NCBI RefSeq assembly: GCF_029338395.1
Contig: NZ_CP119812.1
Span: 62,001-126,000, forward strand
From: Halorussus caseinilyticus
GTDB lineage: Archaea; Halobacteriota; Halobacteria; Halobacteriales; Haladaptataceae
Length of the DNA stretch: 64,000 nt
Reading direction: 5' to 3'
Position numbers and translations under genes: made by a program. The notes under the pieces were generated by a model, which worked only from the letters and a program-made list of their open reading frames with translations, was not told where the DNA came from and ran no database searches. This document shows positions 1 through 64,000 of this stretch, piece by piece. Numbering within the stretch: the stretch's first letter is position 1; each line of letters begins with the position of its first letter.

Positions 1-2
1 AC

Positions 3-1757
3 CGCAACGTCGGCGGCGTGACCGTCGCCTCCAACACCGTCGCGCGAAGCACGACAGGTCTCCGCGTCCGACACGACGCCCGGTACTTCGACCAAGACGT
101 GTCGCTGACGGTCCTGAACAACACGTTCGCGAACAACGCCCGGCGCGGCGTCTCGGTGGTCGCCGAGGACGCGCGACTCGCCGGGTTCGAGGTCCGAGGC
201 AACCGGATTACGGCGAACGGCGAGGCTGGGATGGTGCTGGAAGGCCACCGGGTCGAGGAGAGTCGCATCGCGGACAACCGACTCGCCGAGAACCGCGGCG
301 ACGGACTCGCCATCTGGACGGACACCGTGATGCACAACGTCTCGGTGGCGGCGAACCGCGTTCTCGATAACGCGGGCGTCGGCCTGCGCTTCGATAGCCA
401 GCTGACCCACGCCGGACGACTCTCCGTGACCGAGAACGTCGTGGCCGCGAACGCCTACGGCGTCCGCGTCTCGGGGTCGCTCGGTGCGCGAATCCTCGAC
501 AACACCGTCGTCCACAACACCTACGGCGACGGTCCGCCGGTCGGCTCCCCCGGCTACCGGCCCGGAACCGGAATCGTGGTCGAAGAGGGTGACGCTGGCG
601 CAATCTTCGAGGCCGGGAGCGTGGACCCGCGACTCGCAGAGCTAATCGACGAGCGGATGGTCGAGTTCAGTCTCGAACGGAGACCCGGCGACGACTACAC
701 GGTCGTCCTCAGACCCGACGAGGGTGCCCACATCCGGCGGGGCGACGACAGCGCGCTGGCAGTCGAGGCGCTCCCCGACGACATCCCGACCGGGGTCACG
801 CTTGGGAAGGACGACGACCGGCGCTCGGGCGTCGTCGTCCGGGACAACGACGTGTACGGCCACGACCGAGGGATGGTGGTGAACGTCAGCGGACTCGTCG
901 ACGTGAACTCGACGACCCGCCTGCTCGTCAACACGACCCGGACCGTCGTCGCCGAGCGAAACTACTGGGGCGCACCCGACGGCCCGACACACGCGTCGAT
1001 TCACCCGGAGGGGACCGGCGACCTCGTCGTGACGCGCCGCGGGTGGGTCGATTTCGTCCCGATGGCGTCGTCGCCGTTCGGACCGCGGCGTCACCGTCCG
1101 ACGGCGAACCTCACCGTCTCGCCGCGACCCGCGGTAGTCGGCGAGCGAGTCCGCCTCTCCGGTGTCGAGTCGAGCGACGCCGACGGACGCGTCGCGTCCT
1201 ATCGGTTCGTCGTCGGCGGCGAGCGACGGACCGTCGCGGAACCCGCCGTCTCCGCCTCGTTCGAGACGAACGGCACGGAGACGGTTTCCCTACTCGTGGA
1301 AGACGAGATGGGGGTCGAGAGCGAAGCGCCCGCGACGGTCACGGTGAACGTGCAGAACGCGACGGCAACGAACGAAACGGCAACGAACGAAACGACCGCG
1401 AACGCGACGACGCAAGCCAGCGAGACGGAAACTGACCGGCAGACGACGCTCTCGGCCAGCGCGGACAGCGGTTTCGTCCCCGGTCTGACCGTCTTCACGA
1501 CTCCCGGCGGACTCGTCGGACTCGTGTTCTACCTCGCGGCGCTGGTTCTGGGCGCGTACGCCGCCGTCCAGACGGTCCGGGACGAACCGATTCCCGTCGA
1601 GGGGATGACCATCAACGGTCTCGCGGGGGCCGGTGTCCTCGTCTGGGCCGGGTTCGGACTGGTCGGCACCGACGGACTCCTCGCGGTCGGTGTCGGCGGT
1701 GCGGTCCTCTGGGCCGGTCTCGTCGGCGTCCTCTGGGCAGTGACACAGCGGTTGTAG
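3..1757 (+). CDS. Right-handed beta-helix surface protein, 5' end outside the window
   Basis: The reading frame is open from the first bases, so the visible GTG at 18 is probably internal and the gene starts left of the window. The first ~340 residues are short repeats with regularly spaced N, V and G positions (NNTF.NNARRGV, DNRLAENRGDGLAIW), typical of parallel beta-helix (NosD/CASH-like) folds that bind or process carbohydrates. A PKD-like beta-sandwich follows at ~370-455, then a Thr/Asn/Glu-rich linker that would be glycosylated, and three hydrophobic segments from ~494 to the end. The layout fits an exported protein anchored at its C-terminus with the helix outside the cell. No catalytic residues are recognised; substrate unknown. 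Confidence 0.75.
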   Translation, partial: RNVGGVTVASNTVARSTTGLRVRHDARYFDQDVSLTVLNNTFANNARRGVSVVAEDARLAGFEVRGNRITANGEAGMVLEGHRVEESRIADNRLAENRGDGLAIWTDTVMHNVSVAANRVLDNAGVGLRFDSQLTHAGRLSVTENVVAANAYGVRVSGSLGARILDNTVVHNTYGDGPPVGSPGYRPGTGIVVEEGDAGAIFEAGSVDPRLAELIDERMVEFSLERRPGDDYTVVLRPDEGAHIRRGDDSALAVEALPDDIPTGVTLGKDDDRRSGVVVRDNDVYGHDRGMVVNVSGLVDVNSTTRLLVNTTRTVVAERNYWGAPDGPTHASIHPEGTGDLVVTRRGWVDFVPMASSPFGPRRHRPTANLTVSPRPAVVGERVRLSGVESSDADGRVASYRFVVGGERRTVAEPAVSASFETNGTETVSLLVEDEMGVESEAPATVTVNVQNATATNETATNETTANATTQASETETDRQTTLSASADSGFVPGLTVFTTPGGLVGLVFYLAALVLGAYAAVQTVRDEPIPVEGMTINGLAGAGVLVWAGFGLVGTDGLLAVGVGGAVLWAGLVGVLWAVTQRL

Positions 1758-1805
1758 CAGAAGCGCGGCGGCTCGGAGAAATCGAACCGACCGGATGCGG
1801 TCGGT

Positions 1806-3146
1806 CTAGTCGTCGGAAATCGGTTCGCTGTTCGGCGACTCTTCGAGGAACTGGTCGGTGCCGAAACTCTGGAAGCGCGACCCGCCGTTGACCGAGTACT
1901 CCTCGCGTCCGAGGAGTTGGTTGACGATGAGAGCGTTCCGGTACGCGCCCAGCGAGAGGTCCGCGATGTTGAAGCCGTGGGCGTGCAGTGCGCCGTTCTG
2001 GACGAAGAGCGTCCCGTCGAGTCCGTCGGTTTCGACGGTGTAGTCGCGGTCGACTTGGAACTGGTCGTCTTCGGTGAACTCGATGCTGGACTCGATGGGG
2101 TCCAAGAACTCGGGGGTCGGGCGGTGGTAGCCCGTCGCCAGAATCACGACTTCGCTGTCGTGCTGGAACCGCTCTTTTTCTTCCCACTGGTTGCAGGTGA
2201 GTCGGTACCGCCCGTCGTCTCTCGCCTCGATGTCCTCGACTTCGGTCTTCGAGAGCATGCCGATGTCGGGGTCGCCGTGAATCGAACGCCGGTAGAGGGT
2301 GTCGAAGATGGCCGCACTCGTCGAGGGCGAGATGCCCTTGTACAGCAGGTCTTGCTGTGCAACCCGGTCGTCGCTCGTCTCCTTGGGCAGGTCGTAGAAG
2401 TACTCGATGTAGTCGGGCGTCCGCAGTTCGCGCGTCAGTTTCGACGGGTCGACCGGGTAGAATCCGTCGGAGCGAGTCAACCAGTCGAGTCGGTAGTCGG
2501 CCTTCTCCTGTCGCTTCAGCAGGTCGTGGAAAATCTCGGCCGAACTCTGTCCCGACCCGACGACGGTAATCGAATCGGCTTCGAGACAGCGTTCGCGCTG
2601 GTCCAGATACAGCGACGTGTGGAAAACGTCGTCGCTCGGGTGTCCGCGGAGGCTTTCGGGGACGAACGGACGCGACCCGACGCCGAGAGCGATGTCGTCG
2701 CACCGATGCTTGGTTTCCTCGCCGGTCTCGGGGTCTCGGGCCTTGACCATGAAGTTGCCGTCGCCGGTGTCGTAGACCGACTCGACGCGCCGATTGAACT
2801 GGCAACTATCGAGACGGGTCGAGACCCACTTACAGTACTTGTCGTACTCTCTGCGCGGGATGTGGAAGTTCTCGTAGTTGAAGAACTCCCAGAATCGGTC
2901 GTGCTTGCGGAGGTAGTTCAGGAAACTGTGTGGGTTCGTCGGGTCGGCGGGCGTCACGAGGTCACCGATAAACGAACTCTGGAGCGCCGACCCCTCGATG
3001 AGCATGTCGCCGTGCCAACTGAACTCCGACTTCTGTTCGAGGAATAACGCGTCGATTTCCTCGTCAGTCCCGTCGATAAGCGCCGCTAAGCTGAGATTGA
3101 ACGGACCAAGCCCAATCCCGATAACATCGTAACTGCTGGAGTTCAT
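1806..3146 (-). CDS. iucD: L-lysine/L-ornithine N-monooxygenase (siderophore type)
   Basis: This FAD- and NADPH-dependent enzyme family hydroxylates the side-chain amine of lysine, ornithine or a diamine, the first step in making hydroxamate siderophores. The N-terminus has the FAD motif GIGLGPFNLSLA, the middle the NADPH motif VVGSGQSSAE, and the C-terminal third the ATGYHRPTP motif. Length (446 aa) is normal for the family. I prefer the ATG at 3146 over the in-frame start at 3158, because a TATA-like TTATTTATGC lies about 25 bases upstream of it, as expected for a leaderless haloarchaeal transcript. No IucA/C-type synthetase or siderophore transporter is next to it, so the substrate is not settled; the MATE exporter at 15.8 kb is too far away to link. 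Confidence 0.82.
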   Translation of the reverse strand: MNSSSYDVIGIGLGPFNLSLAALIDGTDEEIDALFLEQKSEFSWHGDMLIEGSALQSSFIGDLVTPADPTNPHSFLNYLRKHDRFWEFFNYENFHIPRREYDKYCKWVSTRLDSCQFNRRVESVYDTGDGNFMVKARDPETGEETKHRCDDIALGVGSRPFVPESLRGHPSDDVFHTSLYLDQRERCLEADSITVVGSGQSSAEIFHDLLKRQEKADYRLDWLTRSDGFYPVDPSKLTRELRTPDYIEYFYDLPKETSDDRVAQQDLLYKGISPSTSAAIFDTLYRRSIHGDPDIGMLSKTEVEDIEARDDGRYRLTCNQWEEKERFQHDSEVVILATGYHRPTPEFLDPIESSIEFTEDDQFQVDRDYTVETDGLDGTLFVQNGALHAHGFNIADLSLGAYRNALIVNQLLGREEYSVNGGSRFQSFGTDQFLEESPNSEPISDD

Positions 3147-3325
3147 GTGTTTGACCACACTACACTATGCATAAATAATCTACGGATTGAACTAATTTTT
3201 ATTCTATATTTTTGTTGTGATAGCAACCGAGCGACCGTTTTAGCGCTCGTATCCGCCACTATCGGGACTGCGAGACTATCTGATTATCGCGCGTCGGGAA
3301 AGTCCGGACCGCGGACCGGCGGCGC

Positions 3326-4393
3326 TTACAGATTGAGCAGTTCGCGCGGGTTGTCCTGCGCAATTTTGCGCTTCTGCTCGGTGGTAAGTCCTTCGTGGTC
3401 GAACACCGACGCCGGAGCGTCGAAGTCCATGTGGGGGTAGTCCGTGGCGAGGACCAACTGGTCTTCGAGGTCGTTCATCTCGATGATGGTCTGGAGGTCC
3501 TCGGGCTTTCGGGGTTGCTCTTCGAGCGGTTGGAGTCCGTAGTAGAAGTCGCTCAGGTACTCGCTCGGCAGTTTGTTCATCTCGGGCGCGTCCGAGGGCC
3601 GTTCGATGTACTCGCGGTCCATCCGGGTGCGGAGGAACTGAATCCACGAGACGCCCGCTTCGAGGAAACACCAGTCGATGTCGTAGCGTTCCGGAATCCC
3701 TCGAGCGATGATGCTCGTCGCGTGCCACATCTTCGCCATCGGGTGGGTCAGCGTGTGGTACTCCATGAACGTCTCCACGTTGAGGTCACGGGTCGGAAAC
3801 GCCGGGTACAGTCCGCTACCGCTGTGGAGGAAAATCGGGAGGTCCTGATTCTCGGCCGCCTCGTACATCGGTTCGTACTGCTGGTGGCCGAGCGGATACT
3901 GCGGGCCAACGTCTATCATGAAGATGCCCGCGACTCCGGGTTCGTCGCCGTACTCTTCGATGATGCGTGCGCTCTCTTTGGGATGCTCCGGAATTGCCAG
4001 TAGTTTGGCGAAGTTCTGGTTTTCGGGGTCGGCGAATCGCTCCACGAGGTACTCGTTGAGCGCCCACATGTAGTGGACTCGTTTCTCGGCGTTCGGAATC
4101 TGAGTGAGCTTGAACTGCCCCGGCGAGTACACGACGACATCGACGCCGAACTCCTTTCGCTTCTCCTCGTACTCCTCGGGGTTGGACACGGGATGTGGCG
4201 TCCACTGGATGCGCCCCCCGGCAGACCGGTCCCACCCGTCCCACGGAAGCGGTCCTCGTTCGGGATGAGCCATGTACCCCGCTTTTTCCCGCTCCCGAAC
4301 GTCTTCGTCGAGATACGGGAACAGGTCCTTGTGCGTCGTCATCGAGTGCACTTCCGTATCGTAGACGGTGATGTCTTCAAGTTCCGAGTCCAT
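3326..4393 (-). CDS. Amidohydrolase-2 family TIM-barrel hydrolase or decarboxylase
   Basis: The 355-residue protein resembles the amidohydrolase-2 superfamily, which includes ACMS decarboxylase, gamma-resorcylate decarboxylase and related lactonases. Visible family marks are FLHSGSG in the middle (metal-ligand His region), WHATSIIARGIPERYDID before a buried FLEAGVSWI strand, and LATDYPHMDFDAP near the C-terminus, where the Asp is the usual catalytic or metal residue. The usual N-terminal HxH pair is not clearly present; the start reads DTEVHSMTT with only one His. The ATG at 4393 has an AT-rich promoter-like stretch just upstream. Rieske and VOC proteins nearby suggest aromatic-compound chemistry, but this is inference. 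Confidence 0.7.
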   Translation of the reverse strand: MDSELEDITVYDTEVHSMTTHKDLFPYLDEDVREREKAGYMAHPERGPLPWDGWDRSAGGRIQWTPHPVSNPEEYEEKRKEFGVDVVVYSPGQFKLTQIPNAEKRVHYMWALNEYLVERFADPENQNFAKLLAIPEHPKESARIIEEYGDEPGVAGIFMIDVGPQYPLGHQQYEPMYEAAENQDLPIFLHSGSGLYPAFPTRDLNVETFMEYHTLTHPMAKMWHATSIIARGIPERYDIDWCFLEAGVSWIQFLRTRMDREYIERPSDAPEMNKLPSEYLSDFYYGLQPLEEQPRKPEDLQTIIEMNDLEDQLVLATDYPHMDFDAPASVFDHEGLTTEQKRKIAQDNPRELLNL

Positions 4394-4582
4394 AATTATA
4401 TTGACTAGTAGACTGCACTAAAGTCTACCGGAGTTCAGCGAAAATAACCGTTCGATTCGACAGAAGGCTAGAGAATTTCTCCCGTACACAGACCGTCTAG
4501 CGAGCGTCGAGCGTCGGTTTCGATACGGGATGAACTTCGACAGAGCAATAATTTTTTCATCCCGTTGACTCAGGGTAGTAAC

Positions 4583-4897
4583 ATGGACGAATCATCGGCC
4601 GTGCCGGTAGGCGAGCGAGACGAGTTCGAAGACAGCGAGGGGCAAATAATCGACGTGGCGGGAACCGACGTGGCCGTTTTCCTCTCCGAAGGCGAACTGC
4701 ACGCTATCGAGAACACGTGTCCTCATCAAGGAGGTCCGTTGGGCGACGGAAAAGTCGAGGGTGACAACGTGTACTGTCCGTGGCACGGATTCGAGTTCGA
4801 CCTCACGACGGGCGAACACGCACACATGGACGACATGTGCGTCGAAACGTATCCCGTGTTCGTAGAGGACGAAACCGTGTACGTCGCCGTCGAGTAA
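4583..4897 (+). CDS. Rieske [2Fe-2S] ferredoxin
   Basis: A 104-residue single-domain Rieske protein, likely an electron carrier for an oxygenase or a small cytoplasmic redox partner. Cluster ligands are clear: C46 and H48 in CPHQGG, C65 and H68 in CPWHGF. The ATG at 4583 is chosen over an in-frame TTG at 4565 because an AATAATTTTTT box sits about 26 bases ahead of the ATG. There is no signal peptide or membrane segment. No oxygenase alpha subunit is visible in the window, so its partner is unknown. Confidence 0.88.
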   Translation: MDESSAVPVGERDEFEDSEGQIIDVAGTDVAVFLSEGELHAIENTCPHQGGPLGDGKVEGDNVYCPWHGFEFDLTTGEHAHMDDMCVETYPVFVEDETVYVAVE

Positions 4898-4925
4898 ACT
4901 CGACGGGACGAGCGACCGGTCGAAG

Positions 4926-5789
4926 CTACTCTTCGTACTCCGATTCGACGCGCGCGTCGAACGCGTCCCGAATCGTTTCGGTTGTCGCGCTACGCTCGAA
5001 CTGTTGGCCGTCGAGACTCGAAACCGGACGGACTTCCCACGTCGTGTTCGTCAGGAAGGCGTCGTCGGCGTCACGCAAGTCATCGGGGGTGTAACTGTCG
5101 GTTTCGACCTCGATGCCCCGCTCTTCTGCCAGTTCGAGGACGACTTCCCGAGTGATGCCGGGGAGAACCGGCCCGTCGAGCGAGGGAGTCTTCAGCACAC
5201 CGTCGGTACAGAAGAAGAGGTTGCTAGTGGCACCTTCGGTGACGTTCCCCGCTTGGTCGAGCATGAGCGTCTCGTCCGCGTCGGACTCGCTTCGGGCGAG
5301 GATTCCGTTGAGGTAGTTGTGCGTCTTGGCGGCCGACGGCACGGCCGAGTCGGGTATGCGAGTGGTCTCGACCGTCTCGACTTCGGCAGGCCCGTCCCAG
5401 ACGGGTTCGCCCTTCCTACCGCTTCGAGGCAGTTCCGAGACGAGTATCACGAGCGTCGGGGAACTGTCGGCCGGTGGACTCAACTTTCCGGAGTGGACCC
5501 CGCGGGTGACAGAGAGTCTGACGTACGACTCCGAGAACCCGTTAGCCTCCAGCGTCTCCCGAATCGCCTGTCGAAGGTCCGCCGACCCGTAGTCGTGGTC
5601 GATACCCAAGAGGTCACAGGTGCGTTGCAGTCGGTCGTAGTGTCGGTCCCACTCGAACGGGTCCCCGTCGTACGCGCGAAGCGTCTCGAACGCCGCGTCC
5701 CCGTATTTGAATCCCCGGTCGTTTACCGACACGGTGGCTTCGCTCGCGGGAACTATCTCCCCATCGACGTAGTACAGTAACTCACTCAT
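4926..5789 (-). CDS. pabC: Class IV aminotransferase, probable aminodeoxychorismate lyase
   Basis: A PLP enzyme of fold type IV. K155 in PSAAKTHNYLNG is the predicted Schiff-base lysine; E185 in NVTEGATSNLFF and the GPVLPGITR loop are also family hallmarks. The family includes branched-chain and D-amino-acid aminotransferases as well as aminodeoxychorismate lyase. The divergent pabB-pabA pair makes the lyase role (aminodeoxychorismate to p-aminobenzoate and pyruvate) most likely. The start is the ATG at 5789, preceded by CCTATAAATG about 25 bases upstream; an in-frame Met eight codons earlier would overlap that box. It reads away from pabB across a shared 350-bp control region. Confidence 0.75.
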   Translation of the reverse strand: MSELLYYVDGEIVPASEATVSVNDRGFKYGDAAFETLRAYDGDPFEWDRHYDRLQRTCDLLGIDHDYGSADLRQAIRETLEANGFSESYVRLSVTRGVHSGKLSPPADSSPTLVILVSELPRSGRKGEPVWDGPAEVETVETTRIPDSAVPSAAKTHNYLNGILARSESDADETLMLDQAGNVTEGATSNLFFCTDGVLKTPSLDGPVLPGITREVVLELAEERGIEVETDSYTPDDLRDADDAFLTNTTWEVRPVSSLDGQQFERSATTETIRDAFDARVESEYEE

Positions 5790-6141
5790 GATTAGATTCT
5801 CCCAGCTATACATTTATAGGCTCGTATGTCACTTGTATTTTACTTCTCGGCTCGGTTGTAGAAAAATTATCGGAGAATCGACTCCGCGTTACGGTTAGAG
5901 ATAGTTAGAGTCAAGCCAGTTTTCTCTGAAAGTACGCTACCGATACGTGAGCGTAGTTTTTGAACGTATGTTTAGATACGGTCTTCTAAGTTTGTAAAAT
6001 TCATCGGTAAAGTAGGAGCAGTTCAAAAATCTGCTCCGAGAGTAATGTTATTTTCGCAATCAATATCCAGATATGAAAACAATTATTATTGCTGTGCTTT
6101 AATTGATTCGATGAGTGCCGCGGCACTAGTGGTTTAAACAC
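5790..6141. promoter_or_regulatory. Divergent pabC/pabB control region
   Basis: This AT-rich gap separates pabC (minus) from pabB (plus). It holds a TATA-like box for pabC near 5810, a short hairpin with 7-bp arms GGAGCAG/CTGCTCC at 6015-6021 and 6031-6037, and a perfect 14-bp palindrome AGTGCCGCGGCACT at 6114-6127, 14 bases before the pabB ATG. The palindrome position, between promoter and start, suits an operator, though no regulator is identified. Confidence 0.5.
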
Positions 6142-7626
6142 ATGTCGGATAAAACATTTGCAGTTACGACCGAGAACGAATTCACCTCGTTGGCGGCTAG
6201 TCCAGACGAACCGGCCAGAATTCCGGTCGAAGTTCGGACGACAGTCGAAGACCCTTACGTCGCGTATCGAAACGCACGCGACGGTCCGGACGGAGTGTAT
6301 CTCGAAACGACCGGAGAACAGGACGGTTGGGGGTACTTCGGCGTCGAACCGGAATACTGGGTCACGAACTCCAGCGACGAACCCGATAGTTTCGACCAAC
6401 TCGATACCCTGTTAGACGACGAGCGACTCGTCCGTGGCGACTGCGACGTGCCGTATCCCTGCGGCGCGTTCGGGTGGCTTTCGTACGACATCGCCCGAGA
6501 GATAGAAGACCTCCCGGACACGACCGAAGACGACCGGAACCTCCCGCGGCTCCAGTTCGGCGTCTACGACTTAGTTACCGCGTGGGAGGACACGGGAGAC
6601 GCCGACCGAACAGAACTGCGAGTTACGTGCTGTCCGGAGGTCAGTCCGGGCGACGACTTCGCATCGAGATACGCCACTGCGCGTAACCGCCTCGAAAACC
6701 ACGTCGAGAAGATTCACAGCGGCGACTCGGGCGTAGAGCCACCGAAATCTGACAGTTCGGTTACGTTCGAGAGCGAGGCCGGGAAAGAAGAGTACGCCGA
6801 CAGCGTTCGGAAGGTGAAACACTACATCCGAGAGGGCGACACGTTCCAAGGAAATATCTCTCAACGACTCTCCGGACCCGCCGCGGTCCATCCCGTCAAA
6901 GTGTTCGACGCCCTCCGCGAAGTGAACCCGGCACCGTACTCGGGGCTTCTGGAGTTCCCCGGTGTGGACCTAGTGAGTACCAGCCCCGAGTTGCTCCTCC
7001 ACTGCGAGGGCGACCGACTTGTCACCGAACCGATTGCAGGCACCCGACCGCGCGGCGAGACGCCCGAAGAGGAGGAAGAACTCGAAGACGAATTGCTGTC
7101 GAGCGAGAAGGAACACGCCGAACACGCGATGCTCGTGGACCTCGAACGAAACGACCTCGGGAAAGTCGCCGAATACGGGTCCGTGGAAGTGACCGACTAC
7201 AGGCGCATCGACCGCTACTCGGAGGTCATCCACACGGTTTCGGTTGTCGAAGGGACCCGCCGCCCGGAGAAGACGATTCCCGACTCTATCTGTGCCGTCT
7301 TCCCCGGCGGAACGATTACCGGCGCGCCGAAACCGCGAACGATGGAAATCATCGACGAGGTGGAATCGACCCGACGCGGCCCCTACACGGGGAGCATCGG
7401 TGTCATCGGGTTCGACGAGCGAGCGACCCTCAACATGACGATTCGGACGCTCGTTCGGCGACACGACAACTACTACCTCCGCGTCGGTGCGGGAATCGTT
7501 CACGACTCGGACCCGGTTTCGGAGTTCTACGAGACGCTGGACAAAGGGCGCGCGCTCATCAACGCCATCAGCGACGCCTTAGACGACGAAACCGAACTCG
7601 AACTCGAAGTGGGTGACGAACAATGA
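6142..7626 (+). CDS. pabB: Chorismate-amidating synthase component I (PabB, TrpE-like active site)
   Basis: A 494-residue chorismate-binding enzyme that with its amidotransferase would add ammonia to chorismate. The C-terminal catalytic half carries FPGGTITGAPKPRTMEIIDE (from residue 387), which is closer to PabB than to TrpE, and GPYTGSIGVIGF. The chorismate-site motif at 297-301 is PIAGT, with Ala299 where Lys-dependent PabB enzymes have Lys (PIKGT) and TrpE has Ala. Neighbouring pabC and pabA favour p-aminobenzoate synthesis, but anthranilate production cannot be excluded. It overlaps pabA by four bases (ATGA), indicating translational coupling. Confidence 0.8.
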   Translation: MSDKTFAVTTENEFTSLAASPDEPARIPVEVRTTVEDPYVAYRNARDGPDGVYLETTGEQDGWGYFGVEPEYWVTNSSDEPDSFDQLDTLLDDERLVRGDCDVPYPCGAFGWLSYDIAREIEDLPDTTEDDRNLPRLQFGVYDLVTAWEDTGDADRTELRVTCCPEVSPGDDFASRYATARNRLENHVEKIHSGDSGVEPPKSDSSVTFESEAGKEEYADSVRKVKHYIREGDTFQGNISQRLSGPAAVHPVKVFDALREVNPAPYSGLLEFPGVDLVSTSPELLLHCEGDRLVTEPIAGTRPRGETPEEEEELEDELLSSEKEHAEHAMLVDLERNDLGKVAEYGSVEVTDYRRIDRYSEVIHTVSVVEGTRRPEKTIPDSICAVFPGGTITGAPKPRTMEIIDEVESTRRGPYTGSIGVIGFDERATLNMTIRTLVRRHDNYYLRVGAGIVHDSDPVSEFYETLDKGRALINAISDALDDETELELEVGDEQ

Positions 7627-8222
7627 TTCTGGTCATCGACAACTACGACTCGTTCGCGTACAACCTCGTGCAGTACATCGGTGAGTTCGCCGAAGAAATC
7701 GTCGTGCGAAGAAACGACGCCATCGATGTCGAAGAGATTCGAGAGATGGACCCGGACGGAATCGTCGTCTCTCCCGGACCCGGTACACCCCAAGACGCGG
7801 GCGTCTCCATCCCGATTTTCGAGGAGACGGAGATTCCCGCACTCGGCGTCTGTCTGGGCCACCAAGCTCTGTGTGCGGCGGAAGGCGCGTCGGTCGGCCA
7901 CGCGCCCGAAGTCGTCCACGGGAAACCATCTCAAATCACCCACGACGGGAAGGGCATTTACGAGAACTTGGACGAGGTTATCCGCGTCGGCCGGTACCAC
8001 TCGCTGGCGGTCGAAAACGGGTCGCTCCCCGACTCGCTCGAAGTGACGGGACAGACCGAAGGCGAGGAGGAAGACCGCATCGTGATGAGCGTCCGTCACG
8101 AGTCGAAACCCCACATCGGCATCCAGTACCACCCCGAGAGCATCCTGACCCCGCCCGGCAAGAGGTTGATACAGACCTTCTGCGAGAAGTGCCGTTCGGG
8201 TGCGTTCACCGGCTCGGAATAG
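7623..8222 (+). CDS. pabA: Glutamine amidotransferase, PabA/TrpG component II
   Basis: A class I glutamine amidotransferase that releases ammonia from glutamine for its PabB-type partner. The catalytic triad is visible: Cys77 in GVCLGHQ, and His170 and Glu172 in QYHPES. The SPGPGTPQDAG oxyanion loop is intact. At 199 aa it is a stand-alone domain of normal size. The ATG overlaps the pabB stop, so the two are co-translated. TrpG and PabA cannot be told apart by sequence alone; assignment follows the neighbours. Confidence 0.85.
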   Translation: MILVIDNYDSFAYNLVQYIGEFAEEIVVRRNDAIDVEEIREMDPDGIVVSPGPGTPQDAGVSIPIFEETEIPALGVCLGHQALCAAEGASVGHAPEVVHGKPSQITHDGKGIYENLDEVIRVGRYHSLAVENGSLPDSLEVTGQTEGEEEDRIVMSVRHESKPHIGIQYHPESILTPPGKRLIQTFCEKCRSGAFTGSE

Positions 8223-8358
8223 TCGCTACCGGGTTCAGACGGGTTCGTGACAGACGTTACCCAGTACACCTCCCCAGGATATTTATTCGAGACGTTTCTT
8301 TTTACAGTTATAATTTTAGAGCGAATAATTTAAGTCGTCGAAATTTGTGGTATCAGAT

Positions 8359-8793
8359 ATGGTCGTAGGACCTGCCCACCACTACGGAGTCAACGTGTCC
8401 GACATCGAGCGTTCAATCGAATTCTATCGAGACGTTCTCGGACTGGAGTTGCTACGGGAGGAAAAGGAGCTGAGCGACCACCACGAAGAACTCCTCGGCG
8501 TGGAAGGAGTCGAGGGGACTTTCGCGGTTCTGGAAGGAAACGGGATGAAGTTCGAACTGAAGTCCATCGACAAGCCCTCGAACAAGAGCATCAACGCGAT
8601 GCGGTCGCCCATCGACGTTGGTGACGACCACTTCTGCTGGGAAGTGGACGACATCGACGCGAAGTACGAGGAACTGACCGACAAGGGCGTCGAGTTCCTC
8701 GGCGAACCCAAGTCGGTCGGCACCGTCAAGTCGCGGGTCGCCTACTTCTACGACCCCGACGGAAACGTCCTCGAACTCGTCGAACCCGAGTAA
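8359..8793 (+). CDS. VOC-superfamily protein (glyoxalase/dioxygenase fold)
   Basis: A 144-residue protein of the vicinal-oxygen-chelate fold with two beta-alpha-beta-beta-beta modules. It opens with HHYGVNVSDIERSIEFYRDVLGL and closes with VAYFYDPDGNVLELVEP, the typical paired metal-ligand strands. Candidate ligands are the early His, the central H in DDHFCWEVDD and the terminal Glu. Members include methylmalonyl-CoA epimerase, glyoxalase I and extradiol dioxygenases; the sequence does not decide between them. The ATG at 8359 is preceded by an AT-rich tract (8286-8340) with TATA-like sequence and is preferred over the GTG at 8347. Confidence 0.8.
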   Translation: MVVGPAHHYGVNVSDIERSIEFYRDVLGLELLREEKELSDHHEELLGVEGVEGTFAVLEGNGMKFELKSIDKPSNKSINAMRSPIDVGDDHFCWEVDDIDAKYEELTDKGVEFLGEPKSVGTVKSRVAYFYDPDGNVLELVEPE

Positions 8794-8980
8794 CGAGAAT
8801 CGCCGCAAAGAGTTCTTCGAGAGGCGCGATTGGCCCATCTCTGTCTCTCATCTCTCCTATCGCTGTCCCGTGTTCTGTATCTCTGTTCTGTGTTCTATCG
8901 CTCGATAGCGACTGATTCCTCGGTCAGTACGACCGAAGAACCCAACGGGATTATGTAGATAGCAGTGGTCGTTTCGACCG

Positions 8981-9217
8981 ATGGCGAGCAAGCGCGCGAC
9001 GGTGACGTGTCCGGACTGCGGTCTCGAAGAGACGTTCACAAAACTCGGGACAGCACGGTCCTGCATCGAAGACCACCGCACGGAGACGGGCCACGAAGCG
9101 ACGTGGGAGCTACACCAACTCGACGCGGGCGTCGAGCGCGCTGGCGACGACGCTGGTGTCTGTGGCCGACCGGGTTGTACGAACGAGAATTCACCTCTCG
9201 TTCAAGACGGCCGGTGA
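8981..9217 (+). CDS. Small zinc-finger protein (CPxCG type)
   Basis: A 78-residue acidic protein with CPDCG near the N-terminus, a DHRTETGHEATW stretch containing two His, and CGRPGCTNE near the end. These can form one or two zinc sites. Haloarchaea encode many such small zinc-finger proteins of unknown function. It stands alone, just upstream of the decayed origin and orc1 remnant. Confidence 0.6.
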   Translation: MASKRATVTCPDCGLEETFTKLGTARSCIEDHRTETGHEATWELHQLDAGVERAGDDAGVCGRPGCTNENSPLVQDGR

Positions 9218-9298
9218 AAGTCGAGTAAGAAATGAAAATCGAGTAAGAGGTGAATGGCGAAGGGCGGAAACTGTAGGTTGTAGTGAACGAAAAGAGAC

Positions 9299-9407
9299 AC
9301 ACCACGTTTCCAGTGAAATTCGCATTTTGGGTGGGTGGGACGAGTGCCAGCGTTTCGGAGTCGTGCGACCCAGAAACGCTGGCACCGATTCACTGGAAAC
9401 GTGGTGT
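9299..9407. other. Nested inverted repeats, ORB-type origin boxes before the orc1 remnant
   Basis: A perfect 19-nt inverted repeat (ACACCACGTTTCCAGTGAA at 9299-9317, complement at 9389-9407) encloses a second perfect 13-nt inverted repeat (GTGCCAGCGTTTC at 9344-9356, complement at 9373-9385). The GTTTCCAGTG core matches haloarchaeal origin recognition boxes and the boxes at 24.15-24.62 kb. The right arm ends two bases before the ATG of the orc1 remnant, so box and initiator are still paired although the gene is broken. Confidence 0.7.
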
Positions 9408-9409
9408 CA

Positions 9410-10078
9410 ATGAGTGACTTCAACGACCTCTTTTCTCGGGAAGACCTAATCTTCGCCGACGAGGAACTCCTCGAAATCAACCACCTTCCCGACGACGACG
9501 ACCGTATCGTCGGCCGCGGCGACGAGATTCAATCGCTTGCGAACGCGCTCAATCCGGCGCTCTTCGGCCAGTCCCCGAGCAACGTCCTCCTCTACGGCAA
9601 GACCGGCACCGGCAAATCACTCCGTGCGAAACACGTCTCGCGGCAACTCGTCCCCGAGGCGGCGCGCGACGGCATCACCGTCGGCAGAGCCTACGTCGAT
9701 TGCGCCCAAGACACGACCGAGACGAAAGCCGTCTAGACCATCGCGCACAGTCTCAACACCGACGATACCGACATCTCCATCCGGAAAAGGCATCTCCACC
9801 TCGACCTACTACAAGCGACTCTGGCGCATTCTCGACGGCGAGTACGACGTGGTGGTCATCATCCTCGGCGAAATCGACAACTCGAAGACGACGCGATTCT
9901 CGTGCAACTCTCGCGGACAAACTCGGCCACTGCAAACTCGGCACTATCGGAATCAGCAACAAAATCAAGTACAAAGACCGGATGGACGAGCGAGTCAAGT
10001 CGAGTCTCTGCGAACGCGAGTTCGTCTTTCCGCCGTACGACGCGACTCAGCTCCGGGCCATCATGGAGGCCCGCGACG
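9410..10078 (+). pseudogene. orc1: Decayed Orc1/Cdc6 initiator gene
   Basis: The first 109 codons are a good Orc1/Cdc6 N-terminus with Walker A LLYGKTGTGKS, then a TAG stop at 9734-9736. Recognisable pieces continue in other frames: STYYKRLWRILDGEYDVVV and ILGEIDNSK (a Walker B in which the usual Asp is Gly), then DDAILVQLSR, then GTIGISNKIKYKDRMDER through REFVFPPYDATQLRAIMEAR. At least one nonsense mutation and three frame changes rule out a working protein. Homology stops near 10078 where moxR sequence begins; the winged-helix C-terminus is missing. Confidence 0.85.
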
Positions 10079-10420
10079 ACGCTCCAGACGATTCAGTCGC
10101 TCGTGGAGCGAATCGAGGTGGACCGCGACGTGATGTCGTACGTCGTGGACATCACGCGCGAGACGCGCTCGGACGCACGGACGCAGGTCGGCGTCTCCCC
10201 GCGGGGCACTCAACGGCTCTTCGAGACGGCGAGGACTCGCGCGCTACTCGACGGCCGGGAGTACGTCGTCCCCGACGACGTGAAAGCGGTCGCTCGCCCG
10301 GTCGTGGCCCACCGACTCGTGCTGACCGCGGACGCCCGCGTCGAGGAGACGACCCGCGACGAGGTGGTCGGTGACATCCTCTCGGCGGTGTCGGTGCCGA
10401 CGGTCGAACGGCGAGCGTAG
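10079..10420 (+). pseudogene. 3' fragment of a MoxR-type AAA+ ATPase gene
   Basis: From about 10079 one open frame reads TLQTIQSLVERIEVDRDVMSYVVD, then VGVSPRGTQRLFETARTRAL and DGREYVVPDDVKAVARPV to a TAG at 10418-10420. This is the lid domain of MoxR ATPases, chaperone-like proteins normally encoded beside DUF58 genes. The Walker A and B regions are absent; upstream sequence belongs to orc1 instead. It points toward the DUF58 operon (convergent), whereas a functional moxR would normally lead that operon. Confidence 0.8.
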
Positions 10421-10539
10421 CCGCGGAACGCGACTCCGGCGCACAGAGCGCGCTCTGCCTGTCTCGGCTATCGCCGCTTCTCGCGCGCGAAATACTAACC
10501 TATAATACTGTATACTAATTTCGATAGGAACTGGCTCGC

Positions 10540-11253
10540 CTACTCGTGGAGTGCCACGCTGAGCAGGACGATGGCGAGGACGAGCAGTGCGAGCGCCGGG
10601 AGAGAGAGACCGGTCGAACCCACCCCGTCCACGAGTTCGCCCGTCAGGACCGCCCCGCCGCCGACCACGCCCGCGCCGACCGCGTGGACGCCCTCGGTGC
10701 GCCACGTCGAGGCGGCCCGGCCCAACTGCTCGCCGACGTTGATGGCGTGTTCGCCGATGTCCCACCCGACGACGGCCACCGCCGCGCCAGCGACGAGTGT
10801 CCCGGCCGGGACCGCCCGGAAGATTCCCGCGACCAGTACCCCGACCAAGACGAGTCCAGCGCCGAGTTTCACCAGTCTGCGCGACCCGCGACCCCGCAGT
10901 GGGACCAGTCCGACGCCGAGCAGGAACACCCCGAGAAGACCGGGAAGCGCCCGCAGGATGCCGGGCAGGTCGCCAGCCATCACCGCGCCCGCGGGGACGC
11001 CGAGAAGCGCGACGACGCCGCCGACGCCGAGCGCGAGCAACGACAGAAATCGCCGCCCTCGGGACCGGAGTTCGTCGCCCACGGCCATCGCCCCTTGACC
11101 CGCGAGAACGACGCCGACCGCCGGACCGCCGGGACCGCCGACGAGAACGGTGCCGAGAGCGAGCGCGAACGCCGCGAGCGCGGCACTCGGACGCGTCGGT
11201 CGCCGTCTAACGGCGACCGACGCGCCGTCGCGCGCTACCGATTTCTCCGTCAC
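10540..11253 (-). CDS. Multi-pass membrane protein, last gene of the DUF58 operon
   Basis: A 237-residue protein that is almost entirely hydrophobic Ala/Gly/Leu/Val helices (about seven segments) after a short basic N-terminus, ending SVALHE. Its start lies inside the end of the DUF58 gene (47-bp overlap), so it is co-transcribed and probably co-translated. A protein of this kind closes the moxR-DUF4129-DUF58 operon in haloarchaea; its function is unknown. It probably forms part of a membrane complex with the DUF58 and DUF4129 proteins. Confidence 0.75.
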   Translation of the reverse strand: MTEKSVARDGASVAVRRRPTRPSAALAAFALALGTVLVGGPGGPAVGVVLAGQGAMAVGDELRSRGRRFLSLLALGVGGVVALLGVPAGAVMAGDLPGILRALPGLLGVFLLGVGLVPLRGRGSRRLVKLGAGLVLVGVLVAGIFRAVPAGTLVAGAAVAVVGWDIGEHAINVGEQLGRAASTWRTEGVHAVGAGVVGGGAVLTGELVDGVGSTGLSLPALALLVLAIVLLSVALHE

Positions 11254-12511
11254 AGCGCCCCCGTTCCCCGGCTTTTGCGACCGCCGCGGCGAGTCCGTCG
11301 TCGGCCGACCAGTCCACGACCGGAATCTCGCTCCGCCGGAGCGACGCGATTCGGTTGGTCCGCTCGGTCGTCGCCAGCCTTCGGCCGGGCGACTCGCCGC
11401 CGGTCGCGTCGGGACTCACGACCGTCACGCTGTGGCCGTGAGCCTCCAACTTGTGTGCGGCCGTCGCCGCGCCGTCGTCGCACAGCGGCGAGAACAGCGT
11501 CACCTGCGCGTTCGGCGGCAACTGACGCCGGATGCGGGCGATTTGGTCGTCGATTGGCGGCCCGGCGTCCTCTCCGGGGGGCGCGGCGGCCAGCGCGGGG
11601 TGGGTGGCGAGCAGTCGCATCGCCCGCGACTCGTGGTCGCTCCCGGCGCTCGGGGCCAACCAGCAGTCCTCGCGGCCGAGCGCGGCCACCCCGACCCGGT
11701 TCCGGCCGGTCAGGAGCGCGCCCGTCAGTCGCTGTGCGGCGGCCACGCTCCGGACGACTGCGTGGGGTTCTCCCGCTGGCGCTCGGTAGGACTCGGGCCG
11801 GGCGTCCACCAGCAGGACGACCGACGCGCTCCGCTCCTCGCGGTACTCGACGGTCGTGAGTTCGCCGACGCGGGCGAACCGTTTCCAGTCGATACGACTC
11901 ATCGAGTCGCCGCGCCGGTACTCTCGCGTCTGGTGGAACTCGATGCCGACGCCGCCGTCGTCGGTCAGCAGGTCGCCCGCGTCCTCGATGGCGAGGTTCC
12001 GCTTGGGCGGCGTCCCGCGGGCGACGGCGCAGTCGATTTCGGTCTCGGCGGCCACCGTGGTCTCTACCTCGTGTTCGCCGCTCGGGTCGCGGACGACCAC
12101 CGTCGCGGGGTCGAAGCCGTGTTTGCCCTCTTCGGCGCTCACGGCGTAGCTGAACGTCGCTTCCCCGCCGGGTCGGAGCAGGCCGCCGTATCGCGGCGAC
12201 CCCGACGTGACCGTCAGCGCGGGCGGCACGCCGTCCACGACGCGCAGGTCGAAGAGGGTGTCGTCGCCGACGTTGCGGACGGTGACGGTGACTTCGACCG
12301 ACTCGCCCGGCGTCGGCGCGCGGTCGCTCAGTCGCCGGTCGATTTCGAGGTCCGGCGTCGCTGGCGGCGCGGGCGAGAGTCGCGGGTAGACCGCGAACGC
12401 GACCCCGACGGCCGACACGAGAACGAGGTCGGGCCGGTCGGCCGCGAGACCCACGCCGCCGACGAGCAACGTCACCGCGACGATTCCTCGCCAGCGCCGG
12501 GTCGTCGTCAC
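11207..12511 (-). CDS. DUF58 family protein (vWA-like), MoxR partner
   Basis: A 434-residue protein with two N-terminal membrane helices, a beta-sandwich (~60-170) and a DUF58 core. The core signature is HQTREYRRGDSMSRIDWKRFAR followed by VVLLVDARPES, a vWA-type strand with DxxxS-like metal-site residues. DUF58 proteins are coupled to MoxR ATPases and are thought to assemble or activate surface complexes. The GTG at 12511 is chosen because it overlaps the upstream stop (GTGA), as at the other junctions here; longer starts give an implausibly basic Arg-rich N-terminus. Confidence 0.85.
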   Translation of the reverse strand: MTTTRRWRGIVAVTLLVGGVGLAADRPDLVLVSAVGVAFAVYPRLSPAPPATPDLEIDRRLSDRAPTPGESVEVTVTVRNVGDDTLFDLRVVDGVPPALTVTSGSPRYGGLLRPGGEATFSYAVSAEEGKHGFDPATVVVRDPSGEHEVETTVAAETEIDCAVARGTPPKRNLAIEDAGDLLTDDGGVGIEFHQTREYRRGDSMSRIDWKRFARVGELTTVEYREERSASVVLLVDARPESYRAPAGEPHAVVRSVAAAQRLTGALLTGRNRVGVAALGREDCWLAPSAGSDHESRAMRLLATHPALAAAPPGEDAGPPIDDQIARIRRQLPPNAQVTLFSPLCDDGAATAAHKLEAHGHSVTVVSPDATGGESPGRRLATTERTNRIASLRRSEIPVVDWSADDGLAAAVAKAGERGRCDGEIGSARRRVGRR

Positions 12512-13113
12512 CGTCCTCCCCCCGTTTCGTCCCCGGCGTCCTCCGATTCCCGCTCCGCAATCGCCGCCACCGCCCGTCGCGCGCCGCGGCGACTCCACGG
12601 TTCGGCCCGCAGGAGCGCCGCTATCCGCGGTTCGACGCCCGGCCCGCGACCGGCGAGGAACGAGGCCGCCTCGTCGTCGTCGGTCCACGACCCGTCGTCG
12701 AGTCGCTCTCGGGCCTCCTCGCGGGAACACTCTCCGCGGCGGACCCACGTCTCGACGGCGGCGGTTCGGAGTCGCTCGCGGAGTCGCTCGCGCCTCTCGT
12801 CGCCGACGACCGGCGCGAGCGCGGTCCTGCTTTCGAGCGCTTCGTCCACGCCGTCGCCCGCCGCGGGCGCAGTCACCGGGCGCTCGGGCGTCGGCGTCTC
12901 GGTCTGGCGGAGGGTGTCGCTCCGCCCCGACATCAGGGCGGACCCGGCGACGAGCAGGCCCACGCCCGCGAAGGTTGCGACGACGAGGTAGTCGTTGCCC
13001 AGCGCCGTCAGCATCGCTTCGACTGCCCCGTCCGCGGGACCGCCGCCGAGAGTCAGCGCGACTCCGAGCGCGAGGACCCCCGACGCGCCCGAGGCGACGC
13101 GGTATCGCTTCAC
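12508..13113 (-). CDS. Two-helix membrane protein of the DUF58 operon
   Basis: A 201-residue protein with two N-terminal membrane helices (VLALGVALTLGG region and LVVATFAGVGLLVAG), then an acidic and Arg-rich cytoplasmic domain (ERRERLRERLRTAAVETWVRRGECSREEA). The GTG at 13113 overlaps the DUF4129 stop by four bases, which fixes the start. Its position between DUF4129 and DUF58 is conserved in haloarchaea. No enzymatic motif is seen. Confidence 0.72.
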   Translation of the reverse strand: MKRYRVASGASGVLALGVALTLGGGPADGAVEAMLTALGNDYLVVATFAGVGLLVAGSALMSGRSDTLRQTETPTPERPVTAPAAGDGVDEALESRTALAPVVGDERRERLRERLRTAAVETWVRRGECSREEARERLDDGSWTDDDEAASFLAGRGPGVEPRIAALLRAEPWSRRGARRAVAAIAERESEDAGDETGGGR

Positions 13114-13967
13114 TGCTGAACCTCCAACTGCGACCGAACTCGGTCGAGGTTCCGCTCGGCGCGCTGGCGGCGCTCGTCGGTCACGCGAGCGCCGCCGTAC
13201 CGGACTTCCTCGAACAGCGAGGTCAGCGTCTGTGCGGCGTCGGCGTCCACGCCGCGACGACGTGCCGCCGCCGCACACTCCCGCGGGGTGAGGTCGCGCC
13301 TGTCCCCGAGGTCCAGTCGCTCGACCATCTCGAACCACGCCGACGCTATCTCGTTCTGCGGGTCGGGTTCGCGGGTCTCGTCGTCGCCGTCGCGCGACGG
13401 CGACGACGAGACCCGCGAAAGCAGTCGGTCGCGGAACCTGACCGCCGCGGCGACCACTGCCAACAGGACGAGGAGTGCCAAGAGTCCGAGCAAGAGGTCG
13501 AACAGGTCACGGAGCAGAGACAGGAGTCGTTCGAGTAGACTCGGTTCCCGCAGGGTCTGTTCGGCACCGGACTGGGACTTCGACCCGGACCCGCCGCCCT
13601 GATTTCGCCGGTCGCCGCTTCCGGCGCTCTGCTGTCTCTGCCCGTCGCCGCTCCCGGCGCGCTTGTTCCGCTGGCCGTCGTCGGGTTTCGACTTCGCGCC
13701 GGTCCGCTGGCCGTCGTCGGAGGGTTTGGCCCCGACGCTCTCGGACCCGGACCCGCCGTTCGAGTCGCCGGACCCCGACTTGCCGCCGTCGATGGCGTCG
13801 TCCAAGTTCTTGGCCTGTCCCGTCCCGATGGGTATCTCGTCGTAATCGACCTCCGTGACTTCCTCGGGGTCGGTCGAGACTGTCGAGTCGAGGGTGGTGG
13901 AGGTAGCTCCGATGGCGAGAACACAGCACAGCGCGACGACTGCCGTGAGAACCGTGTCCGCCTTCAT
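13110..13967 (-). CDS. DUF4129 membrane protein, first gene of the DUF58 operon
   Basis: A 285-residue protein with an N-terminal signal or anchor helix, a long Gly/Ser/Asp-rich low-complexity outside segment (~60-140), one membrane helix (LLLGLLALLVLLAVVAAAV) and a C-terminal DUF4129 domain (AWFEMVERLDLGDRRDLTPRE, ERNLDRVRSQLE). DUF4129 domains occur with transglutaminase-like and DUF58 proteins in MoxR operons. The expected moxR gene is missing upstream; the only moxR sequence here is the fragment at 10.1-10.4 kb. Confidence 0.75.
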   Translation of the reverse strand: MKADTVLTAVVALCCVLAIGATSTTLDSTVSTDPEEVTEVDYDEIPIGTGQAKNLDDAIDGGKSGSGDSNGGSGSESVGAKPSDDGQRTGAKSKPDDGQRNKRAGSGDGQRQQSAGSGDRRNQGGGSGSKSQSGAEQTLREPSLLERLLSLLRDLFDLLLGLLALLVLLAVVAAAVRFRDRLLSRVSSSPSRDGDDETREPDPQNEIASAWFEMVERLDLGDRRDLTPRECAAAARRRGVDADAAQTLTSLFEEVRYGGARVTDERRQRAERNLDRVRSQLEVQQ

Positions 13968-14149
13968 CCTCGGTTCGGGTGGACCTCTCGGCGGGTGCTT
14001 CGGCGAGCGATTCCGTACATCTCTCGTCCGGTCGCTGGACGCGCTCGGAGATAATTATGACGCGCTTAAGTACGACGTAGGTCGCCGATAATAATTGTCT
14101 CCCGCTCCCGTCTCCGAGTTATGCCTGATTCACTGGCGAGCCAGCGGGC

Positions 14150-14527
14150 GAAGAGACGACGACGGAACTGACGACGACCGAGGCGCAGGCCGGGACGACG
14201 TACCGCGACGGCAACGAGACCAGCGTGAGCTATCAGGTCAACGGCCAGTGAGTCGATGACCCCGAGAGCTACGAAGTCGAAGACGGCGACAAAGTGTTCG
14301 TCACCGTCTACACCCCGAACGTCTCGACGCCCGGACGGTACTTCACCGCGAACCACCCGCACCCGCACGGAAGCCTGAACGTCACGGTAGATGGGACTCC
14401 CGTAGACTTTACGAAGGAGAAGTACACGCACGCGGACAAGTACTTCCATTTCCACGGCGACGACGTGCAAATATCGGTCGAGGCGGAGAACGGGACCGCA
14501 ACCGAGACGACCACCGAGTCGGCCTGA
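14150..14527 (+). pseudogene. Broken secreted-protein gene with an in-frame stop
   Basis: A single frame gives a Thr-rich linker (EETTTELTTTEAQAG), then VSYQVNGQ, a TGA at 14249-14251, and continues DDPESYEVEDGDKVFVTVYTPN through TANHPHPHGSLNVTVDG to a normal stop at 14527. Protein-like, acidic sequence on both sides shows the stop is a disabling mutation. No signal peptide or start remains in this frame, so the 5' end is also lost. An in-frame GTG at 14294 could start a 77-residue product. The His-rich middle may bind metal; family not recognised. Confidence 0.55.
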
Positions 14528-14572
14528 CGCCAGCCAACAACGTTTTCCAATGTCGATTTATAGGAGGTCTCG

Positions 14573-15751
14573 ATGGGGTTCGTAACCGGATTGCTCCGCG
14601 TCGTGACGAAGATTCTGCGGGGAGTGCTACTGGTCGCATTCGTGGCGGCCCTCGTCGGCGTGGCCGGGCAGTTCGCCGGGCAGATTCCGACGCCTATCGA
14701 CGGCGGTTCGGACGGCGCGCCGACCGCGACGACGGGCGACGACGCGACGGCGGACCGCCCGACCGCAGACGGACCGCAGACGACGGACGACTCGACGCCG
14801 ACCAGCGACTCGGTTCCGACAACCGGCGAGTCCCCTCCGACGACTGCCGTGCCACGCGCGGAACGGACCGCGAGCCCGTGGCCGACCGACACCGTGGTCG
14901 TCGCAGTCGATGCGCCGGAGGGGACCCGACGCGACGAGTCACGACTCGTCGCGTCGGCGCTCGACTACTGGAAGGCCAACGACGACGAGTACGCGGCGTA
15001 CTCGGCCGACTTCGTGTTGAGACCCGACGCCGAGAACCCGGACCTCGTGGTCTCGTTCACCGAGACGGTCCGGTGTTCCGGCCACACCGAGGCGGTCGCC
15101 GGGTGCGCGCCGGTCCTGAACGAGACCTACCGGCCGCAACCGCCCGAGACGGTCCAAATCGAAACCGGGCACAACGACCGGTCCACGCTCCTCACCCTCG
15201 AACACGAGTTCGGCCACGTACTCGGGATTCGCCACTGCCAGCGACCGCTCGACATCATGGGGAGCAGATGCCCCGGCGGGGTGTCGGTGGACCGACCGGA
15301 CGCAACCGACCGACCGCTGGCGTGGCGGTCCGCGAACCTCACGGTCTACGTGGACTCGTCGGGCGTCTCCCATCCGGTGGACGAGCAGGTCGGCCACGCG
15401 CTGACCTACTACGAGAGAGGCGCTGACGGGACGGTTCCCGAAGAACTCTCGTTCACGCGGGTCGAGCGTCGGTCGGCCGCCGACGTGGTTGTCCGGTTCG
15501 GCGACTCCGAGTGCGGTCCCGACTCGCCGTCGTGTTTCTCGTATCGCGGCCGCGACGTGGACGGCGACGGTGCGGTGGAGTACTTCGTCGGTTCGACCGT
15601 CACCCTCTCGCCCGAACTCGACCGGGAAGCGGTCGGGTGGCACGTCGGGTACGGTCTCGGCTACTTGCTGGGTGCCGAGGGGAGAAGCGAACTCCCGCCG
15701 CCGTTCCTCGATGCGGGATACGCCGACCGGCGAAGCGACTGGTGGCGATAG
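14573..15751 (+). CDS. Secreted or anchored zinc metalloprotease (matrixin-like)
   Basis: A 392-residue protein with an N-terminal membrane helix (~12-35), a Thr/Asp-rich linker to ~100, then a protease domain. The zinc site is explicit: H211 E212 F G H215 VLGIR H221, followed by the Met-turn DIMGS at 227-231, the metzincin pattern. Cys pairs at 168/178 and around 222/233 may form disulfides. The C-terminal third repeats the substrate-domain fold (VDEQVGHALTYYERGADG) without a zinc motif, so it may be a decayed duplicate. A GGAGGT ribosome site precedes the ATG. It acts outside the cell; substrates unknown. Confidence 0.8.
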   Translation: MGFVTGLLRVVTKILRGVLLVAFVAALVGVAGQFAGQIPTPIDGGSDGAPTATTGDDATADRPTADGPQTTDDSTPTSDSVPTTGESPPTTAVPRAERTASPWPTDTVVVAVDAPEGTRRDESRLVASALDYWKANDDEYAAYSADFVLRPDAENPDLVVSFTETVRCSGHTEAVAGCAPVLNETYRPQPPETVQIETGHNDRSTLLTLEHEFGHVLGIRHCQRPLDIMGSRCPGGVSVDRPDATDRPLAWRSANLTVYVDSSGVSHPVDEQVGHALTYYERGADGTVPEELSFTRVERRSAADVVVRFGDSECGPDSPSCFSYRGRDVDGDGAVEYFVGSTVTLSPELDREAVGWHVGYGLGYLLGAEGRSELPPPFLDAGYADRRSDWWR

Positions 15752-15760
15752 CCTTCGCCG

Positions 15761-17266
15761 TCAGTCGTCGGTGTCGGGTTCGGGTTCCGGTTCGGGGTCG
15801 GGCATCGACATGCCGGGTCCGAGGTCGTCTGAGTCCACGACGTTATCGGTCCACGTCCCGCGGAGGAACCACGCTCCGGCGACGATGGCGATGACGACGT
15901 TCGAGAACGCGATGCCGTACCAGACGCCCGTCGCGCCCATGTCGGCCAACTCCACGAGCAGGTAGGCCGGCGGAATCCGGAAGACGATGAGCGCGAGAAT
16001 CGAGAAAATCATCGCGGTGCGGGTACTCCCGCTTCCGCGGAAGCCACCCTGCACGATTCGGAAGATGCCGAGGAACGCGAACGACAGGCCCACGATTTGG
16101 AGGTAGTCGCCGCCGAGGTCTATCACCGCGTCGGAGTTCTCGCCGGTGATGAACGCGCTCGTAATCGGTTCGGCGAAGACGAACGCGACGACGCTCACGA
16201 CGGCGAAGATTGTGACGACGATTCCGGCACTCGCGTAGACCGCTCGCTTCGCTCGCTCAACTTGGTCAGCGCCCAAGTTCTGGCCCACGACGGTTTCGGT
16301 CCCGCGGGCCAGACCGATTGCTGGCAGGATGACGAGTGAAGTGAGTCGGTTGCCGATGCCGTAGGCGGCAACTGCGTCGTCGCCGACGATGGCGACTAGC
16401 GCCGTGAGCAACATCACGCCGACCGCCCGCGTACTCTCCTCGACGCTGGCCGGGGCACCGATTTTCACCATCTCACGAATCGTCTCCAAGTCGGGAACGA
16501 AGTCGCCGGGCGACGGTTTGAGACCGACGCGACCCGAGAGGAGCATCCCCATCGCAATCACTGCGCCCAGACCGCGCGAGGCAATCGTCGCCAGTGCCGC
16601 GCCTTGGACGCCCATCCCGGCGAAGCCAGTCGCGTCGTACAGCGACTGTTCGAGACCGGTGAGACCGAGCGCCTCGAACAGGATGTTGTTCTGGAATCCG
16701 AGGATGAAAAACGGGTCCGCGACGACGTTCAGGACGACGCCGAACGTCATGAGATAGAACGGCGTTTTGGTGTCGCCCCAGCCTTGAAGGAGCGACTGGA
16801 AGATGAAAAAGCCGAACATGAAGGGGATACCGAGGAACATCGTCCGGGTGTACTCCAGCGAGAGTTGGTACTCCGCGGAACCGGGCGTGGCACCGACCGC
16901 GGTGAGGAGCGTCGGCGCGAAGACGTACCCGACGAGCGACGTGAACGCCGACAGGCCGACGAGGAACGCGATGGCCTGTCCCGCGACGTGGTTGGCGTGG
17001 TCCTCGTTGCCCGCGCCCTTGTTCTGGGAGACGAGAACGGTACACGCGACGGTGAAGCCGCCCGCGAGACTGATGACGAGGAAGATGAGTGCCCACGAGA
17101 ACGAGAGCGCGCTCACCGCGTCCTGTCCGAGTCGGCCGACCCAGAACGTGTCGGCGAGGTTGTAGCCGACCTGAAGCATGTTCGTCAGGACGATAGGTAA
17201 CGAGAGCATCAACAGGGGTTTGACCAGTTCCCCGTCGGTGAGGTTTATCGACCTGTCACCGTCCAT
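15761..17266 (-). CDS. MATE family efflux transporter
   Basis: A 501-residue, 12-helix integral membrane protein of the multidrug and toxic compound extrusion family, which exports organic cations using a Na+ or H+ gradient. The start (MLSLPIVLTNMLQVGYNLADTFWVGRLG, here from ~18) is a textbook MATE N-terminal helix, and the second half repeats the fold (PASVEESTRAVGVMLLTALV). A short acidic tail rich in EPEPEP ends the protein. It is convergent with the metalloprotease with a 9-bp gap. Substrate cannot be told from sequence. Confidence 0.9.
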   Translation of the reverse strand: MDGDRSINLTDGELVKPLLMLSLPIVLTNMLQVGYNLADTFWVGRLGQDAVSALSFSWALIFLVISLAGGFTVACTVLVSQNKGAGNEDHANHVAGQAIAFLVGLSAFTSLVGYVFAPTLLTAVGATPGSAEYQLSLEYTRTMFLGIPFMFGFFIFQSLLQGWGDTKTPFYLMTFGVVLNVVADPFFILGFQNNILFEALGLTGLEQSLYDATGFAGMGVQGAALATIASRGLGAVIAMGMLLSGRVGLKPSPGDFVPDLETIREMVKIGAPASVEESTRAVGVMLLTALVAIVGDDAVAAYGIGNRLTSLVILPAIGLARGTETVVGQNLGADQVERAKRAVYASAGIVVTIFAVVSVVAFVFAEPITSAFITGENSDAVIDLGGDYLQIVGLSFAFLGIFRIVQGGFRGSGSTRTAMIFSILALIVFRIPPAYLLVELADMGATGVWYGIAFSNVVIAIVAGAWFLRGTWTDNVVDSDDLGPGMSMPDPEPEPEPDTDD

Positions 17267-17444
17267 GCGACTCCCTCCGTGAACGATTACCAGTTACCAA
17301 TGAGTTCATGTTACCGATGATTAAATTCATTTCATATATATGCTTCCATACCTGATGAAAAGTAGCGTCGGTGTCTCGGCGTCGGACGTTCTGTTCTGTT
17401 GTCGAACCAAAAGATACTAAATTTGTAGCCAAATAGACATTATC

Positions 17445-19163
17445 ATGGCGTTCATTGGAATCAACCCCGGACTCACGCCGCTCGGGTTTCACGACCCGGC
17501 CGTCGTCGTAGTCCGAGGCGGCGAAGTCGTCTTCGGTGCCGAAGAAGAGCGGTTCAGCAGGGAGAAACACGCTCAGGGGTCGTTCCCGGCGGGTGCCCTC
17601 CGTGAGGCTACGACCTTCCTCGACGGCGGACTCGAAGACGTGGACGCGATAACCGTCCCGTGGGTGTTCGAGGAGATGGACTCGCTGTTCGACGGGCGAA
17701 TCAGGGGGAAGGGAAAGCGCGACTCCGCCGACGCAGTGGACGCGATGAACGTCGCGCACCGCAAGGTCCGGGAGGTGGTCGAGTGCATGACCGGAAAGCA
17801 AGAAGAGAAGATAGCGGACGCTATCAGGGAGACGTTGGGCGTCTCGTCGCTCCCGCCGGTTCGGTGCCACCGCCATCACCGGTCCCACGCCGCCAGCGCC
17901 TTCTACCCCTCCGGGTTCGACGAGGCGCTGGTCGTCACCATCGACAGCGCGGGCGAAGACGACTCGACGGTCGTCTGGCACGCCAGCGAGTCGGGTCTCG
18001 AAAAACTCCGGACCTACGACTTCCCGAACAGTCTCGGGTTCTTCTTCTCGGGGATAACCGAGTTCCTCGGCTACCGGTTCAACAACGGCGAGGGGAAGGT
18101 GATGGGTCTCGCGCCCTACGGCGACCGCAACGAGGAAATCGAGGAGACGCTCCGGTCGCTGGTCACGCCGGGCGTCGATTACGACGTGACGGAACTGACC
18201 CAGTACGGCCCGCGGGAGATGGAACACGTCCTCGGCGACCTGTTCGACCGCGACCCACTCGACAGGGGCGGCGAGTACGACGACTGGCATCAGGACCTCG
18301 CGTACGCCGCCCAGCAGTTCCTCGAAGAGACCGTCGAGGCAATCGTCCGGGAGTACCTACCGGAGGTTTCGACCGACAACGTGGCGCTGGCGGGCGGCGT
18401 CGCGCTCAACTGCAAGATGAACAAGCGGGTGATGGAGATGGACGAAGTGGACTCGGTTTTCGTCCAACCCGTCGCCAACGACCCCGGTTCGGCCCTCGGG
18501 TCCGCGCTACTGGAGTTCGAACCCGGTGAAGTCCCGCAGATGCGCAACGTCTACTGGGGACCGGAGTACTCCGGCGAGACGGTACGAGACGTTCTCGAAC
18601 GGAACAAACTCGACTACGATACGCCCGAAAACCTCTCCCGCGAAGTCGCCGAGGCCCTCGCGGACGGCCAACTCGTCGGGTGGTACCAGAACCGGATGGA
18701 GATGGGGCCGCGGGCGCTGGGCAACCGGAGCATTCTGGCCGACCCGCGGAGCAAGTCGTCGCTCGACAGGGTGAACGAGTACGTGAAACACCGCGAGGAG
18801 TGGCGGCCGTTCGCGCCGTCGATGCTGGCGGAGGCGGCCGACGACTACCTCGAAGGCGTCGATTCCGCGCCGTTCATGATAAAGACGTTCGACCCGGTGG
18901 ACGACCGGAAAGACGAAATCGAGGCGGTTCTGCACCCCGCCGACGACACGACCCGCCCGCAACTCGTCTACGAGGACCAGAACCCCGAGTACTACGACCT
19001 CATCTCGGCGTTCGAGGACCTGACCGGCGTCCCCGTCCTGTTGAACACGTCGTTCAACGACAACGGCGAACCAATCGTAAACCGGGTCGAAGAGGCGGTC
19101 CGGGCCTTCTACACGATGGGACTCGATATGCTCGTCCTCGACGACGTGGTGATTCGGAAGTAG
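17445..19163 (+). CDS. NodU/TobZ-type O-carbamoyltransferase
   Basis: A 572-residue enzyme that would transfer a carbamoyl group from carbamoyl phosphate to a hydroxyl via a carbamoyl-adenylate. Family marks are HRHHRSHAAS at 142-151 (metal-binding His cluster), LALAGGVALNCKMN in the ATP-binding domain, MEMGPRALGNRSILADPR near 418-433, and the C-terminal YrdC-like end VLLNTSFNDNGEPIV. Length is normal. In other organisms it modifies antibiotics, nodulation factors or surface sugars; here it is a single gene next to an exporter, with no biosynthetic genes beside it, so the acceptor is unknown. Confidence 0.88.
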   Translation: MAFIGINPGLTPLGFHDPAVVVVRGGEVVFGAEEERFSREKHAQGSFPAGALREATTFLDGGLEDVDAITVPWVFEEMDSLFDGRIRGKGKRDSADAVDAMNVAHRKVREVVECMTGKQEEKIADAIRETLGVSSLPPVRCHRHHRSHAASAFYPSGFDEALVVTIDSAGEDDSTVVWHASESGLEKLRTYDFPNSLGFFFSGITEFLGYRFNNGEGKVMGLAPYGDRNEEIEETLRSLVTPGVDYDVTELTQYGPREMEHVLGDLFDRDPLDRGGEYDDWHQDLAYAAQQFLEETVEAIVREYLPEVSTDNVALAGGVALNCKMNKRVMEMDEVDSVFVQPVANDPGSALGSALLEFEPGEVPQMRNVYWGPEYSGETVRDVLERNKLDYDTPENLSREVAEALADGQLVGWYQNRMEMGPRALGNRSILADPRSKSSLDRVNEYVKHREEWRPFAPSMLAEAADDYLEGVDSAPFMIKTFDPVDDRKDEIEAVLHPADDTTRPQLVYEDQNPEYYDLISAFEDLTGVPVLLNTSFNDNGEPIVNRVEEAVRAFYTMGLDMLVLDDVVIRK

Positions 19164-19228
19164 CTCCTCCGACCCAATTTCGTATATCCGCATATTATAC
19201 CGTTCGCTCCGATTTCGGGCGGAAGTTC

Positions 19229-19264
19229 GTCTGTGTTGGGTTTCCCGGAAAACCCAACACAGAC
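19229..19264. terminator. Perfect 15-bp hairpin downstream of the carbamoyltransferase
   Basis: Arms GTCTGTGTTGGGTTT (19229-19243) and its exact complement (19250-19264) enclose a 6-nt loop. It lies 66 bases past the carbamoyltransferase stop and could end or stabilise that transcript, or be a remnant insertion-sequence end. No T-tract follows. Confidence 0.4.
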
Positions 19265-19453
19265 ACGATTCCACACCAAGCCCATGAACAACCATTTTAA
19301 ATGGTACTTCGATATATGTATGCTGTAATCGCCGGTTCAGATGGGAATCGTAAATGAGCGAGTATTCTAGCTCTTCTCCCGAACAGAGTCTGGTTAACGC
19401 CTATACCGGAGTCCCGCAGAAAGATTTTGTTACTCGGTTGTCAATATCGAATC

Positions 19454-19911
19454 GTGAACCGCAGACGATTCCTCTTGTACTCTGGATCAATCGTCATGAC
19501 CCTGGGCGGGTGTCTCACTCAAGAACAAAGCGATACACCGGACAGGACATCGAAGCAAACGACCGCTCGCACGAAGCAAGATTCCGACCAAAGGCCAACC
19601 GAGACAATGCAACCGACTGGTCAGCACCTCGTATTCGTAAACATGGACGACAAACAACACACTATCCGAGTCACTGTCGATGCAACCGACGACAGCAATG
19701 TCTTTGACCGCACTGTGGACCTAGCCGCCGACGAGCGCCAAAGGTTCTTATTAGACATCGATAAATCAGGGAATATACAGTCTCAGTAACTATTGACGAA
19801 GACACGACAGAAACTACGTCAGTCAGTTTTGACGACTACGATATCGAAGAAGGCTCCGACGTTTTCATCGAAATCAACGACGGTCGTCCAAACATCTATT
19901 GGGAGGAATGA
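19454..19911 (+). pseudogene. Lipoprotein gene with a one-base frameshift
   Basis: The GTG at 19454 opens NRRRFLLYSGSIVMTLGGC, a twin-arginine-type signal ending in a lipobox Cys, followed by a Thr/Gln linker and a small beta domain (HLVFVNMDDKQHTIRVTVDA). The frame ends at 19789 after LDIDKSGNIQSQ, but the next frame continues EYTVSVTIDEDTTETTSVSF to a stop at 19909-19911. Adding one G to the GGG run at 19768-19770 restores SGEYTVSV. It was a secreted lipid-anchored protein of unknown role; base composition is lower in GC than its left neighbours. Confidence 0.6.
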
Positions 19912-20019
19912 CGGTCCCCGAGGGCAGGGTCAGAAAAAAGATAATATCGGGACACAGACCGTCGTTAGCCAATGGCTGTCCTGCGATGGCTCAGTGTAGG
20001 TTCGGCTAGGGTCTCCCGT

Positions 20020-20419
20020 CTAATTCCAAACGCTGGAGTAGTCGAGGTTCAGTTGGTCCTCAACGTAGTACATCGTGTTCCCTTGGCCGCCTTCGTGCCG
20101 TCGAAGCAATCAGCTCAGGCGTGGATGCCGATGATGTAGGCGTAACCGTCCTTGAACTCCCAGACCGGTGCACCGGAGTCACCGCCGTCAGTGCCGATTT
20201 TGTAGCCGACACGTGGGTCCGAACGATCAGGGTCGTGCCACATGATTTCGCCGCTGTTGCGTCCCGTCCGACGGCCCTGAAGTCAGATGTAACTGTCAAC
20301 TCCGCGAGTTTCTCGGGAGTCAGTCCAGCAACGGCACCGGACGAGACGCCAAGTGCCGCGAGGCTTTCCATGAACCGACGACCCATCTTTCGGAGATCGC
20401 GTGTCTCCTTCCCCGACAT
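20020..20419 (-). pseudogene. Decayed secreted chymotrypsin-like serine protease
   Basis: The start (MSGKETRDLRKMGRRFMESLAALGVSSGAVAG) looks like the haloarchaeal trypsin-like protease leader. After a frame change near 20250 the text becomes GEIMWHDPDRSDPRVGYKIGTDGGDSGAPVWEF and YAYIIGIHA, with the catalytic-Ser motif GDSGAPV intact. A TGA follows at 20115-20117, then DCFDGTKAAKG, another frame change, and NTMYYVEDQLNLDYSSVWN. The His/Asp part of the triad has been deleted, so it is not functional. Confidence 0.7.
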
Positions 20420-21076
20420 GCAGTTCGAGTGTCAATAAGGTATTAGGATGAATTTTTTATCTAATCTAAAAATTGTGAATTAGAGATGTTTTCGGATTAC
20501 TCGCTACTCACCGGAAGACTCTGATGACCCCAAACAAGCCAAAATCCCGGTCTTCTGCAGAAATGCTACCTGTACTACGCAGGCGAGTCTGCGGAGTTCG
20601 AAGCTACTGCCCCACGTTGCAACGACTTCCGTAACGGTAAGTCCGTATCGTCCGAACGATAGTCTACAAGTGGAATAACTCTGATGAGTATCGGTGTGTC
20701 AATGTGGACTTCTCGGGGGAATTCCGGTACTGTCTCAGAACGGGATGCTCGCCGGTGCCCGAGTGCAAAGCCCCGATACTCGCTATCGAAGGTCAGGCAT
20801 ACAAGCTCTACGACACGGCGAAGTGCCCACATTGTCGGTCCGCCACTCGCCCGTGCAGTACACCATGCCGAGACGAGTACTCATCAACTACTCGGACATG
20901 TTCTTCTGCAACGAGACGAACCTCGTTGGCTGTCCCAACTACGTTCGGCGCTCCGGAAAACCCTTGCAAGAACTCGCGTAGGCGTTCATCGAGAACATCC
21001 TGACGGCAATTCCGTAGAGTCTGAAATAGTCGCAAAGAACGTAGCGAAGCGGGAGGGGAACAAGAGCGAGAGGTGG
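20420..21076. other. Degenerate intergenic stretch with zinc-finger-like scraps
   Basis: No intact gene is supported. On the plus strand short protein-like pieces appear in different frames: YLYYAGESAEFEATAP near 20570, then FSGEFRYCLRTGCSP and AIEGQAYKLYDTAKCPHC (20704-20838), then MFFCNETNLVGCPNYV (20899-20946). The paired CxxC-like sites suggest the remains of a zinc-ribbon protein gene broken by several indels. Confidence is low because no family is recognised. Confidence 0.3.
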
Positions 21077-21538
21077 TTAGCGGTCGTAGCCCCACTCGCG
21101 GAGGAGGTTGGCGACTTCGGCGGCGTGGTTTTGGTAGACGATTTGGAGGGCGGCTTCGCGGGCGTCGGCTTTGTAGACGTTCGAGGCGTTCAGTCGGTCT
21201 TCGAGGTCGTCGATGAAGTCGTCTTCGAGGGCTTGAACGTGGTCCCGAAGGAAGAACGGCACTTGGTCGCGGCCCTCTTTCACTGTCTCGCGGCGGTAGT
21301 AGTACGGGAGTTGCGCGGGCGACTCATCGCCGGTCGCGGATGCAGTTGTCTCGCCGGTGTCCGTATCGGCAGTCGAAGCCGTCTCGGGCGTCGATTGGGA
21401 CCGCCCAGTGTCGGCCGAACTCGTCGTGTCGGCCGCGTCAGTCGTGTCGGTGGTGTCGGCCGCGTCAGTTGTCTCAGTCGTCGAACTGGGTTCTGGGGGG
21501 TCGTCGGCGAAGGGGTCGCCGCCGGTACCGTCTTTCAT
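21077..21538 (-). CDS. Small acidic partner protein of the ParA operon
   Basis: A 153-residue protein: an N-terminal low-complexity part of Thr/Ser/Asp (TTDAADTTDTTDAADTT, to ~70) and a compact helical C-terminus (LPYYYRRETVKEGRDQVPF, LREWGYDR). It overlaps the parA stop by four bases, so it is translationally coupled. In place and size it matches the DNA-binding or adaptor partner of plasmid ParA systems. I do not recognise a helix-turn-helix, and whether it binds the iterons at 22.4-22.8 kb is inference. Confidence 0.65.
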   Translation of the reverse strand: MKDGTGGDPFADDPPEPSSTTETTDAADTTDTTDAADTTSSADTGRSQSTPETASTADTDTGETTASATGDESPAQLPYYYRRETVKEGRDQVPFFLRDHVQALEDDFIDDLEDRLNASNVYKADAREAALQIVYQNHAAEVANLLREWGYDR

Positions 21539-22371
21539 AGGTCACCACGCTCTTCGAGGAAGTCGGCGAGTTCGCGGAGTTGGTCGAGCGTCTCGTGTTC
21601 GTAGTCGCGGAGGTCGCGGCCGTCGTCGTGGTCTTCGACGGCGAACGCGGAGCCTTGAATCGACCAGCACTTCTCGAAGAGCGACGAGCGTTTCCGGATG
21701 GTGACTGGGTTCGGATAGGGGAGGTTGTCGACTGTTTTGTGGATGGTTTGTTGGTCGTTGGTGCCTTCGTAGCGGTTGACGACGGCGGCGAGAACGCCGA
21801 CGTGGATGTCGAGTGTGTCTTCGATTCCGGCGACGACGGATTCGAGACCGTCGACGGATTCGCTTCCTTTGCCGGTTGGTTCGACGGGGATGGTGAGCGA
21901 CCGGGTTGCGTAGATGGCGTTGTAGAGGTGGGGGCCGACGGTCGCGGGCGGGTCAACGACGAGGATGTCGTAGGTGTCGGGGATGTCGTTCTTTGCGAGG
22001 ACGTGCTGGAGGCGGCCGAATTTGTTGAAGGGTTCGCCGAGGTCTTCGGCGGTTTGGGCGGCGCGGTCGAGTAGGGACCCGAGGTCTTCGAGACGGTTGT
22101 GGGAGGGGAGTACGTCGATGCCTTCGGTTGTGGTGAGGAGGTCGGTGAAGTCGCCTTTCGGTCGGTCGATGAGGTGGTGGACGAGGGTGTCGGCGTCGCT
22201 GTCGGCGCGGTCGTCGTCCACGCCGAGGAGGTGGGAGAGACTGCCGTCTTGGGGGTCGAGGTCGACGACGAGTACGTCGTGGTCGTTGTCGGCGTGGGCG
22301 CGGGCGAGGTTCGCCGAGAGGGTTGTTTTGCCGACGCCGCCTGCTTCGCTGTACACTGCGTATGTCAGCAT
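21535..22371 (-). CDS. parA: ParA/Soj-type partition ATPase
   Basis: A 278-residue deviant-Walker ATPase. The Walker A is SEAGGVGKTT (8-17) with the signature second Lys position occupied by the local E-A-G-G-V-G-K-T pattern; VVDLDPQDGS (35-44) and LVVDPPATVGP are the switch strands. ParA proteins position plasmids or chromosomes with a partner and a centromere. A GVGKTT-type family member can also be a MinD-like or Soj-like regulator, but the coupled partner gene and upstream repeat array indicate replicon partition. Confidence 0.85.
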   Translation of the reverse strand: MLTYAVYSEAGGVGKTTLSANLARAHADNDHDVLVVDLDPQDGSLSHLLGVDDDRADSDADTLVHHLIDRPKGDFTDLLTTTEGIDVLPSHNRLEDLGSLLDRAAQTAEDLGEPFNKFGRLQHVLAKNDIPDTYDILVVDPPATVGPHLYNAIYATRSLTIPVEPTGKGSESVDGLESVVAGIEDTLDIHVGVLAAVVNRYEGTNDQQTIHKTVDNLPYPNPVTIRKRSSLFEKCWSIQGSAFAVEDHDDGRDLRDYEHETLDQLRELADFLEERGDL

Positions 22372-22384
22372 ATAGGCGGGGTCT

Positions 22385-22790
22385 CACCCTATAGTTATAA
22401 AACTATACGTTGTAACTATACCATAGAAATATACTATACAGCTATATCCCATAGCTATACCACTAAACTATATCAGACAGCTATACTCAATAGCTATCTG
22501 CGGTGGGATACGGCTTGTGAGATTCGAAATACCGTAGAGCTATCCTCGACAGCTATTTCGTAGAGCTATTTCAGACAACTATTCCAGACAGCTATCCCTG
22601 ACAGCTATTTCAGACAGCTATTTCAGACAGCTATTTCAGACAGCTATTTCAGATAACTATTTCGTAGATCTATTACGCATAGCTATACTGTATAACTATA
22701 CTGTATAGCTATTTTGTCTAGTTATTTCGTGTAGTTAGTTTGGATAGCGATACGGGATAGCTGTTTAAGAGTGCTATCGCGTACAGCGAC
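22385..22790. repeat. About 14-bp iteron array upstream of parA, candidate centromere
   Basis: AGCTAT-type hexamers recur at ~14-bp spacing across 400 AT-rich bases between parA and orc1. The best stretch (22560-22660) has five near-identical units of CAGACAGCTATTT in a row; flanking copies vary (CATAGCTATAC, GTAGAGCTATC, ATAACTATAC). No coding sequence is present. Location beside parA suggests the site bound by the partner protein, and it may also autoregulate the parA promoter. Confidence 0.7.
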
Positions 22791-22867
22791 AGAGAAAACT
22801 ATCTCTCGGAGAGACACCGTTCTTCCGAAGTCATCTGTTCGAGAAGTCGCGGGAGAGAGAACGGTCG

Positions 22868-24142
22868 TCAGTCGGGGGAGAGGGTGGCATCGATGTCCGA
22901 GGAGAGGACGATTTCGTCCGACGACCGGACGACATCTTCGATACCTTCGTGGACGCCGACGTAATCAACGAGGTCGGCCATGGCGACCACGACGGTTTCG
23001 AGGTCGTGTTTGAGGTCGTGGTCGTGGTACTTCCCACCTGACAGTCCCTCGTTCTGTGGAGTGCGGGCGGTGATGCTGAGGTCCGCGAGTTCTTTCAGGA
23101 AGTCCCGGACGCGGCGCGCCGACCGTGGGTCGCTTCCGATATAGTGGCAGAGCGATTGGTAGCGGTCGTAGACCGTCGAGGAACTGACGGGTGTTTCGTC
23201 GTCGCCTTCGAACGTCGCCAGCGCGTACAAGGTGAGTTGTTGGTGTTCGGCGAGGTCGGCGATGCCGTCCATGACTTCTTCGCGTTCGAGTTTGTCGCGT
23301 GCTTTCTCGACGTGATGGTCGTGAACGTGGTCGGCGTCCGCGGCGCGCGCGATGTCGCCCGCTTCTCGGAGCAGGTCGAGGGCTTTCCGGGCGTCACCGG
23401 CGTCTTGTGCGCCGTACGCGGCACAGAGCGGGAGTACGTCGTCGGCGAGAGCGTCGTCGTGGAAGGCGGTGTCGGCGCGTTGCTGGAGTACGTCTTGGAG
23501 TTCGGGGGCGTCGTAGGGCGGGAACGAGATAGCTTTCTCGCAGAGCGACGACCGGACTTTCGCCGAGAGGTTGTCGCGGAACGAGAGGTCGTTGCTGATG
23601 CCGATGATGCCGACTTTCGCGTTCGTGATGTGTTCGTTGCTCCGGGCGCGCGGGATTTGGTAGAGGATAGAATCGTCGTCGCCGATGTTATCAACTTCGT
23701 CGAGGACGACGAGGATGGTGCCGCCGACGGCGTCGAGTTCGTCCCAGAGGTATTCGTAGACTTTGTATCCGGGGTGGCCGGTTTCGCTGATTTGGTCGCT
23801 TGGGTCGCGGAGTTCGTTGACGAGTTTCACGGCGATTTGGTAGCTTTTGCTGAGGTCTTCGCAGTTGAGGTAGATGACGGTGAGGTCTACGTCGTACTGG
23901 TCGGCGTCTCGTTGGAGGCGGTCGAGGAGGAATTTGGTGGCGGCGGTTTTTCCGACGCCGGTTTTGCCGTAGAGGAAGATGTTGGATGGGCGTTCGCCGT
24001 TGATGACGGGTTGGAGTGCTTCGTGGTATTGTTCGAGTTCGGTGTCGCGGCCGACGATTGTGTCGGGGGTGTAGTCTTCGAAGAGGGTGTCGCGGTTCTT
24101 GTAGAGGTCGTTGTCGGGGGTGAAGCTGATGTCGGGTGGCAT
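22868..24142 (-). CDS. orc1: Orc1/Cdc6 replication initiator
   Basis: A 424-residue AAA+ origin-binding protein that opens the replicon origin. Walker A is LYGKTGVGKTAATK (58-70), Walker B ILVVLDEVDN (143-152), sensor region GIIGISNDLSFRDNL, arginine region SSLCEKAISFPPYD, and a C-terminal winged helix (TVYDRYQSLCHYIGSDPRSARRV). All essential parts are intact, unlike the copy at 9.4 kb. Eight box-like repeats lie directly upstream of its start, the usual arrangement of a haloarchaeal origin. Confidence 0.92.
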   Translation of the reverse strand: MPPDISFTPDNDLYKNRDTLFEDYTPDTIVGRDTELEQYHEALQPVINGERPSNIFLYGKTGVGKTAATKFLLDRLQRDADQYDVDLTVIYLNCEDLSKSYQIAVKLVNELRDPSDQISETGHPGYKVYEYLWDELDAVGGTILVVLDEVDNIGDDDSILYQIPRARSNEHITNAKVGIIGISNDLSFRDNLSAKVRSSLCEKAISFPPYDAPELQDVLQQRADTAFHDDALADDVLPLCAAYGAQDAGDARKALDLLREAGDIARAADADHVHDHHVEKARDKLEREEVMDGIADLAEHQQLTLYALATFEGDDETPVSSSTVYDRYQSLCHYIGSDPRSARRVRDFLKELADLSITARTPQNEGLSGGKYHDHDLKHDLETVVVAMADLVDYVGVHEGIEDVVRSSDEIVLSSDIDATLSPD

Positions 24143-24145
24143 TGT

Positions 24146-24618
24146 GACGTTTCCAGTGTTGGTTACGGGGGTGGCGTTTCCAGTGCTTTCCGGACAGTGG
24201 CGTTTCCAGTGCTAGCGGTTTAATCGTTGCCCTCCGTCGAGATATTTCTCCACACCACCGCTTCCACTGCTACCACACCACCGTTTCCAGTGCTTTCTGA
24301 CACACCATCGTTTCCACTGCTTGGTTGAAGAGAACACGACGAATGGCGGAATCTCGGCAGGAACGGCGTCAGAAGACGGATTCTATGGCACGAGGCTGTC
24401 GAGTGAACAGTGAGAGACCACCGTTTCCAGTGCTTCCGGCGCTTCGACTGGACGCTCAGAAAATTCCCTCTTTAGTAGCATCAACCTTTATTAGAACAGA
24501 ACGTGAGTTAGTCCGTACTGGCGAATTTTCTACACAACAAACAGCCGTTATTAGTTTGGATTTTGATAGGTTCGCGGTGTCACCCACAGCAATACGAGAA
24601 AGCACTGGAAACGATGGT
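24146..24618. other. Replication origin with ORB-type repeats
   Basis: Seven direct copies of a box with consensus ACCACCGTTTCCAGTGCT begin near 24146, 24172, 24198, 24253, 24278, 24304 and 24418, and an inverted copy (AGCACTGGAAACGATGGT) lies at 24601-24618. Between the last direct and the inverted copy is an AT-rich run (24460-24560) suitable for unwinding. Inverted boxes around an AT-rich element next to orc1 are the classical haloarchaeal origin layout. No gene is supported here. Confidence 0.8.
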
Positions 24619-25319
24619 CTCTCTCTCCCCCCTTCCTTCTCTCCGAGTTTGACTCCCACGACTGTTTCACTCGGCACAGCTACTCTGGCTCCACAACTAC
24701 TCTGGCTCGTAGGAGTTCGTCGTGTCGAGCCAGTACACGTCGTCGGCGTCACGCTGATACACGGTAGCGAAAAGGACGAACCCGTTGAGGACGACACGCG
24801 GAACGTGTTGAGGTCGGCACGCGGCATCTATTCGCGTTCTCACGATGTTGGTTAGCCGGTTCGTCCGCGTTTTGTCCGAGACCGACGGGCGGCGACGTGG
24901 GCGTAGCTGGCGTCCCGGTCGGCGTCAAGGCCGGTCGCTCGCAGGTGCCGGTCGCTAACCAACAAGACGGGTCTCAGGTGGTGCTGTGTTGGTTCGTCGC
25001 GGTGGCCTGCTCGTCCAGTCCTGACTCTCACGATTCGGGGCGCGGTCTTGGTCGCTATACTGGCCGTGTTCTTCCCACGTCGGGTTTTGAAGCGACTCGG
25101 CCAGACAGGTGACTTCCGAGTTTCACTGTCGCCGTTCCAGACTTCGAGCATACTCGGCCGTTTCCGGGATAGCCGTGTCGAAGTCCGGCCCGAACCCGTC
25201 GCTAGAAACCACCTCATCGCTCTCCGGCCGTCTCACCCAGTTCCGTCCGACGCCATCTCGGAACTTCTACCACCCCAACCCCACAAAGCTGTGAGTTCCT
25301 CTTTTCGAGAACCCAAATC
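24619..25319. other. Intergenic stretch between origin and array A1
   Basis: No convincing gene. It contains a half-site TGTTGGTTAG at 24846-24855 and one full 42-bp inverted-end element at 24955-24996 (listed separately). The stretch just before A1 includes AACCCCACAAAGCTG near 25275, possibly a further decayed repeat. Confidence 0.4.
24955..24996. repeat. 42-bp inverted-end element, copy 1
   Basis: Begins CTAACCAACA and ends TGTTGGTTCG (one end is imperfect). In reverse orientation its centre reads CCTGAGACCCGTCT, nearly the same as copy 2. Confidence 0.7.
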
Positions 25320-25547
25320 ACTTCAACCCCACAAAGGTACATCTGGAACTTCGGGCATCAACGGCGTCATCGGCCCCGAACAGCACGCTTCAACCCCACA
25401 AGGGTACATCTGGAACGCGCGCTCTTGCCGCCGAACTGCCCGTCACCGAGGCTTCAACCCCACAAGGGTACATCTGGAACGGTCCAGACCGGGATTCTGT
25501 TCCTCCTGCTGTTCGACGCTTCAACCCCACAAGGGTACATCTGGAAC
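25320..25547 (-). CRISPR. CRISPR array A1, 4 repeats, 3 spacers
   Basis: 30-nt repeats at 25320, 25387, 25451 and 25518, spacers of 34-37 nt. In transcript orientation the repeat begins GTTCCAGATGTACCC, has the TTGTGGGG variant and ends GGTTGAAGC. The leftmost repeat is degenerate (one G missing, first base changed), marking the distal end; the leader is at 25548-25648, so it is transcribed on the minus strand. It shares its repeat variant with A4, 20 kb away. Confidence 0.9.
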
Positions 25548-25648
25548 CATGCCGGATTCTCCGGCGTGATAGGCTGTCGTAGCTGAATCCATACAAGTGT
25601 TTCCGTCGACCCTCAATTCCCCCTCTACCCCCGGGGGTCGACGGAAAC
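25548..25648 (-). promoter_or_regulatory. Leader of array A1
   Basis: The ~100-bp leader shared by A1-A4: next to the repeat CATGCCGGATT, ending in a GC palindrome (ACCCCCGGGGGT) flanked by GTCGAC-type sequence. This copy has the CTCC/GGCT/CTCTACC variants of A3 but the CATACAAGTG variant of A4. Confidence 0.8.
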
Positions 25649-25749
25649 GCGGAGTGACGGAATGGTTCTCTTGGTGAATGTCGGCGGACTGTCGCCGTGG
25701 GCGTCAACCGGACGCGGATACAGAGATTGGCCGTTCCGACCACGTTCTC

Positions 25750-26055
25750 CTACTCGTCTTCTAACTCGCTCGCGTCGAGTTCGCCAGCCAGATACGCACG
25801 GCCCTTCTCTGATATGCTATAGTATTGGCCCTCTTTTTCGAGTAGTCCTGCTTCAACGAGCTTCCGACAGCGTGTCCCGACGTAATCGTTGTTATAATCA
25901 ATATTCACCGCAATACAACCGGGTGAAAGTTGGAGTTCCTTATTGAGAGGGTCGAACTGGGAGCCAAGGACTGTTAGAATAAGGTCATCACCGGCAGTCA
26001 TCCATTCAACCTGCCGCCACATGATTTCCCAATCGATGGGGACGGGACATAACAC
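25750..26055 (-). CDS. PhiH1-like winged-helix repressor
   Basis: A 101-residue (or 90 from the ATG at 26022, which gives the family-like MWRQVEWMTAGDDLIL start) DNA-binding protein. It has DYNNDYVGTRCRKLVEAGLLEKEGQYYSISEKGRAYLAG, the recognition helix and wing of the haloarchaeal PhiH1-repressor type. Such proteins are common on haloarchaeal plasmids and viruses. A perfect palindrome at 26138-26151 in the divergent control region is its candidate operator. Confidence 0.75.
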   Translation of the reverse strand: MLCPVPIDWEIMWRQVEWMTAGDDLILTVLGSQFDPLNKELQLSPGCIAVNIDYNNDYVGTRCRKLVEAGLLEKEGQYYSISEKGRAYLAGELDASELEDE

Positions 26056-26380
26056 GTTTCCTTCACCGCTAAAACTACCTTTAGGCAGTTCTGAATACCT
26101 GCTAAAGCATATTTCTATGCTATGACGCCACTGAAAATATGCTTAAGCATAGTCAAGTTTATTAACTGCGAATGTGACGCCTGAAATAGGAACTACCGAA
26201 GGCGCTATACGTCGATTTAGACCCGAAGAACGACCGGTGATACAGCACCGGCCTTCGGTGGTTCCCACGGCAGAGAACCATGCTCGCCTACAGGGACGCG
26301 GGACTTGAATCTCCCGCACGGATAGCCGCGCGTATCGATTTCATGAACAACCTCGGAACTGAGCGCGGAGGTGCTGAAGA
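26056..26380. promoter_or_regulatory. Divergent region with palindromic operator and hairpins
   Basis: The palindrome TATGCTTAAGCATA (26138-26151), with similar half-sites TGCTAAAGCATA and CTATGCTATG just left, lies in an AT-rich promoter zone. Right of it, 26189-26203 pairs with 26251-26265 (15 bp, one G-T), enclosing CCGGTG/CACCGG; another hairpin GCGGGA/TCCCGC lies at 26298-26317. No ORF is supported, and a small structured RNA is possible. Confidence 0.5.
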
Positions 26381-26800
26381 GTGACGACGGCCGAGGCTTT
26401 GCCGTCGTTGGTAGACCTGCACGGGTTCCAACGAGACGTACTCTTTGCGGTGTGTGCGCTGGAACGCGACGGCGACCCGCCGCGAGGCCTTCGTGTGAAA
26501 CAGCGTCTCGAAGCGACGTACTACGAGGAAGTGCATCACGGCCGTCTGTACCAGAACCTCGACACACTCGCCGACCACGGTCTCGTCTCGAAAGGCGAGA
26601 AAAACGGCCGGACGAACGAGTACACCACGACCGACGCGGCGCGGACCGTCCTCGACACGCACGTCCGGGCGCGCGCCGAGCAAGCAGGCGTCGAACTCGC
26701 CACCAGCGAACCCGACGCGTTCGATAGCGACGAGACCGGGACGCCGGACAGTCAGACGGAACTCGGCGACACCCCGCCAACTGAGGGCGAAGCGTGGTGA
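26381..26800 (+). CDS. PadR-like transcription regulator
   Basis: A 139-residue protein with a winged-helix core: DLHGFQRDVLFAVCALERDG (helix 1), GLRVKQRLEATYYEEVHHGRLYQNL (recognition helix) and LADHGLVSKGEKNGRTNEYTTT (wing), then an acidic tail. The HGRLYQNLDTLxxxGLV pattern is PadR-like. GTG start; the stop overlaps the next start, so it leads a small operon of plasmid genes. Confidence 0.75.
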   Translation: MTTAEALPSLVDLHGFQRDVLFAVCALERDGDPPRGLRVKQRLEATYYEEVHHGRLYQNLDTLADHGLVSKGEKNGRTNEYTTTDAARTVLDTHVRARAEQAGVELATSEPDAFDSDETGTPDSQTELGDTPPTEGEAW

Positions 26801-27297
26801 CCGCCCGCGACGAGTTCGGGCCGGACCTCGACACGGCGATTCCCGAGACGTTCGACGTGTGCCCCGACTGTGGCACGCCAACCGTGAAACTGGGGAGTCA
26901 CGACTGTCCGGGCGATTCGCTCCAAGACCCCACACGGGAAGAGCGCGACCGCCGCATCGAACAAGACTCCTATCCGGACAACGAGACCGTGCTGGTCCGT
27001 GACCGGCCGCGGCCGTGGGCGTACGCCTACCACGAACGCGGCGACGACCGGAAAACCCTCTGTCCCGCTCACCAGAACGCCGACTTCTACGAATGCCCGC
27101 GCTCGAAAGCGAAGGAGCGCGGGTTTTCGCCGTGCCAGTTCTGTCGCCGTATCCGCGACGCCCGAGACGACTGGGGCGACGACCGGGACCGAGACGGAGA
27201 GAGTTCCAACCCAGAGCGCGACCGAGACGGAGAGAGTTCCGACCGGGACCACGACCGCGACGGAGAGCGCGAGCGTGGGGTGGTGGCGTGTGAGTAG
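26797..27297 (+). CDS. Zinc-ribbon protein with RDRDGESS repeats
   Basis: A 166-residue protein. VCPDCGTP near residue 22 and CPAHQ/CPRSK/CQFCRR later provide Cys/His pairs for two zinc sites. The C-terminus is a highly charged run repeating RDRDGESS. It starts on a GTG overlapping the previous stop and overlaps the next start; function unknown, typical of haloarchaeal plasmids. Confidence 0.6.
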   Translation: MTARDEFGPDLDTAIPETFDVCPDCGTPTVKLGSHDCPGDSLQDPTREERDRRIEQDSYPDNETVLVRDRPRPWAYAYHERGDDRKTLCPAHQNADFYECPRSKAKERGFSPCQFCRRIRDARDDWGDDRDRDGESSNPERDRDGESSDRDHDRDGERERGVVACE

Positions 27298-27412
27298 CAC
27301 GCCGTTCGGACTCTCGGACGGTCACTGTCCCGAGTGCGGCCGCCCTATCACCGCGCTCTCGGCGACCGGGCCGGACGCCCATACCGCCGACCCCTGCGGT
27401 TGCACCGTCTAA
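27290..27412 (+). CDS. 40-residue zinc-finger microprotein
   Basis: The GTG at 27290 overlaps the end of the previous gene and encodes 40 residues: HCPECGRP near residue 13 and PCGCTV at the very end, giving four Cys for one zinc site. It is too short for many gene finders; the overlap, frame and CPxCG motif support it. Function unknown. Confidence 0.5.
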   Translation: MSSTPFGLSDGHCPECGRPITALSATGPDAHTADPCGCTV

Positions 27413-27441
27413 CAACCAACCAGAGACCTCCCTCGAAATCC

Positions 27442-27801
27442 ATGACTAAGAACACCAACGACACGACTGACAGTACTGCCAACGAAGCACTCGACACCAC
27501 TATCGCGCCCGCGAAAACGAAGGCGGACAAGCAGGACATCGTGTACTACCTCGAACGCCTCTTCGTCGGCGCGTACCCACCCGGCACCACGCTCCGGTAC
27601 TACGACTACGAACTCATCCACACGTCCGAGGGCGTCTGGAGCGTCCGACACATCAAGGACGCCAACCCTATCGACGTACTGAATCCCGACGCCTTCCGGA
27701 GCGCCACTGAACTACAGGCGTACCTCGAAGACCTTGCGGAGTTCGCTCCCGACTCCCGAGAGGACTGGTACGCCCACCGCGCGGGAGGTGACGGACAGTG
27801 A
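27442..27801 (+). CDS. Hypothetical plasmid protein
   Basis: 119 residues: a Thr/Asp-rich N-terminus then a compact domain (VYYLERLFVGAYPPGTTLRYYDYELIHTS, WSVRHIKDANPIDVLNPDAF). No family recognised. Its stop overlaps the start of the coiled-coil gene (ATGGACAGTGAGC junction), so the two are co-translated. Confidence 0.6.
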   Translation: MTKNTNDTTDSTANEALDTTIAPAKTKADKQDIVYYLERLFVGAYPPGTTLRYYDYELIHTSEGVWSVRHIKDANPIDVLNPDAFRSATELQAYLEDLAEFAPDSREDWYAHRAGGDGQ

Positions 27802-28523
27802 GCGCCGACGAGTTCGACCAACCTATCGACGCGCTCGACCACCACGACCTCGCCCGCGAAGTCCGGAAGCTCCGCGAGGAAGTCGAAGCACTCAGCGCAG
27901 AGTACGAAAGCCAGCAGGTCGAACTCGAACAACTGCGTGGCGACCTGCAACGCGAGCGCCGCGAGCGCGAGGACGCCGAAGAGGAACTGAAGAAAGAACG
28001 AACACAGCAAATCGCTCGCGCGAAAGCCGACGTACGCGACGACGTGGCGGAACTACACGACACGGTGGTCTCGGAACAACAGACGCGAAGCCGGGCGGAC
28101 GCCCGACTCAAACACCGCGTCAACGAAGTGGCGGACACCGCGGGCGTCGAAATTAGCGATGAGGACCTGATTGGGAAAGACAAACTCGTCCGACTCGTTC
28201 GGAACGGCCCCGAGGATGTGACGGACCGCATTTATCCCGTTCACGAACGCGCCCGCGCTCTGCTTGAACACGCCGACGACTGGGGCCGGGTCGTCTCGGA
28301 CGCCAACGGCTATCGCGTCGTCTACACCGCCCCCGACGCACGGCCATTCTTGAACGCCTACTTCGGCCGGACGTTCAAGTCCAGCGAAATCAAACGCGTG
28401 TTCGAGAAGATTCGCGGCTTGGCGGAAACGTCGCCCCGTACCGTCCGGAAAGACAAGACGCGGAAGGGTGAACACGTCCTGACGGTGGAACTCACCGAAG
28501 ACGACGGCATCCTCGCCGAGTAG
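27798..28523 (+). CDS. Coiled-coil protein with C-terminal winged-helix-like domain
   Basis: A 241-residue protein. Residues ~20-95 form a long heptad coiled coil (VRKLREEVEALSAEYESQQV and LEQLRGDLQRERREREDAEE); the C-terminal half has a folded domain (GYRVVYTAPDARPFLNAYF, VFEKIRGLAETSPRTVRKDK) resembling a winged helix that could bind DNA. GTG start overlapping the previous stop. It lies beside arrays and origin, so a segregation or regulatory role is possible but unproven. Confidence 0.65.
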   Translation: MSADEFDQPIDALDHHDLAREVRKLREEVEALSAEYESQQVELEQLRGDLQRERREREDAEEELKKERTQQIARAKADVRDDVAELHDTVVSEQQTRSRADARLKHRVNEVADTAGVEISDEDLIGKDKLVRLVRNGPEDVTDRIYPVHERARALLEHADDWGRVVSDANGYRVVYTAPDARPFLNAYFGRTFKSSEIKRVFEKIRGLAETSPRTVRKDKTRKGEHVLTVELTEDDGILAE

Positions 28524-28542
28524 CGTCGGCGATTAGCTCATA

Positions 28543-28746
28543 GGTGGTGTTAGCACAGCCACCGCCGACGGGGTGTCAGCGACACCCCGCCGTCCCTCGA
28601 AATAAGGCTCTCACGACAACCACACTTGCACAAAACGGCGAGCGGACTTGCGCGAGGCGGTACGGGTAGTCGTGAGTGTGTTTTGAAGAGCGGTCGTCGG
28701 CGGTCGTCTCGCGGACAGACACGGACCTGATTCTGCTAACACCACC
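28543..28746. mobile_element. 204-bp MITE
   Basis: Perfect 13-nt terminal inverted repeats, GGTGGTGTTAGCA at 28543-28555 and its complement at 28734-28746, with no coding capacity between them. The right 53 bp match 63329-63381 with about five differences. No obvious target duplication: the flanks AGCTCATA and TGTTCGGC differ. Confidence 0.7.
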
Positions 28747-28787
28747 TGTTCGGCGAGGGCGGGGCCGAGTAGGAACTGCCCACCTGA

Positions 28788-28829
28788 CTAACCAACACAC
28801 CGCTTCCCGAGACCCGTCTTGTTGGTTAG
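28788..28829. repeat. 42-bp inverted-end element, copy 2
   Basis: CTAACCAACA, 22 bases, TGTTGGTTAG. It abuts the degenerate terminal repeat of array A2, one base away. Confidence 0.75.
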
Positions 28830-28830
28830 C

Positions 28831-31800
28831 GACTAGCCCCACAAGGGTACGTCTGGAACCTCGTGGATGCTGAGGCCGTTCTTCCACATGAGTTCGCTTC
28901 AACCCCTCAAGGGTACATCTGGAACTACGGACTACTCAAGAACGTCGGCAATGGGGTGCTTCAACCCCTCAAGGGTACATCTGGAACGTTCAGAAGAAAA
29001 GACAATCTAAGCCGCGGCGCTCGCTTCAACCCCTCAAGGGTACATCTGGAACACTCACCGACCTGCTCTTTCGTCTCGCCGATACCGGGGCTTCAACCCC
29101 TCAAGGGTACATCTGGAACTGGGTCCGCTCAGTCGGACAACTGCAAGACTGCTTCCTGCTTCAACCCCTCAAGGGTACATCTGGAACTCGGTCGCTCCAA
29201 GCCTCTTCCGAGACGATTTTCGCGTCGCTTCAACCCCTCAAGGGTACATCTGGAACCTCGCCGCCGACAAGAACATGCTCTCCAAGTTCGCGGCGCTTCA
29301 ACCCCTCAAGGGTACATCTGGAACCGTCGGATTTGATACCGAACGAGCAGAACACTGGTAGCTTCAACCCCTCAAGGGTACATCTGGAACGTCGAGTCCG
29401 CTCCCGCAAGACCTCTCAAATGAGGCGCTTCAACCCCTCAAGGGTACATCTGGAACCGGGTCGAGGCCGTTGTGGAACGCCAGCGCTCGGGCGCTTCAAC
29501 CCCTCAAGGGTACATCTGGAACCGCGGTGTGCGTCTGCCGCCCACCGGACGCCCTGCAAGCTTCAACCCCTCAAGGGTACATCTGGAACGACAACCTACG
29601 AGGTGAAGCTCGACGGGACGACCGTGCTTCAACCCCTCAAGGGTACATCTGGAACTGTCCCCCAACACGACGCCCTCTGTCGATTAACATCGCTTCAACC
29701 CCTCAAGGGTACATCTGGAACGTGACCGCGTGGAACCGTGTTTTCACCCCGTCAGGGGCTTCAACCCCTCAAGGGTACATCTGGAACGTGACCGCGTGGA
29801 ACCGTGTTTTCACCCCGTCAGGGGCTTCAACCCCTCAAGGGTACATCTGGAACCACTGCCGGGCGTAATCACTTCGTTCGGGCCGACAGTGACGATAGCG
29901 CTTCAACCCCTCAAGGGTACATCTGGAACTCCAGTCGAGAGTTTCGACACCCTTACCGATAATGCTTCAACCCCTCAAGGGTACATCTGGAACACCGCGA
30001 GATAGAGACGGCGACCGCGACGGGCGGGCAGCTTCAACCCCTCAAGGGTACATCTGGAACCAGATACTGACGGGGGAATGCGACTCCCCAGTCGCCGCTT
30101 CAACCCCTCAAGGGTACATCTGGAACCAGATACTGACGGGGGAATGCGACTCCCCAGTCGCCGCTTCAACCCCTCAAGGGTACATCTGGAACCGGCGTCC
30201 AACTGCTCGCGGGCGGCACCGTCGTCTCGCTTCAACCCCTCAAGGGTACATCTGGAACCGTCGGGGTGGGGGAAAAGTTGGCTCACCCAACTGCTTCAAC
30301 CCCTCAAGGGTACATCTGGAACCCCGGCACCCGCGGGCGACGCCGACCCGGACGGGGACGCTTCAACCCCTCAAGGGTACATCTGGAACGACAGGTCAGA
30401 CTCCAGCAGATTCGTGAACTCCGAGCTTCAACCCCTCAAGGGTACATCTGGAACGCGAGGTCCGTGACCCGCCGAGCGAGGTCCCGCTGACGCTTCAACC
30501 CCTCAAGGGTACATCTGGAACGCCGGAGGTGGCGACGACGAGGAGATGGTGAGGCGCTTCAACCCCTCAAGGGTACATCTGGAACCGCGCTCGGTCAACT
30601 CGGCGACGGCCGCGCGCAGGTCGCTTCAACCCCTCAAGGGTACATCTGGAACGGCGGGCGTCGGTCCGTTTCACACAGTTGGCCCGATAGCTTCAACCCC
30701 TCAAGGGTACATCTGGAACGTGTCTACGACAGACACGAACTCGACGGAGAGGTTCGCTTCAACCCCTCAAGGGTACATCTGGAACCCGAGACCACGACCG
30801 CCGCCTCCGCCTCGTCCGGGTCGCTTCAACCCCTCAAGGGTACATCTGGAACTCCGGCGGCGTATGACCGAGGCGACGACTGCCCGCGAGGCTTCAACCC
30901 CTCAAGGGTACATCTGGAACGTCGGTCTGATGCTCCGAACTCGTTGCCTTTAATCCGCTTCAACCCCTCAAGGGTACATCTGGAACCTATCCAGTAAGGT
31001 CTTTTCCCCTCCGTCGTTGGTTGCTTCAACCCCTCAAGGGTACATCTGGAACACTCCCGAAGAGATTTTGAGATGCTTCGACTCAAGCTTCAACCCCTCA
31101 AGGGTACATCTGGAACCTACGGTACGGCAGTCGTCGGGTTCGGCTTCGGAAACGCTTCAACCCCTCAAGGGTACATCTGGAACGGACCGTGTGGACTCGA
31201 AGGGTATGTTTTCGTGGGAGGCTTCAACCCCTCAAGGGTACATCTGGAACTGACCACATATCCGAACTCACCCCTCGACGCCGACGCTTCAACCCCTCAA
31301 GGGTACATCTGGAACGAGCAAGCGGTACCGCGTCGATGTTCGCGACAGTCGGTGCTTCAACCCCTCAAGGGTACATCTGGAACGTCGGCGCCCTCGCTGG
31401 AGCGACCGACTTGAAGACGCTTCAACCCCTCAAGGGTACATCTGGAACGAACGACGAACGTCTCGACCCGTTGGCCCTCCATGCTTCAACCCCTCAAGGG
31501 TACATCTGGAACAGTCTCGTCGCACTCTAAACTCTCCAGTATAGTGAGCTTCAACCCCTCAAGGGTACATCTGGAACAGTCGTGGCGCGACATCTGGGAG
31601 CAGATGGACGAGGTGCTTCAACCCCTCAAGGGTACATCTGGAACTCCGCTTCTGTGTGCGCTCACGGTTGCACAGACGGCTTCAACCCCTCAAGGGTACA
31701 TCTGGAACACCGCAGTCGCGGTGTCCGACGAGGAGATAACCGAGCTTCAACCCCTCAAGGGTACATCTGGAACCCTCTGGCGGTTCCTCGTCTACGGGAA

Positions 31801-32768
31801 CCCCGGTGTTGGCTTCAACCCCTCAAGGGTACATCTGGAACGCTATTTCTTCGACAACGACAACGGCGGCAGTGGCGGGCTTCAACCCCTCAAGGGTACA
31901 TCTGGAACATGATGATGCAGTAGCGTCGAACCCGAAGGGCGTCGCTTCAACCCCTCAAGGGTACATCTGGAACCCAGCAGGCACGCCAGCAGATTCGCGC
32001 GAACAGCGCGCTTCAACCCCTCAAGGGTACATCTGGAACGGAACCCGCCACCGTTTGAATTAGTCGTTTCCTGCCAGCTTCAACCCCTCAAGGGTACATC
32101 TGGAACGGTGCCGTTAAGGTCGCTTCCGGGGTCACCGGGTTGGCTTCAACCCCTCAAGGGTACATCTGGAACAACTGTGCGTACCGGTAGGGGCCGGTGC
32201 CGGGGGCGCTTCAACCCCTCAAGGGTACATCTGGAACTTGCTCGGCCTTCGTCTCCAACGCCGCCCGCGTCGGGCTTCAACCCCTCAAGGGTACATCTGG
32301 AACCGAGAACCCATACACCACGTCACCGGTCTTATCGCGGCTTCAACCCCTCAAGGGTACATCTGGAACGACACACCACAACCTCAGTCATCGACTATCC
32401 CCCCGAGCGCTTCAACCCCTCAAGGGTACATCTGGAACCTTCCTCGCTGGGGTTTTCCGGCCACCCGAATGTTTCGCTTCAACCCCTCAAGGGTACATCT
32501 GGAACAAGAGCGTCAGTCAACCGATAACCCGACGGTCGAGGTGCTTCAACCCCTCAAGGGTACATCTGGAACTGGCCGAACGCCGACGACGTGACCGTCA
32601 TCGGGACGCTTCAACCCCTCAAGGGTACATCTGGAACACGACCGCGCACGTCGAACACTCCAGCGGCGAGGAGCTTCAACCCCTCAAGGGTACATCTGGA
32701 ACCTGAGTCTTTGGGCACTTTCGGCACCAGCGAGACCCGCTTCAACCCCTCAAGGGTACATCTGGAAC
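28831..32768 (-). CRISPR. CRISPR array A2, 59 repeats plus a degenerate terminal one, 59 spacers
   Basis: 59 intact 30-nt repeats from 28896 to 32768 with spacers of ~34-40 nt, plus a truncated repeat at 28831-28859. The repeat begins GTTCCAGATGTACCC and ends GGTTGAAGC on the minus strand, with the TTGAGGGG variant of A3. The degenerate terminal repeat instead carries the A1/A4-type variant. The leader lies at 32769-32870, so transcription runs leftward. Two spacers occur twice in tandem: 29722-29757/29788-29823 and 30061-30096/30127-30162. Confidence 0.97.
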
Positions 32769-32870
32769 CATGCCGGATTCGTCGGCGTGATAGCGTCTCG
32801 TAGCCGAACCCACATGAAGATTTCCGTCGACCCCCAATTCCCCCTGAGACCCCCGGGGGTCGACGGAAAC
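32769..32870 (-). promoter_or_regulatory. Leader of array A2
   Basis: Shared leader: CATGCCGGATT next to the repeat, CACATGAAGAT variant in the middle (as in A3), CTGAGACC variant near the distal GC palindrome (as in A4). Confidence 0.8.
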
Positions 32871-33007
32871 TTGTCTTGCTTGCGGTGGGCGTGGAACTCC
32901 CGTGAGCAATTATTTGTTACTCAAACGGAACGTTCATATAGCATCCGTTCGGAGCGTGACGTGGATGCAATGGTTGGTTTGACTGCATATCGACGGACGG
33001 GGGTACA
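32871..33007 (+). promoter_or_regulatory. cas operon promoter region
   Basis: 137 bp between the A2 leader and cas6. A TATA-like CATATAGC lies near 32935. The region must fire cas6 rightward and probably A2 leftward. Confidence 0.45.
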
Positions 33008-33835
33008 GTGCGGCTTCTAATTCGGCTTCGCGCTCGCGCGGACGCCGCGTACGACAACTCGCACTTCCACGAACTCCGCGGCCGACTCTGGAAAGGACTC
33101 CGGGGGACAGAATACGACGACCTTCACGACGCCGACCGGCCAATCGGTCTCTCGTTCTCGAACATCTTCCCGTGGGGCGACATCGAAGAAGGCGACGAAC
33201 GAACCGTTCTCGTCGCCGCAACAGACCAAGACGTATTACGGGCCATCGCCGAGAGCGTCATCACCGACCGCGAGTTCAACGTCGGCCAGATGCCGTTCCA
33301 CGTCGAAGAAGTCACCACCGTCGCCCCGGATGTCGGCGAACCCGGAACCCGAGGAACGCTCGAAACCGGAACCGGCGTTCTCGTCCGCATCCCTCCACAG
33401 CAGGCCGACGCCTACGGCATCGACACCGACGGCGACGAAGCCATCTTCTGGCAACCAGAACACTCGCTCGAACCACTCAAAACCCAACTCGAAAACAACC
33501 TCGACAAGAAACACCGGCTGTTCTGCGACGACCACCTGCCCGGCCCGAGCAACCGCGACGGCGACCTCTTCGACGAGTACGACCTCCTCAAGACGTTCGC
33601 CGTCCCGGTCGAAGTCACCCAAGGCGTCGAAATGACGTACATCCTCAGCAAGTGGCGGTTCGGTTACCGGGTGCGCGACGACCACCACCGCCGCCACCTC
33701 AACCTCGCGCTCGACGCAGGCATCGGCGAACGCAACGCACTCGGACTCGGCTTCCTGAACATCCAGCGAGACTCGAAACGTCCGCCGGGGACACCAGAGG
33801 CGTCGAGCGCGTCGACCGACGGAGGGCGTCGATGA
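33008..33835 (+). CDS. cas6: Cas6 pre-crRNA endoribonuclease
   Basis: A 275-residue RAMP protein that cuts each repeat transcript to release crRNAs with an 8-nt repeat-derived 5' handle. The C-terminal glycine-rich loop GIGERNALGLGFLN (from ~238) is diagnostic; the N-terminal NSHFHELRGRLWKGL contains His residues suitable for catalysis. GTG start; its stop overlaps the cas8b ATG (ATGA). It is the first gene of the effector operon and could serve A1-A4 and, since A5 repeats also end GGGTTGAAGC, perhaps A5. Confidence 0.92.
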   Translation: MRLLIRLRARADAAYDNSHFHELRGRLWKGLRGTEYDDLHDADRPIGLSFSNIFPWGDIEEGDERTVLVAATDQDVLRAIAESVITDREFNVGQMPFHVEEVTTVAPDVGEPGTRGTLETGTGVLVRIPPQQADAYGIDTDGDEAIFWQPEHSLEPLKTQLENNLDKKHRLFCDDHLPGPSNRDGDLFDEYDLLKTFAVPVEVTQGVEMTYILSKWRFGYRVRDDHHRRHLNLALDAGIGERNALGLGFLNIQRDSKRPPGTPEASSASTDGGRR

Positions 33836-36033
33836 CGCGTCTCGACACCGCGACGCTCGACAAGTATCTGCCCGACGGCCCGATTTCGTCGCTTCGCCGT
33901 CTCGAAGTCCTGTACGGTGCGATGACGGAAGCGGCCGCGGGCGGAACCGACAGCGAGTACGGCCTCTACTACACGCCCGGCGAGTTGGCCGGGTTCGTCA
34001 CCGACGCCGACGACGACCGCTATCTCGTCACCGTCAAAGTCGACCTGACCGGCGACGACCCGCGACTCGACGCCGTTACCGCCCAACCGCTCCAGCCAAG
34101 CATGGTCGAAGACCTCGGCTACGCGCGCTACCCGTGGGGTCGTGGTATCGACCACAGCATCACCGAACGCGGCGCGAAAGGCGGGTCGACGCTCGACACG
34201 ACCGTCCGGTACTGCCGCGAGCGACTGGAACGCTGGACGAACGCGAGCGGAAAAGAGCCAGCGGTCGGCCGAGTCGCCGACGAGCATCCGGACGGCCACG
34301 TGATTCGCGCGCTCCAGACGCTCGGGTCGCGCGACGACATCGCCGACCAGATAGAAGACTCGCTCGCATCGAACTTCCCGAGCGCGGACTCCCCGCGCGT
34401 CGTGGCGACGGTCGCTCTCAAACTCGACCCGGAGTCACTCGAAGCGCCACCGGACGGGCCGCCCGACGGCGACGGCTACTACTATCCCGGCCAGCTTCCG
34501 GTGTTGAACGAGGGGATGGTCGCGCGGAAGAACCACAAGCTCGCCACGAAGAACGTCGACAGTCCGTCGAAGGGCGAGGGGACGTGCATGGTGACGGGCG
34601 ACCGCGGCGAAGTGTTCGGCACCGCCGAAGACCCACTGGCGTTTTTCACCATCCAGCACTCCGAGAAGTTCGCGGAACTCAAAAAGGAGAACGCGTGGCG
34701 GTCCCATCCGGTCTCGTCGGAGGCCGCGCTCTTGCTCCAATCCGGCACGTCGCTGGTCGACGAGTGCAGTCGGACGCGTGACGGCTTGCGCGTCTACATG
34801 CTCCCGTACGTGGTTGACTGTGACGCCGAGCGCGCGGAACTGCTCTACGCTACTGTCGCGGACGCCGACGCCACGTCAATCGTCACCTTCCAGCAGAACG
34901 CAGAGCAGAATAACGAAGCGTTTGCGGACGCGCTCCGGTTCTACGTCATCGGCGTTCGGAACGACAGCGGCGACATCAACGTCCTCCACGAGGTGCCGAA
35001 CGTCGATATTTACTGGCCGCGAGAGGTGGCGAACGCCCATCTCGACGTGTTGGAGGGGAGTACGTTCGACCCGGTTGCCGGGTTTCGACGACCCGCAGAA
35101 GACGACTGGCGGCACATCGACGACAGCATCGGCCAAGACGCGATGCTTCGCGCGATTACCGGCGGAAGTTATGCCCGCGACACGCTCGCGTATCCGACCG
35201 CGGACGACCCGACGAGCGACGACCCCCGCGAATGGCTCGTCACTGCGCTGTTGACGGGCGAACCCGTCCCCGTGGACAAACTACTCAGCCAGTACGTCGA
35301 CCGGATTGCGAGCGACACCGACGCCAGCGACGGGAGTTTCCCGACGTATCTGGTTCTCACCCAGTACGCCCAACTCGAAGCGCTCGCTCGCGCCGGACTG
35401 CTCGACGCGCCAGACGACCGTTCCGAACTCGCAGACACACCAGCAATTACGATGGACCAGACGAACGACCTCTTCGGCTCGAACGAATCGCTCCCGGACC
35501 CGTCCGACCTCGCGCCGGACGGCGACGTGAAAAAGTATCATGCACGAAAGTACCGGCTGGAACGCTTCCTCGGCGAACGACCCGCGTTTCAGGTCGACGA
35601 CGACCCACACAGCGCTGACGACTCCCAGACCGCCGACGAGCGCCGCGGTGCGTTCCTCTTCGGCGTCTTTCTCGGCCAACTGGCTAACCACCAGTCGTAC
35701 AACCGCGACATGAACCGGACGCTCCGCGACCAACATCCCGCCGACCGAATGACGGCCGACCGGATACAGAACGTGTATCCCGACCTCGAACAACGCTCGG
35801 GGGTCTACGCGAACGGAGACCAACTGTTCCCGGAGACCGAGAGTTTGCTGAAAGACGCTTTCGCCGAGGCACCCCCATCCAGTTGGGCGCTCCCGGTCGA
35901 GGACGTACGGTTCTTCTACGCGCTCGGTCTCGCGTACGGCGCGGAAGCCCGCGGACAAGCGTTCCAACTCATGGACCGCCTCGGCATCGACTACGGCGAC
36001 GCAGACGACGCGACTGACTCGGCCGACGAATGA
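33832..36033 (+). CDS. cas8b: Cas8b, large subunit of type I-B Cascade
   Basis: A 733-residue protein filling the place of the large subunit, which recognises the PAM and supports R-loop formation. It is highly divergent, as usual; readable regions include YYYPGQLPVLNEGMVARKNHK, GTCMVTGDRGEVFG, and a helical C-terminal bundle with GAFLFGVFLGQLANHQSY. No catalytic motif is expected. ATG start overlaps the cas6 stop and its own stop overlaps cas7. Confidence 0.85.
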   Translation: MTRLDTATLDKYLPDGPISSLRRLEVLYGAMTEAAAGGTDSEYGLYYTPGELAGFVTDADDDRYLVTVKVDLTGDDPRLDAVTAQPLQPSMVEDLGYARYPWGRGIDHSITERGAKGGSTLDTTVRYCRERLERWTNASGKEPAVGRVADEHPDGHVIRALQTLGSRDDIADQIEDSLASNFPSADSPRVVATVALKLDPESLEAPPDGPPDGDGYYYPGQLPVLNEGMVARKNHKLATKNVDSPSKGEGTCMVTGDRGEVFGTAEDPLAFFTIQHSEKFAELKKENAWRSHPVSSEAALLLQSGTSLVDECSRTRDGLRVYMLPYVVDCDAERAELLYATVADADATSIVTFQQNAEQNNEAFADALRFYVIGVRNDSGDINVLHEVPNVDIYWPREVANAHLDVLEGSTFDPVAGFRRPAEDDWRHIDDSIGQDAMLRAITGGSYARDTLAYPTADDPTSDDPREWLVTALLTGEPVPVDKLLSQYVDRIASDTDASDGSFPTYLVLTQYAQLEALARAGLLDAPDDRSELADTPAITMDQTNDLFGSNESLPDPSDLAPDGDVKKYHARKYRLERFLGERPAFQVDDDPHSADDSQTADERRGAFLFGVFLGQLANHQSYNRDMNRTLRDQHPADRMTADRIQNVYPDLEQRSGVYANGDQLFPETESLLKDAFAEAPPSSWALPVEDVRFFYALGLAYGAEARGQAFQLMDRLGIDYGDADDATDSADE

Positions 36034-37154
36034 CCGACTCGAACGCAACGCTCGACACCTACGACACAGACGACCAGACCACTGACTCCGCCACCACGCA
36101 ATCCATGACCGAAACTGTCGATAACCGCTCCGAAATCGTGTTCGTCACCGACGCACAGGACTGCAACCCGAACGGCAACCCGCTCGGTGAAAACCGCCCG
36201 CGGAAAGACCCCATCACGGACCAAGCCGTCGTCACGGACGTACGCCTGAAACGCTACCTCCGCGACCAACTCCACGCCGACGGCCACGGCGTCTTCATCA
36301 AGAAGACCGGCGACGAGAGCGAAGTCCGCGCCCGACTCGCCCTCGACGTACTCGGCGACATCACGGACGCCGACGAAGTCGCCGAAATCGAGAACGTCCG
36401 CGACGAGTTCCTTGACGCCGCGACCGACGTGCGGTACTTCGGCGCAACGCTGAGCTTCAACGCCGACACCGACAACGACTTGCTCGACGCGGTGGCCGAC
36501 GCGTTCGACGGCGGCAACTACACCGGCCCGGTCCAGTTCTCGCCTGCGCGGTCGCTCAACGCGGTCGAAGAGAACGAAGAGTCGAACACGCTGACCAGCG
36601 TCATCGCCACGCAGGACGACAAATCGACCGGTGGGTTCGACCTTGACGACAACCGGCTGAAGTACGCTATCTTCCCGTTCCACGGTCTCGTAGACGAGAA
36701 CGGCGCGAGCGACACGGAACTCACCGCGGCCGACGTGAAGCGTCTCGACACGCTCTGCTGGCGCGCGATGAAGAATCAGACGATTTCCCGGAGTAAAGTC
36801 GGCCAAGAGCCACGACTCTACGCTCGCGTCGAGTACGCGACCGACGGCTATCACGTCGGCGACCTGCACAACGGCTTCGACCGCGACCCCGACTACTCGA
36901 AACCGGAGTCGGAACTCCGGAACGTGACGGACTTCACGCTCGACGTGACGAAGTTCGTGGACCGACTCGCGTCGGCGAGCGACCACGTAGAGACGGTTCA
37001 CGTCGTCGGCGACGAGTATCTGGACATGAGCTACGACGGCGAGCGGTACGGGACCGCCGCCGACCTCGCCGACTTGCTCGAATCTCAGGGCGTGCCGACG
37101 ACCACTATCGACGTGTACGCCGAGTTCGAGGAGACGCTTCCGGCGGGCGAGTGA
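36030..37154 (+). CDS. cas7: Cas7, crRNA backbone subunit
   Basis: A 374-residue RAMP of the Csh2 type that polymerises along the crRNA. The family start is EIVFVTDAQDCNPNGNPLGEN (here ~35 onward), preceded by a Thr/Asp-rich N-terminal tail of ~30 residues. YGATLSF-like and GPVQFSPARSLN regions follow. ATGA overlap with cas8b. Confidence 0.93.
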   Translation: MTDSNATLDTYDTDDQTTDSATTQSMTETVDNRSEIVFVTDAQDCNPNGNPLGENRPRKDPITDQAVVTDVRLKRYLRDQLHADGHGVFIKKTGDESEVRARLALDVLGDITDADEVAEIENVRDEFLDAATDVRYFGATLSFNADTDNDLLDAVADAFDGGNYTGPVQFSPARSLNAVEENEESNTLTSVIATQDDKSTGGFDLDDNRLKYAIFPFHGLVDENGASDTELTAADVKRLDTLCWRAMKNQTISRSKVGQEPRLYARVEYATDGYHVGDLHNGFDRDPDYSKPESELRNVTDFTLDVTKFVDRLASASDHVETVHVVGDEYLDMSYDGERYGTAADLADLLESQGVPTTTIDVYAEFEETLPAGE

Positions 37155-37163
37155 GGGTTCGAC

Positions 37164-38009
37164 GTGACTAATACGAACGTCGGGCCGGTGGACCCGGCCC
37201 CCGACCGGAGCGAGACGCCGCCGACGCTCACCGACGGCGTGCCCGATTCGTGTCTCGTCTGTACGGTGGGCGGCGACTGGGCGCACTTCCGGCGCATCGA
37301 CCGGACGGTCACGAAACAGACGTATCGGTTGCCGCCGCGGACGACCGTCGCGGGACTGCTCGCGGCTATCGTCGGTGTCGGCCGCGACGAGTACTACGAC
37401 GTGTTCGACCCGGCGGTGTCGGCGGTCGGCGTCGAAGTCGTCGGCGACCTCCGAACCACGACGCAGCCGAGTCTCGGCGTCGGCACGAACCCCGGCGAGA
37501 CGTTCGACAGCGCGGGCGGAAGCGGCAAGAAGACGGTCAAAGTCCGGTTTCCGGACACGACCGACAACCGCCAGATTCACAGCTACGAGTACGTCGTCGA
37601 CCCGGCCTACCGGCTGTACGTCGCGGTCGAAGACGAGGCGTTCCACGCGGCGCTGAAACATCACCTCGAACGCGGCACGTCGTACTATCCGCCGTCGCTC
37701 GGCCTGTCGGAGTTGCTCGCTCGCGTCGAGACGCCCGAGGCGGGCGTCGAACACGACGTGACCGCGGTCGCTGTGGACGACACGGTGGCGGTCGATTCGG
37801 CGATTCCCGAGGCGGTCGAGACGATTGTTCCGCGCGCAGGGACGCCACATCACGTCGAGCGTCTGCCTGCCGCGATGGAGGCCGACGGTCGGAACCGCCG
37901 GACGACCGAGTTCACCGACTACGCGTTCACCGCCGACGGCCAGTTGGAGACCACCGGCGACGGTCTCGCACTCGGCGATGTCGCTGGACGCACGGTCGCA
38001 TTCTACTGA
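37164..38009 (+). CDS. cas5: Cas5, crRNA 5'-handle subunit
   Basis: A 281-residue RAMP that caps the crRNA 5' handle. Key region: CLVCTVGGDWAHFRRIDRT followed by TYRLPPRTTVAGLLAAIVG, the usual Cas5 N-terminal pattern, with YYPPSLGLSELLA later. GTG start, 9 bases after cas7. Confidence 0.9.
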   Translation: MTNTNVGPVDPAPDRSETPPTLTDGVPDSCLVCTVGGDWAHFRRIDRTVTKQTYRLPPRTTVAGLLAAIVGVGRDEYYDVFDPAVSAVGVEVVGDLRTTTQPSLGVGTNPGETFDSAGGSGKKTVKVRFPDTTDNRQIHSYEYVVDPAYRLYVAVEDEAFHAALKHHLERGTSYYPPSLGLSELLARVETPEAGVEHDVTAVAVDDTVAVDSAIPEAVETIVPRAGTPHHVERLPAAMEADGRNRRTTEFTDYAFTADGQLETTGDGLALGDVAGRTVAFY

Positions 38010-38042
38010 CACGACACCCCCTGTTTTCACGACTCTCGATTC

Positions 38043-41021
38043 ATGACACCAGACCAACTCCCCGACGAGATTATCGCCCGCCGGAGAAACCGGGACGGCG
38101 GCGCGGACGAGGACGTGCCGAACGACGAACTGCTGGTTGACCACGCGAAAGCGGTCGCCGACCGCGCGGTATGGCTCGGCCGGTTCGAGAGCGAGTCGGG
38201 CGACGGCGGGCCGTCCGACGAGGCGGTCGTGCGGTGTCTCGGCTGGCTTCACGACTTCGGGAAGGTCGCACCGGCGTTCCAGTTGCACGTCCGCGGCGAG
38301 TATCCCGACGGGAAAGACGACCGATTGACCTACCACGCGCGACTCGGTGCGTTCGCCACGTACTACGCACTCGGACAACTCGGTGCGCCAGAGCGCGACC
38401 GTCTCGCCGCGTGGGGCGCGGTGCTTCGTCACCACGGCCGACTGCCCGACTTCGCAGAGCGAACCTTCGAGACGGTGCAGAACGAACAGCACGCCGAAAA
38501 ACGCGGACAGTGGGCTGGCCCGCAAATCAACCACGTCCAGTCCTGCGCTCCGAGCCGTGCGGTTGCATCGCGGCTGTTGGCGGAAGCCACCGACGGCGCG
38601 GCGTCGTGGGACGGCTTCGTCGAGGCGTTCGAGAGCGGCGCGCTGTTCGACGACCTGCTCGACGCCGTTGCCGAGGGACCGATGCAGGCAACGGCGACGA
38701 CCGATAAGCTTCCCGCAGACCTCTACGGCCGGACGACCCGGCTCTGGAGTTCCCTGACGCTCGCGGACAAAACCGCCGCGGCCGACCGCGAAATGGCCGA
38801 CGCTCTCCGACCGCAGGCGCTCGACCTCGACCGATTGGAGAGCCACATCGACCGACTTCAACACGAGTCGGGTGCGACCGACACCGACATCGGCGACACC
38901 GACACCGACACCGACATTGGTGACATCGACCCGACGGACGAGGCGTCACTGAACCGCTTACGGGAGACGGCGCGCCAGCGCGTCAAAGCGAACGCGCCGC
39001 GACTCGCCGACGCCGAGGTCGGAACGCTCACGCTCCCGACCGGACTCGGCAAGACGTTCGCCGGGATTACGGGCGCGTTCGAACTCCGCGACGTTCTCGC
39101 CGAACGACGCGGCCGCGACACCAAGCCGACGGTCGTGTACGCGCTCCCCTACACGTCGATTATCGAACAGACCCGCGAGACGTTCGAGGACGAAGACGTG
39201 TTCGACGCCGACCCGCGGTCGCGCGAGTTCACCGTCCACCACTACCTCGCCGAGACCGTGACCTACCTCGACGCCGACCACGACGAGACCGCCGACGAAG
39301 CCGACTGGGAGACGACGCGGTCCGACGCCGAACTGCTCGGCGAAAGTTGGCGGTCCGGCGTCGTCCTCACGACGTTCGTCCAACTGTTCGAGAGTCTCGC
39401 CGGGCCGACGAACGGACAGGGACTGAAGCTTCCGGCGTTACGGGATGCGGTCGTCGTCCTCGACGAACCGCAGGCGCTCCCGAAACGCTGGTGGGACGCT
39501 ATCCGACGCCTCGGCCGGATAGTGGTCGGCGAGTACGACGCCCGCATCCTTTCGATGACCGCGACGCAACCGACCCTGTTCACCGACGGCGACTTCGAGA
39601 CGCTCTCGCTGCTCGCGGCCAACGACAGCGATGGGGCGGACGCCGCGGAGACGACCGACGACTCGTCGGCCGAGTCGTCGTTCGAGCGCCGGGCGTCCGA
39701 GGCCGTCGCGCGAGTCGGCTACGAGGTCCACGAGTCGGTTCGGGCGGCCACGGAAGACGGCGGCACGCCGATTTCGCACGCGGACGCCGCGGCCGAGATT
39801 GCCGCCGCGACACAGACAGACGGCGACGAGTCGGCCGACGCCCGCCCGTCGGCCGGTGGCCGGTCGGTTCTCGCGGTCTGCAACACTATCGGGAGTTCGC
39901 GGGCGTTGACCGCACGTCTCGAAACGGCGTTTCGAGCGACCGGCCGTCGGCCGACGCACGTCGGCGAGACGTACCAGAGCGTCCTCTCGGAGGTGGACAC
40001 GAACCCGGACGAACTCCCGGACTACGAGCAGCTAGCGCGGCGGACGCTCCGGGAACTCGGGTTCGCGTACGACGCCGACCGCGAAGCGTGGTATCCGACC
40101 GACGACTGTACGGGACGCGGGTATCTCGGGACGTTCAACTCCCGGTATCGGCCGCTCGACCGGCGCGTGCTGATACACGTCGCAGACGAGCTTTCGACCG
40201 CGGGCGTTCCGTTCGCGTTCGTCTCGACGCAGGCTATCGAAGCGGGCGTCGACATCAGTTTCGCGCGAGCGTACCGCGACATCGCACCGCTCGATAGCGT
40301 CGTCCAGACGGCGGGACGCTGTAACCGGTCGTTCGAGTGGGGGCCGGAGAACGGCCGGGTGACGGTGTGGACGCTCGCGGCCGTCGAAGACGACGACACC
40401 GACGGCGAGGACTTCGACAGCCACGGCCGAGACGCCGACGACGAACCGGACCGCGACCGGAAACCACCCTCGAACTACGTCTACGACGGCGGCCTGCTTC
40501 GCGCGGCGGCCGACATACTACTCGGACTGGGTACGGACTCGGCCGGAACGGTGTCGAGCGTCACGCTCGAACGCGAGGCGGTGCCGCGCTACTTCGAGAC
40601 TATCGAAACCCAACCGTGGGCGTCCGAGGAACTCGCCGCGTTCGTGGACGACAGTCGAGCGGAAGCACTCGGCCACCGTTCGCTCATCGACCAAGACTAC
40701 CAGACGGTCGACCTGCTCGTCGCGGCTACCGAGACGGACTGCGAGCGTCTCGACAACCTCAACGATGCGTTCGGCCAGCACGCGAGCGAGGGCTTCGAGT
40801 TGCTGTCGGAGTTGGCTGACCTCCGCGTGTCGATACCCGTCCAAGACCTCGAAGAACAACTGCCGACTCACGTCCGCGCGGACCACTCCGCGCGCACGGA
40901 CAGCGACGGTCTCGACGTGTTCGTCCACCGCGGCACGGAAGGCTACGGCGCGTACAAACTCGACGACGGCGGCTTCGTCTCCGACGACGGCCGCGGCCCC
41001 TCGAACCGATTCACGACGTAA
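38043..41021 (+). CDS. cas3: Cas3, HD nuclease-helicase
   Basis: A 992-residue fusion of HD nuclease and SF2 helicase that degrades target DNA marked by Cascade. HD residues are H70-D71 in GWLHDFGK with H34 upstream and RHHGRLPDF after. Helicase motifs: LPTGLGKTF (331-339), DEPQ (474-477), SMTATQ and QTAGRCNRS. Between them ~100 acidic residues include a DTDIGDTDT run. All motifs look intact. The array A3 leader begins about 22 bases after its stop. Confidence 0.95.
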   Translation: MTPDQLPDEIIARRRNRDGGADEDVPNDELLVDHAKAVADRAVWLGRFESESGDGGPSDEAVVRCLGWLHDFGKVAPAFQLHVRGEYPDGKDDRLTYHARLGAFATYYALGQLGAPERDRLAAWGAVLRHHGRLPDFAERTFETVQNEQHAEKRGQWAGPQINHVQSCAPSRAVASRLLAEATDGAASWDGFVEAFESGALFDDLLDAVAEGPMQATATTDKLPADLYGRTTRLWSSLTLADKTAAADREMADALRPQALDLDRLESHIDRLQHESGATDTDIGDTDTDTDIGDIDPTDEASLNRLRETARQRVKANAPRLADAEVGTLTLPTGLGKTFAGITGAFELRDVLAERRGRDTKPTVVYALPYTSIIEQTRETFEDEDVFDADPRSREFTVHHYLAETVTYLDADHDETADEADWETTRSDAELLGESWRSGVVLTTFVQLFESLAGPTNGQGLKLPALRDAVVVLDEPQALPKRWWDAIRRLGRIVVGEYDARILSMTATQPTLFTDGDFETLSLLAANDSDGADAAETTDDSSAESSFERRASEAVARVGYEVHESVRAATEDGGTPISHADAAAEIAAATQTDGDESADARPSAGGRSVLAVCNTIGSSRALTARLETAFRATGRRPTHVGETYQSVLSEVDTNPDELPDYEQLARRTLRELGFAYDADREAWYPTDDCTGRGYLGTFNSRYRPLDRRVLIHVADELSTAGVPFAFVSTQAIEAGVDISFARAYRDIAPLDSVVQTAGRCNRSFEWGPENGRVTVWTLAAVEDDDTDGEDFDSHGRDADDEPDRDRKPPSNYVYDGGLLRAAADILLGLGTDSAGTVSSVTLEREAVPRYFETIETQPWASEELAAFVDDSRAEALGHRSLIDQDYQTVDLLVAATETDCERLDNLNDAFGQHASEGFELLSELADLRVSIPVQDLEEQLPTHVRADHSARTDSDGLDVFVHRGTEGYGAYKLDDGGFVSDDGRGPSNRFTT

Positions 41022-41043
41022 CGAAGCGGCGTCAGTATTCATC

Positions 41044-41142
41044 TCCGTCGACCCCCCGGGGGTAGAGGGGGAATTGAGGGTCGACGGAAATCTTCATGTG
41101 GGTTCGGCCACGATAGCCTATCACGCCGGAGAATCCGGCATG
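41044..41142 (+). promoter_or_regulatory. Leader of array A3
   Basis: Shared leader in plus orientation between cas3 and the first A3 repeat, ending GGCATG at the repeat. CTCTACC and GGCTATCG variants match A1; ATCTTCATGTG matches A2. Confidence 0.8.
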
Positions 41143-43689
41143 GTTCCAGATGTACCCTTGAGGGGTTGAAGCCGCGAGGTCGAGGACGACGACGGCCGCG
41201 GCCGCGCGTTCCAGATGTACCCTTGAGGGGTTGAAGCCCTTGTCGGGCCAGTTGTCAGACAGTTGGAGTTTAGTGTTCCAGATGTACCCTTGAGGGGTTG
41301 AAGCTCGACGAGCGTCGAGTCCGGGGAAATCACTAACCAGTTCCAGATGTACCCTTGAGGGGTTGAAGCAGCGTCTTCGAGACGCTTTCCGCTCGGGTAT
41401 CGAGAGTGTTCCAGATGTACCCTTGAGGGGTTGAAGCGACGAACCCCTGCCGATGGAGGCGGTCCTGAATGCCTGTTCCAGATGTACCCTTGAGGGGTTG
41501 AAGCTCGTGTGACCGTTCGCCACAGTTAACGCAGACGTTGTTCCAGATGTACCCTTGAGGGGTTGAAGCCAGTTGGCGGTCGAGAGTGACCTGCGCGAGA
41601 CGGCGTTCCAGATGTACCCTTGAGGGGTTGAAGCAAGTATGGGACACCGCCAACGAGCGTTGATGGGACGATTCAGTTCCAGATGTACCCTTGAGGGGTT
41701 GAAGCCTCGACCTTCGGGCCGAAGGGGCCGAAGCGGCGGCGGTTCCAGATGTACCCTTGAGGGGTTGAAGCATTTTGCGCAGGGGTCGGTCATGACTGAG
41801 AGCGCGTTCCAGATGTACCCTTGAGGGGTTGAAGCAGTCGCGGGGTCGTTGCACTGGACGGGACGCCGACCAAGTTCCAGATGTACCCTTGAGGGGTTGA
41901 AGCGTTGTCGCGCTCCGGGTCAATCCGCAGTGCGGCAGTTCCAGATGTACCCTTGAGGGGTTGAAGCTCTCGTGACCGGGAGAACGTCTCCAGATTGCTC
42001 GGTTCCAGATGTACCCTTGAGGGGTTGAAGCGCGGAAGCGCGCGCGGTCGCGACCACCGACGACGGAGTTCCAGATGTACCCTTGAGGGGTTGAAGCGCA
42101 GGCGGCGGGAAGCCGTTCGCCGTCGAACTTGAAGTTCCAGATGTACCCTTGAGGGGTTGAAGCTCGTGACCGGGCGGCCCTCCAGCTGGCTGGCAACACG
42201 TTCCAGATGTACCCTTGAGGGGTTGAAGCCTGTGCCGGGCGTGGTTGGACGCAACCAGCCAATCGGGTTCCAGATGTACCCTTGAGGGGTTGAAGCACGT
42301 CCCTAAGATTCATTAAAAACCCGTGAGTGAGTGTTCCAGATGTACCCTTGAGGGGTTGAAGCGGTCACTCACGGTCAATATCTGCAACGTGTTGAGTGTT
42401 CCAGATGTACCCTTGAGGGGTTGAAGCGCCCACAAGCGGGGCCTGTCCTTCTCCCGACTCGGTTCCAGATGTACCCTTGAGGGGTTGAAGCGGTGTTCGT
42501 TCTCTGGGAGCGTGATTTCTGATGCCCGGTTCCAGATGTACCCTTGAGGGGTTGAAGCGGTGTTCGTTCTCTGGGAGCGTGATTTCTGATGCCCGGTTCC
42601 AGATGTACCCTTGAGGGGTTGAAGCGGCCAACTTTCGGGGACGCCGACCGGCACGCAGGTGAGTTCCAGATGTACCCTTGAGGGGTTGAAGCACTGTGCT
42701 GTTGGTTGTGTCGTTCGCTCTGTTGCCAGCGTTCCAGATGTACCCTTGAGGGGTTGAAGCGTCACCTCGACTTGCGCGGGCTGGCTGTCGCCGGGGTGTT
42801 CCAGATGTACCCTTGAGGGGTTGAAGCTCGCCTTCGCCACGCGACGGAGGTACTTGATGGCCGAGTTCCAGATGTACCCTTGAGGGGTTGAAGCGAGATG
42901 AAAATCAAGCCGTATGACAGTTCTGTGGACAGTTCCAGATGTACCCTTGAGGGGTTGAAGCTCTCCGGTCGGCGACGTGGGGTCGTAGTTGCCATGTTCC
43001 AGATGTACCCTTGAGGGGTTGAAGCGCGGCCGAGAAGGCCATCGAGAAGTCCATCGACCGCGTTCCAGATGTACCCTTGAGGGGTTGAAGCTGGTTCGCG
43101 TGCTGGAACAGGCCGGTGTTGTCTTCGGTTCCAGATGTACCCTTGAGGGGTTGAAGCACCGCCACGTCCATGAAGACCTTCCGCCAGCACCCGGTTCCAG
43201 ATGTACCCTTGAGGGGTTGAAGCTCGGGTTGGCGGCTTACGCCCTCGGCGGTCTCGTCGGGTTCCAGATGTACCCTTGAGGGGTTGAAGCGGCCCGTGAG
43301 GACAACCGCCGCAACCGGGGCCGCACGTTCCAGATGTACCCTTGAGGGGTTGAAGCGCGGCCGACGAGTTGCTCGGGAATTACGGCATCGAAGTTCCAGA
43401 TGTACCCTTGAGGGGTTGAAGCGGTCTTAGACCGTACTCTGCGAAATGAAAGTGGGCGTGTTCCAGATGTACCCTTGAGGGGTTGAAGCGACTGGTCTAC
43501 GGTCTCGGAGCGGTTGAAGGACTTGTTCCAGATGTACCCTTGAGGGGTTGAAGCACCGAAGGACATTGTTGCTCGAACGTCCCGGCAACGGGGTTCCAGA
43601 TGTACCCTTGAGGGGTTGAAGCCGCGACCCATGAGCGCGGCCATGTAGATTAGTTTGCAGTTCCAGATGTACCCTCGTGGGGTTGAAGT
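41143..43689 (+). CRISPR. CRISPR array A3, 39 repeats, 38 spacers
   Basis: 30-nt repeats on the plus strand from 41143, variant TTGAGGGG as in A2; the 39th at 43660-43689 is degenerate (CTCGTGGGG, last bases TG). One spacer is duplicated in tandem (42492-42528 and 42559-42595). It sits between cas3 and cas4, splitting effector and adaptation modules. Confidence 0.97.
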
Positions 43690-43968
43690 GACCCGCATGA
43701 AGTTGCGGAACTCTGGTTTACGACGTTCTGGCTGTTCTGTGGTGTAGTGTTGGGTAGTCTGTTCTTTCAGGTGGGATGGGTTCGGCGACGAATAAGTGAG
43801 TCTATGCAATAGCAATAGAATTCAGTCTTAAAGACAAAAATACACATGTTTAATACACTTTTTGATTGGTGGAGACGGAAAAGACACGTGTTGGTGTTGT
43901 TGCGGGCGTCGTTCGGTCCCTTCTTCACCCGAAGAATTTTTAACCTATTAACATGTTATCGGAGCATA

Positions 43969-44523
43969 ATGTCCGATGGTGAGGACGTACTGAAACAGTA
44001 TCTCGCGGCCGAGCGCGACCCACACCGTGAGCCTCGTGTACGGATAACGGGGTTGATGGTGCAGTATTACCACGTCTGCAAGCGCGAACTCTGGTTCATG
44101 TCCCGCGGACTCGACATCGACCGCGAAACCACGAACATCCAGCGCGGAACCCATGTCGACGAAAACAGCTACGACGACCGTCGACGGTCCTACCAAATCA
44201 ACGGCCGGATTCAACTCGACCTACTCGACTCCGGCGACGTAATGGAAGTCAAAGTTTCCTCGACGCTGGAGAAACCCGCCCGGATGCAGTTACTCTACTA
44301 TCTCTGGTACCTCGACGAAATCCTCGACATCCAGAAAGACGGCGTTCTCGCGTACCCGAAAGAACGCAAGCGCGAGACCGTCGAACTCGACTCCGACGCC
44401 CGAACCGAAGTCGAAATCACCATTCGCGGTATCATCAACACCGTCGAACGCGACACACCGCCCGAACTAAAGAAGAAACCGTACTGCGACGCCTGCCTCT
44501 ACCAAGACATCTGCTGGGTGTAA
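43969..44523 (+). CDS. cas4: Cas4 adaptation exonuclease
   Basis: A 184-residue RecB-type nuclease that trims prespacers and selects PAM. Four Fe-S Cys are visible: C37, C173, C176 and C182. The nuclease core is H62, D84, E93 and K95 (EVKVS). I chose the ATG at 43969, whose product begins MSDGEDVLKQYL; the longer ORF from 43846 adds a non-acidic hydrophobic N-terminus unlike Cas4. It ends three bases before cas1. Confidence 0.92.
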   Translation: MSDGEDVLKQYLAAERDPHREPRVRITGLMVQYYHVCKRELWFMSRGLDIDRETTNIQRGTHVDENSYDDRRRSYQINGRIQLDLLDSGDVMEVKVSSTLEKPARMQLLYYLWYLDEILDIQKDGVLAYPKERKRETVELDSDARTEVEITIRGIINTVERDTPPELKKKPYCDACLYQDICWV

Positions 44524-44525
44524 CC

Positions 44526-45521
44526 ATGCCGAAAGACAATCACCACGTATTCGCCGACGGCGAACTATCCCGGAACGAAGGCACGCTTCGAATCGACACC
44601 CTCGACGGCGAGACGAAATACCTCCCCGTCGAAAGCATCGACACGCTCTATCTCCACGGCCAAATCGACTTCAACACGCGAGCGCTCGGCCTCCTCAACG
44701 ACCACGGCGTCCCCGTCCACGTCTTCGGCTGGAACGACTACTACCGCGGCACCTACCTGCCGAAACGCGAACAAGTATCCGGAAACACAGTCGTCGAGCA
44801 AGTCCGCGCGTACGACGACCACGACCGCCGTCTCGAAATCGCCCACGACATCATCGCCGCCAGCATCCACAACATGCGGGCGAACGTCCAGTACTACGAC
44901 GGCCGGAAAGAAGACTTCGAGAGCGCGGTCGACCGCCTCGAAAACCAGTACGCCCGCGTCGAAAACACCACGAACGTCGAGGAACTCCGCGGTGTCGAGG
45001 CGACAGCACGCAAAATCTACTATCGGTGTTTCGACCGCATCCTCCGGGACCCGTTCGAGTTGACGAAACGAGAGTACAACCCACCGACGAACGAAGCGAA
45101 CGCGTTAGTCTCGTTCCTCAATTCGATGGTGTACACGACGTGCGTGTCTGCGATTCGGAAGACCGCGCTCGACCCGACGATAGGCTACGTCCACGAACCC
45201 GGCGAACGCCGGTTCACGCTCTCGCTCGACATCGCGGACGTGTTCAAGCCGATTCTCGCCGACCGAGTTCTGTTCCGACTCGTCAACCGCCAACAGATAG
45301 GTATCGACGACTTCGAACAGGAACTCGATGGCTGTCTGCTCACCGAAGACGGCCGTCTGGCAGTTCTTGAAGCCTACGAGGAAACGCTCGACCGGACAGT
45401 CGAACATCCACGACTCAACCGGAAGGTGAGTTACAAGACGCTGGTGAGGACTGACGTGTACAGCTTGAAAAAGCACGTCCTCACGGGAGAACCGTACCGG
45501 CCGACGGAACGGTGGTGGTGA
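44526..45521 (+). CDS. cas1: Cas1 integrase
   Basis: A 331-residue Cas1 that with Cas2 inserts spacers at the leader end. Metal ligands are E158 (VEATARKIYY), H223 (YVHEPGERRF) and D238 (LSLDIADVF). N-terminal beta domain and helical C-terminus are complete. The stop is followed one base later by cas2. Confidence 0.95.
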   Translation: MPKDNHHVFADGELSRNEGTLRIDTLDGETKYLPVESIDTLYLHGQIDFNTRALGLLNDHGVPVHVFGWNDYYRGTYLPKREQVSGNTVVEQVRAYDDHDRRLEIAHDIIAASIHNMRANVQYYDGRKEDFESAVDRLENQYARVENTTNVEELRGVEATARKIYYRCFDRILRDPFELTKREYNPPTNEANALVSFLNSMVYTTCVSAIRKTALDPTIGYVHEPGERRFTLSLDIADVFKPILADRVLFRLVNRQQIGIDDFEQELDGCLLTEDGRLAVLEAYEETLDRTVEHPRLNRKVSYKTLVRTDVYSLKKHVLTGEPYRPTERWW

Positions 45522-45522
45522 G

Positions 45523-45783
45523 ATGATAGTCATCGTCGTCTACGACGTGCCCGCAGACAGAACCCGGATTTACCGGAAGCTACTGCGTCGACGGCTCGAA
45601 CACCTCCAACAGTCGGTCTTCTACGGCGAACTGACCGACGGGCAAGTCACCGGACTGAAAAACGAGATTCAAGAGAAGTTACAGCCCGACGACTCGGTTA
45701 TCGTCTTCGAATCCGGTTCGTCGGCAGTCGTCGACTACACGACGTTCGGAGATACCGACGACCCCGGAAGCCGCTTCACCTAG
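45523..45783 (+). CDS. cas2: Cas2 adaptation subunit
   Basis: An 86-residue ferredoxin-fold protein bridging Cas1 dimers. VIVVYDVPADRTRIYRKL carries the conserved Asp after the first strand, and LQQSVFYGELT the second. The array A4 leader starts immediately after its stop, two bases away. Confidence 0.94.
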   Translation: MIVIVVYDVPADRTRIYRKLLRRRLEHLQQSVFYGELTDGQVTGLKNEIQEKLQPDDSVIVFESGSSAVVDYTTFGDTDDPGSRFT

Positions 45784-45785
45784 TC

Positions 45786-45884
45786 TCCGTCGACCCCCGG
45801 GGGTCTCAGGGGGAATTAGGGGTCGACGGAAACACTTGTATGGGTTCGGCCACGAGACGCTATCACGCCAGCAAATCCGGCATG
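45786..45884 (+). promoter_or_regulatory. Leader of array A4
   Basis: Shared leader in plus orientation directly behind cas2. CTCAGGG and GAGACGCTATC variants match A2, and CACTTGTATGG matches A1. Confidence 0.8.
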
Positions 45885-46640
45885 GTTCCAGATGTACCCT
45901 TGTGGGGTTGAAGCTCTGATGCCGGGAGTCCCCGAGTTCACTCAGTCGGGTTCCAGATGTACCCTTGTGGGGTTGAAGCACTCCCAAAATGGCCCGTGTG
46001 TAGTATCCAGTTTGTCGTTCCAGATGTACCCTTGTGGGGTTGAAGCGGATTTCGGGAGTGGGTCACGTTCGACATCAATATCGCTGTTCCAGATGTACCC
46101 TTGTGGGGTTGAAGCTGGCTGATTACGTCCCGGATGGTGTCGGCGTCAGGCAGTTCCAGATGTACCCTTGTGGGGTTGAAGCGCTCAGCGACATGAGCGA
46201 ACCAGTAGGTCGCCTCCGTTGTTCCAGATGTACCCTTGTGGGGTTGAAGCTCGGCCGAATGGTCGGGTTGGAGAGTCCAAGTGGTGTTCCAGATGTACCC
46301 TTGTGGGGTTGAAGCTCGGTCGAGCGCGCGAAAAACGAGTCTGGACTGAGTTCCAGATGTACCCTTGTGGGGTTGAAGCATCTCGCTCCAAGTCAGAGTA
46401 GTTTCTGACGCCACGGTTCCAGATGTACCCTTGTGGGGTTGAAGCTCTAAGGTGTGGGAGACTGGCCCCCTCATGGATCAGGTTCCAGATGTACCCTTGT
46501 GGGGTTGAAGCCCGAGGGGGTCGCCTCCGACGAGACGGTTGACGAGTTCCAGATGTACCCTTGTGGGGTTGAAGCGACTCGCCTTCCTCCGTCAGAACGT
46601 AGACCGCGTTGTTCCAGATGTACCCTTGTGGAGTTGAAGC
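45885..46640 (+). CRISPR. CRISPR array A4, 12 repeats, 11 spacers
   Basis: Repeats on the plus strand with the TTGTGGGG variant shared with A1; the last (46611-46640) has a G-to-A change in GTGGAG. Behind cas2 and its leader; 35-37 nt spacers. Confidence 0.95.
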
Positions 46641-46932
46641 GTCTATTACTCAAACGCGGAAGTTGTGCTGGCGTGTGTCGAACGGCAGTTAGACGGTTGG
46701 GTGTCCGGCCACAGGTGAGGTGAGCGGAGAGTCACGGGGAGGGGTCGCCGGGGGTTGTCGCTGGCTGTCGCTGAAGGAGAGATACTCACAGGTAGTCGTC
46801 CGTCGTCACCGTGGCGAGGACCCACCAATCTGGGTGGTGTACACGTCGCCGCGGATTCACGGCCGCTCGAACGTGATGGATTACCGGGAGAGCGGCCGCT
46901 CTCTCGGGCCGTCGAGTCGTCGGGCCACGGCG
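46641..46932. other. Intergenic stretch after A4
   Basis: No intact gene is supported. On the minus strand a short piece ending NWWVLATVTTDDYL-like text before a stop hints at a decayed small protein; frames around it are broken. Confidence 0.25.
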
Positions 46933-47223
46933 TTATCCGGCCACCTCGTTTGTGTTCGGACCGTCCGGTTCGCCGAGTGTGGATTCGCCCGGTAAGTCCA
47001 CGTCGGCTTTCAGGACGACGACGGTCTCGGTGTAGGTGAGACCGTCGGCGGTGCGTTCGCGTTTGGTTTTGACGAGGCGGTGGGTGCTGAGTTCGACCAT
47101 CGCGTCGAGCGTGCGGCGGGCGAGTTCTTCGCGGAGCGCGTCGAGGGCCGTCTGTTCGGTGTCGGACTGTCGGTGTTGGGTGGCGCTCTCTGGCTGTCGG
47201 TCGTTCGTCGTTGTGGATGTCAT
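46933..47223 (-). CDS. Hypothetical 96-residue protein between arrays A4 and A5
   Basis: An acidic, Thr/Gln-rich N-terminus then a compact domain (LDALREELARRTLDAMVELS, YTETVVVLKADVDLP). ATG start at 47223. Not recognised; it could be a plasmid gene or a marker separating two CRISPR loci. Confidence 0.45.
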   Translation of the reverse strand: MTSTTTNDRQPESATQHRQSDTEQTALDALREELARRTLDAMVELSTHRLVKTKRERTADGLTYTETVVVLKADVDLPGESTLGEPDGPNTNEVAG

Positions 47224-47427
47224 TTGTGGTGGTCTCAGGGAGGGGTGCTTGGCTGGCGATACTCGCGGCTGTTCGACCGTGACCAGCGACGTGTGAACGC
47301 TCTCTTCGCGCTGAGTTAGACGGCCGAGAGAGGGAGTGTCGGCGGCGGTCTATCGGCAAACGGTTTCATTGTCGAAGCGTGGTGTCGGCGGGCTGTCGGT
47401 TCGACCGCTTCGTGGTCGGCGTCAGGC

Positions 47428-47929
47428 GTTACAGACGAACCCGAGTAGGGTTGAAGCCCCTTAGGGGTGTGGCTAAGGCCACAAGTCCAAAACGTTACAG
47501 ACGAACCCGAGTAGGGTTGAAGCCAAACCCGGACCGCATCATCGGTCGAGACGACCAAATGTTACAGACGAACCCGAGTAGGGTTGAAGCCACCCATGGA
47601 CTACGAGGGTGCGTCGTCGGTAGCGGTTACAGACGAACCCGAGTAGGGTTGAAGCGGAGATGGAGACGAAGAAAACAACGCTCCCGGTGGCCGTTACAGA
47701 CGAACCCCGAGTAGGGTTGAAGCAACGTCAGACAGTGCCTTCCGTCCCCCAACGGTGTTACAGACGAACCCGAGTAGGGTTGAAGCCTCGACGGTGAGAC
47801 GTGGACCGAGGCCGACAAGCAGACCGTCGAGACAGTTACAGACGAACCCGAGTAGGGTTGAAGCACGGGGTCGCCGAAGTGGGGAAGAGAGCGCACGAAG
47901 TTACAGACGTACCCGAGTAGGGTTGAAGC
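47428..47929 (+). CRISPR. CRISPR array A5, 8 repeats of a different family, 7 spacers
   Basis: Repeats at 47428, 47494, 47561, 47626, 47693, 47757, 47835 and 47900, beginning GTTACAGACGAACCC and ending GGGTTGAAGC. The fifth repeat has an extra C; the last has an A-to-T change, suggesting the leader is upstream. The preceding 200 bp lacks the A1-A4 leader. No second cas set is nearby. Confidence 0.93.
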
Positions 47930-48081
47930 CGAGTTCGCTCAGGAGTGCATCGTAGAACCGTGTCTGGGGTTATAGGCACGATGATGACCGCACGCGGGGA
48001 GGAAGGCCGCCAGCGTCTTGACCAAACTCGGCCTCGGATGACGAGAGTCAGAGGTAGGCCGGGAGAGAACAGTCTCCCCGA

Positions 48082-48123
48082 CTAACCAACACACCACTAC
48101 CCGAGAACTGTCGTGTTGGTTAG
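48082..48123. repeat. 42-bp inverted-end element, copy 3
   Basis: CTAACCAACA, 22 bases, TGTTGGTTAG; the centre CCCGAGAACTGTCG resembles copies 1 and 2. Confidence 0.75.
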
Positions 48124-48212
48124 CGTCCGGACTCCCGAGCGTTCCGTCTCGACGCCGACCGGGACGCCAGCCACACCCTCATCGTCGGTCTCGGACAGAA
48201 CGCAAACCCGGA

Positions 48213-48254
48213 CTAACCAACAGTGGCGACTGGGGGAACGCCATTGTTGGTTAG
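48213..48254. repeat. 42-bp inverted-end element, copy 4
   Basis: Same ends and length as copies 2 and 3 but a different centre (TGGCGACTGGGGGAACGCC). Confidence 0.75.
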
Positions 48255-48333
48255 CTACGCACGACGAACGATACCGAACTCGCCGACCCTGACGCCTCGC
48301 CGTCCCGGTCGAACTCTCGGTGTGTCCGAACGT

Positions 48334-50214
48334 CTACCGACGGCGCGACCACGGCGGCCACGTCTGCGCGCCCGGTAGTTGGCCGACGAGGTACAATACG
48401 AAGACGACGGGCGTCAGAAAGCCGAGAATGCGCGTCCACAACTCGGCCTGCACCTGTATCGAGAAGAAGCGACTGCCGGGATGCACGCGCACCCGGCTTC
48501 CAGTGAACGCGGGCGTCTCACTCCACCACGGCGCGGGTCGATAGCGGACGCCGACCGACGGCGCTTTTTCGACCGACACCAGCACGACACCCGACGCGTT
48601 CGTGTTGACCCGGTGGCCCGCGACTACGACGTGGCCGTCGCGGTCCCGGAGGTCTATCGGCCGCCCCGTCGCGTTCCCCCGTAACTCCACCCGCACCGTC
48701 GCGTGCGTCGCGTTACTCTCGACTACCGCCGCCGAGAGGTTCGACCGCCGTACCCGCCGGACACCCGTCGTCGCCGAGAGGTTCACCACCTCGCTCTCAA
48801 CGCCGCCGACCAGCCCTCGAACTCGGACGGTCGGCGTGAACTCGTCGGCGCGCACCGCGAGCGTCCGCGTCGTCTCGTACTCGCCCGCAACCACATCCAC
48901 GTCCACCGCGTCCGGAAGCAATCCGGCAGGACTCCCCGCGGTCTCACCGTCGAGGACCGCCTCCACCACAACCCCCGACCCAGTGTCGGTGTCGCTGTAG
49001 CCGCGCGGATGTACGTCCGCGGGGAACGCGTACGTCCGGACGGGCCGCACCCCGGAGTGCCGTCGTGTCACACCCTCGCTGGTTGCGGTCTGGAACTCGT
49101 CCCACGCCGGGTTTCGCGCGGTGTAGAACCGCCAGCGCGTCGGCACCACCCCCTGCCCTGAGACGTTCACGCCCGTCCAGCGATGCGACGACTGCACCAC
49201 CACACCCATGTCGCCGTCGGGGTAGCGGGCGTACCGGACCGCCGACCGAAGCCGGTAGAACGACACTCCTGACATGCTGTCGGTCACGACGACCTCTTGG
49301 GTCGGCCGGGTGGTCGTCTCCGTCCACCACGTCCGGGTCTCCTCGTCGCACTTCGTCACCGTCCCCGCGGGCGTCCGCACCTCTCGACACTCCTCGTAGG
49401 TCTCGCTGTGGCGCTCGCGCACCGTCTTCACGTACTCCACGTCGATGCGGGCCGCCAGCACGAGAGTCGTGTTCCGCCCGCCGTACCCGAGCGCCTCGTA
49501 GCTCACGTTCACGACATGCCCGCCCGCGCTCCGACCGATTCGTGACCCCGGCCGGTCGCAGGACGCCCGCGACTCGGCGACTCCCTGCAACACGCACACT
49601 GCCGCGATTTCGTGCGATGCAACCGTCCATTCGACCGTCCGACCGTCACTCGCGTCCGTGTCGTCCGCAGGTGGCTCGACGCGGTAATCGACGAGACCGA
49701 ACACGCGGCCGTCGCGCGCGAGCATCGTCCGCCGCGTCGCCCCATCCACGAACACGTGGGTCGCTGGCTGGATTCGCGCCACTGTCGCGTGGGCGTCCCG
49801 GACGCCGCCGTCGGTCCCCGCGACCGACACCGACTCACGGCTAGCGTTCGACGGCGCAACCGACCGACTCCGAGTCGTCGAGAAGTTCCGCGCCAGCGCC
49901 GCCCACGCCCGCCGATTCCACCGCCGAGGAAGGTCGGGCGACTGCGACCACGTGTAGTCGGTTGCGTTCACCATTGCCTCGACCATCGACTGGTTCCCCG
50001 CCGCGGTCGTGTTCGAGACCGTCGTGTCGTTGCTCACGTTCGACGCCGTGGTGTCAGTATCGAGCGACCATAGGACGGCGGTCTCGTTGCCGAGACCGTA
50101 CGTCTCGTTGCCAACTGGCCGGTCGAACCCACCGCCGACCGCGCCAGTCGCTACGGCGGTCGCTGGCGCGACGAGAATCACAGCGACGAGGAAGAGTCTG
50201 GCCGACTGATTCAT
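48334..50214 (-). CDS. Large secreted protein with C-terminal membrane anchor
   Basis: A 626-residue protein: signal peptide (LFLVAVILVAPATAVATGAVG), an N-glycosylation-rich Thr/Asn segment to ~120, a long beta-rich extracellular region with a Cys pair (CVLQG...SCDRP) and a second (ECREVRTPAGTVTKC), and one membrane helix near the end (ILGFLTPVVFVLYLVGQLPG) followed by a basic tail. No family recognised. It is the last of three minus-strand genes that probably form a surface complex with the two upstream ones. Confidence 0.7.
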   Translation of the reverse strand: MNQSARLFLVAVILVAPATAVATGAVGGGFDRPVGNETYGLGNETAVLWSLDTDTTASNVSNDTTVSNTTAAGNQSMVEAMVNATDYTWSQSPDLPRRWNRRAWAALARNFSTTRSRSVAPSNASRESVSVAGTDGGVRDAHATVARIQPATHVFVDGATRRTMLARDGRVFGLVDYRVEPPADDTDASDGRTVEWTVASHEIAAVCVLQGVAESRASCDRPGSRIGRSAGGHVVNVSYEALGYGGRNTTLVLAARIDVEYVKTVRERHSETYEECREVRTPAGTVTKCDEETRTWWTETTTRPTQEVVVTDSMSGVSFYRLRSAVRYARYPDGDMGVVVQSSHRWTGVNVSGQGVVPTRWRFYTARNPAWDEFQTATSEGVTRRHSGVRPVRTYAFPADVHPRGYSDTDTGSGVVVEAVLDGETAGSPAGLLPDAVDVDVVAGEYETTRTLAVRADEFTPTVRVRGLVGGVESEVVNLSATTGVRRVRRSNLSAAVVESNATHATVRVELRGNATGRPIDLRDRDGHVVVAGHRVNTNASGVVLVSVEKAPSVGVRYRPAPWWSETPAFTGSRVRVHPGSRFFSIQVQAELWTRILGFLTPVVFVLYLVGQLPGAQTWPPWSRRR

Positions 50215-50223
50215 ACAGTCGGG

Positions 50224-50658
50224 TTAGAAGGGGACGAGTTTGATGCAACTGGCAATCGGGACGCCGGTCATGTCCACGAAGATGGTGAACGCGGGTCCGG
50301 CGAGGAACACGGTGAGTCCGGCGCGAATCGACCGTCCGCGCGTGTTCTTCAACAGCTTCCGTTGTTCTTGCCCGAGATACGGCAGACTCTCCAATGCTTT
50401 CGTGAGCATGACCGTGGCGAACCCGCCAGCGCCCCCAATCCAGACACTGAACTGAATCAGGAAGTTGAACACGCCACTAATCACCGTCCCACACATCGGA
50501 TTCTTCTCCTTCTCGCCGTCCGCCGCCACCGGCGTCGCTACTAGTGACGCGACGACCAGAACCACCGCGGCGGCCACGCCAACCTGCCGGAGTCGGAGTC
50601 GGTTCGTTGTCGATACACTTGCTGAACGCTCGTCGCTCGACGCGTGTCTCTGAATCAT
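50224..50658 (-). CDS. Small membrane protein resembling a VirB2/TrbC pilin
   Basis: A 144-residue protein with a signal-like helix (VGVAAAVVLVVASLVATPVAADG) and two further hydrophobic segments (SGVFNFLIQFSVWIGGAGGFATV, AGLTVFLAGPAFTIFVDMTG) around a short polar loop. Length, signal and two-helix hairpin recall conjugation pilins (VirB2/TrbC), but no ATPase of that system is visible here, so this is a guess. A TATA-like GGCTATAAAG lies at 50791-50800. Confidence 0.45.
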   Translation of the reverse strand: MIQRHASSDERSASVSTTNRLRLRQVGVAAAVVLVVASLVATPVAADGEKEKNPMCGTVISGVFNFLIQFSVWIGGAGGFATVMLTKALESLPYLGQEQRKLLKNTRGRSIRAGLTVFLAGPAFTIFVDMTGVPIASCIKLVPF

Positions 50659-50878
50659 ATCTCACTGTGACTGTGACTGGTTCGTGCGTCACGCCCGGTC
50701 CGAGGACACGACCATCCCCGACATCCGAGCAAAGAAGAGGTCGCTTGTACTGCGCCTCCGACAACCACACTTGTATCATTCCGAGAATAACTTTATAGCC
50801 TTTACGGATACCCACAGACAGCTAAATACACGAGAACACGACTCGAAGACAGAGGAGGTCCGATTCAGGGGGAGCGTG

Positions 50879-53800
50879 TTAGGCGGTGGTGTTGAACGTT
50901 CGGACCTGCCGGGTGAGGCCCGACGACTGGACGACCGCCCGGACCTGCGACGCGTCCGCCGTCTCGACGCGCACCACGTTCCACCCCCGACCGAACCAGT
51001 CCGCCGGAACCACCACGTCGTAGGTGCCGTTCAGCGTCCCGTCCGGCCCAAGCACCGCCTCGGGCACCACCTTCCGGTGGGTGGTGCCGTCGGGCGACTC
51101 GACGACAACACTGGGTTTGGTAGTCTGGCGCGCCTCGCCAGCGTACTGGAGCGTCGCGGTCACGGTCGGCCGCAACCCATCGACTTCGGGAGTTGCAACC
51201 TCGACGGTGTTCGCGCCGAGCGCCAGCGCCGACACGTTCCGCGACACCACCCCGTCGGTGAGCGGTCCGCGACCGTCGAACTCGCTCGGGTACCGATAGG
51301 TCTCGCCGTTGACCGTGACCGTCGCGTTCGTGGGTGCGGCCCGCGCTCGATAGCTCACGTTGTACGCGACCGGCCCGCTCGCCGTCGTAATCTCGAACCT
51401 CGCTGACTCCCCGTCGAGCAACGACTGGGGCACGTCACAGGTCCGAGTACCGTCGAGAACGCCCGTGAACGCACACACCGTCTCACCACCCACCCGGACC
51501 ACGGGACGCCGCGTCCCAGTACGCTCGGTGTACGCGAGGTCGAACCCGACCTGCTTCCCACCCGTCGTCTCGACCTCGATTTGGTTCGTGCCGTTTTGGA
51601 GCGAGAGAGTGGGGGTCTCGGATTCGCCGGGGGCGAGCGCCGAGGTCTGGTACGTCCGGCCGTTGACGGTGACTTCGACGCGGCCGGTCGGCGCGGTCGT
51701 AACGACGCCCGCGTCGGTCCCCGACACCCGGACCGTCGCGGCGTCCGTCGCCTCCATCTCCGCCCGAACCGTCTCACCAGCGTTCAAGTAGACGCGCTCG
51801 CGGTAGGTGCCGGAGTCTACGTCGCGGCCGCCGGGCGCGGTCTCGGCGGTCTTCGACAGCACGGTCTCGTCGCCGACGTGGAGCGCGAGGTCCGCGCGAC
51901 CGCCGTGTTCGTCGCCGTACGTCGTCGCGGTCGTCGCTTTCACCACCCACGGCAGACGCAACGTGTAGTAGCCCGACTCACGCGCGTAGAACAGCGTCCG
52001 CGTCTTCTCCCGCGAGACTGACCCGTAGTCTTCGGGGTTGCCGTGGACGTTCACCCGCGGCGTCCCGTACCGCGTCTCCACCCCGTCGTTCCCCGTGAGT
52101 GTGAGTGATGCGTTCGCGGGCGGGAGGTTCCCGCCGACCGTGACCGTCTCGGTCGCCGACGTGCGCTCGCCCTGATAGGTGGTGACGACCTGCGCGGGTA
52201 TCATCGTCTTCCCCCACCCACTCTCGGCAACCTCGATTTCGAGGTGTTCACCCGCATCCAACGCGACCGTCGTCCGATAGGTCCCCGACCGCGACGCCCG
52301 ATACCGGCCGCCGCCGAACCGCCGCTCGACCGTCGTCAGCTGGCGACACCCCGACTCGTCGCACGCCGAGACCGTAAACCGGCCGTGCATCCCGCCGTAC
52401 TGGGTGTTGCGCATCTTCCACTCGACTGCGACCTCGTAGGTGCCGTTCCGCCGCACCTCGACCACGCCGGTCTCGCCGTCAGTCAACTGCGACACCACCG
52501 CCCGCGTCGGCCGCGCATCCAACCCCAGCGTCTCACTATCAGTCACGCGGTTCTCCGAGAGGTTCGCCGCGAGGTCGACGCGCACGTCCCGCGGCGGCAT
52601 GTTCCCTCGAACCGGGAGTGTCGGAGCCGACCCCGACCCCGTATAGGTGCCTGATGTCGAGACGCGCTCGCTGGCAACCTGTCCGGAGAGTCCAAGACGT
52701 TGGCGGTCGGGTACGCGATTCCCGTCGATAGGGACCGTTTCGGCCGTGTTGTGGCCCGAAACAGTCTTGGTCTGCTCGCCCGCCGTGTACAACCCCGTAA
52801 GCGAGACCGACGTATTCTCAGCATTCAGTGGTTGCGCGAACTGTATCGTGGACGCCAGCGCCGACCCGGTGCCCGTGAGTTCGATACGCTGACTCGGCCG
52901 CGTCAACAACCGGAGCGAGTTCTCCGCAACCGTCCCGTCCGCGGTCTCGAAAAACACCACGTTCTCCGGGCTTCCCTGTACGCGGAGGTCGCCCGCCTCT
53001 GTCACCGTGACGTTCACCGGCCGACTCGCCGCCAGCGAACTCCCCGTCGGTGGCTCGACGAACAGCGTGTCGTTCCCCGGCGTGACGTTCCCGAACTCGA
53101 ACGTCCCGTTCGCGCCGGTCGTCACCGTCCGCCCCGCACGCTCTAAGTAGACGGTTGCGCCCGCGACCGCGTGGTCGGCGTCGTCGTAGACCGCGCCGCG
53201 AATTACGTCGGTGGTCGCTGTCTCGGAGGTGTTGGTCGGGTCGTACTCGTCGCTCGGCCACTGCCAGTCGTAGTCGCCCGACGCGGGCGTCTGGGTCGGC
53301 CAGTCGATACCGTCCGGGTCCCACTCCCGCAAGTCCGACTTCACGTCTTCAAGCGGCACTGGCTCGACCGAAGGGAGTTGACTGCCGTACTCGCCAGCGT
53401 GAACCTCCCAGTTGACTATCGCCCGCCGCGCATCCGAGACGTTCTCGTAGACGTACGGGCGCTCGGCGTACGTCCCGTTCGGATACAGATAGACCAAGGA
53501 GTCGTTGATTCGTCCGGCAACGACGTAGCTACCGTTGAACTCGAACGCCGTCCAATTACTCGACTGATAGAGCGCCGTACTGTTCGGTGCGTCCGGCCGC
53601 GGATACTGTGACGGGTCCGTCTCGTGTTTCGCACGCCACGCCAGTACCGCGTCTCGCGCGTTCGCCCGCGACGAGAAGAAATACGGCGTCCGCGTCACGT
53701 TCCCCGCCGGAGTGAGATAAACGACGGTACCGTGTAGGTCGCCGGTCACGACGTACGCGCCGCCGTAGCCGTACACCGTCCAATTACCCATCTCGTCCGA

Positions 53801-54250
53801 GACGGTGAGACTGGCGTCGGCCGTCGAGAGGTTCTCGTAGGGCGCGTCCGACGCGCTCGCCGTCCCACCCAATCCGGGGTTGACCGACAGCGACAGGCCG
53901 CCGGACGCGAGTACGGCCGCAACGGCCAGCAGGCAGACCGCCGCGACCATCGCGGCCGTCCGCAAACTGAACTCGCGGACCACGCCCGCAAGGTCGAAGT
54001 CGAACCCAACGCCGACGCCGACGCCCGACGAGAGTTGACGGCGCACCTCCTCGGGCGGCACCCGTTCGACCTCACAGTCGTCGTTCGGACACTGTGTCGC
54101 GTACACGTACTCCTCGCGCCTCGTGTCGTACTGGCCGGTGATACGGTCGATACTGTCGAGTCCGGTCGTGAAACACGCCGGACACTGTAACTCCGTTCTG
54201 TCGCTCGCCTCGCCATCTGGATAACTTCCTGTCATACTCTCGATAGTCAC
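50879..54250 (-). CDS. Giant membrane-anchored surface protein with N-terminal zinc ribbon
   Basis: A 1123-residue protein. A zinc ribbon (CPAC at ~24 and CPNDDC at ~54) lies inside, then a membrane helix (~97-120), so the rest is outside. Two ~60-residue repeats follow (NWTVYGYGGAYVVTGDLHG and NWTAFEFNGSYVVAGRIND), a carboxypeptidase-regulatory-like domain at ~345-430 (GATVYLERAGRTVTTGANGT), and a long series of beta-sandwich domains rich in NGTYEVAVEW-type motifs. It is likely an adhesin or coat component. No enzymatic residues identified. Confidence 0.7.
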   Translation of the reverse strand: MTIESMTGSYPDGEASDRTELQCPACFTTGLDSIDRITGQYDTRREEYVYATQCPNDDCEVERVPPEEVRRQLSSGVGVGVGFDFDLAGVVREFSLRTAAMVAAVCLLAVAAVLASGGLSLSVNPGLGGTASASDAPYENLSTADASLTVSDEMGNWTVYGYGGAYVVTGDLHGTVVYLTPAGNVTRTPYFFSSRANARDAVLAWRAKHETDPSQYPRPDAPNSTALYQSSNWTAFEFNGSYVVAGRINDSLVYLYPNGTYAERPYVYENVSDARRAIVNWEVHAGEYGSQLPSVEPVPLEDVKSDLREWDPDGIDWPTQTPASGDYDWQWPSDEYDPTNTSETATTDVIRGAVYDDADHAVAGATVYLERAGRTVTTGANGTFEFGNVTPGNDTLFVEPPTGSSLAASRPVNVTVTEAGDLRVQGSPENVVFFETADGTVAENSLRLLTRPSQRIELTGTGSALASTIQFAQPLNAENTSVSLTGLYTAGEQTKTVSGHNTAETVPIDGNRVPDRQRLGLSGQVASERVSTSGTYTGSGSAPTLPVRGNMPPRDVRVDLAANLSENRVTDSETLGLDARPTRAVVSQLTDGETGVVEVRRNGTYEVAVEWKMRNTQYGGMHGRFTVSACDESGCRQLTTVERRFGGGRYRASRSGTYRTTVALDAGEHLEIEVAESGWGKTMIPAQVVTTYQGERTSATETVTVGGNLPPANASLTLTGNDGVETRYGTPRVNVHGNPEDYGSVSREKTRTLFYARESGYYTLRLPWVVKATTATTYGDEHGGRADLALHVGDETVLSKTAETAPGGRDVDSGTYRERVYLNAGETVRAEMEATDAATVRVSGTDAGVVTTAPTGRVEVTVNGRTYQTSALAPGESETPTLSLQNGTNQIEVETTGGKQVGFDLAYTERTGTRRPVVRVGGETVCAFTGVLDGTRTCDVPQSLLDGESARFEITTASGPVAYNVSYRARAAPTNATVTVNGETYRYPSEFDGRGPLTDGVVSRNVSALALGANTVEVATPEVDGLRPTVTATLQYAGEARQTTKPSVVVESPDGTTHRKVVPEAVLGPDGTLNGTYDVVVPADWFGRGWNVVRVETADASQVRAVVQSSGLTRQVRTFNTTA

Positions 54251-54649
54251 TCCGCTCGTACTGCATTAATTGAACTATCTATACAGCTAACTGTAGTCGT
54301 GTATCTAGCGTATAGAGACGTAGCGTCACTAATACGTTCTGCTCGGCGAACCTGAAGCACGGTCTACCGAGTCGAGAAACGAGACCTCGGAATAGGGTGG
54401 ATAGCCGAGTCTCAACACGTAAGTTAGAGGGTAGAAACGTGTAAGTAGGCGATTCACCGGAGGGATATGGAATAGATTAATGGCGGGGCGGCGAGATGGT
54501 CGGGTAGAGCGCATGTACCGGAAAATTGACCGTTCATTCCAACCAACCGCACGGCCTACTTACTTCTCAAATTGCGCTAACTAGACAGTGCCTGAGAGTC
54601 ACAGCTGTTTGTTTTCGTACTTGATAACTGTTCAGATCGCAGTTGTTGT
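54251..54649. other. Intergenic region with a solitary IS6-type end
   Basis: No gene is supported. A 14-bp AACTAGACAGTGCC at 54579-54592 is the exact complement of the IS6 end at 63382, pointing leftward, so it may be the remains of an excised or deleted copy. Confidence 0.45.
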
Positions 54650-55174
54650 TTATTGATTGCTTAGCACGTCAAGTCGCTCTTTCGCGGCCTCTAACTCTTC
54701 TCCAAGTCGGAGCAAGTAATCATCTTTTTTGAGGTCAGGATTTAGTTTGAGGACATCACGGTAGTACTCCTCAGAAGCCTGAACAAGTTCAGTAATCCAC
54801 TCCTGTTTTGTAACTGTAAATGTCCTTTCCATTTCCCAACGTTCTTCAGGGTTTTCTGCACCTTCAAGATGGAGACAATGAGTAAGATCAACTGTCTCGT
54901 CGTAAGGCTCAGCCACAAGATACGATGGACCATTCCGAAATGTAACCCTCGTCTCAGATCCGGAGACAATTGCTTCTGTTTGAGCAAGTAAACGTGCCAA
55001 ATCTTCTGACAGCCACACACCAACGTAAGTGTCATCAGTTCCAATGAGATACTCTCCGTCAATCTTAGTTTTCAGATGACCAAATGGGTCTGAGTCGTTT
55101 TCGTCGCAAACCCGCTGCCGAAAGTTCTCGGCATACGTGATTTCAAACTTGACAGCAGACGTTGTCGGAACCAT
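54650..55174 (-). CDS. Putative immunity protein of the second toxin module
   Basis: A 174-residue acidic cytoplasmic protein (VKFEITYAENFRQRVCDENDS, ERTFTVTKQEWITELVQAS, ending in a short coiled coil). No signal peptide. It begins five bases after the toxin stop, the usual place for an immunity gene. Not related by eye to the two TPR-like immunity proteins upstream, as expected for a different toxin. Confidence 0.5.
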   Translation of the reverse strand: MVPTTSAVKFEITYAENFRQRVCDENDSDPFGHLKTKIDGEYLIGTDDTYVGVWLSEDLARLLAQTEAIVSGSETRVTFRNGPSYLVAEPYDETVDLTHCLHLEGAENPEERWEMERTFTVTKQEWITELVQASEEYYRDVLKLNPDLKKDDYLLRLGEELEAAKERLDVLSNQ

Positions 55175-55178
55175 ACCG

Positions 55179-57101
55179 TTACTTCACTCCTTGTCCCGGG
55201 ATTACTCTTCGAACCGAACTACCTTTCTCTGGAAAGGCAGTTTCAATGGAACCGTCCGGTTGCACGACAACCCGCATTTGGGTGATTCCTATGTCATCGA
55301 ATCCATGTTCACTCGGATCTAGCATATATTCAACTTTCCCCCGGGCACTTCCCCCAGACGTTTTCCCGCGTCGGACGGTTAAATAGATTAGTTTTTTAAC
55401 CTCTGCTGGGGAGAGTTCGTTCGGTATTTTTTCGCCTTTAACGGTCTGCCCTATTGGAAAGAGTGAGGTAACTTGCTCACCATCTTGAGAACCAGTGAGA
55501 TGCCTAACAGCAATATGGAGCCAACCATCTCCACCTGCGTTGGCATCACCCAACTCAAGCCAAATTGTCTCCGACTGTGAATCATATTCGGTGTTTTCCG
55601 GTTTAACTACAAGTCCCGTCTCACTAAGGTCGGCTCCCTCGTCAGCAATCTTAACTAAATCTTCTACTGTTACGTCGTCACTGACGTAGTAGTCATCGTC
55701 GTTTCCACGACTCTCTAGTAGCTTCGAAATCCGCCGGAGGTCGTTGCTCCCGATTCGATTGTTCTCGTAGGCTTGTAGGAGTTTCCGACGTTCTGCACGA
55801 CTCAGTTCACCATTCCGTTCCAATTTAGCGAATCGTTTGGCGACATCGGGGTCAATGTCGTCGGCCTGCCGCATGATAGCGACGAAGTTGTCGCCGCCGT
55901 CCGCGATGAGTTCGGGGTCGTCGGTCCGTGCAAGCAGTCGCCCGACTACTCGCTGGTCGGCCGACTGCATGCCGTCGATTTGCGAGTGCGTACTCGCCTC
56001 TGCGTTCGAGAGTCGCTGGCGTGCGTCGTACTTCCCGGCGGCGGTCTTCACGCCCGCCACCACCCGGCGTCCGCTCTTCTTGCTCAAGTGCCAGCTTCCC
56101 TTCGCCGCTCGCTCGCCGAGTTCGAACGTCACCCGCTTTGCGCGCCCGGTCGTCCGCTCCTTCGCCACGTCGTAGTACCGTTTCGCTTCCGAGAGGCGTC
56201 CGTTGCGGTCGAGGCGGTCTACGAGGTCGGCGAATCGGTCGGAGTTTTTCACCGCGGTCTGGGCTTGTCCGCCGACCACCAGTTGGACGGCTTGGAACGC
56301 CACGTAGCCCGTGTACCAGCCGACGCGGAACGCATCATACTCGGCTTGCTCGCTCGGGTCCGACCTGTCGTAGGGATTGTTCGTCGCTTGTTTCGCTTCG
56401 AGACTCTCGACCATCTGGCGGGGGAGTGTGGCGAGAATCTTGTCGATGAGTCCGAGTCGGTCGACGAGAGTGGCGAGTTGCTCGAACGCTCCGAGGAACG
56501 CGAGTGGCTGGTCGGTGAGCGCTTTGACCGTCTGCGCGGTGGAACCGGCTCCGACGGTGAATCCCGAGAGCATTCCGGCGAACATCGAGGCGCGTTCCGG
56601 GCCGAGGTCAGACTGGGTGGTGAGTTCTTTGACGGTCGCGCCGTAGACGTTCGCGCGTTCCATCGCCACCTGCTGGCGGCGGTTGTCGTGGGTGTCGCGG
56701 GCGTGAACCACGACGCTCGTCCCGGTCAATCCGTCGAGAATCGTCTCGGGCAGACCCGTCTCGAACGCGCGGGACTGACTCCCGTGGCGGTCGCCACCCC
56801 ACGTCGTCCGCGTCTGGACCTCGCCGTTTTTCGTGAGCCGTGAGGACGCCACCCCGCTCGGGTCGTCCACCCGGTAGCCGACCGCGTACGACGTATCCCC
56901 GCTGAACGCGTCTTTGCCGAACTCGGCGCGGAACACGTCGATGGTCGGCCCCTCGTAGTCGGCGAGCGTCGGGTCCGACCCGCCACGTCTCTCCTCGGCG
57001 TCGGCGATACCGTCGCCGTCCGTGTCGGCGCGCGTCGGGTCGGTGCCCAGGTCGAGTTCTCGACCGTCGTCGAGGCCGTCGTCGTCCGAATCCTGCCGCA
57101 T
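55179..57101 (-). CDS. Second polymorphic toxin module, 5'-truncated
   Basis: A 640-residue ORF starting in the middle of calcium-binding-type (TSP3-like) repeats (DSDDDGLDDGREL, DTDGDGIADAEE), then a beta domain, a long helical linker (~240-430) and a C-terminal domain from ~520: GWLHIAVRHLTGSQDGEQV, VKKLIYLTVRRGK, ITQMRVVVQPDGSIETAFP. The His-RH pair and the final GSIETAFP strand suggest a BECR-fold RNase (EndoU/colicin-type). There is no signal peptide; upstream sequence is shifted out of frame, so it looks like an orphan cassette. Confidence 0.65.
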   Translation of the reverse strand: MRQDSDDDGLDDGRELDLGTDPTRADTDGDGIADAEERRGGSDPTLADYEGPTIDVFRAEFGKDAFSGDTSYAVGYRVDDPSGVASSRLTKNGEVQTRTTWGGDRHGSQSRAFETGLPETILDGLTGTSVVVHARDTHDNRRQQVAMERANVYGATVKELTTQSDLGPERASMFAGMLSGFTVGAGSTAQTVKALTDQPLAFLGAFEQLATLVDRLGLIDKILATLPRQMVESLEAKQATNNPYDRSDPSEQAEYDAFRVGWYTGYVAFQAVQLVVGGQAQTAVKNSDRFADLVDRLDRNGRLSEAKRYYDVAKERTTGRAKRVTFELGERAAKGSWHLSKKSGRRVVAGVKTAAGKYDARQRLSNAEASTHSQIDGMQSADQRVVGRLLARTDDPELIADGGDNFVAIMRQADDIDPDVAKRFAKLERNGELSRAERRKLLQAYENNRIGSNDLRRISKLLESRGNDDDYYVSDDVTVEDLVKIADEGADLSETGLVVKPENTEYDSQSETIWLELGDANAGGDGWLHIAVRHLTGSQDGEQVTSLFPIGQTVKGEKIPNELSPAEVKKLIYLTVRRGKTSGGSARGKVEYMLDPSEHGFDDIGITQMRVVVQPDGSIETAFPEKGSSVRRVIPGQGVK

Positions 57102-57305
57102 CGGGTCGCTTCTTTGTTTAGTTTCTCTTGTCCGGCGAACTTCGTCACTTCGTCTCCATCTACCACAATTTTCATTTCGCCTTGTATGGTTCCGGGAAGG
57201 AGACTTCCATCAGATTCTAGATTTCTAAATCCGATTGAAACGATACAGCTTGTCAAATATTCATAAAATTAAGCGAGTTCATTGTAGGATGTTGGTTGTT
57301 CTTTT
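57102..57305 (-). pseudogene. Out-of-frame upstream remnant of the second toxin
   Basis: Another frame (57256-57120) reads VDGDEVTKFAGQEKLNKEA, which would join smoothly to the start of the 640-residue ORF (DPMRQDSDDDG) after a small frame change. It supports a longer ancestral gene, broken by an indel near 57115. Confidence 0.45.
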
Positions 57306-57920
57306 TCACTCTGGAAGATTCCACTCGTCAGAAGAAACTACGTTGTCGATTAATTCCGGTAGGTTTTCCCGCTTATATTCTAACCAGTCTACAAGCTTTC
57401 CCTGAGTTGACTTAGTAATTAGCTCCTCATTTTCACCAGCAGCCAGAACTGTAGTACTGAAGATCGCTTGTACACTCATGATGGGGCCCTCTGCGAAATG
57501 AGCGTTCGGATTCCCTACTTCACGGTAAACCTTTTCAGCGGAATCATACGCCCTAGTAGCACCTTCAAGGCCCGCAACTAATCGAAAATCGCCAATAAAT
57601 TCATGCCAAACACCACGTTCAGCTTGGTCAGGAGGATGTGTCGGCTCAGGTCTTTCCCTCATGCGTGCTGCGTATTCCTCTGCGAGTTGGATACCAAGTT
57701 GAGCAGCAAATCGGCACTGCCGATTTTGATCGGCAAGCCGATAGCAGAGGCACGCTTTAAATAACATCCGTAATTCCATTGCCCAACTAGCAGAACCGAA
57801 CCATTGTCCGGCCTCCTCAAAGCTAGCTTGAACGTAGGTATCTCCAGCAACACCAAACCTACGGTCCTTTGCAAGAGATGTTGCTTCCTCTTCTAGTTCG
57901 CTACGACGGTTAGTTGTCAT
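57306..57920 (-). CDS. TPR-like immunity protein, paralogue 2
   Basis: A 204-residue all-helical, acidic protein. It shares with its neighbour at 58067 the patterns CYRL, HEFIGDFRLVAG, AYDSAEKVYREVGNP.AH and DWLEYKRENLPELID. The start ATG overlaps the TAA of a lost toxin tail (TAATG), so it was the immunity gene of that toxin. Likely cytoplasmic and binds a toxin tip. Confidence 0.55.
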   Translation of the reverse strand: MTTNRRSELEEEATSLAKDRRFGVAGDTYVQASFEEAGQWFGSASWAMELRMLFKACLCYRLADQNRQCRFAAQLGIQLAEEYAARMRERPEPTHPPDQAERGVWHEFIGDFRLVAGLEGATRAYDSAEKVYREVGNPNAHFAEGPIMSVQAIFSTTVLAAGENEELITKSTQGKLVDWLEYKRENLPELIDNVVSSDEWNLPE

Positions 57921-57997
57921 TAGCAGTTAACCTCCTCTAACGGGTCGTCTTTGTAGTTTCTTGCGGCGTCCTCTGCCTTATCAGCACTGTCGAAGAA
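57920..57997 (-). pseudogene. 25-codon tail of a lost toxin tip
   Basis: In frame after a TAG, the text reads FFDSADKAEDAA and ends KDDPLEEVNC, then TAA. It resembles the end of the 1468-residue toxin (FYKTIDDAEKDI ... NNVDC). Its stop overlaps the start of the immunity gene, so the rest of the toxin was deleted while the junction survived. Confidence 0.6.
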
Positions 57998-58066
57998 CTA
58001 TATCAGCTATCGTTTTAGTGTTGATATAGTGGTGAGGACATATTGGGTATACAAATTTCTATAAAT

Positions 58067-58687
58067 CTATTCCGATTGAGAAATGAGCTTGTCAAAGGCA
58101 TCCGGGAGGTGTTCTTGTTTGTATTTAACCCATTCACTAAATGTCATCTCTTGCATTATTTTTCTCCAATTCTCGACATCACCATCAGATTCGTGGAGAA
58201 TCTGTTCAAAAAATTCGACTAACCAGATGTGTTCTTGTTCACGATGCGCTAGTGGTGGGTCTCCCTCTTCAAAGTATATTTGCTCCGCCCGTTCATACGC
58301 AGACACTTTCTCGGTGAGAATACCAACTACTCGGAAATCGCCAATGAACTCGTACCATGCGGCGTACCGCGCTCTATCGTAAGCAGTAGTACCACCGATA
58401 TTTTTTGTTCTATCAAGTAACTCTTCTGCAATGAGTACACCTTGCTGGCATCGATTCCTTGCACGGTCAGTACAACCACCAAGTCGATAACAGGTTGCAG
58501 CATTAAGAAGATAATATTCGCCATGGCTCACGTTCTTCCCACGATGGGTAGGGGGCCAGTCGGCTAAGTAAATATATGCGGCAGCAGTATAGCACTCACC
58601 TGCTTCAACGAAATCGCCATTTTCTCGATGTTGTTGTGCGGCCTGTTCATGCTCATGTGCTTTGTTGAAAGACATGTATTCACTCAA
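58067..58687 (-). CDS. TPR-like immunity protein of the 1468-residue toxin
   Basis: A 206-residue helical protein (AAQQHRENGDFVEAGECYTA, AWYEFIGDFRVVGILTEKV, WVKYKQEHLPDAFDKLIS) starting seven bases after the toxin stop (GTG; an in-frame ATG at 58675 is also possible). Helical hairpin repeats look TPR-like. No secretion signal, so it would protect inside the producing cell. Confidence 0.6.
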   Translation of the reverse strand: MSEYMSFNKAHEHEQAAQQHRENGDFVEAGECYTAAAYIYLADWPPTHRGKNVSHGEYYLLNAATCYRLGGCTDRARNRCQQGVLIAEELLDRTKNIGGTTAYDRARYAAWYEFIGDFRVVGILTEKVSAYERAEQIYFEEGDPPLAHREQEHIWLVEFFEQILHESDGDVENWRKIMQEMTFSEWVKYKQEHLPDAFDKLISQSE

Positions 58688-58693
58688 AGGTAG

Positions 58694-61600
58694 TTAGCAG
58701 TCAACGTTATTGTCTTCGTCATACACTACTTCTTTGTCGTTCTTTGGGATATCCTTTTCTGCATCGTCAATCGTTTTATAGAACCCTCCGTCATTACCTG
58801 TAAGAACCGTGCGTAATACGTGATACGCATCAGATACAGTATCGGCGACGGCCATGATAACCTTATTCGGGCCGAGTCGAAGTATATAGTATCGCTGTTG
58901 ACCCGCATCAACGATTTTTGTTGGATTTTTCAATATTTCTCGAAGTGTCGGGACCTTATCGATTGGTTTAGACTCACGAAGTGAGTGTTCAGGATTATCG
59001 TGCTTCGTTATATCGATTGTATCATCACAATCCTCGTTATATACTGGCTGTTCACTCGCCGCCATTATCGTGCCACCGACAATCGAAATCACGATTTCTT
59101 CGAGGTAGTCGGTCTTGCCGATGACAGTGTAGTCGCCCTCGCCGTGCTTGTGGACCGTCGGATTGTTCTGCAGGACCTGCTGAAGTTCGGCTTCGGTAAT
59201 ACTCGTCGTCTGGGCGATGTACTGCCAGCCATGCCCGCGAACCACCTGCGCACCTGTCCGTGGGTCTGTCCCGGTCTCGGCCGCGCCCGTCGGGAGCGTC
59301 ACCGTCGTCGCTAACGCGGTTTCGCTCACCGGATACTGCGCTTCAACGCCTGTCACGGGTTCGTTCCTGACGGTCTCACCGCTCGCCGAAATATACTCGT
59401 TGGTGACGTACGCGCCGCCTGCGGCGACACCTAATCCGAGGAGGGCCGCCGGAATCCGAACTACTTCGTCCGGTATCAAATCAGGTGAGGGTAGCGACCC
59501 AGCGGTCCCGACTGCGACACCGGCCGCCGCGAGTTCTGCGCCAGCGCCCTCCGTCACGTCGATGAGTACGACGCGCTCGTTGCCGTGGGCGTCCGTGACG
59601 TTCACCCAGTATCGGTCCGGTGGTTCGTTGAGCAGTCCGTGGTCGTCGAACTCGACTCGGTAGTCGTCGCTAGCCTGTTTCGTGACTGTCGCCTTGCTCG
59701 CGTTCCAATACGCCGAGTCGAGGATACTGTCCGGCGCGTAGCGCGGCTTCGACCGCACTGTCACTGCAGACTGGTCGCTGACAGTAAACGCGATGTGTTC
59801 TTTGAAGTTGTCCGAGTAGATGTCAGAGACTCCCGGCGGATTGTCCTCTATCCAGATACGTGGGTCCGACGAGTCGCGGAACCCGTCGCCGTCGGTGTCC
59901 GCGTCCAAGACCTCGCTGTGCCAGATTCGTCGCTCCTCGTAATCGGAAAGCCCGTCACTATCGGTATCGAACGCTGTCGGGTTACTCTGAAGCTCGAAAT
60001 ATCCGCCATCGACGTACCGCGGGATGTAGCCTGCCACTTCCTCGCCGTCCGACAGTCCGTCCCCGTCCGTGTCGGCGTCGTACGGGTCGGTGGACACGCG
60101 CCCGGTCCCGGTCTTGACGCCGAGTTGCTCTAACCCGTTCGTCAGGCCGTCGCCGTCACTGTCGCGTTTCACCTCGACACTCGCCTTTCCGGGACTCGTG
60201 CCTGCGAGGTTCTCGGTGTGAATCCAGACGGATACCTGCTGGCCGTCGGGATTCTCGAACGTCTCGTCGATGTAGGCGTGGTCGGTGTTTCGCTCGCCGT
60301 CGTCGCCCGACAACTCCAAGACGGTCCGCGTTTCCGACCCGACCGACACGGCGACTTCCACACTCGCGTTCGATTCTTCCGCGAACGCGATAATCGGCAT
60401 CGTGAACGTGACTTCGACCGTATCCGACGGAATCGTGAGCGACTTCTCGTTATCAGACGGGTCGAACTGCTTGGGCGGCGACGGGTCACTCGTTCCCTCG
60501 TCGTCATCGTCATCATCGTCGTCACTGTCGTCATCGTCGTCGCCGTCTCCACCGTTCACGGGACATTCGCCGTTATCCGGGAAGCGCGGACCTGTACACG
60601 CCGCGCTCACGTCGTCGGAGTAGAACAGCGACGAGTTCTGGCCGATGACTGCGCGGCCTGCGCCGGTCGAACACGACCCCGTGCAGTTCCACCCTGAGAG
60701 GTCACTGAACGACTCGTTCAGCGCGTATTTGGGCTTGGGTTTCGCACGTTTCTGCATGTAGTTCTGCCATGCGGTCTGGTTCATGGCGACGAACGTCGAG
60801 AAGTGCGGGGTCGTCCCCGTCACCGAGTCGTTTTCGGCGTCCACTTCCGAGGGGAGTTTGACGTACGTCTGCAGTTCGGGGTCGTAGGTGTAGACCGCTA
60901 AGTCCGACTCGTCGCCGACCGCCTGCTCGTCGTAGTCGATGGAGAGGTTCGCTTGCTCGAACTCGGCGTCTGCATCCACATCGAGAACTTCCGATGCGGA
61001 GGCGTTGGCGACCGTTCCGGTCTGAATCCGGTCGTTGGTCTCGTTCTGAATCGTTACCGTGTCCGCGACGTTGCCTTCGCCCGAGATGTTCACCGCCGCG
61101 CCCACCGACTCGTTTGTCGTCTCGGTCGCAAACGTTTCGTTCCCGTCCAACACGCCGTCGCCGTCGGTGTCCGCCACAGTTGGGTCGGTGCCGACTGCGT
61201 ACTCGTCGGGGTCGCGCAAGCCGTCGCTGTCGGTGTCCGGTTCCAGTGGGTCGGTCCCGTTGGCGAGTTCCGCCGAATCGTTCAACGTGTCGCCGTCGGT
61301 GTCGTTTTCGACGGGGTTGGTGTTCGCGGCCTGTTCGCGGCGGTTCGACAGCGAGTCGTTGTCGAGGTCTTCGGCCGGGTCTCGAACCGTGTCGTTGTCG
61401 GTATCATTCGTGAGCGGGTCGATACCCCGGAACTGGAGTTCGAAGCCGTCCCGCAAGTCGTCGCCGTCGGTGTCGTTGTCCAGCGGGTCGAGACCGAACC
61501 GGTACGCCTCGTAGACCGTCTCCCCGTCGCTATCGAAGTCCTCCGCCCCGTCAGTCACGTTGTTCCCCGACTCGTTGAACGAAGTCCGCGACGCGTTGCT

Positions 61601-63100
61601 GTCCGGCCCCAAGGGGTCGGTTCCCGTCACGTTCAACTCGTAGAAGTCCGGCAACCCATCGCCGTCGAGACGGAGTACATCCCGGCCGACAGTTGCGTTC
61701 TCGCCGCCGTACTCCGGCGACCACCGCCGGTTCGGGTCGGTTGCCGCGACCGTGATGCGGTTGACCTGCCGCGAGAGGGTGACGTTCGTCTCGAAGGTCC
61801 CAATCGCGCCCGGCGTGGTGTTCACCGACAGATTGAGCGTCCGGTTCGCGCCGTTCAACGACAGCGACAACGCGAGTTCGTGGCCTCGAACGTCGAACAC
61901 GCGGCCGCGAACCGCGTAGGTGACGTTCTCCTCGTGGGGCATGTCCTCGCGGGTGGTGATGGTGACGTTCGGGGTGGCGGCGAGGTCGAGTACGTCGAGG
62001 GCTTGCTGGGCGTGAATCCACGCGACGCGGTACTGGCTGATGGCGGTATGCTGTTGGCCGCGCGCGCGGAACCGCTCGGCGCGCTCGACTGCTCGGCGCG
62101 CTCCGGAGATGTTCTCTGCGACGGCTTGCTGGTCGAACGAGACGTTCCGGTCGCGAAGCGTGCGCGAGTCGGTCGGCGTCCGCGATAGCGGTCGCCGCGA
62201 GGCGTTCGTCCGACCGCACCAGTAGTTTCGTGACGCTCGGCGCGAACTGCGGGGTGTACTCGCTTCCTTATCGCGCTCGAACAACTGGGCGGAGGTGGTA
62301 CGGTTGGCGTCGAGAACGTAGTCGAGTGATTCGTTGAGTTCGCGGAGGGCTTGGCGGCGGTGGTCATCGGCGGAGCTACCGGGCGCGTCGAACTCGGTAG
62401 TCTGGAGGGCGTCGATGGCGGCAAGCCGGTAGTCGGCGGCCGACGCATTCTCGCGGATAGAGACGTTGAGAGTCGCGTTCGCCAGTGGTTCGCTCCGATT
62501 ACGGAGCGCCGACCGATTCGTAGGCGGTAGCGGGGCTTGCCCGTTCTTCGCCCATTCGGGCGGCCCGCGTTTGTCCGCGTTCGAGTTCCCGCCCTTGTTC
62601 GGCACCCACGACGGCGGCCCCGCGTGCGGTGGCGGTCCCTGACCGGGGTTCTCCGGCGGTCCCTGTCCGGGATTCTCCGGCGGGCCTTGGCCGGGGTTCT
62701 CGGGTGGTCCTTGCGTCTTGTTCTCCGGCGGACCTTGGCCGGGGTTTTCGGGCGGTCCCTGCGTTTTGTTCTTTGGCGGTCCCTGTCCGGGGTTTTCCGG
62801 TGGGCTTTGGCCGGGCGTGGTCGTCTCATTCCCGGCCGTCGTCGTGGTCGCGGTCGTGGTCGTGGTCTTCGACGGTCCGTTCCCCTTGCCGTTCCCCGGT
62901 CCGTTTCCGTTGCCGTTGCCGGGGGTGTCGGGGAAGACCTCGTGGCCTGCGATAGTGGTGGCGAGCGACGAGAGCGACGGGAGGTCGGCGTCGGACTGGG
63001 AGGGTGGCGAGTCGAGGGCGGCAGTCGCGGGCGTTACTGTCGCCGTGACGATGAGGATGGAGAAGGCGACGGCGAGAATCTGCTGGCTCCGAGCGTTCAT
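58694..63100 (-). CDS. Secreted polymorphic toxin with TSP3-like repeats
   Basis: A 1468-residue protein. Order: signal peptide (~1-28); a Pro/Gly linker of repeats such as ENPGQGPP (~65-165); a helical region (~200-380); beta domain; TSP3-like calcium repeats at ~520-690 and ~1020-1130 (DTDGDGLSDGEE, DTDSDGLSDYEE); one hydrophobic stretch near 1270 (PAALLGLGVAAGGAYVTN); a pre-toxin part (GHGWQYIAQTTSI); and a tip of ~110 residues (HSLRESKPIDKV, YYILRLGPNKVIMAVADTV, FYKTIDDAEKDI). The tip has the layout of BECR-type nucleases. A segment at ~62165-62260 is out of frame relative to the rest and very basic. Confidence 0.7.
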   Translation of the reverse strand: MNARSQQILAVAFSILIVTATVTPATAALDSPPSQSDADLPSLSSLATTIAGHEVFPDTPGNGNGNGPGNGKGNGPSKTTTTTATTTTAGNETTTPGQSPPENPGQGPPKNKTQGPPENPGQGPPENKTQGPPENPGQGPPENPGQGPPENPGQGPPPHAGPPSWVPNKGGNSNADKRGPPEWAKNGQAPLPPTNRSALRNRSEPLANATLNVSIRENASAADYRLAAIDALQTTEFDAPGSSADDHRRQALRELNESLDYVLDANRTTSAQLFERDKEASTPRSSRRASRNYWCGRTNASRRPLSRTPTDSRTLRDRNVSFDQQAVAENISGARRAVERAERFRARGQQHTAISQYRVAWIHAQQALDVLDLAATPNVTITTREDMPHEENVTYAVRGRVFDVRGHELALSLSLNGANRTLNLSVNTTPGAIGTFETNVTLSRQVNRITVAATDPNRRWSPEYGGENATVGRDVLRLDGDGLPDFYELNVTGTDPLGPDSNASRTSFNESGNNVTDGAEDFDSDGETVYEAYRFGLDPLDNDTDGDDLRDGFELQFRGIDPLTNDTDNDTVRDPAEDLDNDSLSNRREQAANTNPVENDTDGDTLNDSAELANGTDPLEPDTDSDGLRDPDEYAVGTDPTVADTDGDGVLDGNETFATETTNESVGAAVNISGEGNVADTVTIQNETNDRIQTGTVANASASEVLDVDADAEFEQANLSIDYDEQAVGDESDLAVYTYDPELQTYVKLPSEVDAENDSVTGTTPHFSTFVAMNQTAWQNYMQKRAKPKPKYALNESFSDLSGWNCTGSCSTGAGRAVIGQNSSLFYSDDVSAACTGPRFPDNGECPVNGGDGDDDDDSDDDDDDDDEGTSDPSPPKQFDPSDNEKSLTIPSDTVEVTFTMPIIAFAEESNASVEVAVSVGSETRTVLELSGDDGERNTDHAYIDETFENPDGQQVSVWIHTENLAGTSPGKASVEVKRDSDGDGLTNGLEQLGVKTGTGRVSTDPYDADTDGDGLSDGEEVAGYIPRYVDGGYFELQSNPTAFDTDSDGLSDYEERRIWHSEVLDADTDGDGFRDSSDPRIWIEDNPPGVSDIYSDNFKEHIAFTVSDQSAVTVRSKPRYAPDSILDSAYWNASKATVTKQASDDYRVEFDDHGLLNEPPDRYWVNVTDAHGNERVVLIDVTEGAGAELAAAGVAVGTAGSLPSPDLIPDEVVRIPAALLGLGVAAGGAYVTNEYISASGETVRNEPVTGVEAQYPVSETALATTVTLPTGAAETGTDPRTGAQVVRGHGWQYIAQTTSITEAELQQVLQNNPTVHKHGEGDYTVIGKTDYLEEIVISIVGGTIMAASEQPVYNEDCDDTIDITKHDNPEHSLRESKPIDKVPTLREILKNPTKIVDAGQQRYYILRLGPNKVIMAVADTVSDAYHVLRTVLTGNDGGFYKTIDDAEKDIPKNDKEVVYDEDNNVDC

Positions 63101-63328
63101 TGCGGTCGTGTTCTCACCAGCATCTAAAGTGTCTATTGAGTATTATAAAATCTGATACTGAATGGAAGATTCAAATATCAGAGATGAATGAGACCTGTTA
63201 TAGCAGGTAGTTAAATACTGAAAGACTGTTACTCGGTTGCTCGGTCAGTGGTGACGAGTAACGAACCAAGCGGTGGTTTCGCTGAGGGGAATAGTCACGG
63301 CCGGGTGTCGCCCCGCCAGTACCGAACA
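63101..63328. other. Upstream region of the toxin gene
   Basis: AT-rich gap before the MITE remnant; the toxin promoter should lie near 63125-63170, where AGTATTATAAAATCTG occurs. No gene is supported. Confidence 0.4.
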
Positions 63329-63381
63329 GGTGGTGTTAGCAGAATCCGGTCCGCGTCTGTCGGCGAGACGACCACCGATGA
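63329..63381. mobile_element. 53-bp left part of a MITE cut by the IS6 element
   Basis: Starts with the MITE terminus GGTGGTGTTAGCA and matches the complement of 28694-28746 with about five changes, then stops exactly where the IS6 end begins. Confidence 0.7.
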
Positions 63382-64000
63382 GGCACTGTCTAGTTTACCT
63401 CCTCAACCGGTGTGCGTTCATCGAGTGCTTGGTGGGGTCGCTGGAAGTTATAGTAATGGACGAACGACGCAAGCCACTGGCGGACGCTCAGCCGACTGCC
63501 CACCCACGACGAATGGAAGCGGTCAATTCTCATTTTGAGGGTGTGAAACTTTTCGATGTGGTTTCGGTCAACATATTCAAGGTGACCGCTCAATCCTAAT
63601 CGAGAGAGGGCAGTCAGATAGCCTGCGCCATCGACCAGAAACACCGCCTGTGAGCAATCGTGTTTCTGGGTGAGACCGTGGAGGAACGCAGCTGCCGGAT
63701 TGGTGCCATGCCGACCAAACACAGAGACATCAGGCAGCATTTTCATTTCGAGACTGGTTGCTGCGTACACCCAACAACACTTACCGTTAATCCGGACAGC
63801 GGTCTCGTCGACCGCGACCCGCGTCGGCGACGCCGACAGCGGGTCGCCAACGCTGTCGGCCAGCCGATGCACCCAATTCCAGACCGCTCCATGTGTCCGT
63901 TCAACGCCTAATAATCCGAGAATCACTGCTGTTTCTCTGAACGAACATCCGGTAGCGTGGAGACGGACGGCGAGCGCCCTGACGGACGTCGCCGTCCGCT
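63382..64000 (-). mobile_element. IS6-type insertion sequence, continues past the window
   Basis: The end GGCACTGTCTAGTTTAC at 63382 contains the complement of the transposase stop codon. The other end lies outside the window. Confidence 0.8.
63390..64000 (-). CDS. IS6 family transposase, 5' end outside the window
   Basis: A DDE transposase. The visible ~200 residues include VAVDETAVRINGKCCWVYAA (first Asp), FLVDGAGYLTAL (second Asp) and DRNHIEKFHTLKMRIDRFHS (catalytic Glu, in HIEK), then YYNFQRPHQALDERTP. The frame stays open to the right edge (LAVRLHATGCSFRETAVILG), so the start is outside. It moves by replicative cointegrate formation in known IS6 members and can remodel this plasmid-like region. 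Confidence 0.88.
   Translation of the reverse strand, partial: RTATSVRALAVRLHATGCSFRETAVILGLLGVERTHGAVWNWVHRLADSVGDPLSASPTRVAVDETAVRINGKCCWVYAATSLEMKMLPDVSVFGRHGTNPAAAFLHGLTQKHDCSQAVFLVDGAGYLTALSRLGLSGHLEYVDRNHIEKFHTLKMRIDRFHSSWVGSRLSVRQWLASFVHYYNFQRPHQALDERTPVEEVN

Follow-up and report, generated by a model that had tools for sequence, protein, structure and literature searches.

The locus at 9.3 kb in the stretch of DNA analysed here (the window: 64,000 nucleotides of Halorussus caseinilyticus, bases 62001-126000 of the 150,959-bp contig C4) is very probably what remains of a replication origin that lay next to orc1 on a circular plasmid of Halorussus (about 116 kb) and was lost beside a redundant second origin system. 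It is homologous to the intact orc1 locus of a relative, carries lesions, deletions and a relaxed substitution pattern, and lies in a genome that has no intact cognate Orc1.

The proposed course of events begins with an ancestor that would have carried an intact origin of a plasmid clade, in which several origin recognition boxes (ORBs) stood on either side of the AT-rich unwinding region that precedes orc1, and very probably also the second, unrelated Orc1 and origin that are now found at 22.9-24.6 kb. Given a redundant initiator, the first system would have lost selection. The orc1 gene would have gained inactivating mutations and the origin would have lost about 510 bp of DNA between its outer boxes; removal of about 3.9 kb would then have joined what was left of orc1 to the 3′ end of moxR next to it. 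On sequence grounds, we infer that the 9.3-kb origin no longer fires, that plasmid replication is now carried by the 22.9-kb system and that the decay took place in this order.

The initiator pseudogene

The reference for an intact locus is that of Halorussus salinisoli LT46 (contig SZNP01000012.1; locus L029).

9410..10082, + strand: psi-orc1, a plasmid-clade orc1/cdc6 pseudogene, delimited by alignment with L029, with PF13191 on its open N-terminal part

An ATG at 9410 opens an Orc1/Cdc6-like frame that stops at a TAG at 9735, and nucleotide identity with the intact orc1 of L029 is 85% up to 10082. The first-pass annotation, made from the letters of the window, had described a broken Orc1 frame, and alignment with L029 bears this out: besides the stop there are three deletions, of 2 nt near 9782, of 1 nt near 9880 (AAA to AA) and of 13 nt near 9920, and the Walker-B motif carries a D153G substitution (IILDEID to IILGEID). 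The break had been placed in the middle of the ATPase domain; it is found instead just inside the lid domain, at residue 228-229 of L029 Orc1, where the lid starts at 214-221. Most of the lid and the entire winged helix are missing, and psi-orc1 does not provide the initiator with intact Walker motifs, lid and winged helix that belongs to a functional haloarchaeal origin.

Surviving boxes and lost origin DNA

The DNA immediately upstream of psi-orc1 contains the following elements:

9299..9317, + strand: left ORB, ACACCACGTTTCCAGTGAA, identical to the box at 6982 in L029
9318..9388, no strand: remnant between the ORBs, 71 nt; about 581 bp in H. salinisoli, with two more ORBs and an AT-rich region
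9324..9340, + strand: G-rich run TTTTGGGTGGGTGGG after the left ORB, resembling the G-rich run to the right of the left box in L029
9344..9385, no strand: near-perfect palindrome of 42 bp inside the ORB pair, with 20-nt arms, 2 mismatches and a 2-nt loop
9389..9407, - strand: right ORB, separated from the orc1 ATG by 2 bp, at the same orc1-relative position in many clade members

The two boxes (+ and -) form a perfect 19-nt inverted pair, as had been claimed, with ACACCACGTTTCCAGTGAA at both positions and 71 nt between them; by simple arithmetic (64,000 x 200 x 4^-19) such a pair is far beyond chance. Judged by their sequence, the 19-nt boxes are ORBs, of the type used by a widespread clade of plasmid Orc1 proteins. 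Across haloarchaea, nearly all close relatives of psi-orc1 have this box type, ACACCNNGTTTCCRGTGAA, upstream, and these loci are plasmid-borne in the records that state a replicon. The relic belongs to this clade by its 85% nucleotide identity to L029 orc1 and by the position of the right box, 2 bp upstream of the ATG. Its Orc1 family and ORB sequence are those of H. salinisoli LT46, H. vallis, H. halophilus, Haladaptatus and Natrialbaceae plasmids, and members of the clade place the box that precedes the start codon at the same position. They differ from the relic in that the initiator is full-length and is preceded by at least three boxes and an AT-rich region. Across 47 relative loci there are at least three boxes each (median 6), and the highest AT content of any 60-mer upstream of orc1 is 0.58-0.82 (median 0.70).

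In L029, four boxes lie upstream of orc1, one on the + strand and three on the - strand, with an AT-rich stretch between. The window retains the outermost left box and the box preceding the start codon, and about 510 bp between these outer boxes appear to have been deleted. The earlier description of the origin boxes as still intact therefore holds for two perfect boxes, but only two of at least four remain and the AT-rich region is missing. The inverted ORBs of a functional haloarchaeal origin are present, though with fewer boxes than in any of the 47 relatives; its AT-rich unwinding region is not, the highest AT content of any 60-mer between the boxes being 0.42 in the window, against 0.68 in L029 and 0.58-0.82 among the relatives. 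A search of the genome found no other copy of the box and no intact cognate Orc1 for it. Another resident Orc1 was considered as the cognate and rejected, the box being absent at up to 4 mismatches from all 12 further orc1 loci of the genome that were tested (0/12).

By its resemblance to the run in L029, the G-rich run at 9324-9340 may be functionally analogous to it. The 42-bp palindrome nested within the ORB pair folds together with the ORBs at -43.1 kcal/mol (z = -8.8). No second copy of it was found in 293 haloarchaeal genomes, nor in these genomes a paired copy of its 13-nt arm that would mark it as the remnant of an insertion sequence or miniature element, and the arm had no match among viral contigs. 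Its identification as the clade's own origin hairpin was rejected, as the relatives G006, G007 and G017 carry a different dyad, TCCGTGAC..GTCACGGA, beside the AT-rich stretch. This dyad is found in the same setting in several Halorussus origins of psi-orc1's clade (L029 7170-7200, L102 and L105), and is possibly a conserved origin hairpin.

Age of the decay

Substitutions on the psi-orc1 and L029 branches were polarised with four outgroup genes. The psi-orc1 branch has 11 synonymous and 13 nonsynonymous changes, the L029 branch 16 and 4 (Fisher p = 0.03; few changes); at otherwise conserved sites psi-orc1 has 4 synonymous and 11 nonsynonymous changes, against a pooled 50 and 29 (p = 0.011). 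The nonsynonymous excess of about 10 over 505 nonsynonymous sites places inactivation at about 2% neutral divergence, at which about 0.8 hits are expected in the 38 box nucleotides. The probability of two perfect boxes without selection is about 0.46, and their perfection thus carries no evidence of maintenance. Of the two readings first offered for the perfect pair, a maintained site or a recent decay, the second stands, with inactivation dated to about 2% neutral divergence; the first gains nothing from an observation that is uninformative. Recent decay would account for the boxes, and maintenance is needless. DUF58, used as a lineage control, gave p = 0.23 with ORF starts that differed.

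A second origin system 14 kb away

22868..24142, - strand: Orc1 from a different clade, intact, with 38% identity to the relative of psi-orc1
24144..24626, no strand: its origin, with GTTTCCAGTGCT-ended boxes at 24144-24434 (+) and 24600-24626 (-) and an AT-rich stretch at 24460-24580

This origin is complete and lies 14 kb from the 9.3-kb site, and its Orc1 is probably the working initiator of the plasmid. A similar box core had been reported for it, correctly: the 11-nt core CGTTTCCAGTG occurs in its boxes as in those at 9.3 kb, and so does an ACCAC/GTGGT element. The types differ at their 3′ ends (..CGTTTCCAGTGAA vs ..CCGTTTCCAGTGCT), where the 22.9-kb boxes end in CT and the 9.3-kb boxes in AA, and the 22.9-kb boxes with the ACCAC element have one extra base before the core. 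With as many as 4 mismatches allowed, no box of the 22.9-kb type was found at 9.3 kb. Only the core is common to the two, and the site is without the own-type box expected of a target of the 22.9-kb Orc1.

The surviving ORB pair might still be in use, with the 22.9-kb or another resident Orc1 binding it in trans and either firing it as an accessory origin or being titrated by it. The shared core and element and the perfection of both 9.3-kb boxes would fit such a role, as would the findings that haloarchaeal Cdc6 supplied in trans acts on its own origin and that downstream ORB clusters can titrate Cdc6 (PMC3936714). The same work showed that each origin tested in Haloarcula hispanica required its own Cdc6 despite many paralogues (PMC3936714). 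The two box types also differ from each other in their spacing and at the 3′ end, and at the divergence given above perfect boxes are to be expected from chance alone. Moreover, in G007, where one contig has the two Orc1 systems, each intact, the box sets are kept separate, neither type being found at the other system's origin. Continued use of the pair is unlikely. Firing of the 9.3-kb site in trans by the 22.9-kb Orc1 appears improbable because of this cognate dependence, the distinguishable boxes and the missing unwinding region, and the suggestion that this Orc1 could act here in trans is unsupported; it may bind the 9.3-kb boxes without firing. That the ORB pair, G-rich run and palindrome have been retained as a regulatory or titration site for the heterologous Orc1 14 kb away is very unlikely.

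Comparison with known origins

The recent loss of a spare plasmid origin is a known phenomenon and an ordinary fate. In Haloarcula, deficient or disrupted orc/cdc6-adjacent origins are subject to continual gain and loss in variable regions (PMC3528665, PMC4441112), and the 9.3-kb locus groups with these. In such deficient origins, of which Haloarcula hispanica oriC3-cdc6D is an example, a plasmid or island orc1-linked origin has, like the relic, lost ORBs and function via insertion or deletion, and other origins in the cell carry replication; the cited cause for oriC3-cdc6D is transposase disruption and ORB loss, whereas in the relic an initiator pseudogene is joined to moxR (PMC3528665, PMC4441112). 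The dormant origins oriC4-cdc6H and oriP1-cdc6L of Haloferax mediterranei are likewise silent second origins on replicons with more than one orc1, but they keep intact adjacent cdc6 genes and can be reactivated (PMC4595724), whereas the relic has neither an intact initiator nor an unwinding region. What is unusual at 9.3 kb is the orc1/moxR deletion junction and the unique palindrome within the ORB pair.

The locus offers a clean, dated snapshot of a multi-origin archaeal plasmid losing one of its origins, in which the initiator decays under relaxed selection, the unwinding region and inner boxes are deleted and neighbouring genes are taken along. The two box types, which coexist and have a core in common, are a natural pair for testing how Orc1 recognition discriminates in haloarchaea. 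Neither the snapshot nor the box pair overturns current views.

Plasmid setting and assembly quality

The two ends of contig C4 repeat each other over 34.5 kb with 99.9% identity (C4:116450-150959 repeats C4:1-34522), and the simplest view of C4 is thus a circular plasmid of about 116.4 kb whose assembly has a redundant end. The last 9.5 kb of the window (54450-64000) duplicate the contig start, and the psi-orc1/moxR locus falls within the single-copy portion. Over these 34.5 kb the two end copies disagree at 27 places, most of them 1-2 nt indels located in homopolymers or at CTAG. The 1-nt and the 2-nt deletion of psi-orc1 are therefore each uncertain, and either may be an assembly error.

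By extension, the whole locus could be an assembly or sequencing artefact that conceals a real locus intact as in H. salinisoli; the redundant end with its discrepancies is in keeping with this, and the AAA to AA change matches the C4 error type. The first-pass annotation had named an intact arrangement in relatives, revealing an assembly error, as the finding that would overturn decay, and had called for alignment with a relative that keeps both genes. H. salinisoli L029 is such a relative, with intact orc1 and moxR, and its layout is indeed intact, but error of this kind cannot account for a relaxed substitution pattern combined with three larger deletions (13 bp, about 510 bp and about 3.9 kb). 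The nonsense change and the nonsynonymous excess are also unlike the C4 error type, and the flanking genes are open. An artefact is very unlikely, and a genuine relic remains the preferred reading.

Contig C5 of the same genome (loci L038 and L039) has about 19.7 kb, with an orc1, duplicated at 99.8% with small indels. This is probably another untrimmed circular overlap, and one C5 orc1 copy, which looks frameshifted, possibly owes this to the overlap. A third orc1 on the same plasmid is located at C4:56119; no recognisable ORBs were found near it, and about 30 bp upstream is an insertion sequence (L034 15261-15992 = C4:55261-55992) that bears 14-bp terminal repeats, GGCACTGTCTAGTT.

The moxR tail and neighbouring genes

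10082..10420, + strand: moxR tail, lid domain only, ATPase core deleted (PF17863, E = 1.1e-23); 86% nucleotide identity to L029 12179-12517
10540..13967, - strand: DUF7519, DUF58, DUF7269 and DUF4129 genes, intact and convergent, the usual MoxR neighbours
8981..9217, + strand: small DUF7542 gene flanking the dead origin (PF24398, E = 7.5e-37); 80.6% nucleotide identity to L029 6662-6928

At 10082, psi-orc1 joins the last 112 moxR codons directly. The tail has AAA_lid_2 alone and no AAA_3 core, both of which are present in the intact L029 MoxR protein, and it falls short of a MoxR AAA+ ATPase, which combines an AAA_3 core bearing Walker motifs with a lid. That the MoxR lid continues immediately from the Orc1 break is true of the DNA (PF17863) but not of a fused protein, as the end of psi-orc1 and the moxR tail occupy different reading frames and no chimeric protein is encoded. 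An Orc1-MoxR fusion protein was rejected on the same ground: no continuous frame crosses the junction, and the fusion is one of DNA only.

The gene order in L029 is orc1 (7604-8794), DUF7344, an HTH_10 regulator and moxR (11565-12527), followed by convergent DUF7519, DUF58, DUF7269 and DUF4129. Since this layout is intact, about 3.9 kb has been deleted in the window, from the orc1 lid to the linker before the MoxR lid, taking out two genes and the MoxR ATPase core. The word CGCGACG stands at both ends of the deleted segment in L029, which makes deletion through short homology plausible.

Since diverging from H. salinisoli, the moxR tail, whose frame is open, has accumulated 5 synonymous and 2 nonsynonymous changes. 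This would be consistent with a moxR truncation later than the inactivation of orc1; a lid still in use would show equally little decay. That the open frame at 9902-10420 is an expressed, functional lid-only MoxR fragment is nonetheless scarcely credible, for all its openness and substitution pattern, given that it has no ATPase core and no conserved start, that its first 60 residues are out-of-frame orc1, that G007 has no moxR at this place and that the genome contains other MoxR genes. The DUF7519, DUF58, DUF7269 and DUF4129 genes are intact though the local moxR is destroyed, and possibly they are served by a distant paralogue of MoxR. In G007 the block also occurs, there with an intact orc1 and with moxR lost or never gained. 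On the other side of the relic, the DUF7542 gene is also kept upstream of the intact H. salinisoli origin.
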